Source: Streptomyces sp. NBC_00154
GTDB taxonomy: Bacteria; Actinomycetota; Actinomycetes; Streptomycetales; Streptomycetaceae
DNA length: 64,000 nt
NCBI RefSeq assembly: GCF_026342835.1
Contig: NZ_JAPEMI010000001.1
Location: forward strand, 6,702,501-6,766,500
Direction: 5' to 3'
The translations under genes were made by a program, and so were the position numbers. Of the stretch, positions 1-64,000 are shown piece by piece. The first letter of the stretch is position 1. Each line of letters opens with the position of its first letter. The notes under the pieces were generated by a model that was not told the DNA's origin, did not search any database, and worked only from the letters and a program-made list of their open reading frames with translations.

Positions 1-443
1 TTGGCAGCCGTCCCGTTGACGGCGCTGAAGTAACCGCCTGCATAGAGCGTGGACTTGTCGGGGGAGAGCGCGAACGCCCGGACGGTGGCGGTGCCGCTGC
101 TGCGGGTGAAGGAGAGTGAACAGCCGGTGGGCGCGCCGGTTGCCGCGTTGAAGGCGGCGAAGTTGACGGCGGGCGTCGTATTGCTGCCGGCCGGGGAGCC
201 GGCCGGCCGGACGTTGGCGAAGGTGCCGCCCGCGTAGACCACCCCGTTCGCCTCGGCGAGCGCCCAGACGATGCCATTGGTCTGATAGGTGGTGAGGGAG
301 TCGGCGGTGAAGCCGACCGGAGGGGTCAGCGCCGCGACCGGGGTAGCGGTGACCGCCGAAGTGGTGAGCACGCCCGCGGCGAGCGCGAGAACCGTGGCGA
401 ACACACCGCTGCGGCTGTGTCCGGGACGTCCTGGCCCTCTCAT
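1..443 (-). CDS. Secreted beta-propeller-like protein, 3' part outside window
   Basis: The reading frame opens at an ATG whose first bases overlap the stop of gmd (ATGA), and stays open to the left edge, so only about 147 N-terminal residues are visible. Residues 1-40 form a signal peptide: Arg-rich start, then a hydrophobic Ala/Leu/Val core ending in [11 protein letters not shown]. The mature part has two units of the type YAGGTFANV and [11 protein letters not shown], about 55 residues apart, the spacing and motif seen in delta-60/propeller blades of secreted actinobacterial proteins. The overlap with gmd implies translational coupling, so this exported protein is made together with GDP-fucose biosynthesis. 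Its function is not known to me; a glycosylated surface protein is only an inference from context. Confidence 0.7.
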
Positions 444-1453
444 CGGTCCACCCGCACGGCTGCCCCGGTGAGCTGGTCGGCGAGCTGCCGGATGTCCGCG
501 TCGACCATGATCCTGGCCAGCTCCTGTGCCTTCACGGCAGGCTTCCAGCCGAGCAGTTCCTCGGCCTTGGTGGCGTCCCCGATCAGTGCGTCGACCTCGC
601 TGGGGCGCTCGTACTTCGCGTCGTAACGGACATGGTCCCGCCAGTCCAGGCCCGCATGATCGAAGGCGTACTCCAGGAACTGCCGGACGCTGACCCCCTC
701 GCCGGTGGCCACCACATAGTCGTCCGGGGAGTCGCACTGCAGCATCCGCCACATGGCGTCGACATACTCGGGAGCGTAACCCCAGTCGCGTACGGCGTCG
801 AGATTGCCGAGGTGGAGGTGTTCCTGCAGGCCCGCCTTGATCCGGGCCACCCCGCGGGTGATCTTGCGGGTGACGAAGGTCTCGCCGCGGCGCGGGGACT
901 CGTGGTTGAACAGGATCCCGTTGACCGCGAACATGCCGTACGCCTCACGGTAGTTGACCGTCGCCCAGTACGAGTAGACCTTGGCGACGCTGTACGGGCT
1001 GCGGGGATGGAACGGGGTCGTCTCGTTCTGCGGCGGCGGGGTGGAGCCGAACATCTCGGACGACGACGCCTGGTAGATCCGGGTGTCGATGCCGCTGGCG
1101 CGGACGGCCTCCAGCAGCCGGATGGTGCCGAGCCCGGTGATGTCACCGGTGTACAGCGGCGCGTCGAACGAGACCCGGACATGCGACTGCGCGCCCAGGT
1201 TGTAGACCTCGTCGGGCCGGATGTCGCGCAGCAGGTTCACCAGCGCCACCCCGTCGGCGAGATCGGCGTGATGCAGGACGAAGGAGCGGTTCTCCTCCTC
1301 CGGACCCTGGTAGATGTGGTCGATCCGCTCGGTGTTGAAGCTCGACGAGCGGCGTATCAGGCCATGGACCGTGTACCCCTTCTCGAGCAGCAGCTCGGAC
1401 AGGTACGAACCGTCCTGTCCGGTCACGCCGGTGATGAGCGCGGTCTTCGCCAC
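440..1453 (-). CDS. gmd: GDP-mannose 4,6-dehydratase
   Basis: This NADP-dependent short-chain dehydratase converts GDP-D-mannose to GDP-4-keto-6-deoxy-D-mannose, the first step toward GDP-L-fucose and related deoxysugars. The 337-residue protein has the N-terminal Rossmann motif [11 protein letters not shown] (residues 9-18), the GMD-typical [15 protein letters not shown] stretch (35-48), ASSSEMFGS around 129-137, and the catalytic Tyr154-xxx-Lys158 in SPYSVAK. The length is normal for the short bacterial form. The GTG start follows a GGGGGGAAGA ribosome-binding site. It is divergent from fcl, which performs the next step, and its stop overlaps the start of the secreted protein at 1-443. Confidence 0.95.
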
Positions 1454-1568
1454 GTCTTCCCCCCTTCTGAAGTCGCCTGAGAGGCGGTTGGTTCACCGAA
1501 ATATCGGAATTTGCGTGATCTGCGGCAAAACGGCACCGCGATGTACAGCTGCTGGCACAATCCGAGCC
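1454..1568. promoter_or_regulatory. Divergent promoter region of gmd and fcl
   Basis: This 115-bp gap is the only non-coding space between the divergent gmd and fcl genes and must carry both promoters. It is locally AT-richer than its surroundings (around 1495-1515). I see no clear operator, so co-regulation of the two halves of the GDP-fucose pathway is inferred from layout only. Confidence 0.5.
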
Positions 1569-2552
1569 ATGACGACTGATCTCCCCGGCCCTCCCCAGGA
1601 ATCCGTCCGCCCCCTCCTACGACCCGGCGCCCGCATATTTGTCGCGGGCCACCGCGGGCTCGTCGGCTCGGCAGTGGTGCGCCGCCTCACTGCCGAAGGC
1701 CACGAGGTGATCACCCGCGGTCGCGACAGCCTCGATCTGCGCGATGCCGCACCGACCGAGGCCTTTCTGCGTGGCATCCGCCCGGACGCCGTGGTGCTGG
1801 CCGCCGCCAAGGTCGGCGGAATCATGGCCAACAGCACGTATCCGGTGCAGTTCCTCGAGGACAACCTGCGCATCCAGCTGAGCGTGATCGCCGGTGCGCA
1901 TGCCGCCGGGGTCGAGCGGCTGCTCTTCCTCGGCTCGTCCTGCATCTACCCCAAGCGCGCCCCGCAGCCGATCCCCGAGGACGCCCTGCTCACCGGCCCG
2001 CTGGAGCCGACCAACGAGGCGTACGCGCTGGCGAAGATCGCCGGCATCGTGCAGACCCAGTCGTACCGGCGGCAGTACGGCGCCTCGTACATCAGCGCCA
2101 TGCCCACCAATCTCTACGGGCCCGGCGACAACTTCGACCTGGATTCCTCGCATGTCCTGCCCGCCCTGATCCGCCGGTTCCACGAGGCGCGACAGGGCGG
2201 AGCCCCCGAGGTCACCCTCTGGGGTTCCGGCAGCCCCCGGCGCGAGTTCCTGCACGTCGACGACCTGGCCGCAGCGTGCCTCCTGCTCCTCGAACGCTAC
2301 GACGGCGACGAACCCGTCAACGTCGGCTGCGGCGAGGACCTGACCATCCGTGAACTCGCTTCCACCGTCCAGGACGTGACGGAGTATCAAGGAGGGGTCG
2401 CGTGGGACACGTCGAAGCCCGACGGCACCCCGCGCAAGCTTCTCGACATCTCCCGACTCTCCTCTCTCGGCTTCAAACCGCAGATCCCGCTGCGCGACGG
2501 CATCGCCCGCACCTACGCCTGGTGGCTGGACCACCGGGGCAGCGGCCGCTGA
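1569..2552 (+). CDS. fcl: GDP-L-fucose synthase
   Basis: This bifunctional epimerase/reductase turns GDP-4-keto-6-deoxymannose into GDP-L-fucose. I start it at the ATG at 1569, because residues from there give a 327-residue protein of normal family length with the Rossmann loop GHRGLVGS at about residue 27, while the upstream in-frame extension lacks similarity and runs through the promoter region. The motifs LGSSCIYPKRAPQPIPE, NEAYALAKIAG (catalytic Tyr and Lys) and the C-terminal RREFLHVDDLA are all present. It sits back to back with gmd. The end product is probably used by exopolysaccharide or cell-surface glycosylation, in line with the sugar-phosphate transferase downstream. Confidence 0.93.
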   Translation: MTTDLPGPPQESVRPLLRPGARIFVAGHRGLVGSAVVRRLTAEGHEVITRGRDSLDLRDAAPTEAFLRGIRPDAVVLAAAKVGGIMANSTYPVQFLEDNLRIQLSVIAGAHAAGVERLLFLGSSCIYPKRAPQPIPEDALLTGPLEPTNEAYALAKIAGIVQTQSYRRQYGASYISAMPTNLYGPGDNFDLDSSHVLPALIRRFHEARQGGAPEVTLWGSGSPRREFLHVDDLAAACLLLLERYDGDEPVNVGCGEDLTIRELASTVQDVTEYQGGVAWDTSKPDGTPRKLLDISRLSSLGFKPQIPLRDGIARTYAWWLDHRGSGR

Positions 2553-2577
2553 CCGCTCCCGGTTGTTCCGCCGGGAC

Positions 2578-2608
2578 CGGGCGGCCGCCGCAGCGCGACG
2601 GCCGCCCG
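2578..2608. terminator. Hairpin terminator between convergent fcl and sugar transferase
   Basis: A perfect 10-bp inverted repeat (CGGGCGGCCG and CGGCCGCCCG) around an 11-base loop lies 25 bp after the fcl stop. It lacks a T-run, as is usual in Streptomyces. A second GC-rich inverted repeat (CGGCCGG arms) follows immediately. Confidence 0.6.
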
Positions 2609-2668
2609 CCCGGCCGGCCCCGCACGGCCGGCCGGTGTTCACTTCTCGCATCCGGTTCCCCGCCGCTC

Positions 2669-4219
2669 TCAGTACGCCCCGCGGCCGTCGGTGACGGCGC
2701 GCAGCGTACGGGCCATGAGCCCCAGGTCCGTGGCCACCGACCAGTTGTCGACGTACCACAGGTCGAGCGAGACGGTCTCCTGCCAGGACAGGTCCGAACG
2801 TCCGCTGACCTGCCACAGGCCCGTAAGCCCGGGCCGGACCGCGAGCCGCCGGAGCTCACGCTCGTCGTAGCGGGACACCTCCTCCGGGAGGGGCGGCCGC
2901 GGACCCACCAGCGACATGTCGCCCCGGATTACATTGAGCAGCTGCGGCAGCTCGTCGAGCGAGGTCCGGCGCAGGAACCGGCCGATCCGGGTCACCCGGG
3001 GATCGCGGCGCATCTTGAACATCGGACCGTCGTTCTCGTTCGCCGTCGCCAGCTTCGCCTTGTGCGTTTCGGCGTCCTCCACCATCGTGCGGAACTTCCA
3101 CATGGTGAACGGCTGGTTGTGCTGCCCCTGACGGATCTGGCGGTGGAACACCGGGCCGTCGGAGGTGAACCGTATTGCCGCCCCGATCAGGAGCAACAGC
3201 GGTGTCAGCAGCACGAGTCCGAGCGCTGCACCGGTGCGGTCCACCGCGGCCTTCAGCGCCATCTGCGGCCCCCTGCGCAGCGGCGGCACGATGTGCAGCA
3301 GCGTCAGCCCGGCCGCGGAGGCCGGCCGCACCCGGCCTGCCGCGATGTCCGAGAGGTCCGACAGCACGGACAGCTGGAGCCCTCCGTCGTGCAGCCCCCA
3401 GGACAGGCGTCGCAGCCGTTCCCCGGACAGCTGCGGTCCGGGCACGACGAGCGCCAGATCCGCGTCCTGGGCGAAGGCTCCGCCCAGGACTGTGGTCACG
3501 TCGTCGTCGGCCGGGGCGGGTGCGAGCCGGCCCGGCACCGGAGCCTTACAGCTCAGTGACGCCGTCCCGACGGGTATGGCGGCCACCACGGTGTAGGCGT
3601 GGTCCGTACGGGAACCGAGCAGCTGCACCGCCCGGTCCACCCCCGGCGCCTCGCCGACCACCAGGACCCGGTGCACGGCACGCTGTCGCCGTCCCGGCCA
3701 AGGGAGGTGACGCACCGTCGACACGGCGACGGTCACCAGCAGGCCGGGCACCAGCGCCACGACCGCGGTCACCGGCTGGACCTGCTCCCTGAACACGGTC
3801 GCGAGCACGGCCAGCACGCCGATGAGCAGCAGCCAGTCCCCGGGAGCGGTCAACGCGCCCCTGAAGCCCCCCGACCGCCGGTCCGCGTACCGGCCACGCA
3901 CGGCCCGGACGCCGGTCCACACCAACGAGGCCACCCCGGCGGCGAGTTGTGCCCGCGGCTGTCCGTAGGTGCCCAGTACGAGCCAGGCCGGTATCCCCAG
4001 GCCGAGGAGATCGGCGCAGATGATGAGCGGCAGGTACCGGCCCGGTCTTCTCTTCGGGCCGGGCCGGTGGTCAGAACGGTTGCGCCGTACGGTCGGGGCA
4101 CTCCACAGCTGTTCGAGTTCCTTGCTGTGAGGCCGGTTTGAAGCAGTCCGCGGACGTGGCGCCTCCGCCAGTCCCGCGGGTCCTGATATTTCGGATTCGG
4201 GTAGCTCGACATGCCCCAT
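2669..4219 (-). CDS. Polyprenyl-phosphate sugar-1-phosphate transferase (exopolysaccharide initiation)
   Basis: This membrane enzyme transfers a hexose-1-phosphate from a nucleotide sugar to undecaprenyl phosphate, the first step of exopolysaccharide repeat-unit assembly (WcaJ/CpsE type). I use the ATG at 4219, which follows a GGGGGG ribosome-binding site; this gives 516 residues. The N-terminal half has several hydrophobic helices and a CoA-binding-like region. The C-terminal 200 residues form the bacterial sugar transferase domain: a membrane segment ALGLVLLTPLLLLIGAA, then KFRTM, MSLVGPRPPLPEEV and RPGLTGLWQVSGRS, ending in DLWYVDNWS. The sugar specificity cannot be read from the sequence. 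Its position facing fcl suggests a fucose-containing or fucose-linked polymer, which is inference. Confidence 0.9.
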   Translation of the reverse strand: MGHVELPESEISGPAGLAEAPRPRTASNRPHSKELEQLWSAPTVRRNRSDHRPGPKRRPGRYLPLIICADLLGLGIPAWLVLGTYGQPRAQLAAGVASLVWTGVRAVRGRYADRRSGGFRGALTAPGDWLLLIGVLAVLATVFREQVQPVTAVVALVPGLLVTVAVSTVRHLPWPGRRQRAVHRVLVVGEAPGVDRAVQLLGSRTDHAYTVVAAIPVGTASLSCKAPVPGRLAPAPADDDVTTVLGGAFAQDADLALVVPGPQLSGERLRRLSWGLHDGGLQLSVLSDLSDIAAGRVRPASAAGLTLLHIVPPLRRGPQMALKAAVDRTGAALGLVLLTPLLLLIGAAIRFTSDGPVFHRQIRQGQHNQPFTMWKFRTMVEDAETHKAKLATANENDGPMFKMRRDPRVTRIGRFLRRTSLDELPQLLNVIRGDMSLVGPRPPLPEEVSRYDERELRRLAVRPGLTGLWQVSGRSDLSWQETVSLDLWYVDNWSVATDLGLMARTLRAVTDGRGAY

Positions 4220-4544
4220 GAACCCCCCAGTCACAGTTGCATCTCCACAAACGGGACGCATCCGCCGATCCCGTGGACTGACGGATGCGCCCTCGCTCGG
4301 TGCACGATATCCACACACGTGCCATTTCGCTGGAGTTCTCGTGAAGTTCAGAACGCGAGCTACCGCTTGGGCCTCGTCCCGATCCGAGTCGGATCACAGC
4401 GTCTTGTGCGTGGCTGTTGGTGTTTGGGTGGTTCCGTGCTGGGATTGTGCGCGGACATGTCACCACCTCATACGATCGCTTCCGCGTCTGGGAGACTGGT
4501 CCGGAAGGCGGCGAGGGCCGGCCACGAGGGAAAGAGGGCGTGCG
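4220..4544. other. Intergenic region with inverted repeat GCATCCG/CGGATGC
   Basis: This 325-bp gap lies between the divergent sugar transferase and alditol oxidase genes and holds both promoters. The only structure I see is a 7-bp inverted repeat at 4258-4264 and 4282-4288 with a 17-base spacer, a weak operator or hairpin candidate 40 bp upstream of the transferase start. No small gene is convincing here. Confidence 0.4.
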
Positions 4545-5810
4545 GTGACTCCCGCGGAGAAGAACTGGGCCGGAAACATCACCTTCGGAGCGCGGCGGCT
4601 GCGTACCCCCGGCTCGGAGGCCGAGCTGGAGGAGATCGTCGCCACCGGAACAAAGGTACGGGCGCTGGGCACCCGGCACTCCTTCAGCACCGTCGCCGAC
4701 ACGGCCGGGGACCTTGTGTCGGTGGCCGGACTGCCCCGCACGGTCGACATCGACCGGGAGGCGGGGACGGTCACCGTCAGCGCGGGACTGCGCTTCGGGG
4801 AGTTCGCCGGTGAACTCCACCGGAACGGCTTCGCCCTGCACAACCTGGGGTCGCTGCCGCACATCTCGGTGGCCGGCGCCTGCGCGACCGGAACGCACGG
4901 CTCCGGCGTGGGCAACACCTCGCTGGCCGGTGCGGTCCGGGGGCTGGACATGGTCACGGCGGACGGGACCACCGCGCGGCTGACCCGCGGCGACGCGGAC
5001 TTCCCCGGAGCTGTGGTCGCGCTGGGCGCCCTCGGCGTGGTGACCCGGCTGACGCTGGACCTGGTGCCCGCCTTCGACGTACAGCAGTGGGTCTACGAGG
5101 ATCTGCCGCAGGCCCGGATCGGCGACCGGGGCGGATTCGACGAGGTGATGTCGGCCGCGTACAGCGTCAGCCTCTTCACCGACTGGCGGGGCGGCCCCGT
5201 CAACCAGGTCTGGCTCAAGCAGCGGGTGGGTGCGGACGGGCCGGCGGAGGCGCCGGCCGAGTGGCTCGGCGCGAGGCTCGCGGACGGTCCGCGCCACCCG
5301 ATCCAGGGCATGCGGGCCGAGAACTGCACGCGGCAGCAGGGTGTTCCCGGCGCATGGCACAAGCGTCTGCCGCACTTCCGGCTGGAGTTCACCCCGAGCA
5401 ACGGGGACGAGCTGCAGTCGGAGTACTTCGTGGCACGGAGCGACGCCGCGGCAGCCTTCGCGGCGCTCGACCGGCTCCGGGACCGGATCGCCCCGCTGCT
5501 GCAGATCGGCGAGATCCGCACCGTGGCCCGCGACGACCTGTGGCTGAGCCCCGCGAGCAGGACCGACGCGGTGGCCTTCCACTTCACCTGGGTGCAGGAC
5601 ATCGCCGCCGTCACGCCGGTGCTCGGGGCGATCGAGGAGGCACTGGCACCGTTCGGCGCCCGCCCGCACTGGGGCAAGGTGTTCACCACCGCACCCGAGA
5701 CGCTGCGCACGCTGTACCCGCAGTACGCCGACTTCGAGAAGCTGATGGCCAGGTCCGACCCGACGGGCAAGTTCCGCAACGACTTCCTGGACCGCCACTT
5801 TCCGCAGTGA
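4545..5810 (+). CDS. aldO: Alditol (xylitol/sorbitol) oxidase, covalent-FAD family
   Basis: This soluble flavoprotein oxidises the C1 hydroxyl of sugar alcohols such as xylitol and sorbitol to the aldose, giving hydrogen peroxide. The GTG at 4545 follows a GAGGGAAAGAGG ribosome-binding region and yields 421 residues, matching the roughly 418-residue Streptomyces coelicolor AldO; the longer upstream frame is non-coding. Residues 3-14 (NWAGNITF) match the family start. RALGTRHSFS carries His45, the expected FAD-linking histidine. SVAGACATGTHGSG is the second FAD-binding loop, and the C-terminal FRNDFLDRHF is the family signature. It stands alone between divergent and convergent neighbours. L-gulono-lactone oxidase relatives are the main alternative, but the AldO likeness is closer. 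Confidence 0.88.
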   Translation: MTPAEKNWAGNITFGARRLRTPGSEAELEEIVATGTKVRALGTRHSFSTVADTAGDLVSVAGLPRTVDIDREAGTVTVSAGLRFGEFAGELHRNGFALHNLGSLPHISVAGACATGTHGSGVGNTSLAGAVRGLDMVTADGTTARLTRGDADFPGAVVALGALGVVTRLTLDLVPAFDVQQWVYEDLPQARIGDRGGFDEVMSAAYSVSLFTDWRGGPVNQVWLKQRVGADGPAEAPAEWLGARLADGPRHPIQGMRAENCTRQQGVPGAWHKRLPHFRLEFTPSNGDELQSEYFVARSDAAAAFAALDRLRDRIAPLLQIGEIRTVARDDLWLSPASRTDAVAFHFTWVQDIAAVTPVLGAIEEALAPFGARPHWGKVFTTAPETLRTLYPQYADFEKLMARSDPTGKFRNDFLDRHFPQ

Positions 5811-5861
5811 CGCCGGGCGAGGGGCGCGCGGAGGTGCAGCCGGGGACCTGGCCGCCTGGCG

Positions 5862-6866
5862 TCAGTAGCCGTCGCGTCTGTCCTTGGACCGCGACGGCCA
5901 CGCGGTCGCCGATCTGCCCGGCGCGAGATGTTCCACCACGTCGGCCAGCTCCACACAGGCCTGCTCGATCCGGCGCCGGATGTCCATCTTCTCGGTGACG
6001 ATCGCCGCCAGCAGCAGCCCGGTCAGCGCCACGGAACCATTCAGGACCGCCAGGTTCAGCATCACCTCAAGGACGGTGTGACCGGCGAACGGACCCACCG
6101 CCTCCCCTCCCGCGATGATTGCCAGGACGGACACCAGCAGCGCACAGGGCGCGCTACCCGCCAGCTGGAAGCGCAGGGCGGCCCAGATGAGCAGCGGGAA
6201 CACCAGATAGAGCATCGACAGTTCGCTCCGCGTGGCCACCAGTGAGACCACGAGGGAGACGACCGCCAGTGCGGTCGCCTCCAGCCATCTGTCGTCGGCC
6301 CGGGGCAGCCGCGCCTTGCGCATGACGAGCATCAGCGGGGTGACCACGAGCACCCCCATGGCGTCCCCCGACCACCACGCCGCCCAGACCGGCCAGAAAT
6401 GGCCTGCGGGCAGCTTGCCGTCGAGTACGAAGAGCACGGTGCCGGCGGTCGCGCTGATCAGCATTCCGGCCATCGCGCCGAGGAAGACCAGGACGACGCC
6501 GTCGCGCAACCGGTCCAGCTCCATCCGGAACCCGAATCTGCGGAGCATGAGGTACGAGCAGACGGGCGCCGCGGTACTGCTCATCATGATCCCCCAGTCG
6601 GAGAGCATGACTGTGTCGGAGAGCGTGACGATGTTGAGCAGGGAGCCGAGGGTGATGCCGGGCCAGACGCCGATGCCGAGGTACAACAGGCAGCCCAGAG
6701 CGATTCCTGTCGACGGCCAGAGCGGGGTGACCGTGGCGCCGTGGACGGTCACCTTTCTCAGCAGACCGATCTGACCTGCCCCGTAGTAGCCGGCGGCGAC
6801 GACCAGGATGCGGAGCACGGCTGACGCCGTACGTCTGGTTTCCTCGCTGCGGATCACAGACCTCAT
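5862..6866 (-). CDS. MASE1-domain integral membrane sensor
   Basis: Nearly the whole 334-residue protein is a MASE1-type membrane sensory domain: eight or so hydrophobic helices beginning with AVLRILVVAAGYYGAGQIGLL, then the family-typical TPLWPSTGIALG. After the last helix there are only about 35 residues (a short helix and a Arg/Lys tail), so no output domain is attached. MASE1 domains usually sit in front of kinase, GGDEF or phosphatase domains. Here the SpoIIE-type phosphatase gene lies directly upstream on the same strand with a 57-bp gap, suggesting a two-protein sensor-output pair. The ligand is unknown. The ribosome-binding site before the ATG is weak. Confidence 0.85.
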   Translation of the reverse strand: MRSVIRSEETRRTASAVLRILVVAAGYYGAGQIGLLRKVTVHGATVTPLWPSTGIALGCLLYLGIGVWPGITLGSLLNIVTLSDTVMLSDWGIMMSSTAAPVCSYLMLRRFGFRMELDRLRDGVVLVFLGAMAGMLISATAGTVLFVLDGKLPAGHFWPVWAAWWSGDAMGVLVVTPLMLVMRKARLPRADDRWLEATALAVVSLVVSLVATRSELSMLYLVFPLLIWAALRFQLAGSAPCALLVSVLAIIAGGEAVGPFAGHTVLEVMLNLAVLNGSVALTGLLLAAIVTEKMDIRRRIEQACVELADVVEHLAPGRSATAWPSRSKDRRDGY

Positions 6867-6923
6867 CAGACACCGCGGCCCGGGACGCGCGGCTGCGTGA
6901 CACGCTAGGCCCGGCCCCCCCAG

Positions 6924-7754
6924 TCACCCGGAGCCGGCGAAGCCTTTGTGGCGCAGGACCAGGACGGCCGCGTCGTCCTGGTGACCGGTGCGCTCCGCCG
7001 TCTGCATCACCTCGTCGGCCAGCGCCTCGGCCGACGCCGAGGCCCGGGCGGCGACCAGTCGCACCACCGCGTCCAGCCCCTCGTCGATCGGGAACGAGGG
7101 CCCTTCGACGACTCCGTCCGTGACGAGCACGAACGCCCCCGGGGCGGTCAGCGGGTGCCGGCTGACCGGATACTTCTCCGCCGCACCGACACCCAGCGGC
7201 AGTCCGCCCGCGTCCTGTGTTATGCCCGACCGTCCGTCGGTCGTGGCCCAGACGGCCGCCACATGTCCGGCCCGAGCCGTGCACAGTTCCCCGGCGTGCG
7301 GGTCGAAACGGACGAAGGTGCAGGTCGCCAGGAGGGTGGAGTCGATGGACAGCAGCAGATCGTTCGTCCGGCCGACGATCTCGCCCGGATCGGCGGTGGT
7401 GGCGGCGATCGCCCGCATGCCGATCCGGATCTGCCCCATGAATGCGGCGGCCTCGACGTCATGGCCCTGTACGTCCCCGATGGCGAATCCGAGTGTGCCG
7501 TCCGGCAGTGGAAAGCCGTCGTACCAGTCGCCACCGATGTCCAGTCCGCTGCGGGCCGGTGCGTAGCGGGCAGCAGTCTGCAGGCCCGGGAGCGAGGGTA
7601 GGCAGGCGGGAAGCAGCTCCCGCTGCAGCGCCTCGGCCAGCTCCACCCGAGCCTGATGCAGCTGGACCTCGTGACGTGCCCGGGCGGTGAGTTGCTGCAG
7701 CGTGGTGAGCAGCTCCTCGGCACTCGCGGAACGGTGAGGACGACGCCGGTTCAT
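6924..7754 (-). CDS. SpoIIE/RsbU-type PP2C serine phosphatase
   Basis: A 276-residue soluble phosphatase of the SpoIIE/RsbU class, expected to dephosphorylate an STAS anti-anti-sigma factor. The ATG at 7754 follows a GGAG element; the upstream frame to 7937 is not protein-like. Residues 10-60 are a short helical, coiled-coil-like region (LQQLTARARHEVQLHQARVE). The PP2C domain follows, with the metal-binding aspartates in GLDIGGDWYDGF, AIGDVQGHDVEAA, LVTDGVVEG and the C-terminal GHQDDAAVLVL. No sensor domain is fused. It is probably co-transcribed with the MASE1 membrane protein downstream and is divergent from the DUF1876 gene. Confidence 0.9.
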   Translation of the reverse strand: MNRRRPHRSASAEELLTTLQQLTARARHEVQLHQARVELAEALQRELLPACLPSLPGLQTAARYAPARSGLDIGGDWYDGFPLPDGTLGFAIGDVQGHDVEAAAFMGQIRIGMRAIAATTADPGEIVGRTNDLLLSIDSTLLATCTFVRFDPHAGELCTARAGHVAAVWATTDGRSGITQDAGGLPLGVGAAEKYPVSRHPLTAPGAFVLVTDGVVEGPSFPIDEGLDAVVRLVAARASASAEALADEVMQTAERTGHQDDAAVLVLRHKGFAGSG

Positions 7755-8073
7755 GGGCCGCTCCACACTGCATTCGTTCGCGAGCCGCAACACAGGGCTG
7801 ATGTGGCGGGCGGATCCGGGACGCCTCCCGCACAGTCCCGTGGGCGCTGTGCGACTGGGCACTGTCCGGCGATGGCTTCCGTGGCAGTTGCCCTCTGCAT
7901 CATATTTCGGAGCGGAAACTCCCGCAGGGTGAGCCACCGGTCACGGATCCCGTAGGGTCTCGGTGCGGCACCCGCCCGGAGCGCGCGAACCGGCCCTGCC
8001 GGGTGGATGCTGAGAGGACAGGACCGTGTCGTGGCGGCGCAGTGCGGCCGGACGCGGGTGAGGGAGGTGCGCG

Positions 8074-8373
8074 ATGACACGCACGCTGGAGTGGAATGTC
8101 CACCTCGATCTCTCCGAGGAGAACGGTACGACCAAGGCCGAAGCCGTGCTGGACACCGGTTCCGAGAAACTCATGGGCCACGGGGTCGCCCGCTGCAACC
8201 CGCAGGACGTGGACATCCCCACCATCGGTGACGAACTCGCGGCGAGCCGTGCCATGAAGGATGTCGCGGGTCAGCTGATGAGAGCGGCCGATCGCGAAAT
8301 GGAGGCGGTGGGCGCCGGACCCACGAAGGGGCCCCTGGGCAAGCCGTACGCCTGGACGGATGTGACGAGCTGA
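8074..8373 (+). CDS. DUF1876 domain protein
   Basis: A 99-residue cytosolic protein of the actinobacterial DUF1876 family, whose members have a dsRBD-like alpha/beta fold but no established role. The ATG follows a GGGAGGTGCGCG ribosome-binding site. The family features visible are the N-terminal TRTLEWNVHLDLSEE strand, GHGVARCNPQDVDIPTIGDELAASRA in the middle (two overlapping blocks), and a C-terminal helix ending in PYAWTDVTS. A monocistronic gene is likely, because a hairpin terminator begins at its stop codon. Confidence 0.85.
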   Translation: MTRTLEWNVHLDLSEENGTTKAEAVLDTGSEKLMGHGVARCNPQDVDIPTIGDELAASRAMKDVAGQLMRAADREMEAVGAGPTKGPLGKPYAWTDVTS

Positions 8374-8402
8374 GGCCGTGGGCGGCAAGGCGTACGGCCT
8401 CA
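8371..8402 (+). terminator. Hairpin terminator of the DUF1876 gene
   Basis: A perfect 9-bp inverted repeat (TGAGGCCGT and ACGGCCTCA) with a 14-base loop includes the stop codon itself. Its left arm overlaps a second, longer-range 12-bp repeat (GCCGTGGGCGGC at 8375-8386, complement at 8465-8476), so two alternative foldings compete before xdhC. Confidence 0.55.
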
Positions 8403-8514
8403 CCGGCCGACGGCACATCCGTGGACGCCTTCGTCGCGGGACACAGCCTGCAGGCTTTCCGGACGCCGCCCACGGCAGGTGTCGGCGGCGAGGCAGCTGT
8501 GGGCGGTGCTCGTC

Positions 8515-9627
8515 ATGCGTGAGATCCTCCCGGCGCTGAGCCGCTGGTACGCCTCCGGAGAGCCGTTCGGGCTCGCCACCGTCGTCCATGTCACCCGCAG
8601 TGCGCCCCGCGGCCCCGGCGCGGCGATGGCGGTGGGCCCCGGTGACGAAGTCGTGGGCAGCGTCTCCGGCGGCTGTGTCGAGGGAGCCGTCTTCGACCTG
8701 GCCACGGAGGTCGTCGAGACCGGCCGGGCGCAACTGCGAACCTTCGGCTACAGCGACGAGGACGCGTTCGCCGTCGGGCTCACCTGCGGCGGTGAGGTCA
8801 CCCTTCTCGTACGCCCCGTTTCGGCCGCGACCGACCCCGCGTTCGGCGCGGTCGCCGCGTCGGTCGCCGAACACCGTCCGGTGGTGGTGGCCACCGTGAC
8901 CGACGGCCCCGCCCCGCGCGGCGCCGCGCTCGCCGTATGGCCGGACACCGTGTCCGGTTCGCTCGGAACCAGCGGCCTCGACGCGGCTGTCACCGCCGAC
9001 GCACGGGGCGAGCTGGCCCAAGGGGCAACGGGTCTGCGCCACTACGGTCCGCGCGGCGAGCGCCGTGAGGACGACGTCACGGTGTTCCTGCACTCGTTCG
9101 CCCCGCCCCCGCGCATGCTCGTCTTCGGTGCGATCGACTTCGCCGCGGCGGTCGCCCGGATCGGTGCGTTCCTCGGCTACCGGGTCACCGTCTGCGACGC
9201 ACGCCCGGTCTTCGCCGACCCCCGGCGGTTCCCTGACGGTGCGGAGGTGGTCGTCGACTGGCCGCACCGCTATCTGCGTTCCACGGACACCGATGAGCGG
9301 ACTGTCATGTGTGTGCTCACGCACGACCCGAAGTTCGACGTCCCCTTGTTGGAGGTGGCCCTGCGCTCCCCGGCCGCGTACATCGGCGTCATGGGCAGCC
9401 GTCGTACTCACGAGGACCGTCTGGCGCGGCTGCGGGAGACCGGCCTGGGCGAGACGGAACTGGCGAGACTGCGCTCGCCCATCGGCCTCGATCTCGGCGC
9501 CCGCACTCCCGAGGAGGTGGCCGTCTCGATCGCGGCGGAGATCGTCGCACTGCGCTGGGGCGGCACCGGCGCTCCCCTCGCCGACACCGCCGGGGCGATC
9601 CACCGGCCGCGACCGAAGTCCGTGTGA
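8515..9627 (+). CDS. xdhC: XdhC/CoxI family molybdenum-enzyme maturation protein
   Basis: XdhC proteins bind and help sulfurate the molybdenum cofactor before insertion into xanthine dehydrogenase-type enzymes. The 370-residue protein starts at the ATG at 8515 (an in-frame GTG at 8479 would add 12 residues that do not look conserved). The N-terminal XdhC_CoxI domain has APRGPGAAM and the signature VSGGCVEGAVFD, with the conserved cysteine. The C-terminal Rossmann domain has MLVFGAIDFAAAVARIG, YIGVMGSRRT and GLDLGARTPEEVAVSIAAEI. No xanthine dehydrogenase subunits are in the window, so this is an orphan copy. The upstream leader can form two alternative hairpins. Confidence 0.9.
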   Translation: MREILPALSRWYASGEPFGLATVVHVTRSAPRGPGAAMAVGPGDEVVGSVSGGCVEGAVFDLATEVVETGRAQLRTFGYSDEDAFAVGLTCGGEVTLLVRPVSAATDPAFGAVAASVAEHRPVVVATVTDGPAPRGAALAVWPDTVSGSLGTSGLDAAVTADARGELAQGATGLRHYGPRGERREDDVTVFLHSFAPPPRMLVFGAIDFAAAVARIGAFLGYRVTVCDARPVFADPRRFPDGAEVVVDWPHRYLRSTDTDERTVMCVLTHDPKFDVPLLEVALRSPAAYIGVMGSRRTHEDRLARLRETGLGETELARLRSPIGLDLGARTPEEVAVSIAAEIVALRWGGTGAPLADTAGAIHRPRPKSV

Positions 9628-9690
9628 GCTGTCGGCGACGGAACCGCAAGCGTCCGAGCCGGTCGCGGCCACGGCCTGCGCCGGTGAAGG

Positions 9691-9725
9691 AAGAGGCCCG
9701 CCCCGGTTGCCGGGGCGGGCCTCTT
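9691..9725. terminator. Bidirectional terminator between xdhC and pectate lyase
   Basis: A perfect 16-bp inverted repeat (arms 9691-9706 and 9710-9725) with a 3-base TTG loop starts with AAGAGG and ends with CCTCTT. It sits between two convergent genes and should stop transcription in both directions. Confidence 0.85.
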
Positions 9726-9749
9726 ACGAGTGTTTCGGACCTGGCTACG

Positions 9750-11066
9750 TCAGTCGATGTAGGTGATGTCCGAGGGGGAGTAGATGCAGTTGGTGCCATC
9801 CGCTCCGGTACCGATCTTGGTGGGCTCGCCGCTCGTCACACCCTTGTACTTGGTGCAGATGTCGATGTCGGCATCTGCGTCGTCATAGATCGTGATGCCG
9901 GAGAACCGGGCCGTGTCACCGTAGTTGGTGTTGATGCCCACGATGCTGTCACCCGGTGAGGTGACCCAGACGTTCTGCACCTGGACGTGCCGGCCGTACA
10001 TCGTGGAGCAGTTGCCGCACGAGCGGTACAGCTTGCCGAAGTCCTCGACCTGGAAGTTCTTGATGATCAGGGTGCCGGCGCCGTTGTGCTGGAACACCTT
10101 GTCGTCCGCCAGTCTCGCGCCGCCGCCGTCGACCGTGCGGACCAGCGACGAGGAGCTGCCGAGAAAGGTTGCGGCGTCCTCGCCCACATCCTCCCACCAC
10201 ACGTTCTTGAGCGTGCAGGCGCCGAGGCAGTGGACGCCGTCGGCGGCCGGGGCGCCGAGGACGACGTTCTGCAGCGTGGCACCGTCCGCCAGTTCGAACA
10301 TGGCCGGCTGGTCCTCGTCCTGGCCGCCGCTGCCCAGGTCACCGCTGCCGTAGAAGCGCTTCAGGCCGCCGTCGTAGGTACCGGACACCTCGATGGTCGC
10401 TGCCACGGCCTGACCGCCGGTGGCCGTGGGCCATGCGGGCGGAGCCCCGGGGGTGGTAGGCGGAGTGGTGGGCGAAGTGGTCGGGGGAGTCGTCGGCGGA
10501 CCGGTGGGGACCGAGCCCGCTGCGGTGAAGGTCCAGCGCTTGCTGGTCACCGAGTCGCAGGAGTTCTGCTGGACCGCGGCGCCGACAGCGGTCGAACTGT
10601 CCTTGTTGTTGAGGCACTTGCCGCCGTTGCTGTTGACGACCTGGTAGGTGTTGCCGCTGATCGGAGCGAGCGTCCACACCTGACTGGAGGCGCCGCTGCA
10701 GGTCTGCTGCTCGACCGCCTTGCCCGCACTGGTGGACGCGTCACGCACCCCGGCGCACTTGCCGCTGTGCGAGGCGGTCAGGGTGTAGCCGCTGCCGGAG
10801 GCCGTGAGCCGCCACGTCTGCTGGGCGGCGCCGGTGCAGGTGTTCTGGACGAGCTGGACGCCGTCGGAGGTTGCGGAGCTCGGAACCTCCAGACACAGTC
10901 CGCTGCCGGCGTTCGACAGGCTGTACGAGCCCGCTGCCGGGGCGGCCGTGGCCGAGCCGGTGGCGAACAGCGTTGTGAGGGCTGCGGCGATCAGTGAGAC
11001 GACCGCGATGAACGAGGCGGCTGCCCGGCCGCCCCGCCGTCTGGCATGCTGATTCTCTGTGCGCAC
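9750..11066 (-). CDS. Secreted pectate lyase, family PL3, with ricin-type (CBM13) lectin domain
   Basis: An exported enzyme that cleaves polygalacturonate by beta-elimination. The GTG start follows GAAAGGAAC. Residues 1-42 are a signal peptide with an Arg-rich n-region and cleavage near TATAAPAAG. Residues 45-170 form a ricin B-like trefoil with three repeats, each carrying a Gln-x-Trp type motif (QQTWRL, SQVWTL, SKRWTF) and paired cysteines. A Thr/Pro linker (PPTTPPTTSPTTPP) follows. The last 225 residues are the PL3 right-handed beta-helix: VWWEDVGEDAATFL, KVFQHNGAGTLIIKNF, FGKLYRSCGNCS, and a Cys-containing C-terminus. The trefoil probably anchors the enzyme to plant polysaccharide. Paired inverted repeats about 90 bp upstream suggest specific regulation. 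Confidence 0.93.
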   Translation of the reverse strand: MRTENQHARRRGGRAAASFIAVVSLIAAALTTLFATGSATAAPAAGSYSLSNAGSGLCLEVPSSATSDGVQLVQNTCTGAAQQTWRLTASGSGYTLTASHSGKCAGVRDASTSAGKAVEQQTCSGASSQVWTLAPISGNTYQVVNSNGGKCLNNKDSSTAVGAAVQQNSCDSVTSKRWTFTAAGSVPTGPPTTPPTTSPTTPPTTPGAPPAWPTATGGQAVAATIEVSGTYDGGLKRFYGSGDLGSGGQDEDQPAMFELADGATLQNVVLGAPAADGVHCLGACTLKNVWWEDVGEDAATFLGSSSSLVRTVDGGGARLADDKVFQHNGAGTLIIKNFQVEDFGKLYRSCGNCSTMYGRHVQVQNVWVTSPGDSIVGINTNYGDTARFSGITIYDDADADIDICTKYKGVTSGEPTKIGTGADGTNCIYSPSDITYID

Positions 11067-11328
11067 TCGGTGTTCCTTTCACCGCCTGCGGTGTCCTCCG
11101 CAGGCACCCATGAGGTGGTTGGTGCGGTGGTAAAGGCAATCCTTCGGCCAGGGAACGATGTTCCGTATTCTGAACCGAGTTCTTGTACGCGAACAGCGGT
11201 GACGGTACGTCAACGGGATCCGGCGGTCAATGAGTTGGTACGAACACGCCTGAGCGGGCGAGCGACCGCACCGGCGGATACTTGCCACCGACACCCTTAC
11301 GGTCAGCCGTAGTTGATGGCTCCCGGTG
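11067..11328. other. Upstream region of pectate lyase
   Basis: No gene is visible in this stretch. It contains the pectate lyase leader with its GAAAGGAAC ribosome-binding site next to the start, and the tandem GAAC-N3-GTTC repeats listed separately. Confidence 0.5.
11152..11182. promoter_or_regulatory. Tandem inverted repeats GAAC-N3-GTTC, candidate operator
   Basis: GGAACGATGTTCC at 11152-11164 and GAACCGAGTTC at 11172-11182 share the arrangement GAAC-N3-GTTC. Their centres are 19 bp apart, close to two helical turns, so two dimers could bind the same DNA face. They lie 86-116 bp upstream of the pectate lyase GTG, where an operator or activator site would be expected. The regulator is unknown; actinobacterial LexA sites have N4, not N3, so LexA is unlikely. 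Confidence 0.5.
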
Positions 11329-11586
11329 TCAGAACACCGGCAGCGCCGCGACCGTCACTTTGTTCATCAGGAAGATCTGGTTCCCGCCCCGGCCGGACAA
11401 CCGTTGCCCGCCGCCCGGCCAGATGTGCCGACGGGCGGGGCGTACGGAGCCCGTTCGGCCCAGCGGATCCGCCGGCTCTCCCGGTCGACGGCGCGCAGTG
11501 TGTCGTCGGCGGCGAGGACGTAGACGGTGGAGTCGTCCCCCGTCACCTGCGCTGACGGCCACGAGCCCAGCGAGTGATGTGCCGGA
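11329..11586 (-). pseudogene. Decayed PQQ-repeat (beta-propeller) protein fragment
   Basis: On the minus strand a short frame reads DDSTVYVLAADDTLRAVDRE followed by RRIRWAERAPYAPP, the typical pattern of a PQQ-like propeller blade (YVLAADDTLRAVD plus W). That frame ends in a stop, while a neighbouring frame supplies a plausible C-terminus, NQIFLMNKVTVAALPVF. A frameshift near 11400 joins the two. No start, signal peptide or upstream blades are present, and the IS701-type element begins 44 bp upstream. The most likely reading is the C-terminal remnant of a PQQ/kinase-associated propeller gene. Confidence 0.4.
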
Positions 11587-11633
11587 GGGACGTGTGGGCG
11601 GGGCGCCGGTCATGTTCCGTGAGGAGGCCCTAG

Positions 11634-11649
11634 TAGGGCTTGGTCAGGT
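11634..11649 (+). repeat. Left terminal inverted repeat of the IS701-type element
   Basis: TAGGGCTTGGTCAGGT, flanked on the outside by CTAG (11630-11633). It matches the right end perfectly over 16 bases; beyond that the ends diverge. Confidence 0.9.
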
Positions 11650-11698
11650 CAGTTGTGGTGATGCGTGTCCTGTCGGCCCGGTGTGGCGTTGAGAGTGT

Positions 11699-12964
11699 GT
11701 GACTCCGGACGAGATTGCTGTGGTGCGTGTTGAGTTGGAGACGTTCGCGGCGGAGGTATTCGAGCCGTTCGCGCGCAAGGATCAGCGCCGGTGGGGGCAG
11801 GTCTATCTGCGGGGGCTGCTGACCGACGGCAAGCGTAAGTCGGTCGAGCCGATGGCCGCCCGCCTGGGTGAGGACGGGAACCGGCAGGCACTGGCCAACT
11901 TCATCACTACGAGTCCCTGGGACCCGGCACATATCCGGGCGAAGCTGGCCTGGCGGATGGAGGAGGCGATCGGGCCCGACGCTTTCGTCTTCGACGACAC
12001 CGGGTTCCTCAAGGACGGGACGGCCTCGGCGTGTGTGTCGCGGCAGTACACCGGCACCGCGGGCAAGGTCACCAACTGCCAGGTCGGCGTCTCACTCCAC
12101 CTCGCGTCCGACCACGCCTCGGCGGCGGTCAACTGGCGGCTGTTCCTGCCCCAGACCTGGGATCCCGTCTCACCGAAGGCCGATGCGGGCAAGGTCGCCC
12201 GCCGCACCGCCTGCGGGATCCCCGAGGATGTCGGGCACGTGGAGAAGTGGCAGCTGGCCCTGGACATGCTCGACGAGATCCGCTCCTGGGGACTCGAGGT
12301 GCCGCTGGCCATCGCTGACGCCGGATACGGCGACGCCGCCGCGTTCCGGCACGGACTGCAGGATCGCGGCCTGAACTACGTGGTGGGGATCTCCAGCACG
12401 CTGTCGGCCCAGCCTGCCGACGCGGTCCCGGTGGCCGAGCCGTACTCCGGGACCGGACGCCCGCCGGTGGCCAAGTATCCCGACAAGCCGCGGCCGGTGA
12501 AGGAGCTGGTCATCGCGGCGGGCCGGAAGGCGGCCAGGCCGGTGCAGTGGCGTGAAGGTTCCCGGTCCGGCACCGGCCGGTCGGGCCGCAAGCGGATGTA
12601 CTCCCGCTTCGTGGCCCTTCGTATCCGGCCCGCCGGACGCGAGGTCCGCCAGAACGTCGACGGCCCGGAGCTGCCGGAGTGCTGGCTGCTGGCCGAATGG
12701 CCTGCCGGCGAGAGCGAGCCGGTGCAGTTCTGGCTGTCCGACCTGCCCTCCGGCATGCCGTTGACCACACTGGTCCGCCTCGCCAAGCTCCGCTGGCGCA
12801 TCGAGCACGACTACCGGGAGATGAAGCAGGCCCTGGGGCTTGCCCACTTCGAGGGCCGGACCTGGGGCGGCTGGCATCACCACGTCACCCTCGTCTCCGT
12901 CGCGCACGCCTTCTGCACCCTGCGACGACTGACCCGGGCCCCAAAAGACCCAGCGCCGGCCTGA
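11699..12964 (+). CDS. IS701-family transposase
   Basis: A 421-residue DDE transposase that mobilises the surrounding element. The GTG start lies 65 bp inside the left inverted repeat. The catalytic residues are visible as Asp in VFDDTGFLKDG (about residue 101), Asp in IADAGYGDAA (about 205) and Glu in RIEHDYREMKQALGL (about 375). Conserved blocks SRQYTGTAGKVTNCQ and HFEGRTWGGWHHH also fit. The final residues KDPAPA end early: the -1 frame beyond 12940 reads SLYQVIRELQTLLAVWTGAC, a protein-like continuation to 13065, so a small frameshift may have shortened the C-terminus. All catalytic parts precede this point. Confidence 0.92.
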   Translation: MTPDEIAVVRVELETFAAEVFEPFARKDQRRWGQVYLRGLLTDGKRKSVEPMAARLGEDGNRQALANFITTSPWDPAHIRAKLAWRMEEAIGPDAFVFDDTGFLKDGTASACVSRQYTGTAGKVTNCQVGVSLHLASDHASAAVNWRLFLPQTWDPVSPKADAGKVARRTACGIPEDVGHVEKWQLALDMLDEIRSWGLEVPLAIADAGYGDAAAFRHGLQDRGLNYVVGISSTLSAQPADAVPVAEPYSGTGRPPVAKYPDKPRPVKELVIAAGRKAARPVQWREGSRSGTGRSGRKRMYSRFVALRIRPAGREVRQNVDGPELPECWLLAEWPAGESEPVQFWLSDLPSGMPLTTLVRLAKLRWRIEHDYREMKQALGLAHFEGRTWGGWHHHVTLVSVAHAFCTLRRLTRAPKDPAPA

Positions 12965-13059
12965 GCCTCTACCAGGTCATCCGCGAGTTGCAGACACTAC
13001 TCGCGGTCTGGACCGGCGCTTGCCCCACCTGCCACCGCGACATACCCACACCGATACGA

Positions 13060-13075
13060 ACCTGACCAAGCCCTA
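13060..13075 (-). repeat. Right terminal inverted repeat of the IS701-type element
   Basis: Perfect complement of the left end, followed by the target-site copy CTAG at 13076-13079. Confidence 0.9.
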
Positions 13076-13131
13076 CTAGCGTTGCCCGCGTCAGAGATCG
13101 ACTCGCACAACTTCGGGGCCGGGGTGACTTC

Positions 13132-13770
13132 ATGTGCTGGAGTGCGACGGCCGATCTGGTGGCCGGTTCCGGCATCGCCGCGATCGGAGTGGTCTGCGTC
13201 GCGCGCACCCGCCGGTCCCGCGATCTGCCGCTCGCGGCGCTGCCGCTGCTTCTCGGCGCCCATCAGATCATCGAGTCGTTCATCTGGCGCACCGGCGGCG
13301 GCACCGGCCCCGCCACGGTGGCCTGGGCCGTCATCGCCCTTCCGCTGCTGGCGCTCTGGGTGCCGTCGGCCGTGCTGAGCGCCGCGCCGCCGCGGACCCG
13401 GCGCCGGCTGATGCTCCCTGTCGTGGCCGGCGCCGCGACCGCCGCCTCCCTCGCGTACCGTCTGGCCACCCGTCCCGTGACCGCAGAGATCCGCGGTCAC
13501 ACCCTCGGCTACGTCCTCGACCTTCCGCACTCCGAACTGCTCGTCACGGGCTACCTCGTGGCCACGGTCGGCTCCCTGCTGCTCGCCGGTGACCGTCTGC
13601 TGCGACTCCTCGGCTTCCTCGTTGCCGTCGGGGCCGCGATCTGCGCGACGCTGTGGCGGCTGGAGTTCATCTCCACCTGGTGCGCGTTCGCCGCGGTGTG
13701 CTCGGTCGTCCTGCTCGGCTGGACGCACCGTCGGCCGGTGACCGCGCGGACGCCGATGCCGCATCGATGA
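13132..13770 (+). CDS. DUF6629-family membrane protein
   Basis: A 212-residue polytopic membrane protein beginning MCWSATADLVAG, the start typical of the DUF6629 family in actinobacteria. I count six or seven hydrophobic helices spread over the whole length, with the conserved-looking LLLGAHQIIESFIWR near residue 45 and TLWRLEFISTWCAFAA near the end. Function is unknown. It begins only 53 bp after the right target duplication of the IS element, so its native promoter may have been separated from it by the insertion. Confidence 0.75.
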   Translation: MCWSATADLVAGSGIAAIGVVCVARTRRSRDLPLAALPLLLGAHQIIESFIWRTGGGTGPATVAWAVIALPLLALWVPSAVLSAAPPRTRRRLMLPVVAGAATAASLAYRLATRPVTAEIRGHTLGYVLDLPHSELLVTGYLVATVGSLLLAGDRLLRLLGFLVAVGAAICATLWRLEFISTWCAFAAVCSVVLLGWTHRRPVTARTPMPHR

Positions 13771-13780
13771 GGGGAAGGGT

Positions 13781-13810
13781 TGGTGTCCCGGCCGATCGGC
13801 CGGGACACCA
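13781..13810. terminator. Perfect 30-bp palindrome, bidirectional terminator
   Basis: The arms TGGTGTCCCGGCCGA and TCGGCCGGGACACCA abut with no spacer and form a GC-rich stem between two convergent genes, 11 bp from each stop codon. Confidence 0.8.
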
Positions 13811-13821
13811 TGCCTAAGCCC

Positions 13822-15522
13822 CTAGCGTCCGCCGAAGTGCCGCTCCACGATCGCGGCGGCGTCCGTGCCCCGCGGCAGGATGCCGTACTGGTGGCCGCGG
13901 TCCTCGCCCAGGCGGGCGGCGACGAAAGCCTCGGCCATGGGTGCCGGAGCATGCCGCAGCATCAGCGAGGACTGCAGGGCCAGCGCCATGGCCTCGACCG
14001 TCGCCCGGGCGCGCGTCTGTGCGGCAAGGGGATCGCGCAGGTCCTCGGCGAGCTCGCGATGTACCCGGCGCACATGCGCGTCGAGTACGGCACTGGCACC
14101 GGCGGTGGTCTCCAGCTCGGCCCAGAAGGCGTCCAGCGATAGTGGGGTCCTGGCGATGCCGCGGAGCACATCGAGGGCGATGACGTTGCCGGAGCCCTCC
14201 CACACGGCCATCACCGGCTGTTCGCGGTAGCGGCGGGCCAGTGGCCAGTCCTCGGTGTAGCCGTTGCCGCCCAGGCACTCCAGTGCCTCGTAGGCGTGGT
14301 GCGGGCCGCGCTTGCAGATCCAGTACTTGGCGACTGCCGTGGCCAGTCGGCGGAACATGGCCTCGGACTCGCCGCTGCCCGTCTCGTACGCCTGGGCGAG
14401 CCGCAGCGAGGTCCAGGTCGCGGCCTCCGTCTCCAGGGCCAGATCGGCGAGGACCGCCGTCATGGCCGGCTGGTCGACCAGCCGGGCACCGAAAGCGCTG
14501 CGGTGCTCCGCATGCCAGATCGCCTCGGAGACCGACTGGCGCATGCCCGCAGTGGTGCCCAGGACACAGTCCAGCCGGGTGTGGTTGACCATCTCGATGA
14601 TGGTGGGAACGCCACGCCCCGGCTCACCGACCCGCACCGCCCACGTGGAGCCGAACTCCACCTCGGAGGAGGCGTTCGACTTGTTGCCGAGCTTGTTCTT
14701 CAACCGCTGGATACGGATGGTGTTACGGGTGCCGTCGGCCAGCACACGCGGTACGAGGAAGCAGGTCAGCCCAGCCGCGGCCTGGGCCAGAACCAGGAAG
14801 GCATCCGACTGCGGGGCCGAGAAGAACCACTTGTGACCGGTCAGCAAGTGGGCCCGGCCGTCGGGGTCGGAGGCGACCGGGACCGCACGCGTGGTGTTGG
14901 CGCGGACGTCGGAGCCGCCCTGCTTCTCCGTCATCCCCATGCCGAACGTCAGCCCCGACTTGCTGCCCGGGGCGATCAGCCGCGGGTCGTAGGAGCGGCT
15001 GAGCAGACCCGGCAGCCAGTCCTGGCCCACTTCGGGGTCGCGCTGCAGGACCGGGACCACGGCGTGCGACATGGACATCGGGCACGCGTGGCCCGGCTCG
15101 ACCTGGGCGAAGAGCATGAACGACGCCGCCCGGGCCACCGCGGCGCCCGGCTTCGGGTCGGCCCACGCCGCGGTGTGTGCGCCATGACGCACGGCCGCGC
15201 CGATGATCTCGTGGTACGCCGGGTGGAAGTCGACCTCGTCGACGCGGTTGCCGTACCGGTCGTGGGTACGCAGCACGGGCGGGGATGTGTGGGCGAGCTC
15301 CGCATCGGTCTGGAACTTCGCGGAGCCGACCAGGCTGCCGATCTCGTGGAGTTCCGGCTCGTGCCACGCCGCGCCGAACGTCCGGACGGCCTCGGCGAGC
15401 GGCTGATTGGTGCCGTACTCGTCGAGGCCGGTCCGGGGCGGCGCCTGGTTGGTGACCTCATGGGTGGGGTGCGGTGCGGGAGTCTCCGGCCGGAGGCCGG
15501 TCGGGGATGCGGTGGCGGTCAT
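13822..15522 (-). CDS. AidB-like acyl-CoA dehydrogenase
   Basis: A 566-residue flavoprotein of the acyl-CoA dehydrogenase superfamily, closest in layout to E. coli AidB (about 540 residues), which binds FAD and DNA and is linked to the alkylation response. Visible features are the N-terminal domain opening with THEVTNQAPP and GLDEYGTN, the flavin-binding GMGMTEKQGGSDVRANTT near residue 195, NKLGNKSNASSEVEF in the beta-domain, and the C-terminal helical part with ALECLGGNGYTEDWPLARRY. The THEVTNQ opening is typical of AidB proteins. It lies 76 bp downstream of a TetR gene on the same strand and is probably controlled by it. Whether it acts on acyl-CoA cannot be decided from sequence. Confidence 0.87.
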   Translation of the reverse strand: MTATASPTGLRPETPAPHPTHEVTNQAPPRTGLDEYGTNQPLAEAVRTFGAAWHEPELHEIGSLVGSAKFQTDAELAHTSPPVLRTHDRYGNRVDEVDFHPAYHEIIGAAVRHGAHTAAWADPKPGAAVARAASFMLFAQVEPGHACPMSMSHAVVPVLQRDPEVGQDWLPGLLSRSYDPRLIAPGSKSGLTFGMGMTEKQGGSDVRANTTRAVPVASDPDGRAHLLTGHKWFFSAPQSDAFLVLAQAAAGLTCFLVPRVLADGTRNTIRIQRLKNKLGNKSNASSEVEFGSTWAVRVGEPGRGVPTIIEMVNHTRLDCVLGTTAGMRQSVSEAIWHAEHRSAFGARLVDQPAMTAVLADLALETEAATWTSLRLAQAYETGSGESEAMFRRLATAVAKYWICKRGPHHAYEALECLGGNGYTEDWPLARRYREQPVMAVWEGSGNVIALDVLRGIARTPLSLDAFWAELETTAGASAVLDAHVRRVHRELAEDLRDPLAAQTRARATVEAMALALQSSLMLRHAPAPMAEAFVAARLGEDRGHQYGILPRGTDAAAIVERHFGGR

Positions 15523-15598
15523 CTCGGGGGTTCCTGTCTGACGTCGGCTGCCTGGTCGGCCGGTACTGGGGAGTGACGGGGCGTTGCGGGGGAGCGGG

Positions 15599-16210
15599 TC
15601 AGGTGCCGACAGCTCCCACGGCTCTGAGGCAGAGGGTGGTGATACCTGCCACGACCGGCTCCGGGTCGGTCCGCTCGCCCACCGGGGACAGCGGGCCGAG
15701 CAGCGCCTCGCTGATCGCTCCGATCACGGCGGCGGCAGCCAGCCGGGCGTTCTGCGCGGGCAGCTCACCCGCCTCGATCCCGGCCGTGATGACCGTCTCG
15801 GCGAGGGCGTGATAGCCGCGCCGATAGGTCAGCCGTTCCGCCTCGACCAGCGGATCGACGGGCTCGGCGAGCAGCGCCCAGGCCGTACGGGGCGTGCGCA
15901 GTGCCCGGAACGCGAACACCTCGACCAGGGCGCGCAATTGCTCGGCCGCCCCGCTCTTTGCGCCCACGGCTTCCTGTACCGCGGTGAGCTCATGGCCGGC
16001 GACATGCCGGAAGACCGCGGCCAGCAACTCCTGCTTGGAGGCGAAGTGGTTGTAGACGCTGCCGGTGGCGACCTGGGCGCGCTCGGCGAGCGCGGAGATG
16101 TTGGCCGCGGCGTATCCGCCCTCGGCCAGCAGCTGTCGTGCGGCGTCCAGCAGCCGCTGGCGATGCGCGAGCCGGGTCGCCTCGGTGCGGGCGGTGGGGC
16201 GGTAGGCCAT
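15599..16210 (-). CDS. TetR-family transcriptional regulator
   Basis: A 203-residue repressor. The N-terminal helix-turn-helix spans about residues 15-60 with RLLDAARQLLAEGGY, NISALAERAQVATGSVYNHF and KQELLAAVFRHVAG, the canonical TetR pattern. The C-terminal ligand-binding half resembles regulators of fatty-acid or acyl-CoA metabolism in length but has no diagnostic motif. It is the first gene of a probable two-gene unit with the acyl-CoA dehydrogenase. I see no clear palindrome directly at its own start. Confidence 0.9.
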   Translation of the reverse strand: MAYRPTARTEATRLAHRQRLLDAARQLLAEGGYAAANISALAERAQVATGSVYNHFASKQELLAAVFRHVAGHELTAVQEAVGAKSGAAEQLRALVEVFAFRALRTPRTAWALLAEPVDPLVEAERLTYRRGYHALAETVITAGIEAGELPAQNARLAAAAVIGAISEALLGPLSPVGERTDPEPVVAGITTLCLRAVGAVGT

Positions 16211-16677
16211 GATGGTCTGAACCTCGATTCATAACTTTAGCTCCCACTGAACCACCGTTGCGCTCCCCGCGCAATGATCGGGAACGGCCTGCCGCGAACG
16301 GCTGGGAGTAGAACGCTTTCCTCATTCCTGCGGGTAACCGAAAAGTCGTTCGGGGTGGGATGTGGGGTGGCTGTTACAGAATTTGGCGCCCGTTGCGCAG
16401 GGTGAGCCGTCGCGCACACCGAGTGGCATGAGTGTGGGCGAAGCCGGGCGTACCGATATCGAACGGGTGGATGCAGCGGTCAGTCATTGACGGATATCAA
16501 GGGATCGGATGCGTGCCGAATGCAGGCGCGTGTGACAGAAATGTCTGCATTTCGTAACACGTATCGGGGCGTCTGCCGTGAATCGGGTGATCAGGCCAAA
16601 GTGTGCGTTCTCGGCATCACGCCGGGACCGAACAATGCTCGGACCTTGCGGTCCGGGCCAGCATCTGAGAGGTCTTC
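16211..16677. other. Long intergenic region with inverted repeat GAAATG-TCTG-CATTTC
   Basis: This 467-bp gap separates the divergent TetR and lamin-tail genes and is AT-richer than the rest. The only symmetric site I see is GAAATGTCTGCATTTC at 16538-16553, about 125 bp before the lamin-tail gene start. No gene is supported here. Confidence 0.4.
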
Positions 16678-17337
16678 ATGTCCCGTTCCGCACGGCGGTT
16701 CACCGCTTCCGTTCTCGCGGCCGGCGCCCTGGTGGCGGCCGCAGCACTCCCGGCTGCCGCCGACGACCACGGCCACGACCGCGGTCGGTACACCTCGTAT
16801 TCGCCCATCGTGCTGGGGCAGATCCAGTACGACAGCCCCGGACGCGATGACGGCTCCAACCGCAGCCTCAACGACGAGTGGGTCACCGTCACCAACACCA
16901 GCCGTCAGACGGTCAACCTCCGTGGCTGGACGCTCAGTGACGAGAGCCGCCGCACCTACCGGTTCGACCTGCTTCTGGCCGGTCGCTCCTCGGTACGGGT
17001 CCACACCGGCATCGGCCGCGACAACGGCTACGACGTCTATCAGGACCTCCGCCGGTACGTCTGGGACAACCGTGACACCGCGATCCTGCGTGACAGCCGC
17101 GGCTATCTGGTCGACTCCGAGTCCTGGGGCCGCTACCACGTCGGCTATGGCTTCGGCTACGGCTTCGGCCTCGGCCACGATCGCGATCGCGGACGTGACA
17201 ACAGGCGTGACCACGGGCGTGACCACGGGCGCGACAACGGGCGGGACCACGACCGTGACCACGACCGTGACCACGACCGTGACCACGGGCGGGACCACGA
17301 CCGCGGGCACGACCACGATCGCGGCGGTCGCCGCTGA
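16678..17337 (+). CDS. Secreted lamin-tail-domain protein with Asp/His/Arg-rich repeat tail
   Basis: A 219-residue exported protein. Residues 1-29 are a signal peptide (SVLAAGALVAAAALPAAA). Residues 40-150 form a lamin-tail (LTD) domain with the usual WVTVTNTSRQTVNLRGWTLSD and RVHTGIGRDNG elements; such domains are immunoglobulin-like and often occur in extracellular nucleases or wall-associated proteins. No nuclease motif is attached. The tail from about residue 160 has YGFGYGFGLG and then a run of Asp-His/Asn-Asp/Gly-Arg units encoded by a 12-bp tandem repeat. The tail is extremely charged and histidine-rich, which would suit metal or polyanion binding, but that is inference. It is monocistronic, ending before a strong hairpin. 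Confidence 0.85.
   Translation: MSRSARRFTASVLAAGALVAAAALPAAADDHGHDRGRYTSYSPIVLGQIQYDSPGRDDGSNRSLNDEWVTVTNTSRQTVNLRGWTLSDESRRTYRFDLLLAGRSSVRVHTGIGRDNGYDVYQDLRRYVWDNRDTAILRDSRGYLVDSESWGRYHVGYGFGYGFGLGHDRDRGRDNRRDHGRDHGRDNGRDHDRDHDRDHDRDHGRDHDRGHDHDRGGRR
17197..17304 (+). repeat. Nine-copy 12-bp tandem repeat inside the lamin-tail gene
   Basis: Nine consecutive 12-base units of the form GACMACRRSCGN run without interruption, three of them (17245-17280) identical GACCACGACCGT. Each unit encodes Asp-(His/Asn)-(Asp/Gly/Arg)-Arg. Because the unit is a multiple of three, copy-number change alters tail length without breaking the frame. Confidence 0.9.
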
Positions 17338-17389
17338 CCCTCTGACGGCCGTTCCCTGACCCGGGAGCCGGCCCTCGCCTCTCGCTCGC

Positions 17390-17422
17390 GGCGCACCGCG
17401 GCCGACCCGGCCGCGGTGCGCC
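17390..17422 (+). terminator. Strong hairpin terminator after the lamin-tail gene
   Basis: Perfect 14-bp arms (GGCGCACCGCGGCC and its complement) enclose a 5-base loop, 52 bp after the stop. The rest of the gap to 17637 shows no convincing gene. Confidence 0.8.
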
Positions 17423-17637
17423 GCTCTCGTCATGGGCGGCCGACGGCCGCCTCGTCGGCGGACCGGTGTGCGACACGCTGCGCACACCACAGGGCGGGCC
17501 CGTCCGCCTTTTCGGCGAAGACGACCAGCCGCCGACCGCGGGATGTGTGCATGCCCATGCCCTCATGCTGCGTCTGCGCATGGCCGAGTGCGAGCGGAGG
17601 CGCGCGTGGTGCCCGCCCCGCGCCGGGCCCGGCTTCG

Positions 17638-19740
17638 TCACCCCGGGCCGGGGACCTCCTGCTCGGTCCAGAGCGCCTTGCCTTGCCGGCCGTACCGGGT
17701 GCCCCAGTGGGTGGCGAGCTGGGAGACGATGAACAGCCCGCGCCCGCCCTCGTCGACGGTCCGGGCATGGCGCAGATGCGGTGCCACCGGGCTGCTGTCG
17801 TGGACCTCGCAGGTCAGAAACCGGTCCAGAATGAGCCGCAGCTGCAGGGGTGGGGTGCCGTAGCGGACGGCGTTGGTCACCAGCTCGCTCACGATCAGCT
17901 CGGTCGCCTGGACCGTGTCGTCGTCGAGCTCCCAGCCGTCGAGCCGGTCGCGCACGAGGGTACGCGCGACGGCGGGGGTCGTTCGGTCGTGGGCCAGTTC
18001 CCACGTGGCGACGCGGTCGGGCGGCACCGTGCCGGTACGCGCGAGGAGGATGGCCGCACCGTCGGGGACGGTATCGGCCGGCAGGGTGTAGACGACGCCG
18101 TCGCACAGCTCCTGCAGAGCGCGGTCGGGGCGCGCGAGCGCGTTCTGTATCCGGGTGGCGGACGCGTCGTCCGGCAGCAGGGCGCCGGTGGCGAACGCCA
18201 GGATGCTGCCCTCGTCGAGTTCGAGGGTGGCGGTGGCGAACGGGGCGCTGTCGGCGGCGAAGAGCGCAGGCCCTTCCGGTACGTCGACGGCGGGCGCGCT
18301 GCCGTCGGGTGCGATGACGATCGGCGCGGGATGCCCCGCACGGGCAACCGTACAGGTGCGGGTGAACGGGTCGTAGACCGCATAGATGCAGGACGCTTTG
18401 AGCGACTCCCGTTGCAACGAGTCGCCCGGCGGCAGCGCGGCGCGCTCGTCGGCCAGGCGGTCCGCCGCGTCGTTCAGCCGGGCCAGGACCTCGTCCGGCT
18501 CGAGATCGAGACCGGCCAGAGCCTGGATGACCGTACGCAACTGCCCCATGATGATGGCCGTTTGGAGTCCATGCCCGCCGACGTCGCCGACGACCAGCGC
18601 GGTGCGGGCGCCGGACAGGCCGATGCTGTCGAACCAGCATCCGCTGTTGCGCCCGGGCAGCAGGACATGCGCGGTGTCGACGGCGACCCTGGCACTGTCG
18701 CCCTGCGGAAGCAGCCTGCGCTGGACCGTCGACGCGATCACATGGTCGCGCTCGTACCGGCGCGCGTTGTCGATGCTCAGCGCGACATGGACGGCCGCGG
18801 ACTGCGCAAGCGTGATGTCGTTCTCGTCGTACGGATCCGATCCCGGGCACCGGTACAGGCTCACCAGCCCGAGGACCGAGCCGTGCAGCTTCAGCGGGAC
18901 CACCATCAGTGAATGGGCCTCGAGGGCCTGGACCAACCGGGTGGTCTGCGGATCCGCGGCGAGCCACGGGGTGTCCGCGTCGAGTGCGACAATCCGGGGC
19001 TGCAGATCCGACACTGCCAGGGCGAAGGGGGTATGGGCGGGCAGCCGGCGCGTGTCACCGACAAGCCCGACCTGGTCGCCGACGCCCTTGACACCGTGAA
19101 GGGCGGCCCGGCTGACACCGCGAAGGGCGGCCCGGCGCAGCGGGACGTCCGGCCCCAGCGGGCCCATCGGAGGATCCGCACCGCGCAGCACATCGTCCAC
19201 GACCTCGACCACGGCGAAGTCGGCGAACCCCGGCACAGAGGCCTCGACGAGTGCCTGGCAGGTGGTCGCCACATCGAGGGACCGACCCACGACCTTGAGC
19301 AACCTGGCCCGGTACATCGCACGGGTGCGAGCCTTTTCACGTTCGGTGACATCGACGACGGCGGCGAGCAGTCCGAGGACCTGCCCCTGTTTGTCGTTCA
19401 GCCGGAAGACGGTGACCGTATAGCTGCGGTTCGGGCCCGGCGCGCTCCTGATACGGCCGTGGACCAGCCGATCGTGCACCGGCTCACCCGTGTCCAGCAC
19501 GCGTTGCAGCAGCTTCCCGGTGGAGTCCGGCCGGTCGAGATGGTACGCATCGGTGAAGTGACGCCCGATCACCTGCTCGGCGAGGTCGGCACCGGCCAGA
19601 GAGCTGATCCGTACCACCCGCAGCTGCGGATCGAGTACATGAAGGCCCACCACGGACTGGGTGAACAGCCTGTCGAGGAGCGCCGCGTCCAGACCGTCGT
19701 CCTTCATGGACGCGGGGACCGGTGCACCTGCGTCCGACAC
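17638..19740 (-). CDS. PAS-GAF-PP2C-HATPase multidomain phosphatase/anti-sigma regulator
   Basis: A 700-residue cytosolic regulator that joins an RsbU/SpoIIE phosphatase to an RsbW-type ATPase. Order: PAS domain at about 15-130 (SVVGLHVLDPQLRVVRIS to VVDVTERE), GAF domain at about 150-330 (VVPLKLHGSVLGLVSLYR), PP2C at about 350-560 with RNSGCWFDSIGL, VVGDVGGHGLQTAIIMGQ and DGVVYTLPAD, then a histidine-kinase-like ATPase at about 575-695 (IVSELVTNAVRYG and DEGGRGLFIVSQLATHWG). Such proteins both phosphorylate and dephosphorylate STAS anti-anti-sigma partners in response to a PAS/GAF signal. No sigma or STAS gene is adjacent. Met12 is an alternative start. The PP2C metal site looks partly degenerate at the first aspartate (GCWFDS). 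Confidence 0.9.
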   Translation of the reverse strand: MSDAGAPVPASMKDDGLDAALLDRLFTQSVVGLHVLDPQLRVVRISSLAGADLAEQVIGRHFTDAYHLDRPDSTGKLLQRVLDTGEPVHDRLVHGRIRSAPGPNRSYTVTVFRLNDKQGQVLGLLAAVVDVTEREKARTRAMYRARLLKVVGRSLDVATTCQALVEASVPGFADFAVVEVVDDVLRGADPPMGPLGPDVPLRRAALRGVSRAALHGVKGVGDQVGLVGDTRRLPAHTPFALAVSDLQPRIVALDADTPWLAADPQTTRLVQALEAHSLMVVPLKLHGSVLGLVSLYRCPGSDPYDENDITLAQSAAVHVALSIDNARRYERDHVIASTVQRRLLPQGDSARVAVDTAHVLLPGRNSGCWFDSIGLSGARTALVVGDVGGHGLQTAIIMGQLRTVIQALAGLDLEPDEVLARLNDAADRLADERAALPPGDSLQRESLKASCIYAVYDPFTRTCTVARAGHPAPIVIAPDGSAPAVDVPEGPALFAADSAPFATATLELDEGSILAFATGALLPDDASATRIQNALARPDRALQELCDGVVYTLPADTVPDGAAILLARTGTVPPDRVATWELAHDRTTPAVARTLVRDRLDGWELDDDTVQATELIVSELVTNAVRYGTPPLQLRLILDRFLTCEVHDSSPVAPHLRHARTVDEGGRGLFIVSQLATHWGTRYGRQGKALWTEQEVPGPG

Positions 19741-20019
19741 GGCGTCACCCCCATCAGGCTCTCCTCACCCCTGCGATTCGGCCACGTATGCGATCAGCGT
19801 CCGGGCTCCCGTTGCACCTCGCCACCGAGGAGCGGCAAACGAGTGCATCCACCGTCGTTACCCCGGACGAGCGACCCGGCCGCTCCTCCCGCCACACGCT
19901 CCGGTGCGGACACGGCAACTTTTCGGCGTCCGGCGGTGACTGACGTTACGTAACCCGCCCCCGGCCGGAAGGCGCGAAACCATGGCTCACCCGCATCACC
20001 GATCCCCCGCACCGGCCGG

Positions 20020-20453
20020 ATGCGCCCTCTGTTCACCGCGCTGGCGGCCGGTGTGCCGGCCGTCACCGCCACGGTCGCCGGGAGAGAGACCTCACTGGCG
20101 GCGACGGCCCGGCAGGCCCATGTCGACAAGTACGGCACCTCCGCCGATACCCGGCTGCTGACCGGTGCCTCGGTCCACTCCAACAACGGCACCAAGGCGA
20201 CTCCGTCACTGTCCGGAGACATCCTCGGCGACTGGGCGAAGAAGTGGTCTGGCCGACCACCGACAACACCGCGCTGCGGATCTACTCCACGCCGTACGAG
20301 ACCGGTACGAAGATCACGACGCTGCTCCACGGCACCACCTACCGCACCACGCCGGCGTGGCAGAACACCGCGTACGACCAGCCGCCGCACCTGAGCTTCT
20401 TCACCGGCAGCGGGATGGCGACACCGCCACGGCCGACCGTCTCCGTGCCATGA
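20020..20453 (+). pseudogene. Rhamnogalacturonan lyase (PL11) remnant, internally deleted and frameshifted
   Basis: An ATG-led frame begins with a signal-like MRPLFTALAAGVPAVTATVA and then reads SVHSNNGTKATPSLSGDILG plus DW, the region just before the C-terminus of family PL11 rhamnogalacturonan lyases. After TGG at 20233-20235 the frame breaks; one missing base there restores LGDW-R-EEVVWPTTDNTALRI, then YSTPYETGTKITTLLH, TPAWQNTAYDQPPHLSFF and a stop at 20453. Intact enzymes are around 600 residues, so the catalytic propeller is almost entirely deleted. The gene is dead, but shows that pectin side-chain breakdown once accompanied the nearby pectate lyase. Confidence 0.8.
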
Positions 20454-20628
20454 GTGCCTATCCGTACCCATGGGTGCATTTCCGTCAACTCCGCACGCGT
20501 GTCGCGGAAATGTTCATACGTTCGGGTGTCGCTCGGTCATAATGCGTCGACCGGGGGGTGCGGAGACTTGTGCGTGACCCCGCGGAACTGGCGGTTCCTG
20601 AGGAACCACTTGATCTCCAGGGGGAGAC

Positions 20629-23600
20629 TTGCACAGACATGTGAAGAGTGCGTGCGTATCCACCCTTGCCGCGGCAGCCGCCGTGGCGCTCGCGGCGGGC
20701 ATGACCACCCCGGCCGTGGCGACAGTGGATCGCGCGCAGGCGAAGGCCACGGGCACACAGTTCGTGGCCCCGCACCACATCACACTCATCACCGGTGACC
20801 GCGTCTCCGTGGACGCCAAGGGCCGTGTCGTGACGTTCGAGCCCGCCAAGGGGCGCGAACACATACCCGTGGCCACGCGCATACGCGACGGGCACACGCT
20901 CCTCGTTCCGATCGACGCCCGGCGGCTGATCGCCGACGGCAAGCTCGACGAGCGGCTCTTCGACGTCACCGAGCTGAACCGTGCGGTGAACCGCAAGGCC
21001 CAGAAGGCGGGCCTGAAACTCATCGTCGGGTATCGGGGCGGACAGGCCGCCGCGGCCAAGGCAGAGGTCCGCGAAGCGGGTGGTACGAAGGTCCGCCGAA
21101 CCTTGAAATCGCTGAACGCCGACGCGCTGACCACCCCGAAGAACGACGCCGAGGACATCTGGCAGGCGCTCACCAGCAAGCGCGCGGGCAGCGCCGAACG
21201 TGCCACGGCCTCCGGTGTCGACCGGGTCTGGCTGGACGGGGTGCGTCGGGCGAGCCTCGACAAGAGCGTGCCCCAGATCGGTGCGCCGGCCGCGTGGCAG
21301 GCCGGTTACACCGGCAAGGGCGTCAAGATCGCTGTCCTGGACACCGGTGTGGACGCCACCCACCCCGACCTCCAGGGTCAGGTTCTCGCCGAGAAGAACT
21401 TCTCGGCGTCGGCCGACGCGGTCGACCGCTTCGGGCACGGCACCCATGTGGCGTCCATCGCGGCCGGTACGGGCGCGAAGTCGGACGGGAAGTTCAAGGG
21501 CGTAGCCCCGGATGCCAAGCTCCTGAACGGCAAGGTGCTCGACGACAACGGCTACGGCGAGGACTCCGGCATCCTGGCCGGCATGGAGTGGGCTGCCGAG
21601 CAGGGCGCCGACATCGTCAACCTGAGCCTGGGCGGCGCCGACAGCCCCGAGATCGACCCGCTCGAAGCCGAAGTGAACAAGCTGTCGGCGGAGAAGGGCG
21701 TCCTGTTCGCCATCGCGGCGGGCAACGAGGGCGAGGGCGGGCCCGGCACGGTCGGCTCGCCGGGCAGTGCGGACGCCGCGCTGACCGTCGGCGCGGTCGA
21801 CGACAACGACAAGCTGGCCGAGTTCTCCAGCCGCGGTCCACGTATCGGCGACGGTGCGATCAAGCCCGATGTGACCGCACCCGGTGTGGACATCACGGCC
21901 GCTGCCGCACCCGGTTCTGTCATCGATCAGGAGGTCGGGCAGAACCCGCCGGGCTATCTGACGATCTCCGGTACGTCGATGGCGACCCCGCACGTGGCGG
22001 GCGCCGCGGCGCTGCTCAAGCAGGAGCACCCGGAGTGGAAGTACGCCGAGCTGAAGGGCGCGCTGACGGCGTCCACGAAGCCGGGCGCCTACACGCCGTT
22101 CGAGCAGGGCTCGGGCCGGATCGCCGTCGACCGGGCCATCGGCCAGAGTGTCGTGGCCGATCCGGTTTCTGTCGGCTTCGGGGTGCAGCAGTGGCCGCAC
22201 ACCGATGACACCCCGGTCGTCAAGAAGGTGACCTACCGCAACCTCGGTACGACGGACGTCACCCTCGACCTGGCGGTGACGGCCACCGGCCCGAAGGGCA
22301 AGCCCGCGCCGGCCGGCTTCTTCACCCTCGGCGCAGACAAGGTCACCGTCCCCGCGGGCGGTACCGCCGAGGTACCGCTGACCGTCGACACCAAGCTCGG
22401 TGGCACGGAGAACGGCAGCTACTCCGCCTATGTCGTCGGCAGCGGCGGCGGCCAGACCGTCCGCACCGCGGCTGCGGTCGAGCGCGAGTCCGAGTCGTAC
22501 ACCGTGACGCTCAAGCACCTCGACCGGCAGGGGAAGTCCGCCGCGCTCTACGACACGAGCCTCGTCGGTATCTCCGGGGACGTGGCGGACGTGTGGCTGG
22601 ACCCGAAGGGACCGACCGGAACGGTGAAGGTCCGTGTCCCCAAGGGGAGTTACGCGGTCAACACCGGCATCTATGTGGACCCGGAGGACTTCGCCAAGGG
22701 CACCGACTGGATTTTCCAGCCGAAGCTGAGCGTCACCAAGGACATCACCGTGACGCTCGATGCCCGGAAGACGAAGCCGGTGAACATCACCGTGCCCGAC
22801 TCTTCCGCGAAGTCGCAGTTCGCTGCGGCGGACATCCAGATCGAGACCGAGCAGAGCGGCTACGACTTCGGCTGGTGGCTCGGCTCGTTCAAGGGGTTCC
22901 GCACCGCCCATGTGGGCGCGCAGGTGACCGACGGCTCGCTGTCGCAGTTCTGGTCCGGCATCTGGGCCAAGGGCTCATCGACCGGCTACAACGTCGTGCT
23001 CGGCGGGCCGGTGAAGCAGGTCGCGACCGGCTACACCAAGAACTTCACCACCGCTCAGCTCGCCAAGGTGAAGATCGGGCTCGGTGCCTCCGCGCCCGGG
23101 AAGACCGGTGGGCTCAACCCGTGGGGCTATGTCCCCGGAGCGTTCTCCAACGTGTCCGTCTCGACGGAGCAGAAGCTCCCCGCCACCCGCACGCTCTATC
23201 TGTCGGCAGCGAACAAGGTGAAGTGGAGCTTCGACTTCGAGCAGTACGGCGGGGTCGACTCCGAGGGCTTCCCGGTGACCGACGCGTTCTACACGCTGGG
23301 CGCGCCGCAGACCTTCGCGGCGGGCAAGAGCTACGGGAAGACCTTCAACACGGCTGTGTTCGGCCCGAGGATGGACAAGTCCTTCGGTCTCTTCCGTGAA
23401 GGAAACGACCTCATCGGTGTGCTGCCGCTCTTCGCCGACGGCAAGACCCATGCCGGTTCCTCCGCCTACACTTCGGTGAAGACGTCGCTGTACCGCAACG
23501 GCGCCAAGATCACCGAGAACGCGGACCCGCTGGACGGGCAGGGCTTCTTCAAGGTCCCCGCCGGTGACGCCGAGTACCGGCTCACTACCTCTGTGAAGCG

Positions 23601-23985
23601 ATCCGCGAAGGTGGCGTCGGCGTCCTCCCGGATCGACGCCAGCTGGACCTTCCGGTCGAAGAAGACCTCTTCGGTCGCGCAGCTGCCGGCCTCCACGGTG
23701 CGCTTCTCGCCCACTGTCACCCTGGACAGCAAGGTCACTGCGGACAGGACTGCCTCCGTTCCGGTGAAGGTGCTGGGTGCTGCCGCCGGTTCGAACCTCA
23801 AGTCGCTGACGGTGTACGTCAGTTACGACGCCGGTAAGACCTGGAAGAAGGTCACTGTCAAGTCGGGCAAGATCTCGGTGAAGAACCCGGCCAAGGGGAA
23901 GTCGATCTCCTACAGGGCCAATGTCACGGACAAGAAGGGCAACAAGTCGTCCGTGTCGATCTACAACGCGTACTACGGGAAGTGA
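20629..23985 (+). CDS. Secreted subtilisin-like serine protease (S8), large
   Basis: An exported protease of 1,118 residues from the TTG at 20629, which follows AGGGGGAG; a GTG 12 bases later (20641) is an equally possible start. Residues 5-33 are the signal peptide and about 40-200 a propeptide. The S8 catalytic domain has Asp238 in VLDTGVDATHPDL, His270 in GHGTHVASIAAG, oxyanion Asn366 in AIAAGNEG and Ser450 in SGTSMATPHVAGAAALLKQ. No PA insert is visible. The remaining 600 residues are beta-rich, Fn3-like modules, ending in an Ig-like segment with VYVSYDAGKTWKKVTV. It probably degrades environmental protein. It is monocistronic with its own terminator. Confidence 0.93.
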   Translation: MHRHVKSACVSTLAAAAAVALAAGMTTPAVATVDRAQAKATGTQFVAPHHITLITGDRVSVDAKGRVVTFEPAKGREHIPVATRIRDGHTLLVPIDARRLIADGKLDERLFDVTELNRAVNRKAQKAGLKLIVGYRGGQAAAAKAEVREAGGTKVRRTLKSLNADALTTPKNDAEDIWQALTSKRAGSAERATASGVDRVWLDGVRRASLDKSVPQIGAPAAWQAGYTGKGVKIAVLDTGVDATHPDLQGQVLAEKNFSASADAVDRFGHGTHVASIAAGTGAKSDGKFKGVAPDAKLLNGKVLDDNGYGEDSGILAGMEWAAEQGADIVNLSLGGADSPEIDPLEAEVNKLSAEKGVLFAIAAGNEGEGGPGTVGSPGSADAALTVGAVDDNDKLAEFSSRGPRIGDGAIKPDVTAPGVDITAAAAPGSVIDQEVGQNPPGYLTISGTSMATPHVAGAAALLKQEHPEWKYAELKGALTASTKPGAYTPFEQGSGRIAVDRAIGQSVVADPVSVGFGVQQWPHTDDTPVVKKVTYRNLGTTDVTLDLAVTATGPKGKPAPAGFFTLGADKVTVPAGGTAEVPLTVDTKLGGTENGSYSAYVVGSGGGQTVRTAAAVERESESYTVTLKHLDRQGKSAALYDTSLVGISGDVADVWLDPKGPTGTVKVRVPKGSYAVNTGIYVDPEDFAKGTDWIFQPKLSVTKDITVTLDARKTKPVNITVPDSSAKSQFAAADIQIETEQSGYDFGWWLGSFKGFRTAHVGAQVTDGSLSQFWSGIWAKGSSTGYNVVLGGPVKQVATGYTKNFTTAQLAKVKIGLGASAPGKTGGLNPWGYVPGAFSNVSVSTEQKLPATRTLYLSAANKVKWSFDFEQYGGVDSEGFPVTDAFYTLGAPQTFAAGKSYGKTFNTAVFGPRMDKSFGLFREGNDLIGVLPLFADGKTHAGSSAYTSVKTSLYRNGAKITENADPLDGQGFFKVPAGDAEYRLTTSVKRSAKVASASSRIDASWTFRSKKTSSVAQLPASTVRFSPTVTLDSKVTADRTASVPVKVLGAAAGSNLKSLTVYVSYDAGKTWKKVTVKSGKISVKNPAKGKSISYRANVTDKKGNKSSVSIYNAYYGK

Positions 23986-24031
23986 CGGCGCTCAGCCGCT
24001 GAACTCCGTGTGAGTGGCGCGTGATCCAAGG

Positions 24032-24067
24032 CGGCCTGCCGGGACGGTCCTCCGTTCCGGCAGGCCG
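24032..24067. terminator. Bidirectional terminator after the subtilase gene
   Basis: Arms of 16 bp (24032-24047 and 24052-24067), complementary except for one G-T wobble, enclose a 4-base loop. The hairpin lies between the convergent subtilase and DUF6777 genes. Confidence 0.8.
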
Positions 24068-24147
24068 TTCGCGTGTGCGGAGGTATCGGTGCCGTAGTGC
24101 GGTCGCCGTGCCCGGCGCCCGGCACGTCCACGACTCACCGGCGCCGC

Positions 24148-25470
24148 TCAGACGATCGGGTAACCGGCCGGGGACTCGTTCCCGGAGACCGAGGCCACCG
24201 CAGAGGAAAGCGGCGACACGGGCCCGGGAGGCGGCGGCTCCGGGGCCGACCGGGCCGCCGGCGACTCGATGGCAGGCGGCGCGCTGGAAGGCTCCTCCGG
24301 GGAGGGCGGGGGCGGCGGACCCGACGGCTCGGTGGACGGGGACCCGGTGGACGGGGACTCGGGGGTCGCAGATCCGGGGGACGGGGACCGGGGCGAGACG
24401 GACTCGGGGGACGGGGACTTCGACGTGTCCGAGGGCGGTGGACACGGCTCGGTGGACTTCCCCTCGGGGCCCGACGGGCAGGGCGACGGCGTGTGCTCGG
24501 CGGGCGGCTTCGTCTTCTTGTCGTCGCCGCCGGTGTCACCCGCATCGCGGGTGAACCAGTCGCCGCTCCGCGGGTCGTACATGACGAACTTCTTCACCAC
24601 GCGTGGTGCGGGCTCCACCACCACGACGTTCGAGGAACGGTACCCGGGCCAGGGCTCACCCTTCACCTCGGGACTGCCCTTCAACGGGACCGGCTCGAGC
24701 AGCGGATTGCCGCACGCGCACCGCACCCGCGGTACGCCGCGGTCGTCGACGAGCACGGCCGTACCGGCCTGAAGCACCGCCTGATAACTGGTGGCGGAGC
24801 CGTCCCGGAACCCGTGGTTGGTGACCCGCGTGTCCAACCGCAACTGGACGGGGGTCAGCGCCCGCAGATAGGCGGGGACGTCGGTCGGATCGATCCTCAG
24901 TACCCCGGCGAAGGCGGTGTTCTTGTCCGGTTCGGCCGTCAGCGCCTTGATCTGCTTCTCCACATCGCAGCTGGCGAGCTTGCGGGTCCCGCCGTACAGA
25001 CCGGGGGCCGAGCCGTCCACGCCCTGCGTGACGCCCACCCCGGTCCTGGTCGGAGCGGGTGCCGTGGTCGGTGTCGCCGGGGCGCTGCTGCGCGCAGTCG
25101 AGTCGGTGAACGGGTCCTTTCCGGCCGATCCCGCCGGCTGCAGGAAGATTTCGCCGCGTGCCGTCGATCCGCCGTCGGGGCGGATGAAGACGACGGCCAT
25201 CACGGCCACGGCGACGATCACGGCGACGATCGTCGCCACCTTGGGCACGGACTGCCACCACGGGCGGCCGGGGCCACCCGCGGAGCCGCTCGGGCCGACG
25301 GGCCCTGAAGGCCCGCCCGCGCCGCCGGAGCCTCCGCTGCTCGGCGGCCCGCCCGCGGAGCCGGACGGAGTACCCGGCGGTGGCGGCACGGACGCCGGTT
25401 GCGCGGGGCCCGAGAGCGGGCCGGAAGGGGGGCCTGTCGGGCGGTCGGACGACGGCGGTTGGCTGCTCAC
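24148..25470 (-). CDS. Membrane-anchored DUF6777 protein with Pro/Ser-rich flanks
   Basis: A 440-residue protein with one transmembrane helix at about residues 77-97 (KVATIVAVIVAVAVMAVVFI), a Pro/Gly-rich cytoplasmic N-terminus, and an extracellular DUF6777 domain beginning GEIFLQPAGSAGKDPFT. That domain contains two cysteine pairs (VRCACGNP and the LASCDVEKQ region). The last 120 residues are a Ser/Pro low-complexity tail with no sorting signal. In streptomycetes this family sits beside Ser/Thr kinase genes, as here. Start GTG follows a GAAGAAGAGG site. Function is unknown; a wall-spanning sensor or kinase substrate is possible. It is divergent from the streptophobe gene. Confidence 0.8.
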   Translation of the reverse strand: MSSQPPSSDRPTGPPSGPLSGPAQPASVPPPPGTPSGSAGGPPSSGGSGGAGGPSGPVGPSGSAGGPGRPWWQSVPKVATIVAVIVAVAVMAVVFIRPDGGSTARGEIFLQPAGSAGKDPFTDSTARSSAPATPTTAPAPTRTGVGVTQGVDGSAPGLYGGTRKLASCDVEKQIKALTAEPDKNTAFAGVLRIDPTDVPAYLRALTPVQLRLDTRVTNHGFRDGSATSYQAVLQAGTAVLVDDRGVPRVRCACGNPLLEPVPLKGSPEVKGEPWPGYRSSNVVVVEPAPRVVKKFVMYDPRSGDWFTRDAGDTGGDDKKTKPPAEHTPSPCPSGPEGKSTEPCPPPSDTSKSPSPESVSPRSPSPGSATPESPSTGSPSTEPSGPPPPPSPEEPSSAPPAIESPAARSAPEPPPPGPVSPLSSAVASVSGNESPAGYPIV

Positions 25471-25614
25471 GGCCTCTTCTTCCCCACGTAGGGATCAGTC
25501 CCCCTTTCTTCCCGCGTGTGCTCATTGTGTGCGCGCGAACCGCGCGCCTCGCAAGCTGACGCTGTCGGCCCCTCCCAGAGGGCGGTCCGCCCCGCGTCTG
25601 CCTAGCGTGGCAGC

Positions 25615-26895
25615 GTGAGCCAACAGGCATCCAGCGACCGCAGCCGTGCGCGGAGACCCGCGCACGGCTGGGGTCACGCCCTCCTGACGGTGCTCGCCGG
25701 GCTGGTGGTCATGGTCGCCACGGCCGCCCTCGGCCTCTGGGCGGCCGGCGCGGCCGACCTGCCCGGCAGCGGCTTCCCGCGTGTCGTCGCGGCCGTCGTC
25801 GTGATGGCGGCAGGAGGCTCCGTCGAGCTCTCGGGCAACGCGGGGGACCTCGCCAGGACCCATGCGGAGTTCTCGGTGCTTCCGCTGTCGGTGACCCTGG
25901 CCGGCGCCCTGGTGATCGCCGCGGGATTTCTGCGGCCGCTGCGCCACCGGGCCGTCGCGGGTGCGCGCGAACTGGCCGGCTGGGCCGCCCGGGTGGCGGT
26001 GCTGTGGGCACTCGTCCTCATCGGCCTGTCGGTCCTGGCCAGAGCGAGCTTCGACATTTCCGTGCGCAACGCGACGGACGCGGCCATCGCGGATCTGCTG
26101 GGCGTCTCCCCGAAGGTCGGGTTCCGGGCCGATGTCCCCCTCACCCTCGTACTCGGCCTGCTCTGGCTGGTCGGCATCCTCGTCCTGGCCCTGCTCGTGT
26201 CGCGCAGTGCCCCGCTCCCGGGCCGTCTCCTGCGCTTCCAGGAGTCTGTGCGCCCGGCCGCGTACGCGATGGTCGCGCTGCTGCTCGGGTGCGTCGTGGT
26301 GGGCCTGGTGGTCGCACTCGTCGTCCTGGGTGTCCGGGGGCACCCGGCGGACACGTTCGCCGTGATCCTCCTGGGGCTGCCGAACCTTGTCTGGCTCGCC
26401 TACACGCTGGGGCTCGGCGCGTCCTGGGAGGGGAAGGTGGAGGGTCCCTTCGGGCTGCCGATGCCGCAGATGCTCGACTCGGTACTGCGTACGCCGGACA
26501 TCTCCACGGTCAATGTCTCCACGCTCGCCGAGCACGACGGACGTGCGTGGTGGCTGGTCGTCGCAGCCGCGGTGCTGACCGTGGCTGCCGCGTGCCTCAT
26601 GGCGGTCCGCTCACCGGCCCGGATACGGCCCTGGCAGCATGCCGTACACATGGCGGTGGCGCTTGTCCTCACCGTGCTGACCATCTGTCTCGTCGCGAGG
26701 GTCTCCGCGCATTACGGCGTGTCGCTGCTCGGCATCGGAGACCTCGGTGGCGGCCTCGGCGGGGAGCTGACGCTGCGGCCACGGCTCTGGTCCGCACTCG
26801 CTGTCGCAGCCCTCTGGGGCCTGGTCACCGGTTTCCTCGGTGGTCTGCTCGCCTCCAGGGTCGACCGGCGCGGAGAAGTACCGACGCGCGGCTGA
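25615..26895 (+). CDS. Streptophobe-family membrane protein
   Basis: A 426-residue, highly hydrophobic protein with about ten predicted membrane helices, from HALLTVLAGLVVMVATAALG near residue 25 to ALAVAALWGLVTGFLGGLL near the end. Characteristic stretches are SGFPRVVAAVVVMAAGGSVE, VGFRADVPLTLVLGLLWLVG and GASWEGKVEGPFGLPMPQML. The family is restricted to Streptomyces and relatives and has no assigned function. It shares the 144-bp divergent region with the DUF6777 gene and converges on the kinase, so it belongs to the same signalling block. Confidence 0.85.
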   Translation: MSQQASSDRSRARRPAHGWGHALLTVLAGLVVMVATAALGLWAAGAADLPGSGFPRVVAAVVVMAAGGSVELSGNAGDLARTHAEFSVLPLSVTLAGALVIAAGFLRPLRHRAVAGARELAGWAARVAVLWALVLIGLSVLARASFDISVRNATDAAIADLLGVSPKVGFRADVPLTLVLGLLWLVGILVLALLVSRSAPLPGRLLRFQESVRPAAYAMVALLLGCVVVGLVVALVVLGVRGHPADTFAVILLGLPNLVWLAYTLGLGASWEGKVEGPFGLPMPQMLDSVLRTPDISTVNVSTLAEHDGRAWWLVVAAAVLTVAAACLMAVRSPARIRPWQHAVHMAVALVLTVLTICLVARVSAHYGVSLLGIGDLGGGLGGELTLRPRLWSALAVAALWGLVTGFLGGLLASRVDRRGEVPTRG

Positions 26896-26915
26896 GACGG
26901 GCGTGACCACAACCC

Positions 26916-27959
26916 TCAGCGTACGAACCCCGGGAAAACGGGCAGCGCCCAGTGCGGCGGCGCGGGCGGTGGTTCGGGCCCGGTGGCCCATGCACCGATT
27001 CGCTGGTCCACCTGCGTCGGCGGATGGTCCTTCCGCACCGTGCTCCGCGCTGCCGAGCGCAGCGCGGCGACGAACTGCAGACAGGAGTCGTACCGGTCGC
27101 CAGGGCTCTTGGCCAGGGCCTTCGCCAGGACGTCGTCGACGGCGGGCGGGAGATCGGGGCGCCGGCCGGTCAGCGGCGGCGGGTCGAACTGATGGGCCCA
27201 CAACAGCGCCATGTCGTCGTCCCGCTGGAACGGCGGTACTGCTGCCATCGTCTCGAACACCACACAGGCCAGGCTGTAGACATCGCACCGGCCGTCCACC
27301 GGGCGGCCGGAGATCTGTTCGGGCGCCACGTAGTCGAGCGTGCCGACGAACTGGCCCACCGAGGTGAACCCGGTCAGCGACAGCGACTTCTTCGTCAGCC
27401 CGAAGTCCGTGAGGTACACATGTTCCGGGTGGTCGCTGTCCGTGCCCGCAGCAACCAGGATGTTGCCGGGTTTGACGTCCCGGTGCACCAGGTCGTGGTC
27501 GTGTGCGGCGTCGAGCGCGGACGCCACCTGCGCGGCGATCCGGACCGCCGCCGTGATCGGCAGCGGCCCCTGACGGTCGATGAGGGCGCGCAGGTCCTGG
27601 CCGGCGACGTAACGCATCGCGATGTAGAGGAGGCCCTCGGTCTCCCCGGCCTCGAAGACCGGCACGATATGCGGATGGTCGATCGCGGCAGCCACCCTCG
27701 ACTCATGGGTGAACCGCTTCCTGAAGGTGTCGTTGCGGGCGAGTTCGGGGGCGAGCAGCTTGAGCGCGACCGTCCGGTCCAGCCGCAGATCCTTGGCGCG
27801 GTACACGACCGCCATGCCGCCGCGGCCGATCTCGCTCTCCACCCGGTATCCCGCGATCTGCCTGCCGAGGAGATCGGATGGTCGGCCCACGGGCAGCGCC
27901 GTGTCCTGCCGCGGGTCGGGGGAGTGCGGGGGGTTCGGCGCCGGGGAGGGGGACATCAT
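26916..27959 (-). CDS. Soluble PknB-like serine/threonine protein kinase
   Basis: A 347-residue Hanks-type kinase lacking any transmembrane or PASTA segment. The kinase domain covers about residues 36-300: glycine loop IGRGGMAVVYRA, ATP-binding Lys in VALKLLAPE, catalytic loop HRDVKPGNIL, DFG in TDFGLTKK, an activation loop with several Ser/Thr (SLTGFTSVGQFVGT) and APEQISG. The short Pro-rich tail is unassigned. Its start overlaps the stop of the upstream gene (ATGATG arrangement), and the FHA-containing ABC transporter is two genes upstream. FHA domains bind phosphothreonine, so the transporter is a likely substrate or partner. Confidence 0.93.
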   Translation of the reverse strand: MMSPSPAPNPPHSPDPRQDTALPVGRPSDLLGRQIAGYRVESEIGRGGMAVVYRAKDLRLDRTVALKLLAPELARNDTFRKRFTHESRVAAAIDHPHIVPVFEAGETEGLLYIAMRYVAGQDLRALIDRQGPLPITAAVRIAAQVASALDAAHDHDLVHRDVKPGNILVAAGTDSDHPEHVYLTDFGLTKKSLSLTGFTSVGQFVGTLDYVAPEQISGRPVDGRCDVYSLACVVFETMAAVPPFQRDDDMALLWAHQFDPPPLTGRRPDLPPAVDDVLAKALAKSPGDRYDSCLQFVAALRSAARSTVRKDHPPTQVDQRIGAWATGPEPPPAPPHWALPVFPGFVR

Positions 27960-28645
27960 GCGTCACCCGCCCGGGTGGGCGGATGCGCGGTCTCCGACCC
28001 GGGCTCGTCGACGGACCGCAGGAGCTGCGTGGGCTCTGCATCCGCGGGATCCGCCGGGCGGTACGCGGCCAGCTGCGCGGGGTCGACGATCTGTGTCGGC
28101 TCAGGCTCCGGTGCGTGCACCTCTTCGGTTCCGCGGTCCACCGGGGCCTTGTTCGGGTGGCCCGGACCGGCCGATGCCGCGTACGTACTCAGCTGTGTCC
28201 CGTCGCAGTACACCCAGCGCTCGTGCTCGGCGTCGTACAGCCACACCGCCTCGCCGTCGACAACCATGCCCACCCGCAGCCCCTGGGTACGACGGCGGAA
28301 GGTCTCCCCGTCGATCCGGCCCTCGGCAAGCTCGTCCGCGGCGCCCCGGTACCGGGCCAGCGACTCCTGGGCCTGCGCCATCAGCGGCCGGGGGTCCGCG
28401 GTGCGCGCGAGCGGCTGCCCGGGCCCCGGCGGGCCGTGCGGTACGGAGACGAGCAGCCGGCCGTCGACCCATGCCGACCAGCCGTTCGCGCAGAGGATCC
28501 GCCCCCAGTCGCCGCGCCGGCCGACCAGCTGGACGGGAAGCAGCGGATCGAGCGGCTCGGTCGGCCGGGACATGTCGGGTGCCTCCCAGGCGGGCATCCC
28601 GTCCGGGGGGACTACGTGTGTGGGGCGGAACTCCGGTGTCGCCAT
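27956..28645 (-). CDS. SH3-like domain protein of the kinase/FHA operon
   Basis: A 229-residue protein I cannot assign to a characterised family. The N-terminal part has an SH3-like pattern (LLPVQLVGRRGDWGRILCAN, then GWSAWVDGRLLVSVP), the centre has a helical stretch (ESLARYRGAADELAEGRIDG) followed by a WW/SH3-like VWLYDAEHERWVYCDGTQLS, and the tail carries two repeated PTQIVDPAQLAAYRPAD-type motifs with potential phosphorylation threonines. It overlaps the kinase start by 4 bp and follows the ABC transporter by 15 bp, so all three are one operon. An adaptor or kinase substrate is a reasonable guess. Confidence 0.75.
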   Translation of the reverse strand: MATPEFRPTHVVPPDGMPAWEAPDMSRPTEPLDPLLPVQLVGRRGDWGRILCANGWSAWVDGRLLVSVPHGPPGPGQPLARTADPRPLMAQAQESLARYRGAADELAEGRIDGETFRRRTQGLRVGMVVDGEAVWLYDAEHERWVYCDGTQLSTYAASAGPGHPNKAPVDRGTEEVHAPEPEPTQIVDPAQLAAYRPADPADAEPTQLLRSVDEPGSETAHPPTRAGDA

Positions 28646-28660
28646 GGGCTCCCGCCTCCG

Positions 28661-31015
28661 TTACTTCCGCATGATGACGGGCTCGTGCCGGCGGAGCAGC
28701 CGCGCCACCGCCAGTCCGAAGACGACCGACAGCACCACCAGCATCCCCATGTTCAGCAGCCACGCTGCCGCGGAGTGGTCGAACAGCGGGTCCGAGCTCA
28801 CCTTTCCCGGCACGATCCTGCCGAGCCCGATGGTCCCGCCCATCGCCGCGAGCGCCCACCGGGACGGCACCAGCCACGCCACCTGCTCCAACCCGGGCAC
28901 GCCGTGCAGTTTCAGCAGCGCACCGCAGAAGACGACCTGGACGATCGCGAGGAGCACAAGCAGTGGCATGGTGACTTCCTCCTTGCGCACCAGGGCGGAG
29001 ACGAGCAGACCGAGCATCATCGCCGTGAACGACAACATGGCCACGGCCAGCGTCATTTCGGCCAGTGGTGGCAGCAGAACGCCCTTGCCGCCCGGGGCGT
29101 TCAGATCGACGCCCGCCAGGCCGACGAGGGTCAGGACCACGGCCTGCAGGACCGTAATGGTGCCCAGGACAACCACTTTGGACATCAGATACGCCGATCT
29201 GGACAGCCCGACGGCACGCTCCCGCTGATAGATCGCCCGCTCCTTGACCAGTTCCCGTACGGCATTGGCGGCGCCGGTCAGCACGGCGCCCACGCAGAGG
29301 ATCAGCAGCGCGTTGATCGCCGTGTCCTGGGTCAGCCGGCTGCCGGCCAGGGCCCGGGTCATCGCGCCCATCACGAAAGGCAGAGCGATCATGATGGCCA
29401 GGAAGGTCCGGTCGGCGCTCAGCGCGGCGGCGTACCGGCGGCACAGCGTCCGCAGCTGAGCGCCCCCGCTCCGGGTCTTCGGCGGCGGTGCGACCGGCGC
29501 GACCGCGGCGTGCGGCAGCCGGGGCTGTGCGGTGGAGTTCGCGATGTACTGCCGGTGGAACGGGGACGCGCGGTACTCCGCCGACCAATTCCGGTCCCGG
29601 TCGTTCTCGAACGCCTCGAACGCCTCCGGCCACTGCTCGAACCCGAGGAAGGGCAGCGCATCGTCCGGCGGCCCGTAGTAGGCGGTCTTCCCGCCGGGGG
29701 CGAGCACCAGCAGCCGGTCGCAGACATCGAGGCTGAGCACACTGTGCGTGACGACGATGACCGTACGCCCGTCGTCGGCGAGCCCCCGGAGCATATGCAT
29801 GACCGAGCGGTCCATGCCGGGGTCGAGCCCCGAGGTCGGCTCGTCGAGGAAGAGCAGCGACGGCTTCGTCAGCAGCTCCAGCGCGACGCTGACGCGCTTG
29901 CGCTGGCCGCCGGAGAGGCTGTGGATCGGCTGTTCCGTCCGCTTTTCCAGAGCCAACTCACGTATCACTTCGGTGACCCGGGCCCGACGTTCGGACGGGT
30001 CGGTGTCGTGCGGGAAGCGGAGCTCGGCGGCGTACCCGAGGGCGCGGTGCACGGTCAGCTGGGTGTGCAGGATGTCGTCCTGCGGGACGAGCCCGATGCG
30101 ATGGCGCAGCTCGGCGTAGTCGTGGTAGAGGTCTCGGCCGTCGTAGAGGACGCTGCCCTCGTCGGCCGGCCGGAGGCCGGTCAGCGCGTTGAGCAGGGTG
30201 GATTTGCCGGAGCCGCTCGGACCCACCACGCCGAGCAGACACTTCTCGCCCACCGGGAAGGAGACATCGTCGAGCAGGGTCTTGCGGCCCCCGTCCACGG
30301 TGACCGCCAGGTCCTGTACATCGAGCGAGACCTCACCGGTGTCGACGAACTCCTGCAGCACGTCGCCGACCAGAGAGAACTCGGAGTGACCGATGCCGAC
30401 GATGTCACCGGCGGCGACCGGAGCGCGGCCGACCAGTTGGCCGTTGAGATACGTGCCGTTGTGCGAGCCGAGGTCGACGATCTCGTACGTGCCGTCCGGA
30501 TGTGCACGCAGTTCGGCGTGCCGGTGCGAGACGGTCAGGTCGTCGACGACGAGGTCGTTATCGACGCTGCGGCCGATCCGTACGGTGTGGACGGGCCGCG
30601 GCCGCACGGTGGTCGGCTGCCGGAACGTGCCTGTGGCAGCGGGCACGGAGACGGCGGACGGGCGGTCGGCCGGGTGCAGCGCGGGGGATGCGGGTGCCTG
30701 GCCGACCAGAACGGCGCACGGCCCGTGCGCGGGGTGACCGAACCGGATGACGCTGCCGGGGCCCACACCCGACTCATGGATGCGCTTGCCCCCGGTGTAC
30801 GTACCGTTCGTACTGTTCTCGTCCTCCAGGGACCAGTGGTCGTCCACCGGCCGGAGCACCGCATGGTGCCACGACACCCGGACATCGTCGATGACGACGT
30901 CGCTCAGTGGGTCGCGGCCGACGTGGTAATCCCGGCTCGGACTCATCACCGTGGGACCTGCATCGGTTTCGAGCACAAGTTCGGGGGCAGTCGACGTGAC
31001 AGGCCGGTCTACCAT
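28661..31015 (-). CDS. Double-FHA ABC transporter (fused ATPase and ABC-2 permease)
   Basis: A 784-residue fusion. Two FHA domains occupy about residues 25-105 (YHVGRDPLSDVVIDD, ENSTNGTYTGGK) and 145-235 (VRIGRSVDNDLVVDD, GSHNGTYLNGQ); both keep the Arg/Ser/Asn residues that recognise phosphothreonine. The ABCG-type ATPase follows with Walker A GPSGSGKSTLL, signature LSGGQRKRVSVAL, Walker B LLFLDEPTSGLD and the switch His in VTHS. The last 260 residues hold six hydrophobic helices of an ABC-2 permease. The substrate is unknown. Its operon partner kinase could control it by phosphorylation read by the FHA domains. Confidence 0.93.
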   Translation of the reverse strand: MVDRPVTSTAPELVLETDAGPTVMSPSRDYHVGRDPLSDVVIDDVRVSWHHAVLRPVDDHWSLEDENSTNGTYTGGKRIHESGVGPGSVIRFGHPAHGPCAVLVGQAPASPALHPADRPSAVSVPAATGTFRQPTTVRPRPVHTVRIGRSVDNDLVVDDLTVSHRHAELRAHPDGTYEIVDLGSHNGTYLNGQLVGRAPVAAGDIVGIGHSEFSLVGDVLQEFVDTGEVSLDVQDLAVTVDGGRKTLLDDVSFPVGEKCLLGVVGPSGSGKSTLLNALTGLRPADEGSVLYDGRDLYHDYAELRHRIGLVPQDDILHTQLTVHRALGYAAELRFPHDTDPSERRARVTEVIRELALEKRTEQPIHSLSGGQRKRVSVALELLTKPSLLFLDEPTSGLDPGMDRSVMHMLRGLADDGRTVIVVTHSVLSLDVCDRLLVLAPGGKTAYYGPPDDALPFLGFEQWPEAFEAFENDRDRNWSAEYRASPFHRQYIANSTAQPRLPHAAVAPVAPPPKTRSGGAQLRTLCRRYAAALSADRTFLAIMIALPFVMGAMTRALAGSRLTQDTAINALLILCVGAVLTGAANAVRELVKERAIYQRERAVGLSRSAYLMSKVVVLGTITVLQAVVLTLVGLAGVDLNAPGGKGVLLPPLAEMTLAVAMLSFTAMMLGLLVSALVRKEEVTMPLLVLLAIVQVVFCGALLKLHGVPGLEQVAWLVPSRWALAAMGGTIGLGRIVPGKVSSDPLFDHSAAAWLLNMGMLVVLSVVFGLAVARLLRRHEPVIMRK

Positions 31016-31102
31016 GCTCGAATTCTATCTATTGGTCCCTTTATGTGCTTGTGGGTCACCGCCGCCATTTCCGGACGCAGCGGCATGTACACCCTTCACC
31101 AC

Positions 31103-31145
31103 AGAGCCGCCTCCCGCGACGGCCGGGGTCACGGGAGGCGGCTCT
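31103..31145. terminator. Terminator hairpin downstream of pgm
   Basis: Perfect 14-bp arms, AGAGCCGCCTCCCG and its complement, enclose a 15-base loop 25 bp after the pgm stop, in the gap before the FHA-ABC gene start. Confidence 0.75.
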
Positions 31146-31169
31146 TCTGTCTTCGCGAACGGACCGGAC

Positions 31170-32810
<1,641 letters not shown>

Positions 32811-32857
32811 CTGCCCACTCCTCCGTATCGGTCGGTCGTCATGCTCTGCCCGCCGGA

Positions 32858-33604
32858 TCATTTTCGCCGTTGGCCGTACGCGACCGATGACTGCCCCGCC
32901 GCACGAACGGCCACCGCGGCCGCATATCCGGCCGGAACCAGCACATCGGCGACCGTCCAGCCCGCCGGCCCGGGCCGCGGCACGGGCCCGGTGCCCAGAT
33001 GGTCGAGGGCGAGATCCCGGGCCAGCCCGATGCCCTCGCCCTTGAGATACGCCTCCTTGCGCGTCCAGGCCCGGGCGAAGGCGACAGGCCGGTCCGACGC
33101 AGGGAGCGCTGCCAACTCCCGGCACTCCGCCGGATGCAGCATCGCTCCGACCTCGGCCGCGGCCTCACGGCCCGGCACGGCCTCCACATCGACGCCCAGT
33201 GGTACGGCGGCGAACGCGAGCAGCGACAGGTCCCGGCTGTGCGAGAGCGAGAAGTGCACCCCGCCGTCGGTCGCGGGCCGGCCGTGCGGACCACCGCAGG
33301 ACGGGCACGGCTCGCGGACCACCCGTACGTCGCGGGGTTCGACGCCCAGCCGGGCACCGAGCAGTATCCGCAGCGCCACATGGGCCGCGACATAGCAGCG
33401 GCGGTCGGCCGATGCGACAAAGCTCTCGGCGCGCCGCTGTTCCTCGGCGTCGAGGATCCCGGGGGCGAGCCGCTCCGCACGATCACCGTGCCGCACGGCG
33501 TCCACGATCCACAGGGCGGGTGTCCGGGCAGGCCACGCCGGCAGCGAACCCCGGCTGCCGTACTCCGGGTCGAACTCGATGGGCTGATGCACAGGTCGAG
33601 TCAT
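32858..33604 (-). CDS. Sfp-type 4'-phosphopantetheinyl transferase
   Basis: Transfers the phosphopantetheine arm of CoA to carrier domains of polyketide, peptide or fatty-acid synthases. I use the ATG at 33604 (248 residues, AGGTGA upstream); a longer frame from 33727 adds 41 residues without a ribosome-binding site. Visible signatures are [15 protein letters not shown], the magnesium-binding GVDVEAVPG and [28 protein letters not shown] cysteine pair in the middle is typical of the Streptomyces group. No carrier-protein gene is adjacent, so this is a stand-alone activator that could serve clusters elsewhere. Confidence 0.92.
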
Positions 33605-33730
33605 CCATTCACCTGACGGACGCCGTGAGGAGATCTCCAACGCCGGGTCGTACGGTGAAGCATCGCCGTTCAGCATGGCCGCCGCATGCGCTCTGCCCGC
33701 CCCGCGAAATGCCTCCGAGTCCTCCATGAT

Positions 33731-33952
33731 CTAGAGAATAGGGGGGCGCCAACAGTCGAGGCGCGTCGCGGGTTGCCCGTACTTCATCCCGAAGGACAAC
33801 TCCCTCGAGTGACGGGTGTCACGTCCGGTGAACTTGATCCCATTGGCACGGTGCGCGACTTGGGTCAGGCGGATAGCTTGGCTGCCGTATCGACTCGACA
33901 ACTCCACGACGTTTCCGGCTTCGAGGCTTTCAGCGAGCACGATGACAGGCAT
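33731..33952 (-). CDS. Small hypothetical protein
   Basis: A 73-residue frame beginning MPVIVLAESLEAGNVVELSS, preceded by an AGAGG element 4 bases before the ATG. The composition looks protein-like: alternating hydrophobic strands followed by NGIKFTGRDTRHSRELSFGM, suggesting a small beta-barrel-like fold. I do not recognise the family. A GTG 21 bases upstream is an alternative start. Confidence 0.45.
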   Translation of the reverse strand: MPVIVLAESLEAGNVVELSSRYGSQAIRLTQVAHRANGIKFTGRDTRHSRELSFGMKYGQPATRLDCWRPPIL

Positions 33953-34645
33953 ACGACCTCTTGGTCTCCCCACGCTGGTTGAGTTGCGGCTGTACAGCAG
34001 CGGAGTACAGCAACCACCGCGACCGTAGTCAACTGGTATCGGTCCCAGATGCCCAAGTGACCGGCCCGGCAGACTTCAATGACCAGCCCGCCCATAGTTC
34101 GCATCGAGAGGGTCACCAACACGGAACTCGTGCCACTCTCGTGCCAGAACGGGCGGGGAGCCAAGGGGAATCGCGGTGCGCAGGGGTGCACGCCGCCCAC
34201 TCCATCCAAGGCGGGGAATCCACAGGTCAGGCCGACGATCGCCCCACCTCGCCCCTGAAGCGGTAGTCGGCGGAAGCCCCGCGGCGTTGATCACGGGCGC
34301 ATGATGTCAGAGCCCTCCCGACAACTAGCATCCCGCCTCAGCGGGCGGGCCACCGGAATCGCGCACCATCTCCGGGCACATCTGTGACCCTTGGAATCGA
34401 TCATCCAGTACTGCGACCGGATAGGTTCGCCGGGTCGGTGGACGAGGAGTGGCCCCGGGCGGGCAGGGGGAGGCGGGCGATGAGTGACAACTACCTGATT
34501 TGGCTGGATACACCACGAGGAACATCATCAACGTATAAAGGGGCACAAGCAATGGTGCCGCGAAATGTTCGATGAGACTGAGCCCTGGCCTAAGAATTCA
34601 CGGCAGGGATGGCGCCGCTCCGCTGGCCGCCGGCGCCACGAGGGG
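33953..34645. other. Gene-poor stretch of lower GC content
   Basis: In this 690-bp region no frame shows both a ribosome-binding site and convincing third-position GC bias. Short open frames on both strands (for example 34325-34552 minus and 34384-34575 plus) lack recognisable motifs. The base composition is visibly less GC-rich than the flanks, for instance around 34500-34600, so acquired or decayed DNA is likely. Confidence 0.4.
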
Positions 34646-34999
34646 TCAGTCTTCGGCTTCGGCCACTGGCTTCTGCCATGGCCACCGTCCGGTGATCTCG
34701 AGCTCGAGAGAAAAGCTGAGGAAGGTGCGGATGCCCACGATCACGGCCAGCACTCCGACGCTTGCGTACGTCGGTGCGACGGCGACTGTACGGATGATAT
34801 CGCCGGCTACGAGGAACTCCAGCCCCAGCAGGATCGACCGCCCGACGCGACGGCGATAGCCGCGGTACACACCCGCCTGTCGGCGACTGAGCCGGATAGC
34901 CGCGAGAACGGTCGCCAAGAGCGTTCCCACGACTATGATGGCAACGCCGACGGCGTCAACGGCTCGACCGACCAGCTCCACGATGTGTTGGAACTCCAC
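34646..34999 (-). CDS. DUF1622 membrane protein
   Basis: A 117-residue membrane protein of the DUF1622 family. I choose the GTG at 34999, which has GAGAGG eight bases upstream, over a TTG 48 bases earlier. Three hydrophobic segments are visible: VAIIVVGTLLATVLAAI, then the family signature LLGLEFLVAGDIIRTVAVAP, then VGVLAVIVGIRTFLSFSLE LEITG. The role is unknown; family members are small inner-membrane proteins found beside very different genes. It is on the same strand as, and 205 bp downstream of, the cysteine hydrolase gene. Confidence 0.85.
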   Translation of the reverse strand: MEFQHIVELVGRAVDAVGVAIIVVGTLLATVLAAIRLSRRQAGVYRGYRRRVGRSILLGLEFLVAGDIIRTVAVAPTYASVGVLAVIVGIRTFLSFSLELEITGRWPWQKPVAEAED

Positions 35000-35203
35000 A
35001 GTATCGCCTCTCGCGCCGACCCGAATCCGCTCGTTTGTGGTCCGCAACCTCTGTTGCTACCGACACGTCGTTCCGAGTACCGGCTGCAGTCGGGCTAGAC
35101 GTGTTTCCACGGCGCTCCCCGCGCATTACGGCGACCGTCGACGGCGCCTGTTGAAAGCGTAGGTATCGGACGGACGCGAGCGCTATTTCCCGGCGCGAGC
35201 TCC

Positions 35204-35851
35204 TCAGTGCATTCGATCGAGTACTTCGTCAGTCGACAGCAATGCATGGGCGAAGAAACGGTAGTTGATGATCGCCGCCTGATAGCCGTCGCCCCAGACC
35301 GGGTGTCGGGGTCCAGCTGTTGCATCCCTGACCACGGCGACCTCAAATCCCTCCTCGATGAGGTGACGCATATGGGACTCGACGCACATGTTCGCCAGCA
35401 TCCCGCCAAGAATAATCCTTTGTATTCCCCGCTTGCGCAGTTGCAGTACCAAGTCGTTGGTTTCCGGTCCGAATACCTTGTGCGGGCTGGCGACCACCGT
35501 TCTGCCGTCTTCGATATAGGGCTTGAAGCGGTCCAGCCAGTCTGCCCCGGAGTTTCGGAACCCGGTCAGATCGAGCTGTCCCGTCCGTGCGAACGTGTGG
35601 GTCTCGAGCTCACTTGTCTCGAGCGGCCCGTTCATTCGCCATCCGTTGTCGGTCGGGTAGAAGTAATGGGGCGAGATGAAGACCTCATATCCGCCCGTCT
35701 TCGCCGCCTCGAAGATTCTCTCCATATTCTCGACGGTCCTGTTCTCCGTGACGCTCGCTCCCACCGCGTCCCAGTTCGCTCCGCCCTCGCTCAGCACGTC
35801 GTTCTGTGGGTCAATGAACACAACCGCCGTGTCGGTCTTCTTGATTTCCAC
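35204..35851 (-). CDS. Isochorismatase-like cysteine hydrolase
   Basis: A 215-residue hydrolase. The GTG at 35851 follows GAGGAG and starts right before the domain; the longer upstream frame is not protein-like. The catalytic triad is visible as Asp in VFIDPQNDVL, Lys in SPHKVFGPE and Cys in GGMLANMCVESHMRHL, with the cis-peptide-type stretch before it. Members hydrolyse amides or isochorismate, for example nicotinamide or N-carbamoyl compounds; the substrate here cannot be assigned. Notable is the C-terminal HPVWGDGYQAAIINYRFFAH. An inverted repeat lies just upstream of its ribosome-binding site. Confidence 0.88.
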   Translation of the reverse strand: MEIKKTDTAVVFIDPQNDVLSEGGANWDAVGASVTENRTVENMERIFEAAKTGGYEVFISPHYFYPTDNGWRMNGPLETSELETHTFARTGQLDLTGFRNSGADWLDRFKPYIEDGRTVVASPHKVFGPETNDLVLQLRKRGIQRIILGGMLANMCVESHMRHLIEEGFEVAVVRDATAGPRHPVWGDGYQAAIINYRFFAHALLSTDEVLDRMH

Positions 35852-36298
35852 CTGGCGCTCCTCACGCGATAACAAACCACTGGTGTGGTAAGTATTCGGT
35901 ACAGCGGATGTCCTTCCGAAGCACATTCCGGTCCGGTGACGTGAGGTCTCTTCCTGAGCCGGTATGGATTGTTCCGACACCAAGCGACACCACTCGCGAG
36001 TGCCGTGCTCACCTACGGGGTGTGTGCCCTGAGGAGGCGCGGTCCCGGTCATTCGGCCCTCCGTTCCACTGTGCCCCATCGCGGGGCGCTCTGCATCGGT
36101 GAATTGCTGCACCTCGGTCGCCGTCCCTGCCATCCCCGAGGTGCGAACGGTCTGCGGGGATGGTGGGGAGGAGAATTCAGCTCCGTGCCTTCGGGGTCGT
36201 CGGTGGTCTGCATGGCATGACACCACTCTGTACAGGTGCGCGGAGTGCTCGGTTCGGCCCAAGGGGGATGGCCCGTAACGAGCACATGAAAGGGCCGC
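35852..36298. other. Upstream region of the cysteine hydrolase
   Basis: No supported gene in these 447 bp. The region contains the hydrolase promoter and an inverted repeat at 35876-35889; open frames that cross it lack coding bias. Confidence 0.4.
35876..35889. promoter_or_regulatory. Inverted repeat ACCAC-TGGT-GTGGT, candidate operator
   Basis: The 14-bp site ACCACTGGTGTGGT lies 25 bp upstream of the hydrolase GTG and 10 bp upstream of its ribosome-binding site, in an AT-rich context (AACAA before, AAGTATT after). Its position fits a repressor site overlapping the promoter or transcription start. Confidence 0.35.
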
Positions 36299-36688
36299 GT
36301 GACCGCGGGCGCCCGCCGACTGTTCGATGAACCGATCAGTGAGACCTTGTCGACGACGGCCGGCACGTTTTCACCAGCACCCCCGGCCAGCAGTGGACGC
36401 CCCTCCCCGCACCGCGTCCTCCCGCGGGAGATCACTGCCATCGAGGCCGAACGATGCGGCCCGTACCGCGACGCCTTCGGCCTGTGCACCAACTGCGGAC
36501 TCCGAGGCCGCGTCCAACGCCGCTGCGCCGGCGACGACCCCGCCCGCTCCCGTGAGTCGGTCCGCGCGCCGCACGCCCAGCCCTGGAAGTGGGTGCCCTG
36601 CCCGCACGCCTGCGGATACGTCGGCCAGCCGGAAGTCCGCCCCGACGTCCTGTACGGACTGATCCCGCAGCTCAGCCCGAACCAGTAG
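36299..36688 (+). CDS. Hypothetical Cys-rich protein, possible zinc ribbon
   Basis: The frame shows strong G/C at third positions from about 36420 to the stop. The 129-residue translation contains a cysteine pattern (RCGPYRDAFGLCTNCG, RRCAGDD, then VPCPHACGYVG) that could form a small zinc site. The N-terminal 40 residues are Ser/Ala/Pro-rich and may not belong, so the true start is uncertain. It ends LYGLIPQLSPNQ. A 37-base stretch covering this end recurs at 37739-37775. I do not recognise a function. Confidence 0.5.
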   Translation: MTAGARRLFDEPISETLSTTAGTFSPAPPASSGRPSPHRVLPREITAIEAERCGPYRDAFGLCTNCGLRGRVQRRCAGDDPARSRESVRAPHAQPWKWVPCPHACGYVGQPEVRPDVLYGLIPQLSPNQ

Positions 36689-36850
36689 GCAGGCGGCCGG
36701 GATCACGGACTTCCGAGTTCAGGGGCGCCTCCCACGGTGACGCCATGACCCTCGGATCATGTGACTGCCTTGCGACCCGACTCGGACGTTCGCCCGCGGG
36801 CAATTGCATTCTGGTGCGCCGCACCAGAGCGCCCGATTAGCCTCCCTGTC

Positions 36851-37267
36851 ATGCTCATTGAGATGAATGACACCGTGCGCAGCCTGCTTGACGCCCCGAA
36901 CCCGGCCGTATTGTCCACCCTCAACCCCGACGGCAGCCCGCAGAGTTCGGTGATCTGGGTGAGCCGTGACGGCGGAGAGCTGCTGATCTCCACCGAACAG
37001 GGACGGCGCAAGGAACGGAACATACTCCGCGACCCCCGCGTTGGCCTGACCGTCTTCGACCTCGCCGACCCGCACCTGTACGTCGAGATCCGCGGCACGG
37101 CCACCGTTACTGAGGACGTCGACCGCGCGGTGGCCGTCCACATCACCGAGGAATACCTCAGCCCGGGGGGCGGCAAGGAGTACCTGGAGGCCCCGCCGGA
37201 AGACGTCCGAGTGGTCGTCCGCATCACCCCGACCAAGATCCTCGGTAACGCCACCAAGGCCGCCTAG
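36851..37267 (+). CDS. PPOX-class F420-dependent flavin/deazaflavin protein
   Basis: A 138-residue split-barrel protein of the pyridoxamine-phosphate-oxidase fold, in the group annotated as F420-dependent oxidoreductases in actinobacteria. It opens MLIEMNDTVRSLLDAPNPAV, followed by LSTLNPDGSPQSSVIWVSRD and the characteristic GRRKERNILRDPRVGLTVFD, where the Arg/Lys residues contact the cofactor phosphate. The typical length is 130-145. The ATG at 36851 lacks a clear ribosome-binding site; translation could also start at 36863, behind a GAG, or from a leaderless message. It stands alone, ahead of an IS remnant. Confidence 0.88.
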   Translation: MLIEMNDTVRSLLDAPNPAVLSTLNPDGSPQSSVIWVSRDGGELLISTEQGRRKERNILRDPRVGLTVFDLADPHLYVEIRGTATVTEDVDRAVAVHITEEYLSPGGGKEYLEAPPEDVRVVVRITPTKILGNATKAA

Positions 37268-37282
37268 CTTCTGCCCAGCAAG

Positions 37283-37640
37283 TCATGGGCGAAGCCATAA
37301 GCGGATCGCGGCGGTGGTGACGGTGCCGTGGAAGACATAAGCCCTCTTGTCGTAGCGGGTGGCGACGGCCCGGGAGTTCTTGAGCCGGTTGATCGTCCGG
37401 TCGACCTCGTTGCGGCGTTTGTAGATCACGCTGTCGAAGCCGGTGGATCGGCCGCCCTTGCTGCCACGGCGCTTGCGGTTGGCCCGCTGGTCCTTCGGCT
37501 CGGGGATCGTGTGCTTGATCTGACGCCTTCGCAGGTAGCTGCGGTTGCGGCGTGAGCTGTAGCCTTGTCGCCGCCCAAGTGGTCCGGCCGGGTGCGGGGG
37601 TGGCCGCCCTGCGGGCGGGGACGGTGCAACACCCCGGCGC
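37283..37640 (-). pseudogene. IS5-family transposase C-terminal remnant
   Basis: The minus strand encodes the end of an IS5-type (DDE) transposase: RTRPDHLGGDKA in one frame, then, after loss of one base (GCT-AC instead of GCTTAC near 37553), YSSRRNRSYLRRRQIKHTIP in the next. The latter continues with GGRSTGFDSVIYKRRNEVDR (catalytic Glu region), LKNSRAVATRYDKRAY and ends VTTAAIRLWLRP. The N-terminal two thirds are missing and no terminal repeats are evident. It is a non-functional fragment. Confidence 0.85.
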
Positions 37641-38233
37641 CGCCGAGGCCGCGAGCATGATCCGTATGGACTGCCCGTGCGCGATCCAGGAATCGGCCGC
37701 CGCGGACGACTGGCCGGCAGAGGCCGCTGACCTCATTCGTACGGACTGGCCCCGCAGCTCAGGCCGGACCAGTAGCCTGTGATCAGCGGCCACGAACGGC
37801 CCGCACAGACGGCCAAAGAGGTCCTACCCCAGGCGGGGTCGGGCCTCTTTGCCGCGCAAGGGGCGATGCGCCGGAGACCCCTTTTCCGCCTGCCGCTGAC
37901 CTCGCAGCCCGTCCGCCGGCGGCACAGATGCCCGTCGGCGGGGCCCCATGGGGGTCGGATGGGGGCCGGAGGGACGGGGAAACCCCGTGAACGATCATCG
38001 TGCCCTGAGTACGTCCATGTGTGCTGACCTGCTGAAACGACGAATTCGGGGACGGTCAAGGAAGGACAGGGGCGCGCTCTGGCGAGGTGAGGAAGCATCA
38101 GCGGCGTGAAGAACAGCACCGATTCTATTGGGTGGAGATCCGCACGTACTCCGGCATAGGTTCGTCCGCGATGTGAGCAGCTCACCGCGCACGGGGAGGC
38201 GCGACGGGCTCCGCCTGAACACGGAGAGACGAC
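37641..38233. other. Stretch without a supported gene
   Basis: This 590-bp region lies between the IS5 remnant and a GNAT gene. It holds a degenerate copy (37739-37775) of the end of the Cys-rich gene at 36.6 kb. Around 38098-38172 a short plus-strand frame reads HRFYWVEIRTYSGIGSSAM and stops; it may be the tail of a lost gene, but nothing upstream supports it. Confidence 0.35.
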
Positions 38234-38716
38234 ATGGCACCGAACGAGCCCGCACCGGCCGGCCGCACACTGCTGCGGAAGGCCGCCGCCAAGGACGCAG
38301 AGCCCCTCACCCGGGTCTTTCTCGCCTCCCGCGCCCGGACCATGCCGTACCTCCCGAAGGTGCACAGCGACGCGGACACCCTCGCCTGGATGACCCACGT
38401 CGTCCTGCCCGGGACCACGGTGTGGGTGGCCGAGACCGGGACGGGCGAAGTGTTCGGGTTCGCTTCCGTCGACGGAACCGAGCTCGAGCACCTCTATCTG
38501 CGCCCCGATGTGCGACGCCGGGGCATCGGCTCGCTGCTTCTGGCGAAGGCCCGCGAGATCTCTCCCGAAGAGCTCACCCTGCATGTCTTCCAGCGCAACA
38601 CCGATGCCCGGGCGTTCTACGAGCGGCACGGATTCACCGCCGTCGACTTCAACGACGGCAGCCGCAACGAGGAGAAGGAACCGGACGTCCTGTACCGGTG
38701 GACGGCGCGGGGCTGA
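38234..38716 (+). CDS. GNAT-family N-acetyltransferase
   Basis: A 160-residue acetyltransferase of the GNAT fold. After a leader, LLRKAAAKDAEPLTRVFLAS forms the first strand and helix; the acetyl-CoA-binding motif is LYLRPDVRRRGIGSLLLAKA (R/Q-x-x-G-x-G/A type), and LHVFQRNTDARAFYERHGFT is the conserved C-terminal part. It ends DVLYRW, typical of small-molecule or ribosomal-protein acetyltransferases. The substrate is unknown. The ATG follows GGAGAGACGAC. It is monocistronic. Confidence 0.9.
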   Translation: MAPNEPAPAGRTLLRKAAAKDAEPLTRVFLASRARTMPYLPKVHSDADTLAWMTHVVLPGTTVWVAETGTGEVFGFASVDGTELEHLYLRPDVRRRGIGSLLLAKAREISPEELTLHVFQRNTDARAFYERHGFTAVDFNDGSRNEEKEPDVLYRWTARG

Positions 38717-38956
38717 CTGCATCCGCGTGCCGACGAGTTGAGTTGTCCGGCTGATCACGCCCAAGGTGGAAGAGGATCCCGGACGAAGGACGGTGTGGGC
38801 GCGTCGCGCGGCGCCGGCGACAGCCAGGACCGGGAAACGAGCTTCAGCAACTACAGCTCGTGCGTGTGGATGTACGCCCCGGGGCGCGGGTTCGCCCAGC
38901 CGCCTCCTCTGCACCGTTGGTCTCTGATGCCGACCGGCTGAATCAGCACAACGAGC

Positions 38957-38982
38957 GCGGGGTCCGCATCTGCGGGCCCCGC
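38957..38982. terminator. Hairpin terminator upstream of the glucanase promoter
   Basis: Arms GCGGGGTCCGCA and TGCGGGCCCCGC pair over 12 bp with one G-T wobble around a 2-base centre. It insulates the glucanase promoter from upstream transcription. Confidence 0.6.
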
Positions 38983-39031
38983 TTCGTGCTGCGTCGCGTG
39001 CAATCGTCCCGCCCACCCGTGAGCAGGTACC

Positions 39032-39068
39032 TTGCGCAACCTTTCACACTCACGCAAATTGATTGCGT
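39032..39068. promoter_or_regulatory. TTGCGCAA palindrome and ACGCAA-N5-TTGCGT inverted repeat, candidate operators
   Basis: TTGCGCAA (39032-39039) is a perfect palindrome, and 12 bp further ACGCAAATTGATTGCGT (39052-39068) is a 6-bp inverted repeat made of the same TTGCGY half-site. They sit in the AT-rich promoter region of the glucanase gene. A palindrome with TGCGC/GCGCA arms also precedes the ABC operon at 43738. LacI-type sugar regulators of streptomycetes use sites of this size; the regulator is not encoded in the window. Confidence 0.45.
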
Positions 39069-39332
39069 AATATACAGATCACTTACAGAGCGGCCGGTGT
39101 ACCAGCAAAGGCCTATCTCCAGGTTCAGTTGGCTGAGAATCGCTGCCATCACGTACGCATCTTTCGGTGGTTCGTTCTGTGAGAAGTGTGGACTGGCTCT
39201 CATTCCTCTGCAACTCTCTGACCGCAAAATGCAAAAGTCCCGTCAGGCAGTGCAGAAATGCATGTCACGCACGTTCGCAGACAGAGCCGCGCCCTCGACG
39301 CGCCCTGCGCCGAGGCCGAAGATCGGGGACAT

Positions 39333-42300
39333 ATGAGAACCCAGTGCTGGAGATGGCGGGTCCTTGCCGCCGTGGTCACCACCAGTCTTCTGATGATCGG
39401 CTGGCCGGCGCTCACCGCGTCGGCGGCCGGCGGCCCGAACATCGCCGTCGGCCGACCCGCCGCCGCGAGCAGCGCCAACAGTGAGTACACCGCCCGGAAC
39501 ATCACGGACGGAGACCGGTCGACCTACTGGGAAGGGGCCGGCAGCACCCTGCCCCAGTGGGTGCAGACCGACCTCGGAACCTCCACCCGTATCGACGAGG
39601 TCACGCTGAAACTGCCCGCGGGCTGGGAGAGCCGGCAGCAGACACTCTCGCTCCAGGGAAGCGCCGACGGCGCCAGCTTCTCGACGCTGAAGACCTCCGC
39701 CGCATACACCTTCGCTCCAGGCAGCTCCAACCAGGTGACCATCGCCTTCCCGGCCACCCGGACCCGCTTCGTCCGTGTGGACATCACGGCGAACACGGGC
39801 TGGCGGACCGCGCAGCTCTCCGAGCTGGAGGTCCGTGCGGCGGGGGAGTCGTCGGTCGACCTCGCCGCGGGCCGCACGCTGACGGCGAGCAGCTACACCG
39901 AGACATATGTGGCCGCCAACGCCAACGACGGCAACCCGGCCACCTACTGGGAATCGCGCAACGGCGATCTGCCGCAGTGGATACAGGCCGACCTGGGAGC
40001 CTCGGTGCGTGTGGACCGGGTGGTGCTACGGCTGCCGGACGGCTGGGAGCCCAGGACCCAGACACTGAAGATCCAGGGAAGTACCAACGGCTCGGACTTC
40101 ACCGATCTCACCCCGTCCAGGGACTACGCGTTCGGTCCCACCGGCTGTGAGACGGCGACGGTCTCCTTCGACGCCACGACCACGCGCCACGTACGGGTGC
40201 TGGTCAGCGCCAACACCGGCCGCGCGGCTGCCCAGCTCTCCGAACTGGAGATCTACGGCCCCGGGACCGGCGACAGCGATCCGCCGACCGCGCCCGGGGG
40301 GCTGGCGTACACCGAGCCGGCCTCCGGTCAGATCAAGCTGACCTGGCAGGCGTCGACGGACAACAAGGGCGTCACCGGCTACGACATCTACGCCGACAAC
40401 ACACTTCTGACCAGCGTGGCCGGGGACGTCACCACGTATACCGACACCCGTCCCGCCGATGCCACCGTTGCCTACTTCGTACGGGCCAAGGACGCGGCGG
40501 GCAACGAGTCGGCCAACAGCAACACCGTGACCCGCAGGGCGGACACGGGGGACACGCAGGCGCCCACCGCACCCGCGGGCCTCGCCTTCACCGAGCCGGC
40601 CTCCGGTCAGATCAAGCTGACCTGGCAGGCGTCGACGGACAACAAGGGCGTCACCGGCTACGACATCTACGCCAACAACGTCCTCCGCAGGAGCGTGGCC
40701 GGCGACGTCACCACGTACACGGACACCCAGTCCGCGGGCACCACCGTCTCCTACGTCGTACGGGCCAAGGACGCGGCCGGCAACATGTCCGGCGACAGCA
40801 ACACCGTCACCCGCAACGGCAGTAGCGGATCGGCTTCCAACCTTGCCGTCGGCAAGCCGATCACGGCCTCGTCCGTGGTCCACACGTTCGTCGCCGAGAA
40901 CGCCAACGACAACCAGCTGACGACCTACTGGGAGGGCGCGGGCGGCAGTTACCCGAACACCCTCACCGTGAAGCTGGGAGCCAACGCCGACACCGACAGT
41001 GTCGTGGTCAAGCTCAACCCGGACAGCAGCTGGGGCGCCCGGACCCAGAACATCCAGGTCCTCGGACGTGAGCAGAGCGCCACGTCCTTCACGAGTCTGG
41101 TCGGGGCGAAGGACTACGCGTTCAGCCCCGCGACCGGCAACACGGTGACCATCCCGGTCGATGCCCGGGTCGCCGACGTCCAGCTGAGGTTCACCTCGAA
41201 CACCGGATCCGGTGCCGGCCAGGTCGCGGAGTTCCAGGTCCTGGGCGCCCCGGCTCCCAACCCGGACCTGCAGGTCACCGCGGTCGGCGCCGCTCCTGCC
41301 GCACCGGTCGAGTCGGACGCGATCACTCTGGCCGCGACCGTGCGCAACGGCGGAGCGGTCGCCGCGCCCGCGAGCAGGCTCGAATTCCGGCTGGGCGGCT
41401 CCAAGGTGGCCACCGTGCCGGTGGGCGCACTCGCTGCCGGATCGTCCACCCAGGTCAGTGCGGACATCGGGCCGCGCGACGCGGGCTCGTACGAACTGAG
41501 CGCCGTCGCGGACGCGGCGGGCGAGGTCATCGAGCAGAACGAGACCGACAACACCTTTACGCGTGCGGACGCGCTGGTGGTGAAGCCGGTGTCCAGCTCG
41601 GACCTGTTGGCCACCGCGGTCACCACCTCGCCGTCGGCCCCGGCCGACGGCGACAATGTCATGTTCTCCGTCGCGGTGAAGAACCAGGGCACCGTGGCAT
41701 CCACGAGTGGCAGCCACGCCATCACGCTGAGCCTGATCGACTCCAAGGGCGCCACGGTGAAAACCCTCACCGGTACACACAGCGGAGCCATTGCCGCCGG
41801 TGCGACAACCGCGCCGGTGAACCTGGGCAGTTGGACGGCCGCCAACGGCTCGTACACCGTGAAGGTCGTCCTCGCCGACGACGCCAATGAGCTCCCGGTG
41901 AAGAGGGAGAACAACACCAGCACCGAGTCCCTCTTTGTCGGCCGCGGGGCCAACATGCCGTACGACACGTACGAGGCGGAGGACGGCATCACGGGCGGCG
42001 GCGCCCAGGTCGTCGGCCCGAACAGGACCGTCGGTGACATCGCGGGCGAGGCGTCGGGCCGCAAGGCCGTCACCCTCAACAACACGGGCAACTATGTCGA
42101 GTTCACCACCAGAGCGAGTACCAACACCCTGGTGACGCGGTTCTCCGTCCCGGACTCCGCGGGCGGCGGCGGCATCGACACCGAACTCAATGTGTATGTA
42201 GACGGCACCTTCCTGAAGGCGATCGACCTCACCTCGAAGTACGCGTGGCTGTACGGCGCCGAGACGGGCCCCGGCAACGCGCCGGGATCCGGGGCGCCCC

Positions 42301-43622
42301 GGCACATCTACGACGAGGCGAACATGATGCTGGGAAAGACCGTTCCGGCCGGGAGCAGGATCCGGCTGCAGAAGGACGCGGCCAACACCAGCACCTATGC
42401 GATCGACTTCGTCAGCCTGGAGCAGGTCGCACCGGTCGCCAACCCGGACCCCGCCACATACACCGTCCCCACCGGATTCACCCACCAGGACGTCCAGAAC
42501 GCCCTGGACAAGGTCCGGATTGACACCACCGGACAGCTCGTCGGCGTCTATCTGCCGGCCGGTGAGTACGAGACGTCCAGCAAATTCCAGATCTACGGAA
42601 AGGCAGTGAAGGTCGTCGGAGCGGGGCCCTGGTACACCAGGTTCCATGCCCCGTCCGGGCAGGAGAACACCGATGTCGGATTCCGTGCGGAGGCCAGTGC
42701 GAAGGGTTCGTCGTTCGCGAACTTCGCGTACTTCGGCAATTACACCTCGCGCATCGACGGACCGGGCAAGGTGTTCGACTTCTCGAATGTCTCCGACATC
42801 GTGATCGACAACATCTGGAACGAACACATGGTGTGCCTCTACTGGGGCGCGAACACCGACTCCATCACCATCAAGAACTCCCGCATCCGCAATCTGTTCG
42901 CCGACGGCATCAACATGACCAACGGTTCGACCGACAACCTCGTGACCAACAACGAGGCCCGGGCCACGGGCGACGACAGCTTCGCACTGTTCTCGGCGAT
43001 CGACGCCGGGGGCTCGGACATGAAGAACAACGTCTACGAGAATCTGACCTCGATCCTCACCTGGCGTGCCGCGGGAGTCGCCGTCTACGGCGGCTACGAC
43101 AACACCTTCCGCAATATCCGCATCGCGGACACCCTGGTCTACTCGGGGATCACGGTCAGCTCGCTGGACTTCGGATATCCGATGAATGGATTCGGGACCG
43201 GACCGACCACGATCGAGAATGTGTCAGTCGTCCGTTCCGGCGGCCATTTCTGGGGATCGCAGACCTTCCCCGGGATCTGGCTGTTCTCGGCGTCCAAGGT
43301 GTTCCAGGGCATTCGCATCAACAACGTGGACATCGTCGATCCGACGTACAGCGGCATCATGTTCCAGACCAACTATGTAGGAGGACAGCCCCAGTTCCCG
43401 ATCAAGGACACCGTCCTCAGCGACATCTCGATCTCCGGTGCCCGCAAGAGCGGCGACGTGTACGACGCCAAGTCCGGCTTCGGGCTGTGGGCCAACGAGA
43501 TGCCGGAGGCCGGCCAGGGGCCCGCGGTCGGTGAGGTCACCTTCAACGGCCTGAAGCTGAGCAACAACGCGCAGGACGTGAAGAACACGACCTCCACCTT
43601 CCGGATCAACATCAACCCGTAA
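39333..43622 (+). CDS. Secreted multidomain alpha-1,3-glucanase (GH87 mutanase/mycodextranase type)
   Basis: Exported enzyme of 1,429 residues that should hydrolyse alpha-1,3-glucan. The ATG at 39333 follows GGGGAC; residues 1-32 are the signal peptide. Approximate order: discoidin domains at 33-165 and 170-308, FN3 at 313-400 and 408-492, discoidin at 500-640, CARDB at 645-750 and 752-865, a CBM6/35-like domain at 868-1030 (YEAEDGITGGG), and a right-handed beta-helix at 1033-1429. In the helix, Asp1191 (LFADGINMTNG) and Asp1214-Asp1215 (ATGDDSFALFS) are spaced +23/+24, the same spacing as the catalytic Asp triad reported for Bacillus and Paenibacillus GH87 enzymes. The binding modules would hold insoluble glucan. 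The transporter and alpha-glucosidase downstream fit this role. Confidence 0.9.
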   Translation: MRTQCWRWRVLAAVVTTSLLMIGWPALTASAAGGPNIAVGRPAAASSANSEYTARNITDGDRSTYWEGAGSTLPQWVQTDLGTSTRIDEVTLKLPAGWESRQQTLSLQGSADGASFSTLKTSAAYTFAPGSSNQVTIAFPATRTRFVRVDITANTGWRTAQLSELEVRAAGESSVDLAAGRTLTASSYTETYVAANANDGNPATYWESRNGDLPQWIQADLGASVRVDRVVLRLPDGWEPRTQTLKIQGSTNGSDFTDLTPSRDYAFGPTGCETATVSFDATTTRHVRVLVSANTGRAAAQLSELEIYGPGTGDSDPPTAPGGLAYTEPASGQIKLTWQASTDNKGVTGYDIYADNTLLTSVAGDVTTYTDTRPADATVAYFVRAKDAAGNESANSNTVTRRADTGDTQAPTAPAGLAFTEPASGQIKLTWQASTDNKGVTGYDIYANNVLRRSVAGDVTTYTDTQSAGTTVSYVVRAKDAAGNMSGDSNTVTRNGSSGSASNLAVGKPITASSVVHTFVAENANDNQLTTYWEGAGGSYPNTLTVKLGANADTDSVVVKLNPDSSWGARTQNIQVLGREQSATSFTSLVGAKDYAFSPATGNTVTIPVDARVADVQLRFTSNTGSGAGQVAEFQVLGAPAPNPDLQVTAVGAAPAAPVESDAITLAATVRNGGAVAAPASRLEFRLGGSKVATVPVGALAAGSSTQVSADIGPRDAGSYELSAVADAAGEVIEQNETDNTFTRADALVVKPVSSSDLLATAVTTSPSAPADGDNVMFSVAVKNQGTVASTSGSHAITLSLIDSKGATVKTLTGTHSGAIAAGATTAPVNLGSWTAANGSYTVKVVLADDANELPVKRENNTSTESLFVGRGANMPYDTYEAEDGITGGGAQVVGPNRTVGDIAGEASGRKAVTLNNTGNYVEFTTRASTNTLVTRFSVPDSAGGGGIDTELNVYVDGTFLKAIDLTSKYAWLYGAETGPGNAPGSGAPRHIYDEANMMLGKTVPAGSRIRLQKDAANTSTYAIDFVSLEQVAPVANPDPATYTVPTGFTHQDVQNALDKVRIDTTGQLVGVYLPAGEYETSSKFQIYGKAVKVVGAGPWYTRFHAPSGQENTDVGFRAEASAKGSSFANFAYFGNYTSRIDGPGKVFDFSNVSDIVIDNIWNEHMVCLYWGANTDSITIKNSRIRNLFADGINMTNGSTDNLVTNNEARATGDDSFALFSAIDAGGSDMKNNVYENLTSILTWRAAGVAVYGGYDNTFRNIRIADTLVYSGITVSSLDFGYPMNGFGTGPTTIENVSVVRSGGHFWGSQTFPGIWLFSASKVFQGIRINNVDIVDPTYSGIMFQTNYVGGQPQFPIKDTVLSDISISGARKSGDVYDAKSGFGLWANEMPEAGQGPAVGEVTFNGLKLSNNAQDVKNTTSTFRININP
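40310..40394 (+). repeat. 85-bp direct repeat, first copy (FN3 module 1)
   Basis: These 85 bases are identical to 40589-40673. Both copies encode the same part of consecutive FN3 domains (TEPASGQIKLTWQASTDNKG onward), while the sequences between and after them have diverged. Confidence 0.9.
40589..40673 (+). repeat. 85-bp direct repeat, second copy (FN3 module 2)
   Basis: Identical to 40310-40394. Identity even at synonymous positions, with diverged flanks, suggests recent duplication or gene conversion between the two FN3 modules. Confidence 0.9.
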
Positions 43623-43639
43623 CACGGAACCGCAGGTCA

Positions 43640-43675
43640 GGGACGCCGCCCGGGAGGCTGGGCGGGCGGCGTTCC
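43640..43675 (+). terminator. Terminator of the glucanase gene
   Basis: Arms at 43640-43652 and 43663-43675 pair over 13 bp with one wobble around a 10-base loop, 18 bp after the glucanase stop. The glucanase is therefore probably transcribed separately from the ABC operon. Confidence 0.75.
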
Positions 43676-43737
43676 GGGCCGCACGGAAGCTCCGCCACGC
43701 ACGTCACATGCGTAGCACTGTCAAACTTTTACGAAAA

Positions 43738-43757
43738 CTGCGCGAGATATTGCGCAG
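43738..43757. promoter_or_regulatory. 20-bp palindromic candidate operator of the ABC/GH13 operon
   Basis: CTGCGCGAGATATTGCGCAG is symmetric at eight of its ten base pairs, including the six outermost. It lies 84 bp before the start of the binding-protein gene, just after an AT-rich stretch (CAAACTTTTACGAAAA) that may be promoter. Its right half ATTGCGC resembles the half-sites ahead of the glucanase gene. Confidence 0.5.
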
Positions 43758-43841
43758 GGATGTCAGCGGTGGTTGAGTGTGCCGCGCCCCGGCAGAGAGC
43801 CGGCCGAGGGACTTCCACGCCCATGCCCGAAGGGACCATCG

Positions 43842-45266
43842 ATGAGAAGTGCTGGGTTCCGCAGTCATCGCCGTACACGCCGCACCTCCGCGGCCGCCCT
43901 CGTCACCGCACTCGCCCTGACCGCTCTCGCCTCATGCGGTACGAGCAGCAGCAGCGACAACAACAACGGCGGCGGCTCCGGCGGCTCGTCCGACCCGTCA
44001 GCTCCGCTGGACCCGAAGGCGAAGGTGACCCTCTCGATCGACTGCATGCCGCCGGCCGCGAAGGCCGCGGAACTGCGCGAGTGGAACGAGGACATCAAGA
44101 CGTTCAACAAGAAGTACCCGAACGTCAAGATCAACGGAAAGTCCACCCCGGGTCAGTGCCTGGAGCCGCCGCGCTTCACCGCCATGCTCAAGGCGAAGTC
44201 GCAGCCCGACGTCTTCTACGCGTACTTCACCGACCTCGAACAGGTACTGGACAACGACGGGGCGACCGACATCTCCGCCTACGTCACGGACAAGTCGGTC
44301 CCGGCTCTCAAGGACATCCAGCCGCAAGTCCTCGACGTGGCCCGCAAGGACGGCAAGCTCTACGCCTTGCCGACCAGCAACTACACCATGGGCCTGATGA
44401 TCAACCGGAAACTCTTCACCCAGGCCGGTCTCGACCCGGACACACCACCGGCCACCTGGGAAGAGGTCCGGGCCGCCGCCAAGAAGATCGCGGCACTCGG
44501 CAAGGGCATCGCGGGCTACGGCGAGTACAGCGCGGCCAACACAGGCGGCTGGCACTTCACCGCCACCCAGTACTCCCTCGGCGGGGACGTGGTCGACTCC
44601 ACCGGCAAGAAGGCCGCCTTCAACGACGACACGGGCAAGCAGGTTCTCCAGCAGCTGCACGACATGCGGTGGGAGGACAACAGCATGGGCCAGACCCAGC
44701 TGCTGAAGTGGGGCGATCTGCAGAAGCAGATAGCCAGCGACAAGCTCGGCATGTTCCTTGCCGCGCCCGACGACATCACGTACATGGTCCAGCAGCTCGG
44801 CGCCAAGTACGAGAACTTCGGCATGGGACCGATCCCCGGCGCCAAGGGAACGCTCTTCGGCGGCAACAACTACATGATCAAGAAGGGCAGTTCGCCCGAC
44901 CAGATCAAGGCCGCCGTCGCCTGGCTCAACTTCAAGAACCTCACCCAGGGCAAGGGCCAGTTCGACTGGGCACGCACCAAGGCCGACCAGCTGCCCGTCG
45001 GACTGCCGCAGCCGAACTTCTTCCTGGGCGACACCAAGACGAAGGACGACGCACAACGGGTCGCCAACGCCACGATGCCGGTCGAGAACTTCAAGGCCTT
45101 CATGGACAACCCGGTCACCGGCAAGGCCGAGCCGCCGAAGGCCCAGGAGATCTACAAGATCCTCGACAACGCCATGTCCGGCGTCCTGACCAACAAGAAC
45201 GCAAACATCGACAAGCTGCTCTCCGACGCCGAGAAGCAGGTCAACCAGGTGCTGGCGAACCAGTGA
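43842..45266 (+). CDS. Sugar ABC transporter substrate-binding lipoprotein
   Basis: A 474-residue extracellular binding protein of the MalE/UgpB type. The ATG at 43842 follows GAAGGGACC. The lipoprotein signal has an Arg-rich twin-arginine-like start (SHRRTRRTS) and lipobox LASC with Cys at residue 32, followed by a flexible Ser/Asn/Gly linker. The mature domain shows KVTLSIDCMPPAAKAAELRE, NYTMGLMINRKLFTQAGLDP and PPATWEEVRAAAKKIAALGK, all typical of oligosaccharide-binding proteins. It heads an operon with two permeases and an alpha-glucosidase, so the ligand is probably an alpha-linked gluco-oligosaccharide such as nigero-oligosaccharides released by the glucanase upstream. Confidence 0.9.
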   Translation: MRSAGFRSHRRTRRTSAAALVTALALTALASCGTSSSSDNNNGGGSGGSSDPSAPLDPKAKVTLSIDCMPPAAKAAELREWNEDIKTFNKKYPNVKINGKSTPGQCLEPPRFTAMLKAKSQPDVFYAYFTDLEQVLDNDGATDISAYVTDKSVPALKDIQPQVLDVARKDGKLYALPTSNYTMGLMINRKLFTQAGLDPDTPPATWEEVRAAAKKIAALGKGIAGYGEYSAANTGGWHFTATQYSLGGDVVDSTGKKAAFNDDTGKQVLQQLHDMRWEDNSMGQTQLLKWGDLQKQIASDKLGMFLAAPDDITYMVQQLGAKYENFGMGPIPGAKGTLFGGNNYMIKKGSSPDQIKAAVAWLNFKNLTQGKGQFDWARTKADQLPVGLPQPNFFLGDTKTKDDAQRVANATMPVENFKAFMDNPVTGKAEPPKAQEIYKILDNAMSGVLTNKNANIDKLLSDAEKQVNQVLANQ

Positions 45267-45353
45267 CGGACGCGCGGGGCCGGGTCACGCGAACCCGGCC
45301 CCGCCCCCGCCCGTCCATCCGCGTCTGAAGTACACCGGCACCGAGGAGACACC

Positions 45354-46313
45354 ATGTCGGCCCCCACCCTGTCCACCAGCAAGGCGACCAGGCCACGCCA
45401 CGGACACCCGGGCCCCGCCCGCCCGAACTCCGCCCGCGAGGAGTTCGTACGAGCCGTGCGCCGCAACATCTCGGCGCACGGCTTCCTGATCGGGGCGGTG
45501 CTCTGCTTCTCGTTCTTCTCCTGGTATCCGATGGTCCGGGAATTCATCCTGGCCTTTCAGAAGAACGAGAACGGAAAGACCACCTGGGCCGGCTGGTCCA
45601 ATCTCAGTTACGTCGTCAACGACCCGGCCTTCTGGCAGGCCTGGCGCAACACTCTGCTCTTCACCGGCCTGGCCCTGCTGCTGGGCTTCCTGGTCCCGTT
45701 CGTCGTCGCCGTCGTACTCAACGAATTCCGGCACGGTCAGGGCTACCTGCGGCTACTGGTCTATCTGCCGGTGATGCTGCCACCCGTTGCCTCGGTCCTG
45801 CTCTTCAAGTACTTCTACGACCCCGGCTACGGACTCTTCAACCGCATCCTGGAGGTCTTCCACCTCCCCGCCCAGCAGTGGCTGCAGTCCACGGACACCG
45901 CGATGCTCTCCGTCGTCATCGCGGCCACCTGGATGAACATGGGCGGCGCCACCCTGATCTACCTCGCCGCACTCCAGTCGATCCCCGGCGAACTGTACGA
46001 AGCCGCCGAACTGGACGGCGCGGGACTGCTGCGCAGGGTCTGGCACGTCACCATCCCGCAGACCCGGCTCATCCTCTCGCTGCTCCTGCTGATGCAGATC
46101 ATCGCGACGATGCAGGTCTTCACCGAGCCGTTCCTCCTCACCAACGGTGCGGGCCCCGAAGGTTCCACCACGACCGTCGTCTACCTCATCTACCAGTACG
46201 CCTTCAACTTCAACAACTACGGCAGTGCGGCGGCCCTCGGACTCGTCCTGCTCGTCGTCCTCGCGGGCTTCTCCGCGGTGTACGTACGACTCAGCCGCAG
46301 CAGCGAAGATTAG
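45354..46313 (+). CDS. Sugar ABC transporter permease (MalF type)
   Basis: A 319-residue inner-membrane protein with six helices, starting AHGFLIGAVLCFSFFSWYPM. The cytoplasmic coupling (EAA) motif is EAAELDGAGLLRRVWHVTIP near residue 215. It forms the translocation channel together with the next gene, which starts 13 bp downstream after an AGGAGGGG ribosome-binding site. No ATPase gene accompanies the pair; in streptomycetes the shared ATPase MsiK usually energises such CUT1 systems. Confidence 0.92.
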   Translation: MSAPTLSTSKATRPRHGHPGPARPNSAREEFVRAVRRNISAHGFLIGAVLCFSFFSWYPMVREFILAFQKNENGKTTWAGWSNLSYVVNDPAFWQAWRNTLLFTGLALLLGFLVPFVVAVVLNEFRHGQGYLRLLVYLPVMLPPVASVLLFKYFYDPGYGLFNRILEVFHLPAQQWLQSTDTAMLSVVIAATWMNMGGATLIYLAALQSIPGELYEAAELDGAGLLRRVWHVTIPQTRLILSLLLLMQIIATMQVFTEPFLLTNGAGPEGSTTTVVYLIYQYAFNFNNYGSAAALGLVLLVVLAGFSAVYVRLSRSSED

Positions 46314-46326
46314 GAGGGGCCCGACC

Positions 46327-47277
46327 ATGGCATCGAACGCCTTCGTCTCCCGACGGCGCGTCCCCGGACAGCGCAGGGCCGAACGGCGCGCCGCCGACCT
46401 GGGACGCCAGCGCACCCTGATCTCACCGGCCCAGCTCGCCCGGCCCCGCGGCAGGACCGTCTACTGGATCGTGTTCGGCGTGGTGATCGCCCTGTTCACC
46501 GTGGCCTTCCTCGGGCCGCTCTACTGGATGGTCACCGGCGGACTCAAGACCACCCAGGAAGTCGTGCAGAGCCCGCCGACCGCCTTCCCCACATCGGTCC
46601 ACACGGAGAACTATTCCCGGGCGTGGACGGTGATGGACCTGAGCCGGCTCCTTTTCAACACCCTCTACTACGCGTTCGGCGCGCTCGCTTTCCAGCTGCT
46701 CTTCGACGTCGCCGCCGCCTACTCGCTCTCCAAGCTGCGGCCCGTCTTCGGCAAGGTCATCCTCGGCATGATGCTGGCCACGCTGATGATCCCGGCCACG
46801 GTCCTCGTCGTACCCCAGTACCTCACCGTCCTCGACGTGCCGATCGTGCAGCGCAATCTGCTCAACTCGCCCTGGGCGATCTGGCTGCCGTCCGTCACCA
46901 ACGCCTTCAACATCTTCCTGCTGAAGCGGTTCTTCGACTCGATCCCGCGCGAACTCCTCGACGCAGCCGCGATCGACGGGGCCTCGCCCCTGCGCACCCT
47001 GCGCTCCGTGGTGCTGCCGATCTCCCGGCCGATCCTCGGCGTCGTCTCCATCTTCGCGATCGTCGGCGTCTGGAAGGACTTCCTCTGGCCGATGCTCACC
47101 CTGCCCGACCCCAGCAAGCAGACCCTCAACGTGGGTATCTACTCGCTGGCCAGCGGTGTCCCCGAGAACGTCCTCATCGCGGCACTCACCATCGCGTCCA
47201 TCCCGACGCTGCTCATCTTCCTGCTCTTCCAGCGCAACATCATGAGCGGACTCACCGCGGGCGGCCTCAAGGGCTAG
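46327..47277 (+). CDS. Sugar ABC transporter permease (MalG type)
   Basis: A 316-residue partner permease. The ATG at 46327 follows AGGAGGGGCCCGACC and removes a spurious upstream extension that overlaps the previous gene. Six helices begin with TVYWIVFGVVIALFTVAFLG; the long periplasmic loop after the first helix is typical. The EAA motif is DAAAIDGASPLRTLRSVVLP, and LNVGIYSLASGVPENVLIAA precedes the last helix. It is co-transcribed with the binding protein and first permease. Confidence 0.92.
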   Translation: MASNAFVSRRRVPGQRRAERRAADLGRQRTLISPAQLARPRGRTVYWIVFGVVIALFTVAFLGPLYWMVTGGLKTTQEVVQSPPTAFPTSVHTENYSRAWTVMDLSRLLFNTLYYAFGALAFQLLFDVAAAYSLSKLRPVFGKVILGMMLATLMIPATVLVVPQYLTVLDVPIVQRNLLNSPWAIWLPSVTNAFNIFLLKRFFDSIPRELLDAAAIDGASPLRTLRSVVLPISRPILGVVSIFAIVGVWKDFLWPMLTLPDPSKQTLNVGIYSLASGVPENVLIAALTIASIPTLLIFLLFQRNIMSGLTAGGLKG

Positions 47278-47392
47278 AGCCACCCACTGCAGCAGCCTTC
47301 TCCTTCCCAGCGCTCCGCCGTCGGCTCTCCCATCCAGCGCCCCGCTGTCCGGGGCCGGCGGCGGAGTCCCACCTGCCCGAAAGGAACGCCAC

Positions 47393-49015
47393 GTGGCAGC
47401 CAACCGTCCGTCCCAGCCCACCGTGAACTGGTGGCGCGACGCCGCTATTTACCAGATCTATGTACGCAGCTTCGCCGACGGCGACGGTGACGGCACCGGC
47501 GACCTCGCGGGGGTACGGGCCAAGCTGCCCTACCTCGTCGAACTGGGCGTGGACGCACTCTGGTTCACCCCCTGGTATCTCTCACCGCTCGCCGACGGCG
47601 GATACGACGTGGCCGACTACCGCACCATCGACCCCGCCTTCGGCACCCTCGCCGAGGCTGAGAAGCTGATCGCGGAGGCCCGTGAACTGGGCATCCGTAC
47701 GATCATCGACATTGTCCCCAACCACGTCTCCGACCAGCACGTCTGGTTCCGGGCTGCCCTCGCGGCCGGCCCCGGAAGCCCCGAGCGGGAGCTCTTCCAC
47801 TTCCGGCCCGGACGCGGCGCGGACGGCGAGATTCCGCCCAACGACTGGGTCTCGGAATTCGGCGGCACGCCCTGGACCCGGCTCGACGACGGCGAGTGGT
47901 ACCTGCACCTGTTCGCCACGCAGCAGCCCGACCTCAACTGGGCTCACCCGGCGGTCCGTCAGGAACACGAGGACGTCCTGCGCTTCTGGTTCGAGCGAGG
48001 TGTGGAGGGTGTACGGATCGACTCGGCGGCCCTGCCCGCCAAGGACCCCGCCCTGCCCGACTTCGTCGAGGGCCGCGACCCCCACCCCTACATCGACCGG
48101 GACGAACTGCACGACATCTACCGCTCCTGGCGCGCCATCGCCGACGAGTACGGAGCCATCTTCGTCGGAGAGGTCTGGCTCCCGGACGCCGAGCGGTTCG
48201 CCCGCTATCTGCGCCCCGACGAGCTGCACACCGCCTTCAACTTCAACTTCCTGGCCTGCCCCTGGGACGCCGGACGGCTTCGCTCCGCCATCGACGACAC
48301 GCTCGCCGAGCACGCCGCGGTCGGTGCCCCTGCCACCTGGGTCCTGTGCAACCACGATGTGACCCGGACCGTCACCCGTTACGGACGTGAGGACACCGGT
48401 TTCGACTTCGCGGCGAAGACCTTCGGCACCCCGACGGATCTCGGACTCGGCACCCGGCGGGCGCGTGCCGCGGCGCTGCTCTCGCTGGCCCTGCCGGGCG
48501 CGGCCTACCTCTACCAGGGCGAGGAGCTGGGCCTTCCGGAAGCGGACATCCCCCGCGGCCGGATCCAGGACCCGATGCACTTCCGCTCCGGCGGGACCGA
48601 CCCGGGACGCGACGGATGCCGGGTGCCGCTGCCCTGGTCGGCACAGGAGCGGTACGCCGGTTTCGGATCCACCGTCGAGCCCTGGCTGCCACAACCCGCG
48701 GACTGGGCGACGTACGCCGCCGATCTGCAGCGCGCCGATCCGGACTCGATGCTCAGCCTGTACCGCGCGGCCCTCCGGCTGCGCCGCACCGCGCCCGGCT
48801 TCGGCAGCTCGGGGACAGCGGGGGAGCAGCTGGAGTGGTTGCCGACCGAGCCCGGGGTGCTTGCCTTCACCCGCGGTGACCGGCTGATCTGCATCGTCAA
48901 TCTGACCGAGGAGCCCATCGAACTGCCCGGCCACACCGAGGTCCTGCTCATCAGCGGCCCGCCGGCCGACGGAGGGAGGCTCCCGCAGGACACCGCGGCC
49001 TGGCTACGGGGCTGA
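47393..49015 (+). CDS. GH13 alpha-glucosidase, cytosolic
   Basis: A 540-residue glycosidase of the oligo-1,6-glucosidase/alpha-glucosidase group. The GTG follows GAAAGGAAC, and there is no signal peptide. The GH13 motifs are all visible: DIVPNHVSDQH (region I), GVRIDSAAL with the nucleophile Asp (II), GEVWLPDAE with the acid/base Glu (III) and LCNHDVTRT (IV). The N-terminal WWRDAAIYQIYVRSFADGDG and PYLVELGVDALWFTPWY are standard. The gene closes the transporter operon (115-bp gap), so it probably releases glucose from imported alpha-oligosaccharides. Strict linkage preference (alpha-1,3 versus 1,4 or 1,6) cannot be read off. Confidence 0.92.
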   Translation: MAANRPSQPTVNWWRDAAIYQIYVRSFADGDGDGTGDLAGVRAKLPYLVELGVDALWFTPWYLSPLADGGYDVADYRTIDPAFGTLAEAEKLIAEARELGIRTIIDIVPNHVSDQHVWFRAALAAGPGSPERELFHFRPGRGADGEIPPNDWVSEFGGTPWTRLDDGEWYLHLFATQQPDLNWAHPAVRQEHEDVLRFWFERGVEGVRIDSAALPAKDPALPDFVEGRDPHPYIDRDELHDIYRSWRAIADEYGAIFVGEVWLPDAERFARYLRPDELHTAFNFNFLACPWDAGRLRSAIDDTLAEHAAVGAPATWVLCNHDVTRTVTRYGREDTGFDFAAKTFGTPTDLGLGTRRARAAALLSLALPGAAYLYQGEELGLPEADIPRGRIQDPMHFRSGGTDPGRDGCRVPLPWSAQERYAGFGSTVEPWLPQPADWATYAADLQRADPDSMLSLYRAALRLRRTAPGFGSSGTAGEQLEWLPTEPGVLAFTRGDRLICIVNLTEEPIELPGHTEVLLISGPPADGGRLPQDTAAWLRG

Positions 49016-49094
49016 TCCAGGCACGTACCCACCGGCCGACACGCGGGTTCGCGGGCGGATCGCGGCGGGCTCGGGGCTGCGGCAGAGTGGGCAC

Positions 49095-49412
49095 ATGGAT
49101 GATCTCAACGCCCTCGCCGACGAGCATCTGGCCGCCGCGCGCACGTCCCCGCACGGCCGCAGCGCCCACCTGCTGCTGCGACAGGAGCCGCTGCGGCAGA
49201 CGGTCATCGCGCTCACCGAGGGCTCGGCCCTCGACGAGCACAACGCGCCGCCCGCGGCCTCGCTCCAGGTCCTGCGCGGGGCCGTCCGCCTCACCGCGGC
49301 CTCCGGTGACGTGGAACTGACCGCGGGAGGACTGCAGCCCATCCCGCACGAACGGCACGGGCTGCTGGCGCTGGAGGACGCGGTGGTGCTGCTGACCGCG
49401 GTCAACGACTGA
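49095..49412 (+). CDS. Small cupin-domain protein
   Basis: A 105-residue single cupin barrel. Residues 25-100 show the fold: HLLLRQEPLRQTVIALTEGS, a cupin-1-like LDEHNAPPAASLQVLRGAVR and a cupin-2-like LQPIPHERHGLLALEDAVVL. Two histidines (His in LDEHN and PHERH) could bind a metal. The protein lacks other domains. It begins 79 bp after the alpha-glucosidase gene and may be read through from that operon, but it is common elsewhere and a role in glucan use is unproven. Confidence 0.8.
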   Translation: MDDLNALADEHLAAARTSPHGRSAHLLLRQEPLRQTVIALTEGSALDEHNAPPAASLQVLRGAVRLTAASGDVELTAGGLQPIPHERHGLLALEDAVVLLTAVND

Positions 49413-49479
49413 CCTCTGCCACCGCTGCGGGAGCCGACAGGACCACGGTGCGCCCGGCGCGGAACCGTCCGTGACGGCG

Positions 49480-50736
49480 TCACCGCGTCCGTACGCGTAC
49501 CCGCTCCCACACCCACAGCACGAGGCTGCCCGCAGCGAGCGAACCGCCCAGGACACAGATGCCGGTCCAGCCCGCGCGCGACCAGACCACCGAGGCGAGT
49601 GCGGCGCCTGCAGCCCCGCCCAGGAAAAACAGGGTCATGAAGCCGGAGTTGATCCGGTTGCGGGCTTCGGGGCGGAGCGCGTAGATCACGTACTGGCTGC
49701 TGTTCAGCCCCGCCTGCTGGGCCACGTTCAGGGAGATCACGCCGACGGCGAGCCACAGCGGCGAGGACTCGCCCGCCAGGAGCAGGGGCCAGGAGAGCGT
49801 GAGGAGGGCTGCCGACACTCCGGAGACCAGCTGCACGCGGCCGCGGTCGCCGAGCCTGGCCGCGACGTTCATACCCACCACGCCGATGACGCCCAGCAGA
49901 CCGAAGAGCCCGATCGCGGCCGCGTTCCAGCCGAAGGGCGGCCGGGTCAGCAGAAAGGTCAGCGCGGTGAGCTGCACGCTGTACGAGGCCATCGAGAAGG
50001 CCGCGACGGCTGACCGCATGCGCAGCAGGGGCTCCTCGCGCAGCAGCGAGAGGGTGGAGCGCAGCAGTCCGCCGTAGGGCATCGGGATGGCGGCGCCCGC
50101 CCTGGGCAGCCGGGGCAGGTTGCGGTGCAGAAGCACGGCCATGGACGCCATGAGCAGGGCGTTCATCCAGTACGCGGTGCGCCAGCCGCCGAGTTCCGAC
50201 AGCGCGCCGGAGGCCAGTCGGCCGACCAGTCCGCCGAGCAGGACACCGGACATGACGACGCCGACGATCCTGCCGCGTGCGGCCGGAGCCGCGAGGGCCG
50301 CCGCGAACGGCACCACGACCTGGGCGCCGACGGACGTCAGCGCGGTGAGAGCCGTCCCCGCAATCAGCAGGGGGCCGCTGGGGGCTGCGGCCGTCAGCAG
50401 AAGGAAGAGCGCGGTGAGACCGAAGAGGCCCACGGCGAGCCGGCGGCGCTCCAGGACATCCCCGAGCGGCACCAGCAGGATCAGGCCCAGCGCGTACCCG
50501 CCCTGGGCGGCGGTCACGATCAGCCCCGCCGCCGTGACACCGATGTGCAGGTCTGCCTCGATCACGTCGAGCAGCGGCTGGGCGAAGTAGTTGCCCGCGG
50601 CCGAGAGCCCGGCCGCGACGGCCATCAGAGCGGCGAGCCCGCGCCCGAGCCCGAGCACGGGCAGCGGTTTCGGGGCGGTCGTCGGGACGTCGGGGTGCCG
50701 CGTCCCGTGGTGTGACGCGTGTGCGGAATGAGCCAT
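49480..50736 (-). CDS. Major facilitator superfamily exporter
   Basis: A 418-residue transporter with 12 predicted helices, in the drug/sugar-efflux (DHA1) pattern. The N-half has AAGLSAAGNYFAQPLLDVIE and GYALGLILLVPLGDVLERRR, the loop 2-3 motif; the C-half has AIGLFGLLGVIGVVGMNVAA and ARNRINSGFMTLFFLGGAAG. The sequence NYFAQPLLDVI is characteristic of a group of MFS proteins often found divergent from LysR genes, exactly as here. The substrate is unknown. The LysR gene 80 bp away is its probable regulator. Confidence 0.9.
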   Translation of the reverse strand: MAHSAHASHHGTRHPDVPTTAPKPLPVLGLGRGLAALMAVAAGLSAAGNYFAQPLLDVIEADLHIGVTAAGLIVTAAQGGYALGLILLVPLGDVLERRRLAVGLFGLTALFLLLTAAAPSGPLLIAGTALTALTSVGAQVVVPFAAALAAPAARGRIVGVVMSGVLLGGLVGRLASGALSELGGWRTAYWMNALLMASMAVLLHRNLPRLPRAGAAIPMPYGGLLRSTLSLLREEPLLRMRSAVAAFSMASYSVQLTALTFLLTRPPFGWNAAAIGLFGLLGVIGVVGMNVAARLGDRGRVQLVSGVSAALLTLSWPLLLAGESSPLWLAVGVISLNVAQQAGLNSSQYVIYALRPEARNRINSGFMTLFFLGGAAGAALASVVWSRAGWTGICVLGGSLAAGSLVLWVWERVRVRTR

Positions 50737-50779
50737 GTCCCACAGCCTCGGGGTACAGCCACTGATGAGTCCAACACAT

Positions 50780-50800
50780 GTTTTTCATTCGATCGATCGT
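50780..50800. promoter_or_regulatory. Candidate LysR binding region with CGATCGATCG palindrome
   Basis: The 80-bp gap between the divergent MFS and LysR genes contains CGATCGATCG around 50790-50799 within a TTTTTCATTCG context. LysR proteins usually bind dyads with T-N11-A in such shared promoters. The exact site cannot be fixed from one sequence. Confidence 0.3.
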
Positions 50801-50816
50801 GGTTCACGATGGATGG

Positions 50817-51710
50817 ATGGAGCTTCAGCAGATGCGATACGTGGTGGCGGTGGCGGACCTGCGGAACTTCACCCGCGCCGCGAAGAAATGCCTGGTCGTC
50901 CAGTCCGCGCTGAGTCATCAGATCGCGCGTCTGGAGAAGGAGCTTGGGGCCCGGCTGTTCGACCGCACCAGCCGTCATGTCCGGCTCACCGCAGCAGGTG
51001 AGGCGTTCCTGCCCGCGGCCCGCCAGGCCCTGGATGCGGCGGAACGGGCCCGCGCCGCGGCGGCGGCAGCGGCGGGGGAGGTCAGCGGGCGCCTCGCGAT
51101 CGGGGCGATCCCGACGCTCTGCGCGGTCGACATCCCGGCCGCGCTGCGGGAGTTCCACCTCCGCCATCCGAAGGTCCGTATCGACCTCAAGGAGGGGCCG
51201 AGCAAGGATCTGGTCCAGGAAGTGCAGGACGGCACGCTCGATGTCGCCTTCCTCGGTGTGCTGCCGAGCTACCGGCCGAAGGGCGTGAGCGATCACGAAC
51301 TCGCCCGGGGCGAGCTCGCCGCCGTGGTCGCTCCCACCCACCCGCTGGCGCGTGAGGCCGAAGTGGGTCTGGAACGGCTGGCGGCGGAGACGTTCGTCGA
51401 CTACCCGGCAGGCACCGCGGCCCGCGCCCAGTCGGAGGAGGCGTTCGAGGCGTCGGGGCTCACCCGCGTGGTGGCCTTCGAGGTCAGCGGGACCGACTTC
51501 ATCGTCCGGCTCGTGCGCAGCGGACTGGTCGTCGCGCTGCTGCCTGCCGCGTTCGCGGCCGAACTGGCAGGAGTCACCGTGCTGCCGGTGCTCGATGCCC
51601 CGGCCCGGACGGAACGCCTGGTCTGGAGCCGGTTCCGCCCCACCCCCGCGGCCGCGGCGTTCCTGACCGGGCTCGGTATCGATACGGAGGCCGTCGCCGA
51701 CCGGCCGTGA
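50817..51710 (+). CDS. LysR-family transcriptional regulator
   Basis: A 297-residue regulator. The ATG at 50817 begins MELQQMRYVVAVADLRNFTR, the usual LysR opening; 13 upstream in-frame residues are not family-like. The winged helix spans residues 1-60 (SALSHQIARLEKELGARLFD), and the C-terminal effector domain from about 90 follows the pattern LAIGAIPTLCAVDIPAALRE, then LDVAFLGVL. It probably controls the divergent MFS exporter, as LysR regulators typically do. It converges on the sigma-factor gene with only 7 bp between stops. Confidence 0.92.
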   Translation: MELQQMRYVVAVADLRNFTRAAKKCLVVQSALSHQIARLEKELGARLFDRTSRHVRLTAAGEAFLPAARQALDAAERARAAAAAAAGEVSGRLAIGAIPTLCAVDIPAALREFHLRHPKVRIDLKEGPSKDLVQEVQDGTLDVAFLGVLPSYRPKGVSDHELARGELAAVVAPTHPLAREAEVGLERLAAETFVDYPAGTAARAQSEEAFEASGLTRVVAFEVSGTDFIVRLVRSGLVVALLPAAFAAELAGVTVLPVLDAPARTERLVWSRFRPTPAAAAFLTGLGIDTEAVADRP

Positions 51711-51717
51711 CGTCCCC

Positions 51718-53019
51718 TCAGACAGGGGGCAGCGCGCGGCGGCGGCGCCGGAGGAACTCCTGCTCGGCGGCGTTGTCGGTCCGGGCGATGGCGGCGTCGT
51801 ACGCCGATGCCGCCTCGGCACAGCGGCCCAGCCGTCGCAGCAGGTCGGCCCGCACGGCGTGGAACACGTGGTAGCGGTCGAGCCCGAGCTCTTCGACGAG
51901 GACGAGCGCAGCACCCGGTCCGTCGACCTCTGCCACCGCGACGGCACGGTTGAGCGCCACCACCGGAGTCGGCGCCTGCGCCAGCAACTGGTCGTAGAGC
52001 CGCAGGATCTGCCCCCAGTCGGTCGCTGCCGCGGTCGGTGCATCGCCGTGCACCGCGTTGATCGCGGCCTGGATCTGGTACGGGCCGGGCCGGTTCCGGC
52101 GCAGACACCGGCGTACGAGCGCCTGCCCCTCGCCGATCAGCGCACGGTCCCACCGGCTGCGGTCCTGGTCGGCCAGGGACACCGGTGCACCGTCCGGGCC
52201 CGACCTGGCGGTGCGGCGCGCCTCGGTGAGCAGCATGAGGGCGAGCAGGCCCAGCACCTCGGGTTCGTCCGGCATCAGACCGGCCAGCAGCCGGCCGAGA
52301 CGGATGGCCTCCGTGCAGAGGTCCTCGCGTGCGAGACGCTCGCCCGAGCTCGCCGTATGCCCCTCGTTGAAGATCAGGTACACCACGGCGAGCACCGCCC
52401 CTACCCGGTCGGGAAGGTCCGCGTCGGCCGGGACCCGGTAGGGGATCCGGGCGTCACGGATCTTGCCCTTGGCACGCACCAGCCGCTGCGCCATGGTCGG
52501 CTCCGGGACCAGAAACGCGTGCGCGAGCTCCGAGGTGGTCAGCCCGCCCAGCAGCCGCAGGGTCAGCGCGACCTGCGCGGAGACGGAGAGTGCGGGGTGG
52601 CAGCAGGTGAAGATCAGCCGCAGTCGGTCGTCGTGCACGGACCCCTCCTCGGCCGGTTCGTCGCGGGCGTTCAGGGCCTGCGCCGACGTCGCCCGAGCTT
52701 GGCGGTCGGCGCGGGACGCCTCACGGCGCAGCCGGTCGATCGCCCGGTTGCGTGCGGTGGTGATGATCCAGCCGGCCGGGGCGGGCGGCAGCCCGGCGGA
52801 CGGCCACCGCTCCAGCGCGGTGGCGAACGCCTCCTGGACGGCTTCCTCCGCGATGTCGATGTCGCCGAAGGCGCGGACGAGCACGGCGACCGCGCGGCCG
52901 TACTCCTCGCGGAAGAGGCGCTCGATGTGCGCGGTGGGTACGGCCGGTGCGTCGTCGGATGCGTCGTCCGGCGCGCGGGGCACCTCGGCGGCGCCGGGCG
53001 GCCCCGGTGCGTCGGGCAT
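51718..53019 (-). CDS. ECF42-type RNA polymerase sigma factor with C-terminal extension
   Basis: A 433-residue sigma factor, about twice the usual ECF length. Region 2 is at about 28-100 ([40 protein letters not shown]), region 4 at about 150-205 ([20 protein letters not shown]). The remaining 220 residues are the DUF6596/TPR-like extension ([37 protein letters not shown]) that defines the ECF42 group. Such sigma factors lack an anti-sigma partner; their targets are genes for DGPF/YCII proteins. Its ATG overlaps the stop of exactly such a gene (TGATG), giving translational coupling. A promoter sequence of the expected type precedes the pair. Confidence 0.92.
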
Positions 53020-53375
53020 CAGCCCTCCACTTCACCCTCGAACGGCCGGACCTCGACGGGCAGTGTGATCGCCCGCGCGGCCTTGCGGCCCCAGTCGAGA
53101 GCGGCGTCCAGATCGGGCGCCTTGATGATGCACAGCCCGCCCAGATACTCCTTCCCCTCGGCGTACGGCCCATCGGTGATCAGTGTGGCCCCGTCCTTCG
53201 GCCGCACCATCGTGGCGGTGCTCGGGGCGTGCAGTCCGCCCGCGAACACCCAGGCCCCGGCCTCCTGGAGCTCCTGGTGGAAGATGCCCACGTTCCGCAT
53301 GATCCCTTCCAGCACCTCGGGGGCGGGCGGCTCGCCGTCGGTGGGCGTGACGACGCTCAGCAGGTAGTGCTTCAT
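53019..53375 (-). CDS. DGPF-type YCII-related protein
   Basis: A 118-residue protein of the YCII/DGPF family. The ATG at 53375 follows GAGGAGGTACACC, an unusually strong ribosome-binding site, and begins [17 protein letters not shown]. The signature loop is [20 protein letters not shown], with DGPY in place of DGPF. The fold is a ferredoxin-like alpha/beta dimer, role unknown. It is the first gene of the operon with the ECF42 sigma factor and the presumed main target of that factor. Confidence 0.92.
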
Positions 53376-53394
53376 GGTGTACCTCCTCGAGTAC

Positions 53395-53417
53395 GACGTC
53401 GGCACCGTGCCGACGTC
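53395..53417. promoter_or_regulatory. 23-bp perfect palindrome in the leader of the DGPF/ECF42 operon
   Basis: Arms GACGTCGGCAC and GTGCCGACGTC flank a single central base. The site lies between the presumed transcription start and the ribosome-binding site, 20 bp before the ATG, so it could be a DNA operator or, with a 3-base loop, a hairpin at the 5' end of the message. Confidence 0.5.
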
Positions 53418-53425
53418 CCACCCTC

Positions 53426-53454
53426 TATACGAACGGCGTCCGCCCGGATCGACA
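53426..53454 (-). promoter_or_regulatory. Predicted ECF42 autoregulated promoter
   Basis: On the minus strand TGTCGA (53454-53449) is followed after 17 bases by CGTATA (53431-53426). TGTCGA is the -35 element I recall for ECF42 sigma factors, and a CG-starting -10 at 17 bp fits ECF spacing. It lies about 51 bp upstream of the DGPF gene, consistent with the sigma factor driving its own operon. Confidence 0.6.
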
Positions 53455-53474
53455 CGGAACACAGTCGTGTTCCG
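53455..53474. promoter_or_regulatory. Inverted repeat CGGAACAC-N4-GTGTTCCG upstream of the ECF42 promoter
   Basis: Two perfect 8-bp arms around AGTC abut the presumed -35 element of the DGPF/ECF42 promoter. A regulator bound here could activate or block that promoter; alternatively it serves the divergent GNAT gene. Confidence 0.4.
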
Positions 53475-53540
53475 AGAAAGTTTTCCGGGGAGCGCCCCGG
53501 GACGCTCGCGACCCCCAGGACGCTGCCGCACGGAGTCTTG

Positions 53541-53554
53541 TGGGAGCGCTCCCA
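53541..53554. promoter_or_regulatory. Perfect CebR-type operator TGGGAGCGCTCCCA
   Basis: The 14-bp palindrome TGGGAGCGCTCCCA is identical to the consensus site of CebR, the LacI-family cellobiose-responsive repressor of Streptomyces. It lies 19 bp upstream of the ATG of a GNAT gene, where binding would block transcription or early elongation. No cebR gene or cellulase is in the window. Related LacI regulators may use the same palindrome. Confidence 0.7.
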
Positions 53555-53573
53555 GTCCCGGCAGGATGGGGCG

Positions 53574-54200
53574 ATGACCAAGCCTGCCGGCCTACGGGCC
53601 TACCACCCCGACGACCGTGAGGCCCTTGCGGACATCTGTGTCCGGACGGCCGACAACGGCGGCGACTCCCGGCACCTGTATCCGGACCTCGACCTGATGC
53701 CCTCGATCTTCGCCGCACCCTATGCGTACCTCGAACCCGACCTGACGTTCGTGGTCGACGACGGTACGGGCCGGGCGGTCGGCTACATCCTGGGGACCGC
53801 GGACACGCCGCAGTTCGTCGCCGCTTTCCGGAAGCAGTGGCTGCCGCTCGTCGAGGACCGCTTCCCGCAGCTCGACGGCGCGCCGCAGACCCCCAGCGAG
53901 GAGATGATCGCCCTCCTGCACAACCCGGAACGGATGATCGTCCCCGAAGTGGCCGCCCACCCTGCTCACCTGCACATCGATCTGCTGCCCGCATGGCAGC
54001 GGAAGGGGTACGGCAGGGCGCTGATGCGGACGTTCCTGGCCGCCCTGAACGCCAAGGGCGTGGAAGCCGTTCACCTCTCCATGGTCACGGCGAACACTCC
54101 GGCCAGGGCCTTCTACGACCGCCTGGGCTTCGAGGAGATCGACGTGCCGGACCCCGGACCGATCACCTATCTGGGGCGCAGTACCGCACCGGACCTGTGA
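53574..54200 (+). CDS. GNAT-family acetyltransferase behind a CebR-type site
   Basis: A 208-residue acetyltransferase. The ATG at 53574 is the first plausible start after the operator and begins MTKPAGLRAYHPDDREALAD. It has the long form of the GNAT fold found next to or fused with beta-N-acetylglucosaminidases: RHLYPDLDLMPSIFAAPYAY, VVDDGTGRAVGYILGTADTP, the acetyl-CoA loop LLPAWQRKGYGRALMRTFL and VTANTPARAFYDRLGFEEID. Given the operator, it could act in metabolism of cello- or amino-sugar oligosaccharides. The substrate is unproven. Confidence 0.88.
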   Translation: MTKPAGLRAYHPDDREALADICVRTADNGGDSRHLYPDLDLMPSIFAAPYAYLEPDLTFVVDDGTGRAVGYILGTADTPQFVAAFRKQWLPLVEDRFPQLDGAPQTPSEEMIALLHNPERMIVPEVAAHPAHLHIDLLPAWQRKGYGRALMRTFLAALNAKGVEAVHLSMVTANTPARAFYDRLGFEEIDVPDPGPITYLGRSTAPDL

Positions 54201-54359
54201 GGCCCCCCGTGCACACCGGCTGATCCCGCCGGTCCCACCGAAGGCGGACAAGGGGCCGGGAACTCCGCCCGGCAGGGGTGTCGCGCCGAAGAGCTGGGCA
54301 GGTACTGGAATACGAGCCCGGAACAGGGGCGAGGCAGCCGGTACAGAGGGGTGTGTGGC

Positions 54360-55241
54360 GTGAGGGAGCAGACCGTGTGGCAGTTCTCCGATGATCGTGG
54401 GCAGCTGTCGACAGCCGAGCGGCGCCCGTCGAAGGTACTCGCCTACGTCCAGGCCGGCGCCACGCTGTGGGACTACGGGATAGTTCCGTGGGGGATCTTC
54501 GGCTCGGGTCACGACGGCGACGAGCCGGACCGTGCGAAGACCGGCTCCTTGCCGCTGACCGACGTCGAGTACCTCGGTGCGGGCAGCGACCTCGACGTGG
54601 ACACTCTGTTACGAGGCGGGCCGGACCTCGTCGTGGCCGTCAGCTACGGGGGAGGGCATGTCTACGGGCTCGCCCCCGAGACCGCCAAACACCTGGAGGA
54701 ACACGTTCCGGTCGTTGTCGTCGACGTGGGCCAGGCGCGCACCCTCGCCGACATCGGCAACCGGTTCGCCGAACTGGCCCGCTCGCTCGGGGCCGAGGAG
54801 ACCCCGACGGCGACGCAGGACCTGGCTGCCGCCCGGGACCGGCTGCGCACCCTCGCCGCCGGTCCGTCCCGGCCTCGGGTGCTCGCCCTGTCACCGGCCG
54901 GACAGGACCAGGCGCATCTCGCCCGTCCCCGTATGTGGCCGGAGCTGCGCGTACTGACGGAGCTGGGCGTCGACGTCCTCGAACCGGCAGCGGGGCCCGG
55001 TGTCAACTGGTCGACGGTCGGCTGGCCGGAGGTGACGGCCCTGCGGCCCGGAATCCTGCTCACCGACATCCGGTCCAACGCCACACCCCTGGACCGGCTC
55101 CGTCCGGACGCGGACCGGTCGGCGCTGGAGCGGGCGGCCGCAGTGCTGCCGTGGAATCCGGAACCGGTCTGCAGCCCCCAGGCCCATGCGCGGTTCCTGA
55201 CGCTCGTGGCGGACGCAGTCGAGGCGGCGCAGGGCCGTTAG
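54360..55241 (+). CDS. Solitary periplasmic-binding-like protein without signal peptide
   Basis: A 293-residue protein of the iron-siderophore binding (type III, FepB/FhuD) fold. The GTG at 54360 follows AGAGGGG. The N-terminus (REQTVWQFSDDRGQLSTAER) is hydrophilic and has neither signal peptide nor lipobox, unlike true transport subunits. Fold features are KVLAYVQAGATLWDYGIVPW, GPDLVVAVSYGG, VVVVDVGQARTLADIGNRFA and a C-terminal LRPGILLTDIRSNATPLDRL. No permease or ATPase is nearby. A cytosolic sensor or siderophore-binding function is possible. It follows the GNAT gene by about 160 bp. Confidence 0.8.
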   Translation: MREQTVWQFSDDRGQLSTAERRPSKVLAYVQAGATLWDYGIVPWGIFGSGHDGDEPDRAKTGSLPLTDVEYLGAGSDLDVDTLLRGGPDLVVAVSYGGGHVYGLAPETAKHLEEHVPVVVVDVGQARTLADIGNRFAELARSLGAEETPTATQDLAAARDRLRTLAAGPSRPRVLALSPAGQDQAHLARPRMWPELRVLTELGVDVLEPAAGPGVNWSTVGWPEVTALRPGILLTDIRSNATPLDRLRPDADRSALERAAAVLPWNPEPVCSPQAHARFLTLVADAVEAAQGR

Positions 55242-55325
55242 CGCGGGCCGGAACCGCTGCGCTGCCCGGTACGTCCGACCGGCAATCAGCAAGGGCTGAG
55301 GGCCGGGTGCGGACAGGGGTGGGGC

Positions 55326-56210
55326 ATGAACAGAAGCAGGGTGGGCGGAACGGTAGCGGTGGTCCTGGTGACCGCGCTGTCGGCGGTGGCGTGCGGCGGG
55401 GGTGTCCCGGAGGACCTCGTGACCGAAGGGAACCGACCGGCCACGCCCTACAGCGGCCCGCTCCACCTGCCCCACCCGAACGCCGAAGGCGACACCCCGC
55501 AGGCGAGGAAGACGGAATCGGGGGCCGCCGGCCGCGCTCTGGAGTGCGACGGTGACATCTACTCCGGCGGTGGCAGCGAACCCTGGAGCAAGGGCGACGG
55601 CGGGGCGACACCCGAGGAAGGGCTGAAGCTGCACTTCGAGATCGAGCAGCCTGACCTGCCCCGGTACGGCTACCGCGTGGAACGCAAGGAAGCGGACCGG
55701 GTCCTGTACTCGTTCGACGTGGACCGCAGGACGAAGATCGCCATCATCGTCGCCAAGGACCGCAAGGGACGCCCGGGCTGGGGTCCGGAGACCACGGCCA
55801 CGTGCGACCCGGCGGAGCTGCCGTCGAGCTATACGGACAAGCAGCCGTACCGGGTCTGGACCGACAAGGACGGCCGCCGGGTGCCCGTGTCCAAGGTGAG
55901 CAGCTCGGCTGGCTCGGCGCACTGCGACTGGCAGAAGGCGGACTTCCTTGAATGGGGCGCGGGTTCGGGAGGGGAGGGCTCGGCCGACCGGAAGGTGTAC
56001 GCGCGTGATCCGGAGGGCGTCCTGTCCTCGGGCATGCTCACGTCGACGTACGACGGGGATGTGACGATGCCCGCCGGTGCCCGGTCCACGGGCTACCACC
56101 TGGACGACTGGGAACTGTGGCTGACGGACGACATGTCCAGGGTCTATGTCCGCACCTCGGACGGGGTGGAGGCGTGGCCCGCGTTGAAGCAGCACATGGG
56201 ATGCCGGTGA
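55326..56210 (+). CDS. Putative lipoprotein of unknown function
   Basis: A 294-residue exported protein. The signal sequence has a lipobox-like VACGGG, with the Cys near residue 23, indicating lipid attachment. The mature part has no motif I know: a Pro-rich linker, then LKLHFEIEQPDLPRYGYRVE and YSFDVDRRTKIAIIVAKDRK, a region with four cysteines (ATCDPAEL, AHCDWQKA, MGCR), and a C-terminal GYHLDDWELWLTDDMSRVYV. The pattern of beta strands and paired cysteines suggests an extracellular, disulfide-stabilised domain. It is downstream of the binding-like protein by 85 bp. Confidence 0.75.
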   Translation: MNRSRVGGTVAVVLVTALSAVACGGGVPEDLVTEGNRPATPYSGPLHLPHPNAEGDTPQARKTESGAAGRALECDGDIYSGGGSEPWSKGDGGATPEEGLKLHFEIEQPDLPRYGYRVERKEADRVLYSFDVDRRTKIAIIVAKDRKGRPGWGPETTATCDPAELPSSYTDKQPYRVWTDKDGRRVPVSKVSSSAGSAHCDWQKADFLEWGAGSGGEGSADRKVYARDPEGVLSSGMLTSTYDGDVTMPAGARSTGYHLDDWELWLTDDMSRVYVRTSDGVEAWPALKQHMGCR

Positions 56211-56239
56211 CCGGTCCGGCGACAGGGCCGGTCCGCTCC

Positions 56240-56427
56240 CTACAGCGCGAGCCAGAAGAAGCCCACAAGACCGACGGGCGTCAGGAGGCAGAGAGCCCCG
56301 TTGCCAGGAACGCAACTGACAGGATCTTCAACGCTCTTGCTTGCTGGGCGCGGCATGCGGCGAAGCAGGTGAAGCTCACGATGGCGAGAACGGGCAACGA
56401 GATGAAGACGAAGCCCGGCGCACCCAT
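56240..56427 (-). pseudogene. Small two-helix membrane protein with a probable frameshift
   Basis: From the ATG at 56427, MGAPGFVFISLPVLAIVSFT runs into a first helix, then ARALKILSVAFLATG, where the frame ends quickly at LSAS-stop. The neighbouring frame continues ALCLLTPVGLVGFFWLAL and stops at 56240, supplying an obvious second helix. One missing base near 56295 separates the two, so the gene looks broken, or is read with a frameshift. A two-helix protein of about 62 residues would result. No family is recognised. Confidence 0.55.
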
Positions 56428-56679
56428 GGTTCGCCCCCGTTTTTCCCGCCCACCTGTTGCGACCGAACAGTATGCCGGCCCCCTTGGGGCGGGCACAGTC
56501 GCGCCTCAGGAGCGTGCCCTTGTGAAGCAGTCGGTGACTCGACCGGAGTCGTGACGGCACCTGTTCGTAGCCGGGGCACGGGCACCGCCCCCCGTACGGA
56601 CCGTCTGCGATCGCGCCCGCCGGATTCGTTCGCGAGGCTGGGCTGAGCCGAGTCCGTACGTACGTCCCCAGGAGCAGGC

Positions 56680-56943
56680 ATGCAGCAGGACAAGCACCCT
56701 TCCTACCGTCCCGTGGTCTTCCGCGACCGCTCCGCAGGCTATGCCTTCCTCACCCGGTCCACCGCGTCCAGCGACCAGACCATCGACTGGGACGACGGCA
56801 ACACCTACCCCGTCATCGATGTGGAGATCTCTGCCGAGAGTCATCCCTTCTTCACCGGCAAGGCGCGGGTCGTCGACACCGAGGGGCAGATCGCGAAGTA
56901 CGAGCGGCGGTACGGGGAGGAGGGGAGCAAGGACGCCTCCTGA
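56680..56943 (+). CDS. rpmE2: 50S ribosomal protein L31 type B (zinc-independent)
   Basis: An 87-residue ribosomal protein bL31 of type [41 protein letters not shown], then [20 protein letters not shown]. It lacks the CxxC zinc motif of the normal bL31, so it can replace it when zinc is scarce and free zinc from ribosomes. In streptomycetes such copies are normally under Zur control, but I see no AT-rich Zur palindrome in the 180 bp upstream. The ATG follows CAGGAGCAGGC. Confidence 0.93.
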
Positions 56944-57529
56944 CCCATCACCGCTCCAGAGCCCCCGATGCCCGGACGCCGCCACCCCGCTCGCCGCGGT
57001 GCGCAGCCGTCCGTACGGGATCGAGCCAGAGTTCGCCCCGTCGGGCACGGGCGCCGCGACCGGACTCGGCTTCCGGCTCTGCACCGGGGGAGAGAGGCCG
57101 GCGAACGGTGGTCGGCCAGGACGTCGGCGCCGGGAAGCTCGTCGTGAACCGTTCCGCTGCAGGTGTCTGCGACTTCGCGCAGCACTTCGTGAGACGGACG
57201 TCCACGCCTCTCTCCCTCGACACGGCGGAGGGTGAACGGTGCCTGGATACGGCTGTTCATGGACACCTCCTCGGTCGAGGGGCGAGGTCTTCGGCAGCGA
57301 CGGCCGGGCGACGATCAGCAGCCCTCTTTCCCGAGCCGCCGAGCTGGTGCGCCGAACACCCCAGGGCATTGCAGGTGTCAGGACGTGGAGCCTTGGCGAA
57401 TGAGCAGGCTGTGACGCGTCGACCACCTGCCAGGTAGCACTCCGAGCTGGATGGGATCCTGCCCGGCTTGCGGGGCAGAGGATGTCAACTGGACACCTTC
57501 GTTCGCGCACTCTAGGAGATCCCACCTTC
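56944..57529. other. Stretch without a confidently supported gene
   Basis: A minus-strand frame from 57266 begins MNSRIQAPFTLRRVEGERRG behind a good GGAGG site, but loses protein character within about 70 residues and then runs antisense into rpmE2. A second minus frame (56948-57223) has better third-position GC but no start signal or motif. A decayed gene is possible. The right end holds the promoter of the sugar kinase. Confidence 0.35.
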
Positions 57530-58462
57530 ATGCTCGACAGACTCGACCTGCTGGTCATCGGTGAATGCGTCGCCGACATCGTCCGGCTGCCGGGTGCAGC
57601 CGATCAGGTCCACCCGGGCGGCAGCCCGGCCAATGTCGCGTACGGTCTGGCCCGGCTCGGGCGCAGCGCCACCCTGCTCACCCAGCTCGGACCGGACGAC
57701 AACGGGCTGCTGATCAGGGACCATCTGGCCACCGTCGGGGTCGAGGTCCGCACGGACGGGGCTACGGCGCCCACCCCGTCCGCCGCCGTGACCCTGGACG
57801 GCGCCGGCCGGGCCACGTACACCTTCGCGATCACCTGGACGCTGGACCCGGTGTCCCTGGACCGGCCGCCGCACCATGTGCACACCGGTTCCATCGCGGC
57901 GGTGATGGAACCCGGCAACACGACCGTCCTGGGCGCCGTCGAGTCACTGCGGGCGGGCGCGACGGTCAGCTACGACCCCAATGTGCGGCCGGAGTTGATG
58001 GGGGACCACGACGCAGCCGTGCGGAAGGTCGAGCGCTGTGTCGCGCTCAGCGATGTGGTCAAGGCCAGTGACGAGGACCTGAAGTGGCTGTATCCGGGCC
58101 AGGAGCCGGAGCAGGTCGCCGAGCGGTGGCTCGCCACCGGCCCGGCCGTTGTACTCGTCACCCGAGGGGGCGACGGCGCGCTGGCCGTCCTCCCGGGCGG
58201 GCACGTGACGGTCGATGCCCTTCCCACCGACGTCGTCGACACGGTGGGGGCGGGCGACGCCTTCATGTCGGGCACGCTGCACGCGCTCGCCTCGCAGGGA
58301 TTGCTCGGCGCGGGCGGCCGGGAGCGGCTGCGCTCGCTGGACCGGGACACCGTGACCGATGTCCTGCGCCACGCGGCGGCCTCGGCCGCTGTGACCGTCG
58401 CACGGGCGGGCGCCAAGCCGCCGGACGAGGCGGAGTTGGCGGAGGCGCTCACCCGCCTCTGA
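57530..58462 (+). CDS. PfkB-family carbohydrate kinase (fructokinase-like)
   Basis: A 310-residue ribokinase-fold sugar kinase, probably phosphorylating fructose or a similar sugar. The ATG at 57530 follows TAGGAG and begins MLDRLDLLVIGECVADIVRL. The substrate site has HPGGSPANVAYGLARLGR, and the catalytic ATP signature is DTVGAGDAFMSGTLHAL with the Asp base. The protein lacks the extra lid of adenosine kinases. It is not near other sugar genes except a possible general link to the oligosaccharide systems left of it. It ends before a strong hairpin. Confidence 0.9.
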   Translation: MLDRLDLLVIGECVADIVRLPGAADQVHPGGSPANVAYGLARLGRSATLLTQLGPDDNGLLIRDHLATVGVEVRTDGATAPTPSAAVTLDGAGRATYTFAITWTLDPVSLDRPPHHVHTGSIAAVMEPGNTTVLGAVESLRAGATVSYDPNVRPELMGDHDAAVRKVERCVALSDVVKASDEDLKWLYPGQEPEQVAERWLATGPAVVLVTRGGDGALAVLPGGHVTVDALPTDVVDTVGAGDAFMSGTLHALASQGLLGAGGRERLRSLDRDTVTDVLRHAAASAAVTVARAGAKPPDEAELAEALTRL

Positions 58463-58478
58463 ACAGGGTCGCGATGTG

Positions 58479-58516
58479 ACGGTGCCACCGCCCCCTCGCG
58501 GGAACGGTGGCACCGT
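58479..58516 (+). terminator. Terminator of the PfkB kinase gene
   Basis: Perfect 12-bp arms (ACGGTGCCACCG and CGGTGGCACCGT) enclose a 14-base loop, 17 bp after the stop codon, between convergent genes. Confidence 0.8.
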
Positions 58517-58539
58517 TGTGTCCTGCCGTCAGCGCGGGG

Positions 58540-58791
58540 TCACCCGACCGGGATGGCCCGGGGACCGCGCACCACGACGAGTGGAGTGTCCCCATCCGCC
58601 CCCGACTCGTGCTGGGCGAGGAGCGCCGGCGGACGTTCGCGGCCGAACAGCGGGAGTCGCTCGGGGCGACGGATCGCGGGTGGCAGCGGCGCGGGTTCCG
58701 ATGGGATCCGGGAGAGCGGCGGGGTACCGAGGGCATCGAGCGCCGCCAGGGCCGTACGGTGCATGGCGTCCAGCTCCGCGCCAGGGCGCAC
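58540..58791 (-). CDS. Short hypothetical frame, possibly a gene fragment
   Basis: An 83-residue frame with strong G/C third-position bias: AELDAMHRTALAALDALGTP, then SRIPSEPAPLPPAIRRPERL and a hydrophobic end PLVVVRGPRAIPVG. A neighbouring frame just upstream reads CREALADELV, which may be its lost N-terminus after a frameshift. No start signal is convincing and I recognise no family. It could be the C-terminal remnant of a larger protein. Confidence 0.35.
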   Translation of the reverse strand: MRPGAELDAMHRTALAALDALGTPPLSRIPSEPAPLPPAIRRPERLPLFGRERPPALLAQHESGADGDTPLVVVRGPRAIPVG

Positions 58792-58846
58792 ACCAGTTCA
58801 TCGGCGAGCGCCTCGCGGCAGGCGTGAAGCCCGCATTACCCGGTCA

Positions 58847-60160
58847 TCACCCGTGCGCCTGCCCGTGCGGTGCCGGGAGCAGATGGGGTGTGCTGTCGTC
58901 GTCGAGGAACTCCACGACCGCGAGGGCGAACAGCGCCGCGATGGCGATCCATACGGTGACCATCGCCGTCGGCCGGTTCCACACGATCAGCACGACGGCG
59001 GCCACCACGACGACCGTCCAGTTCAGCGGGTCCTTCGCACGGTGCACCCAGGCGCCGATCGGACCGCCGGTGACCCCGGCCGCGTCGCGTACGGCGCCGA
59101 TGCCGCCGTGCCACATGGCCTTGACCCGGCCGGCGGCGCGACCCTCGCCGGAGAGCCAGGCGGCGAGAGCCACCACCACGCCCAGGGTGATCACCATCCG
59201 GATCCCGGCGCGGAGGTAGCCGACCAGGGCATCGAAAATCGAACCGGCCGCCGGCTGCGACACCGACGCCGGGAGGCTGTCCAGATAGAACGCGCGGAAC
59301 ACCCAGAGCGCCACGCCGAGGACCGCGGCGCCCACCGCGACCGCGAGGGCCGCAGTGACCAGCGCGCGGCGTCGGCGCACGGCGAGCAGTACCCCGCCGG
59401 CGGCGAGTACGAGGGTCAGCACCGGCAGCCAGAAACCGACGATCTGCAGCAGCCGGAACCCCTTCTTGGCCTTGCCGATCGCATCGGACGTCAGCACGGT
59501 GAAGTCGGTGTGGATCTCGGGGATCTTCGCGGCGATCGTCAGCCCGTGGTCGACCAGGAGCTGCTTCACCCGGTCGATCACCGGGGCGAGATCGATGACG
59601 ACCGTGTCGTTGGTGAGCTTCACGGCCCCGCCGCCGCTGCCGGTCAGTGCCTTGACGGCTGCCGCGTGGGCGTTCCGGTTGAGGGCGACCCACACCGTCT
59701 CGAAGGCGTCGGACGTCACGAACCTGTCCACCGTCCCGTGCACGAAGTTCGAGACCCCGGTGGTGATCGGGCCGCTCAGCCGCCCCAGCGCCTTGTCGAC
59801 GACCGGCCGGTCCGCGGGGGCCACCTGTTCGAGGAGGGCGTGGACGTCCAGATGCGTCATCACGGCATCGGTGACCCGGTTCGACACCGCGGCCTGCACA
59901 TCGGGATCGGAGGCCAGGGGCTTCACCATCGCCACATAACGGTCGGTGTCACCGATGTCGTCCCTGGCCCAGGCGGCGACGATGCTCAGCGGGGTGAGGA
60001 CGGCCGCGACGAGGATCAGCAGCACGGCGAAGAACGAACGGATCCGCGGCCGGGACCGCGCCGGAGTACGCGCCTCCAATTGCGCCATCCGTGCGCGCAG
60101 CGCATCCAGCTCGGCGCGGGCGCTGGAGGAATCCAAGTGATCGGGGTCCGGTGTTGCCAT
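58847..60160 (-). CDS. Membrane protein of unknown function with N-terminal coiled coil
   Basis: A 437-residue protein; I start it at the ATG at 60160 (MATPDPDHLDSSS), because the longer upstream frame is Arg-rich and not conserved-looking. Residues 12-35 form a short coiled coil (ARAELDALRARMAQLEART). One helix at about 42-62 (FFAVLLILVAAVLTPLSIVA) is followed by a 200-residue extracytoplasmic part with YVAMVKPLASDPDVQAAVSN and VIDLAPVIDRVKQLLVDHGL, then a group of five or six helices. The architecture resembles actinobacterial proteins annotated only as integral membrane proteins. Role unknown. Confidence 0.75.
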   Translation of the reverse strand: MATPDPDHLDSSSARAELDALRARMAQLEARTPARSRPRIRSFFAVLLILVAAVLTPLSIVAAWARDDIGDTDRYVAMVKPLASDPDVQAAVSNRVTDAVMTHLDVHALLEQVAPADRPVVDKALGRLSGPITTGVSNFVHGTVDRFVTSDAFETVWVALNRNAHAAAVKALTGSGGGAVKLTNDTVVIDLAPVIDRVKQLLVDHGLTIAAKIPEIHTDFTVLTSDAIGKAKKGFRLLQIVGFWLPVLTLVLAAGGVLLAVRRRRALVTAALAVAVGAAVLGVALWVFRAFYLDSLPASVSQPAAGSIFDALVGYLRAGIRMVITLGVVVALAAWLSGEGRAAGRVKAMWHGGIGAVRDAAGVTGGPIGAWVHRAKDPLNWTVVVVAAVVLIVWNRPTAMVTVWIAIAALFALAVVEFLDDDSTPHLLPAPHGQAHG

Positions 60161-60357
60161 GACCCAAGGGGACGCCCTGCGCGTCCGTGCAGCGCGGCGG
60201 GTTGCTGCGAAAGGGTGAGCACGAGGGCTCGCGGGGGTACGCGGTTCACGCCCCCGGGCCTCGCGCGCCCCCGTTCGGCCCAGTAGGCGCATCCTCGCCG
60301 GGGCGACTGCCGTTCGACAGCCGGCAGGCGTGATCGATCGCGGAATCGGAGCAGCGA

Positions 60358-61521
60358 GTGGCGAGGGGATACGTACTCGACGGCGGTGGGCAGCCGGATG
60401 CGGAGCGGGACGCGGAGCGGCTCACCGGGTCGTTCGCCCGGCCCGTGACCGTGCCCGGCCAGGGTCCCGGCCCGGCCCCCGTACGGACCGCGGTCCTGGA
60501 AGCCGTCGCGGGGTGGGTGCCGGGGGAACCGGTGGGCAATGACGCGTTGCCCGCCGCCTGGGGCGTGGACGATGCCTGGGTGCGCGCCCGCACCGGCATC
60601 GTCAGCCGCCACCGGGCCGGGGTGGGACTGGCCACCGGGGACGTCGCCTTCGAGGCCGCCCGGCGACTGGTCGGGGACGGCGGTTCGACCGCCGCCGGGC
60701 CGGTGGACGCGCTCGTGCTCGCGACCGCCACCCCCGACCATCCCTGCCCCGGCACGGCTCCCGCCCTCGCTGCCCGGCTCGGTCTGGGAACGGTCCCCGC
60801 ATTCGATCTCGGCGCCGCGTGCAGTGGCTTCGTCTACGGGCTCGCCGTCTGCCGGGGGCTCGTGGCCGCGGGTCTCCACGACCGGGTGCTGCTGGTGGGA
60901 GCAGATGTGTACTCGGCCTGGCTGGACCCGGCCGACCGGTCGGCGGGCGTGGTGTTCGGCGACGGGGCCGGGGCGGCACTCGTGGGGGCCGGACGGGCGG
61001 GGACCCTCGGTGAGCTGCTCGACTTCGACCTGGGCAGCGACGGCACCGGGTACGATCTGATCACCGTGCCCGGTGGCGGTGCCCGGTCCCGCTCGACGCC
61101 GGAGCAGGCCGCCGAGGGCGACGAGTTCTTCCGTATGCAAGGCCCCGCCGTGTACCAGCACGCCGTCGAGCGCATGACGGGATCCTGCCGGGCTCTGCTG
61201 GCCAAGGTGGGGTGGGACGCCGCCGATGTCGACCACTTCGTACCGCACCAGGCCAACGCGCGGATTCTGCGGGCGGTGTCCGCCCGCGTCGGCATTGACG
61301 CGCGGCGCTGTGTCACGCACCTGGAGCGGGTGGGGAACACGGGCGCCGCATCGATTCCGCTGGCGCTCGCCGACGCAGCCTCCAAGGGCCGGTTCCGGAC
61401 CGGCGACCAGATCCTGATCACCGCTTTCGGAGGCGGTCTGACCTGGGGGTCCGCCGCTCTTCGCTGGCCGGGAAACCCGCATGAACCACGCACGGAGCGC
61501 GACGGAGGAAACAGGACATGA
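60358..61521 (+). CDS. 3-oxoacyl-ACP synthase III (KASIII/FabH-like)
   Basis: A 387-residue KASIII-type enzyme that condenses an acyl-CoA starter with malonyl-ACP. The GTG at 60358 follows GGAGCA. Catalytic residues are visible: Cys155 in LGAACSGFVYGLA, His in FVPHQANARILRA and Asn in ERVGNTGAASIPLALADAAS. The start condenses an extra 40 residues before AVLEAVAGWVPGEPV, where FabH proteins usually begin; that tail is Gly/Pro-rich and unusual. Its stop overlaps the next ketosynthase start (ATGA), a translationally coupled pair. Substrate preference cannot be predicted. Confidence 0.9.
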   Translation: MARGYVLDGGGQPDAERDAERLTGSFARPVTVPGQGPGPAPVRTAVLEAVAGWVPGEPVGNDALPAAWGVDDAWVRARTGIVSRHRAGVGLATGDVAFEAARRLVGDGGSTAAGPVDALVLATATPDHPCPGTAPALAARLGLGTVPAFDLGAACSGFVYGLAVCRGLVAAGLHDRVLLVGADVYSAWLDPADRSAGVVFGDGAGAALVGAGRAGTLGELLDFDLGSDGTGYDLITVPGGGARSRSTPEQAAEGDEFFRMQGPAVYQHAVERMTGSCRALLAKVGWDAADVDHFVPHQANARILRAVSARVGIDARRCVTHLERVGNTGAASIPLALADAASKGRFRTGDQILITAFGGGLTWGSAALRWPGNPHEPRTERDGGNRT

Positions 61522-62747
61522 CGCAGACTGACACAGGGGTCGCGGTCACAGGAGTGGGGCTGGTGACCCCCGCCGGCGCCGACGAGCACGCCTTCTGGGC
61601 GGGGTTGTGCGCGGGACGCTCCATGGCGCGGCGCTGCGACGAACTGGCAGGACTGCCGGTCGACTTCGCCTGCCCGGTCGACGGGATCGACCTGGACCTG
61701 GTGGTGGGCGGCCGATCGGTGTGGCGGATGGGACGGTTCGTGAAACTGGCCCTGGTCGCCGCCCGGCAGGCCGTCGCGGACGCCGGACTCTCCCCGGAGG
61801 CCTGGGACGGATCCAGGGTCGGAGTGGTGGTCGGCGTCGGTGTCGGCGGAGTGTCCCTGCTCGTCGACAACGTGCGCAAGCTGGACGACGCCGGACCGGA
61901 GGGGGTCTCTCCGCTGCTGGTACCGATGATGATCCCGAACGCGGCGGCCGGCGAGGTCGCGATCGAGCTCCGCGCCCAGGGCCCCAGCCTTGCGCCCGCC
62001 ACCGCCTGCGCCTCCGGGTCCACCGCGATCGCTGTCGCCCGCGACCTGCTGACCAGCGGCCGGTGCGACACCGTGGTGGCGGGCGGGGCGGAGTCCGTGC
62101 TGACGCCGCTGGTGGTGGCGGCCTTCGCGAAGATGGGGGCGCTCTCCACCCGGACAAGCGATCCGGCGGGCGCGTCGCGGCCGTTCGCCGCGGACCGGGA
62201 CGGGTTCGTCCTCGGCGAGGGCGCCGCCATGCTCGTACTGGAGCGGACCGCCGACGCCCGTGCCCGCGGCGGCCGGCTGCGCGCGCTGCTGACCGGCGCG
62301 GGCTCCAGTACGGACGCCCGCCACCCCACCGCTCCCGCGCCCGACGGCTGCGGTGCGCAACAGGCGGTGGAGGCGGCGCTGTACGAGGCGGGCTGGACGC
62401 CCCGCGATGTCGACCACATCAACGCGCATGGCACGTCCACCCCGCTGAACGACGCGATGGAGACCGAACTCGTCTCCCGGCTCTTCCCACACCGTCCTTC
62501 CGTCACCGCCGCGAAGGGAGTGATCGGGCACACCCTCGCCGCTGCCGGTGCGATCGAGGCGGTGGCGACCGTACTGACGCTGGAACACGGCATCGTCCCG
62601 CCGATCGCCAACCTGGACGCGCTGCCGGACGGGTGGGACCTCGACTGCGTGACCAAGGAGCCGCGCCGGCAGGACGTCCGGCGGGCCGTCAGCCACTCCT
62701 TCGGCTTCGGCGGACACAACGTCGCGCTGGCCTTCGAGCGCGCCTGA
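61518..62747 (+). CDS. 3-oxoacyl-ACP synthase II (KASII/FabF-like)
   Basis: A 409-residue elongating ketosynthase with Cys164 in ATACASGSTAIAVA, His304 in HINAHGTSTPLNDAMETE, Lys333 and His339 in KGVIGHTLAAAGAIEAV. All catalytic residues are in place, so it is not a chain-length-factor. The N-terminal part is shorter than in E. coli FabF and the GVGVGGVSLLVDN stretch is distinctive. The coupled KASIII suggests that the two build one dedicated acyl chain. No acyl carrier protein gene is in the window. A strong terminator follows directly. Confidence 0.92.
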   Translation: MTQTDTGVAVTGVGLVTPAGADEHAFWAGLCAGRSMARRCDELAGLPVDFACPVDGIDLDLVVGGRSVWRMGRFVKLALVAARQAVADAGLSPEAWDGSRVGVVVGVGVGGVSLLVDNVRKLDDAGPEGVSPLLVPMMIPNAAAGEVAIELRAQGPSLAPATACASGSTAIAVARDLLTSGRCDTVVAGGAESVLTPLVVAAFAKMGALSTRTSDPAGASRPFAADRDGFVLGEGAAMLVLERTADARARGGRLRALLTGAGSSTDARHPTAPAPDGCGAQQAVEAALYEAGWTPRDVDHINAHGTSTPLNDAMETELVSRLFPHRPSVTAAKGVIGHTLAAAGAIEAVATVLTLEHGIVPPIANLDALPDGWDLDCVTKEPRRQDVRRAVSHSFGFGGHNVALAFERA

Positions 62748-62765
62748 CCCGTTGTCCCGCCTGTG

Positions 62766-62803
62766 CAACGGACGGCGAGGAAGTGTGTCCTCGCCGTCCG
62801 TTG
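62766..62803 (+). terminator. Terminator of the ketosynthase pair
   Basis: Perfect 16-bp arms (62766-62781 and 62788-62803) with a 6-base loop lie 18 bp after the KASII stop and 15 bp before the next gene start. Confidence 0.85.
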
Positions 62804-62818
62804 ATCGTTCTGGTAGTC

Positions 62819-64000
62819 ATGACCGCAACGATCGACAGCGTCGGCACCCAGTCCACCGCGGACCTTCTCAAAGGTGTGCTCTTCGGGGGTAACTTCCGCC
62901 AGGAGCACGGCCCTTGGCGTCGGCTGATCTCCACGCAGCCGTTCCGCCGCCCGGCCGACCGCACACCCGACGAGCGCCTCTCCCTCGCGTACCAACGGCT
63001 GAGGATCCTCAACAGCACCCTCGGCAGCGCCGCCGGAACGGCCGCCGACCCGCGCGCCCTCGCCGCACTTCACGAGTGGATCGGCCCGGTGGACCCGGCG
63101 CTCACCACCGTCGCGGGCATCCACTACAACCTCTTCCTCGGCAGCCTCCTCGACCATGACGGCGATACCCGTCGCGATCTGTCGGACTTCCTCCGGCTGC
63201 GGCGCATCGGCACCTTCCTCTGTACGGAGGTGGCGCACGGCAATGATGCGGTGGCCGTCGAGACCACCGCGACGTACGACCGCGCACGCGACGGATTCGT
63301 CCTGCACACCCCGCACTCCGGGGCGCAGAAGTTCATGCCCAACGCCAGCCCGGCCGGCGGCCCCAAGACCGGACTGGTCGCGGCACGCCTGCTGGCCGAC
63401 GGCGCCGACCACGGAGTCTTTCTCTTTCTGGTGCCCCTCACCGACGAGGTGCGGCCGCTGCCCGGGGTACGGGTCCGCAGGCTCCCGGCACGCCTGGGCA
63501 GCCCGGTCGACCACTGTCTGACCTCATTCGACCAGGTCTTCGTGGAACGCGAGGCGCTGCTCGGCGGCGAGCACGGACGGGTCGGCGACAACGGGGAGTT
63601 CAGCAGCGCCATGGGCAACCGCAGGCGTCGCTTCCTCACCTCGATCGGGCGCGTCACGGTCGGCAAGATCTCCATGAGCGCCTGCGCGGTCGGCGCCGCG
63701 CGCGCGACGCTGGCCGTCGCGGTCCGCTACGGCGGCCACCGGTACATCTCCGGCCCGCGCGCAGCGCAGCCGGTGCCGGTGATCGCCCACCGCAGCCACC
63801 ACGGGCCGCTGGCCGAGGCCATGGCCACTGTCTTCGCGATGAGCCTGCTGCACCGCAGAGCCCTCGACCGGTGGGAGGCACAGGGCGGCCCGGGGCCGGG
63901 CACGGAGCGGGCCGAGGCGGAGCGGCTGGTCGCCGTGGCGAAGGGGTGGATCACCTGGCGGGCCCGCGCGGTCATCGTCGAATGCCGTGAACGGTGCGGA
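62819..64000 (+). CDS. Acyl-CoA oxidase/dehydrogenase-like protein, 3' end outside window
   Basis: The frame opens at ATG 62819 (MTATIDSVGTQSTADLLKGV) and stays open for 394 codons to the right edge. The middle matches acyl-CoA oxidases: LRRIGTFLCTEVAHGNDAVA with the flavin loop, followed by TPHSGAQKFMPNASPAGGPK and VFLFLVPLTDEVRPLPGVRV. The region GNRRRRFLTSIGRVTVGKIS and MSACAVGAARATLAVAVRYG belongs to the first C-terminal helical part. Normal family length is 600-700, so about 40% is missing here. It directly follows the ketosynthases but is separated by a terminator. Confidence 0.85.
   Translation, partial: MTATIDSVGTQSTADLLKGVLFGGNFRQEHGPWRRLISTQPFRRPADRTPDERLSLAYQRLRILNSTLGSAAGTAADPRALAALHEWIGPVDPALTTVAGIHYNLFLGSLLDHDGDTRRDLSDFLRLRRIGTFLCTEVAHGNDAVAVETTATYDRARDGFVLHTPHSGAQKFMPNASPAGGPKTGLVAARLLADGADHGVFLFLVPLTDEVRPLPGVRVRRLPARLGSPVDHCLTSFDQVFVEREALLGGEHGRVGDNGEFSSAMGNRRRRFLTSIGRVTVGKISMSACAVGAARATLAVAVRYGGHRYISGPRAAQPVPVIAHRSHHGPLAEAMATVFAMSLLHRRALDRWEAQGGPGPGTERAEAERLVAVAKGWITWRARAVIVECRERCG

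Follow-up and report, generated by a model that had tools for sequence, protein, structure and literature searches.

Alpha-1,3-glucan is a polymer of fungal walls and dental plaque, and its bacterial form is mutan. The closest described systems include Agl-ST (7c7d), a proven GH87 alpha-1,3-glucanase of Streptomyces thermodiastaticus, whose gene we located in strain JCM 4840, directly 3' of genes for a LacI-type regulator, a binding protein, two permeases and a GH13 enzyme. Agl-FH1 (6k0m) of Paenibacillus glycanilyticus, a host of another phylum, is an alpha-1,3-glucanase with a two-domain catalytic unit and three catalytic Asp residues, and is compared here at the protein level. According to an excerpt of the report on Lachnoclostridium phytofermentans (PMC9061262), its nigerose cluster has GH87 near a GH65 nigerose phosphorylase, GH31_u1, an ABC transporter and LacI regulators. 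The cmm cluster for cyclic maltosyl-maltose in Arthrobacter globiformis, the source of 7bvt, pairs a GH13 alpha-glucosidase with an importer made up of a single binding protein and two membrane proteins (excerpt of PMC7676653), and Streptomyces agl3EFGXYZ is a putative sugar ABC importer, repressed by the GntR-type Agl3R and by GlnR (excerpt of PMC10704036). Among the open-licence PMC papers searched, we found none that describes how actinomycetes take up the products of alpha-1,3-glucan breakdown.

In the present study, we analyzed a 64,000-bp stretch of the genome of the soil bacterium Streptomyces sp. NBC_00154 (the window). ORF and Pfam analysis of positions 39333-49015 gave five intact genes, all on the plus strand and with no in-frame stops, for a secreted GH87 enzyme, a binding protein, two permeases and a GH13 enzyme, as a preliminary description had claimed. 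The same description called the locus complete; this is overstated, because no transport ATPase gene is among the five and the LacI-type regulator gene lies about 5.7 Mb away. The locus is probably an alpha-1,3-glucan catabolic cassette. This reading builds on the genes present, on the family and catalytic residues of the GH87 enzyme, on synteny within Streptomyces and beyond it, and on where the operator-like sites lie. Synteny in many genomes and the link to the proven Agl-ST give good support to the earlier proposal, in which alpha-1,3-glucan breakdown is linked with a dedicated importer and a glucosidase in the cytosol.

The GH87 gene (39333..43622) encodes 1,429 residues with a signal peptide recognized by eye. 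Its catalytic unit (41952..43571) consists of CatAgl_D1 (41952-42428; 265 bits) and the CatAgl_D2 beta-helix (42486-43571; 363 bits), both with Pfam cut-offs of 27. A better match to a pectinase-type family had been named beforehand as grounds for refuting the GH87 assignment; this refutation fails, because the CatAgl domains lie far over their cut-offs and Beta_helix reached only 21.6 bits, under its own cut-off of 25.9. In a phmmer search the enzyme gave 433 bits to Agl-FH1; set against the three solved GH87 enzymes, it reached 416 bits for Agl-FH1 and 179 and 140 bits for the remaining two. Asp1191, Asp1214 and Asp1215 (spacing 0/+23/+24; 1216/1239/1240 in the longer ORF), proposed earlier as catalytic residues, align with D in Agl-FH1 (6k0m) and with A in its mutant chains 6k0p, 6k0q and 6k0s, and so match the mutated positions. 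Hydrolysis of alpha-1,3-glucan is the predicted activity of this enzyme. The binding or spacer region ahead of the catalytic unit (39459..41237) contains, from Pfam and PDB-chain matches and with approximate inner boundaries, F5/8C modules 1 (39459-39824) and 2 (39876-40259), two FN3-like repeats (40263-40820) and F5/8C module 3 (40833-41237). The Pfam fn3 score is barely above cut-off; the FN3-like repeat is clear in the translation. Two CARDB repeats (PF07705; 41259..41927, two stretches, the second boundary approximate) follow as spacers. The count of eight modules ahead of the GH87 helix stands, except that the eighth, CatAgl_D1, is part of the catalytic unit. Agl-ST is roughly half this length (764-codon ORF), has one F5/8C domain and belongs to a different GH87 lineage, with 140 bits to the window enzyme.

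The importer genes, all on the plus strand, have the make-up of the CUT1 type: a solute-binding lipoprotein of 474 aa (43842..45266; SBP_bac_1, lipobox LTALASC by eye), a MalF-like permease of 319 aa (45354..46313) and a MalG-like permease of 316 aa (46327..47277), the last two with BPD_transp_1. The longest ORF of the binding-protein region (43760-45328) follows a wrong frame; the true gene uses that of 43773-45266, and its start was taken as the ATG at 43842. For the second permease, the start at 46327 replaced 46147. Three matches to the MalK-type OB domain (OB_MalK) lie elsewhere in the genome. The model of the binding protein (pLDDT 85) had sugar-binding proteins as its best structural matches, many of them for alpha-gluco-oligosaccharides and including binders of cycloalternan (5f7v) and cyclic maltosyl-maltose (7bvt). 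Among solved binding proteins, the latter is also the nearest in sequence (22% identity on structural alignment). Since 7bvt and the structural neighbours also bind other sugars, the fold does not fix the ligand; the preference for nigero-oligosaccharides is putative.

The GH13 gene (47393..49015, plus strand, GTG start) encodes 540 residues with an Alpha-amylase domain (PF00128, 332 bits), 533 bits to alpha-glucosidase 8yif, region II motif GVRIDSAALPAKD and no signal peptide visible by eye; its structure model had a mean pLDDT of 67.9. D210, E260 and D322, which we take to be the GH13 Asp/Glu/Asp catalytic triad, did not vary across 26 aligned sequences. Close GH13 enzymes share the motif IDSAA; the maltose-type paralogue of the same genome differs (VAH). 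At the seven loci with GH87 between the permeases and GH13, the GH13 enzyme had the VAH motif in five and matched no motif in two. By its motif, the window enzyme is a candidate for cleaving alpha-1,3 linkages.

To assess linkage, we collected 100 loci with a homologous binding protein in 150 genomes of the genus. GH87 lay within 9 kb at 75 of them, against about 0.3 expected (49 GH87 copies in 37 genomes, or about 0.003 per 19-kb stretch). Linkage varied with similarity of the binding protein, from 29/34 for close and 45/60 for intermediate homologues to 1/6 for distant or truncated ones, where the single linked locus has a truncated gene; one further distant locus had no GH87 when the window enzyme was the only query. 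The linked GH87 genes belong to three lineages and take four arrangements around the importer module, which argues against mere inheritance of one block. At JCM 4840, for example, the GH87 gene lies downstream of the importer genes, whereas in the window it lies upstream, and the two binding proteins are only 46% identical. Among the 25 loci with no GH87 in the stretch, five are distant homologues, three are ended by contig ends and 17 are clear misses. Conversely, eight GH87 loci of one family (f3), with the same gene order, have no importer module in the stretch. Ten genes from eight loci (six that lack GH87, two that have it and no importer), a small sample, included no other polysaccharide-degrading enzyme. 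Outside the genus, GH87 was present at 8 of 10 loci where the binding protein is 43-51% identical and at only 3 of 10 where it is 34-37% identical. A dedicated feeding route is probable, because so many relatives hold the same gene set together.

A LacI-type regulator gene lay within the stretch at 79 of the 100 binding-protein loci, and a LacI Pfam match was confirmed for the linked gene of one relative. In the window, the 9 kb to either side of the binding-protein gene gave no LacI match; the distant orthologue in this genome, at 1010176-1011201, is 85% identical. Upstream of the GH87 gene is a palindromic operator-like site, CGCAA-ATTGA-TTGCG (39053..39067), the sole exact match in the window. 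The pattern CGCAA-N5-TTGCG occurs at 10 places in the 10.39-Mb genome, including the start of the lacI orthologue, and 35 of 38 exact sites in relatives are at lacI or GH87 starts. Since the genome-wide count is below the backward control (10 vs 19 places), only the placement is informative. A second operator-like site, CGCGAGATATTGCG (43741..43754), precedes the binding-protein gene. Its variant YGYGANATNTTGCG recurs in relatives: 58 of the 100 binding-protein genes have it upstream, and both strands of all these loci (1.86 Mb) contain it 66 times. Both operator patterns were derived from the very loci in which they were counted. A 16-base pattern for this site is useless for predicting a regulon, because it gave 51 genome matches on two strands with at most two mismatches, against 33 in the backward control. 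Plain TTGCG is more frequent upstream of GH87 than in whole loci; we set this enrichment aside because the whole-locus background is mostly coding. The 219-bp gap between the GH87 and importer genes holds a strong terminator-like hairpin on the plus strand (43643..43672, a 30-nt inverted repeat, no T run; the fold of 43620-43690 has -40 kcal/mol, z = -3.82). With this gap, its hairpin and a separate operator-like site for each, GH87 and the importer genes are probably transcribed as two units.

We propose that the multidomain GH87 endo-enzyme would be secreted and anchored to the insoluble polymer through its F5/8C-type modules, releasing nigerose and short nigero-oligosaccharides. The lipoprotein would capture these for uptake through the two permeases, energised by a shared MalK/MsiK-type ATPase encoded elsewhere, and the intracellular GH13 enzyme would convert them to glucose. 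A LacI-family repressor, also encoded elsewhere, may sit on the predicted palindromic sites before the GH87 and importer genes until the oligosaccharide releases it. The ligand, the direction of regulation, the alpha-1,3 activity of GH13, what the F5/8C modules do and the order in which the steps follow are the conjectural parts of this scheme.

An alternative, which we regard as unlikely, is that the importer and GH13 form a general alpha-glucoside system, for maltose, isomaltose, trehalose or alternan oligosaccharide, with GH87 merely a frequent neighbour. The importer is kept in genomes without any GH87 match, the structural matches of its binding protein bind many sugars, such as those of 5f7v and 7bvt, and the locus is present in an S. 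poriferorum strain, other strains assigned to this species having been isolated on alternan (excerpt of PMC11475409). However, a chance neighbour does not fit well with linkage to three GH87 lineages in four arrangements or with one palindrome at both GH87 and lacI starts, and the same genome has a distinct maltose-type locus with a VAH-type GH13 and a binding protein that matches the acarbose/maltose-binding GacH at 585 bits and a maltose-binding protein of Streptomyces at 356 bits. Nor is the locus a cmm cluster: only one of its five genes is a GH13, the genes for the extracellular maltosyltransferase and the CMM hydrolase (both GH13) are missing, and where cmm has the second and third GH13, cmmA and cmmF (excerpt of PMC7676653), it has GH87. 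It differs by description from agl3EFGXYZ (excerpt of PMC10704036) in being tied, in relatives, to a LacI-type regulator; no GntR match was found among the scanned subset of window neighbours.

Still less likely is that the GH87 enzyme is mycodextranase-like and acts on the mixed alpha-1,3/1,4 glucan nigeran, with the importer and GH13 handling oligosaccharides of the nigerosyl-maltose type. GH87 includes both activities, actinomycete mycodextranases cluster in a published tree (excerpt of PMC10696023), and a mycodextranase of Streptomyces sp. J-13-3 is cited in an excerpt of PMC11475409; against this, in a comparison that covered the three solved GH87 enzymes, the window enzyme scores far higher with the alpha-1,3-glucanase Agl-FH1 (416 bits) than with the others. 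We consider it very improbable that the locus is chiefly a weapon that weakens living fungal walls, with feeding secondary. Fungal walls do contain the substrate, and treatment with a GH87 enzyme made live Aspergillus oryzae mycelia lose their staining by an alpha-1,3-glucan probe (excerpt of PMC10696023), but the tight linkage to an importer, a glucosidase and a sugar-type regulator favours nutrition.

If the cassette reading is correct, the locus offers a defined importer, enzyme and operator for studying how bacteria in soil use fungal walls or mutan as food, and its GH13 is a candidate alpha-1,3-glucosidase. A broader idea, whose chances we put at a little under even, is that actinomycetes share an as yet unrecognised alpha-1,3-glucan regulon, with a LacI-type regulator that recognises CGCAA-N5-TTGCG, an importer for nigero-oligosaccharides and an IDSAA-type GH13 subgroup that evolved to an alpha-1,3-glucosidase, in the role that GH31 and GH65 enzymes have in other bacteria; in L. 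phytofermentans, enzymes of these two families act on nigero-oligosaccharides (excerpt of PMC9061262). Strains in which GH87 was lost and the importer kept would then live on oligosaccharides freed by neighbours. It counts against the cassette reading that the GH87 gene is missing from this very site in JH14 and NBC_01669, the strains with the two nearest relatives of the window binding protein, and that NBC_01669 has no GH87 match anywhere in its genome, so the importer must be useful without GH87. If the cassette reading holds, natural strains that do or do not carry the polymer-cutting gene would be suited to a study of cross-feeding.

The catabolic cassette is real and well conserved. The preliminary description had reported five genes on one strand, and at 39333-49015 of the window, part of a 10.4-Mb genome, we found all of them on the + strand, in intact frames without in-frame stops and with the product families named there. 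By domain matches, the first (from 39333) encodes a secreted GH87 protein (1,429 aa) whose CatAgl_D1 plus CatAgl_D2 catalytic unit follows three F5/8C domains, two FN3-like repeats and two CARDB repeats, and the remaining four (up to 49015) encode a binding lipoprotein, two permeases and a GH13 enzyme. The longest ORF over the binding-protein region was rejected as being in the wrong frame, and the start of permease 2 at 46147 was replaced by 46327. The catalytic unit scored 416 bits against 6k0m, 179 against 5zru and 140 against 7c7d, which we take, in part from PMC10696023 and PMC11475409, to be the alpha-1,3-glucanase Agl-FH1, Agl-KA and Agl-ST, respectively. The three proposed catalytic Asp residues were borne out, as the same positions carry Asp in the wild-type chains of Agl-FH1 and Ala in 6k0p, 6k0q and 6k0s. 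Passages of PMC10696023 and PMC11475409 also place mycodextranases in GH87, so the exact polymer is not fixed by the family; alpha-1,3-glucan is the favoured substrate from sequence similarity. Far from the window, at G000:C2:493400-494848 (L005), the genome encodes a further GH87 of another lineage, which is shorter (about 800 aa).

Homologues of the GH87 catalytic unit and the binding protein were found at E <= 1e-60 in 70 and 88 of 150 congeneric genomes, respectively. The GH13 enzyme had matches in 149 of the 150 at E <= 1e-120, and thus its occurrence alone is uninformative. For 100 of the 101 binding-protein matches, about 9 kb per side was taken (some stretches end at contig ends), and GH87 was sought there with three queries from different GH87 lineages. 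Among loci with a close binding protein it was found in 29 of 34, among those with an intermediate one (about 42-51% identity) in 45 of 60, and among the 6 with the lowest scores in one, whose binding-protein gene is truncated (49% identity). The remaining, 101st locus is distant and had no GH87 with the window GH87 as the query. The chance expectation, from 49 GH87 copies in 37 congeneric genomes (row sum), is about 0.3 GH87 per 100 stretches. In another set of named loci, which overlaps the first, 64 of 76 had GH87. Some of the 75 positive loci hold more than one GH87; the gene lies upstream on the same strand (28), downstream of GH13 on the same strand (36), divergently upstream (10), or between the permeases and GH13 (7). 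Placement as variable as this favours selection for the pairing of importer and GH87 over the inheritance of one fixed block, although related genomes do not count as independent samples. In strain WAC08241 (L202), the GH87, binding-protein, permease and GH13 frames are in pieces, by decay or sequencing error.

In a class-level search of 296 genomes, the binding protein was found in 51 at E <= 1e-50, and 20 loci outside the genus were fetched: every one of the 10 with 43-51% identity, and 10 of the 46 weaker matches (34-37%). GH87 was present in 8 of the former (in pieces in L262), one of the two remaining stretches (L264) ending at a contig end, and in 3 of the latter; LacI homologues above 470 bits were found in 10 and 7, respectively. 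Counting against a link between importer and GH87, eight GH87 loci from one family of the same order (L217-L224) lack both this kind of importer and the GH13 gene in their stretches. Their GH87 proteins are long ones of the window's lineage, and these genomes often carry several further copies. The nearest binding proteins, those of JH14 (L204; 97% identical) and NBC_01669 (L135; 92%), also lack a neighbouring GH87: both flanks match the window and about 38990-43665, the GH87 stretch, is missing; another locus, L137, has GH87 at the same site as the window. PF22816 had no match in the available genome sequence of NBC_01669 and S. wuyuanensis, and one weaker match, of another GH87 lineage, in JH14. 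Such strains may scavenge oligosaccharides that their neighbours release; alternatively, the importer may serve a wider purpose. With a pLDDT of 85, the structure model of the window binding protein resembles many sugar-binding proteins (Z about 30 or higher), among them 7bvt (cyclic maltosyl-maltose), 5f7v (cycloalternan), 8art (maltose) and 5yse (beta-glucans); these fold matches give its class, not its ligand.

The closest solved relative of the GH13 enzyme is the alpha-glucosidase 8yif/8yie (533 bits). Region II is GVRIDSAALPAKD in the window enzyme, GFRVDVAHGLVKA in a maltose-type paralogue of the same genome and GFRIDVAHGHFKD in 8yif. Directly after the nucleophile Asp, 81 of 82 GH13 sequences above 800 bits in the fetched genus loci read SAA or SAV, and so do all 70 such sequences in the overlapping named set; the one exception was unmatched by the motif pattern. 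The residue position after the nucleophile affects linkage preference in GH13 glucosidases, which makes an altered specificity of the window-type enzyme plausible. However, a simple one-to-one motif rule is weakened by the 7 loci with GH87 between the permeases and GH13, in which the motif is VAH (5) or unmatched (2). The maltose-type paralogue lies in a locus paralogous to the window cassette (L216, G000:C2:4870000-4889500), which has two LacI genes, permeases, this VAH-type GH13 and a binding protein that scores 585 bits against the acarbose/maltose-binding protein GacH.

A LacI-family gene of one shared type (>250 bits) occurs in 79 of the 100 genus stretches (26 of 34 close, 52 of 60 intermediate), mostly adjoining the binding-protein gene. 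The window lacks it, as do the stretches of L036 and L038-L041, loci with binding proteins 85-89% identical to that of the window; the genome has an orthologue (85% identical) at 1.01 Mb, about 5.7 Mb from the window. The palindrome CGCAA-N-TTGCG with a five-base spacer was counted 38 times in 1.86 Mb of loci, compared with 0 to 5 times for spacers of 2, 3, 4, 6, 7 or 8, which is no independent test because the pattern was derived from those loci. The 38 copies lie at lacI starts (24) or at GH87 starts (11), or were left unassigned (3). Of the 10 places with an exact copy in the source genome, one is upstream of the window GH87 (39053-39067) and another marks the start of the lacI orthologue; genome-wide, the pattern is less frequent than its backward control (10 places versus 19). 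The weight of this putative operator thus rests on its placement. A variant site, CGCGAGATATTGCG, lies at 43741-43754 upstream of the binding-protein gene, and its class (66 occurrences in all) is found upstream of 58 of the 100 binding-protein genes. With a hairpin at 43643-43672 between GH87 and the importer genes (z = -3.82), we infer two transcription units controlled by one LacI-type regulator.

The L210 locus of S. thermodiastaticus JCM 4840 runs lacI, binding protein (46% identity to the window protein), permeases, GH13 and GH87, and this GH87 aligns with 7c7d, the crystallised Agl-ST, over 597 residues with two visible differences. The alpha-1,3-glucanase activity of Agl-ST is established in work cited by PMC10696023 and PMC11475409; therefore, the same kind of module adjoins an enzyme of established activity. 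No description of such a cassette was found in the openly searchable literature on GH87, nigero-oligosaccharide transport and mutanase operons. The nearest described system there, a Lachnoclostridium cluster (PMC9061262), employs GH65 and GH31 enzymes instead of GH13. Streptomycetes have been isolated on mutan and alternan (PMC11475409); the genome section of that paper gives CAZyme counts, and its main text does not contain the word "transporter". The logic of the cassette is ordinary and the combination new. We consider it probable that the cassette serves alpha-1,3-glucan digestion and uptake, and almost evenly balanced whether it belongs to a shared actinomycete alpha-1,3-glucan regulon of LacI, importer and IDSAA-type GH13; both ratings are slightly tempered to take full account of the weaker results outside the genus and of the motif exceptions. 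Mycoparasitism is neither supported nor excluded.

As for the surroundings, about 33630-38090 of the window, which includes an isochorismatase-family gene (35204-36262), is not matched at the corresponding position in L204, L135 or L137, though both flanks match, and may represent an insertion in the window strain. The binding-protein gene of L204 is preceded by a subtilase-family gene (7630-8811). Downstream of the cassette, 49480-53019 of the window holds an MFS transporter, a LysR regulator on the other strand and a sigma factor with a DUF6596 domain.
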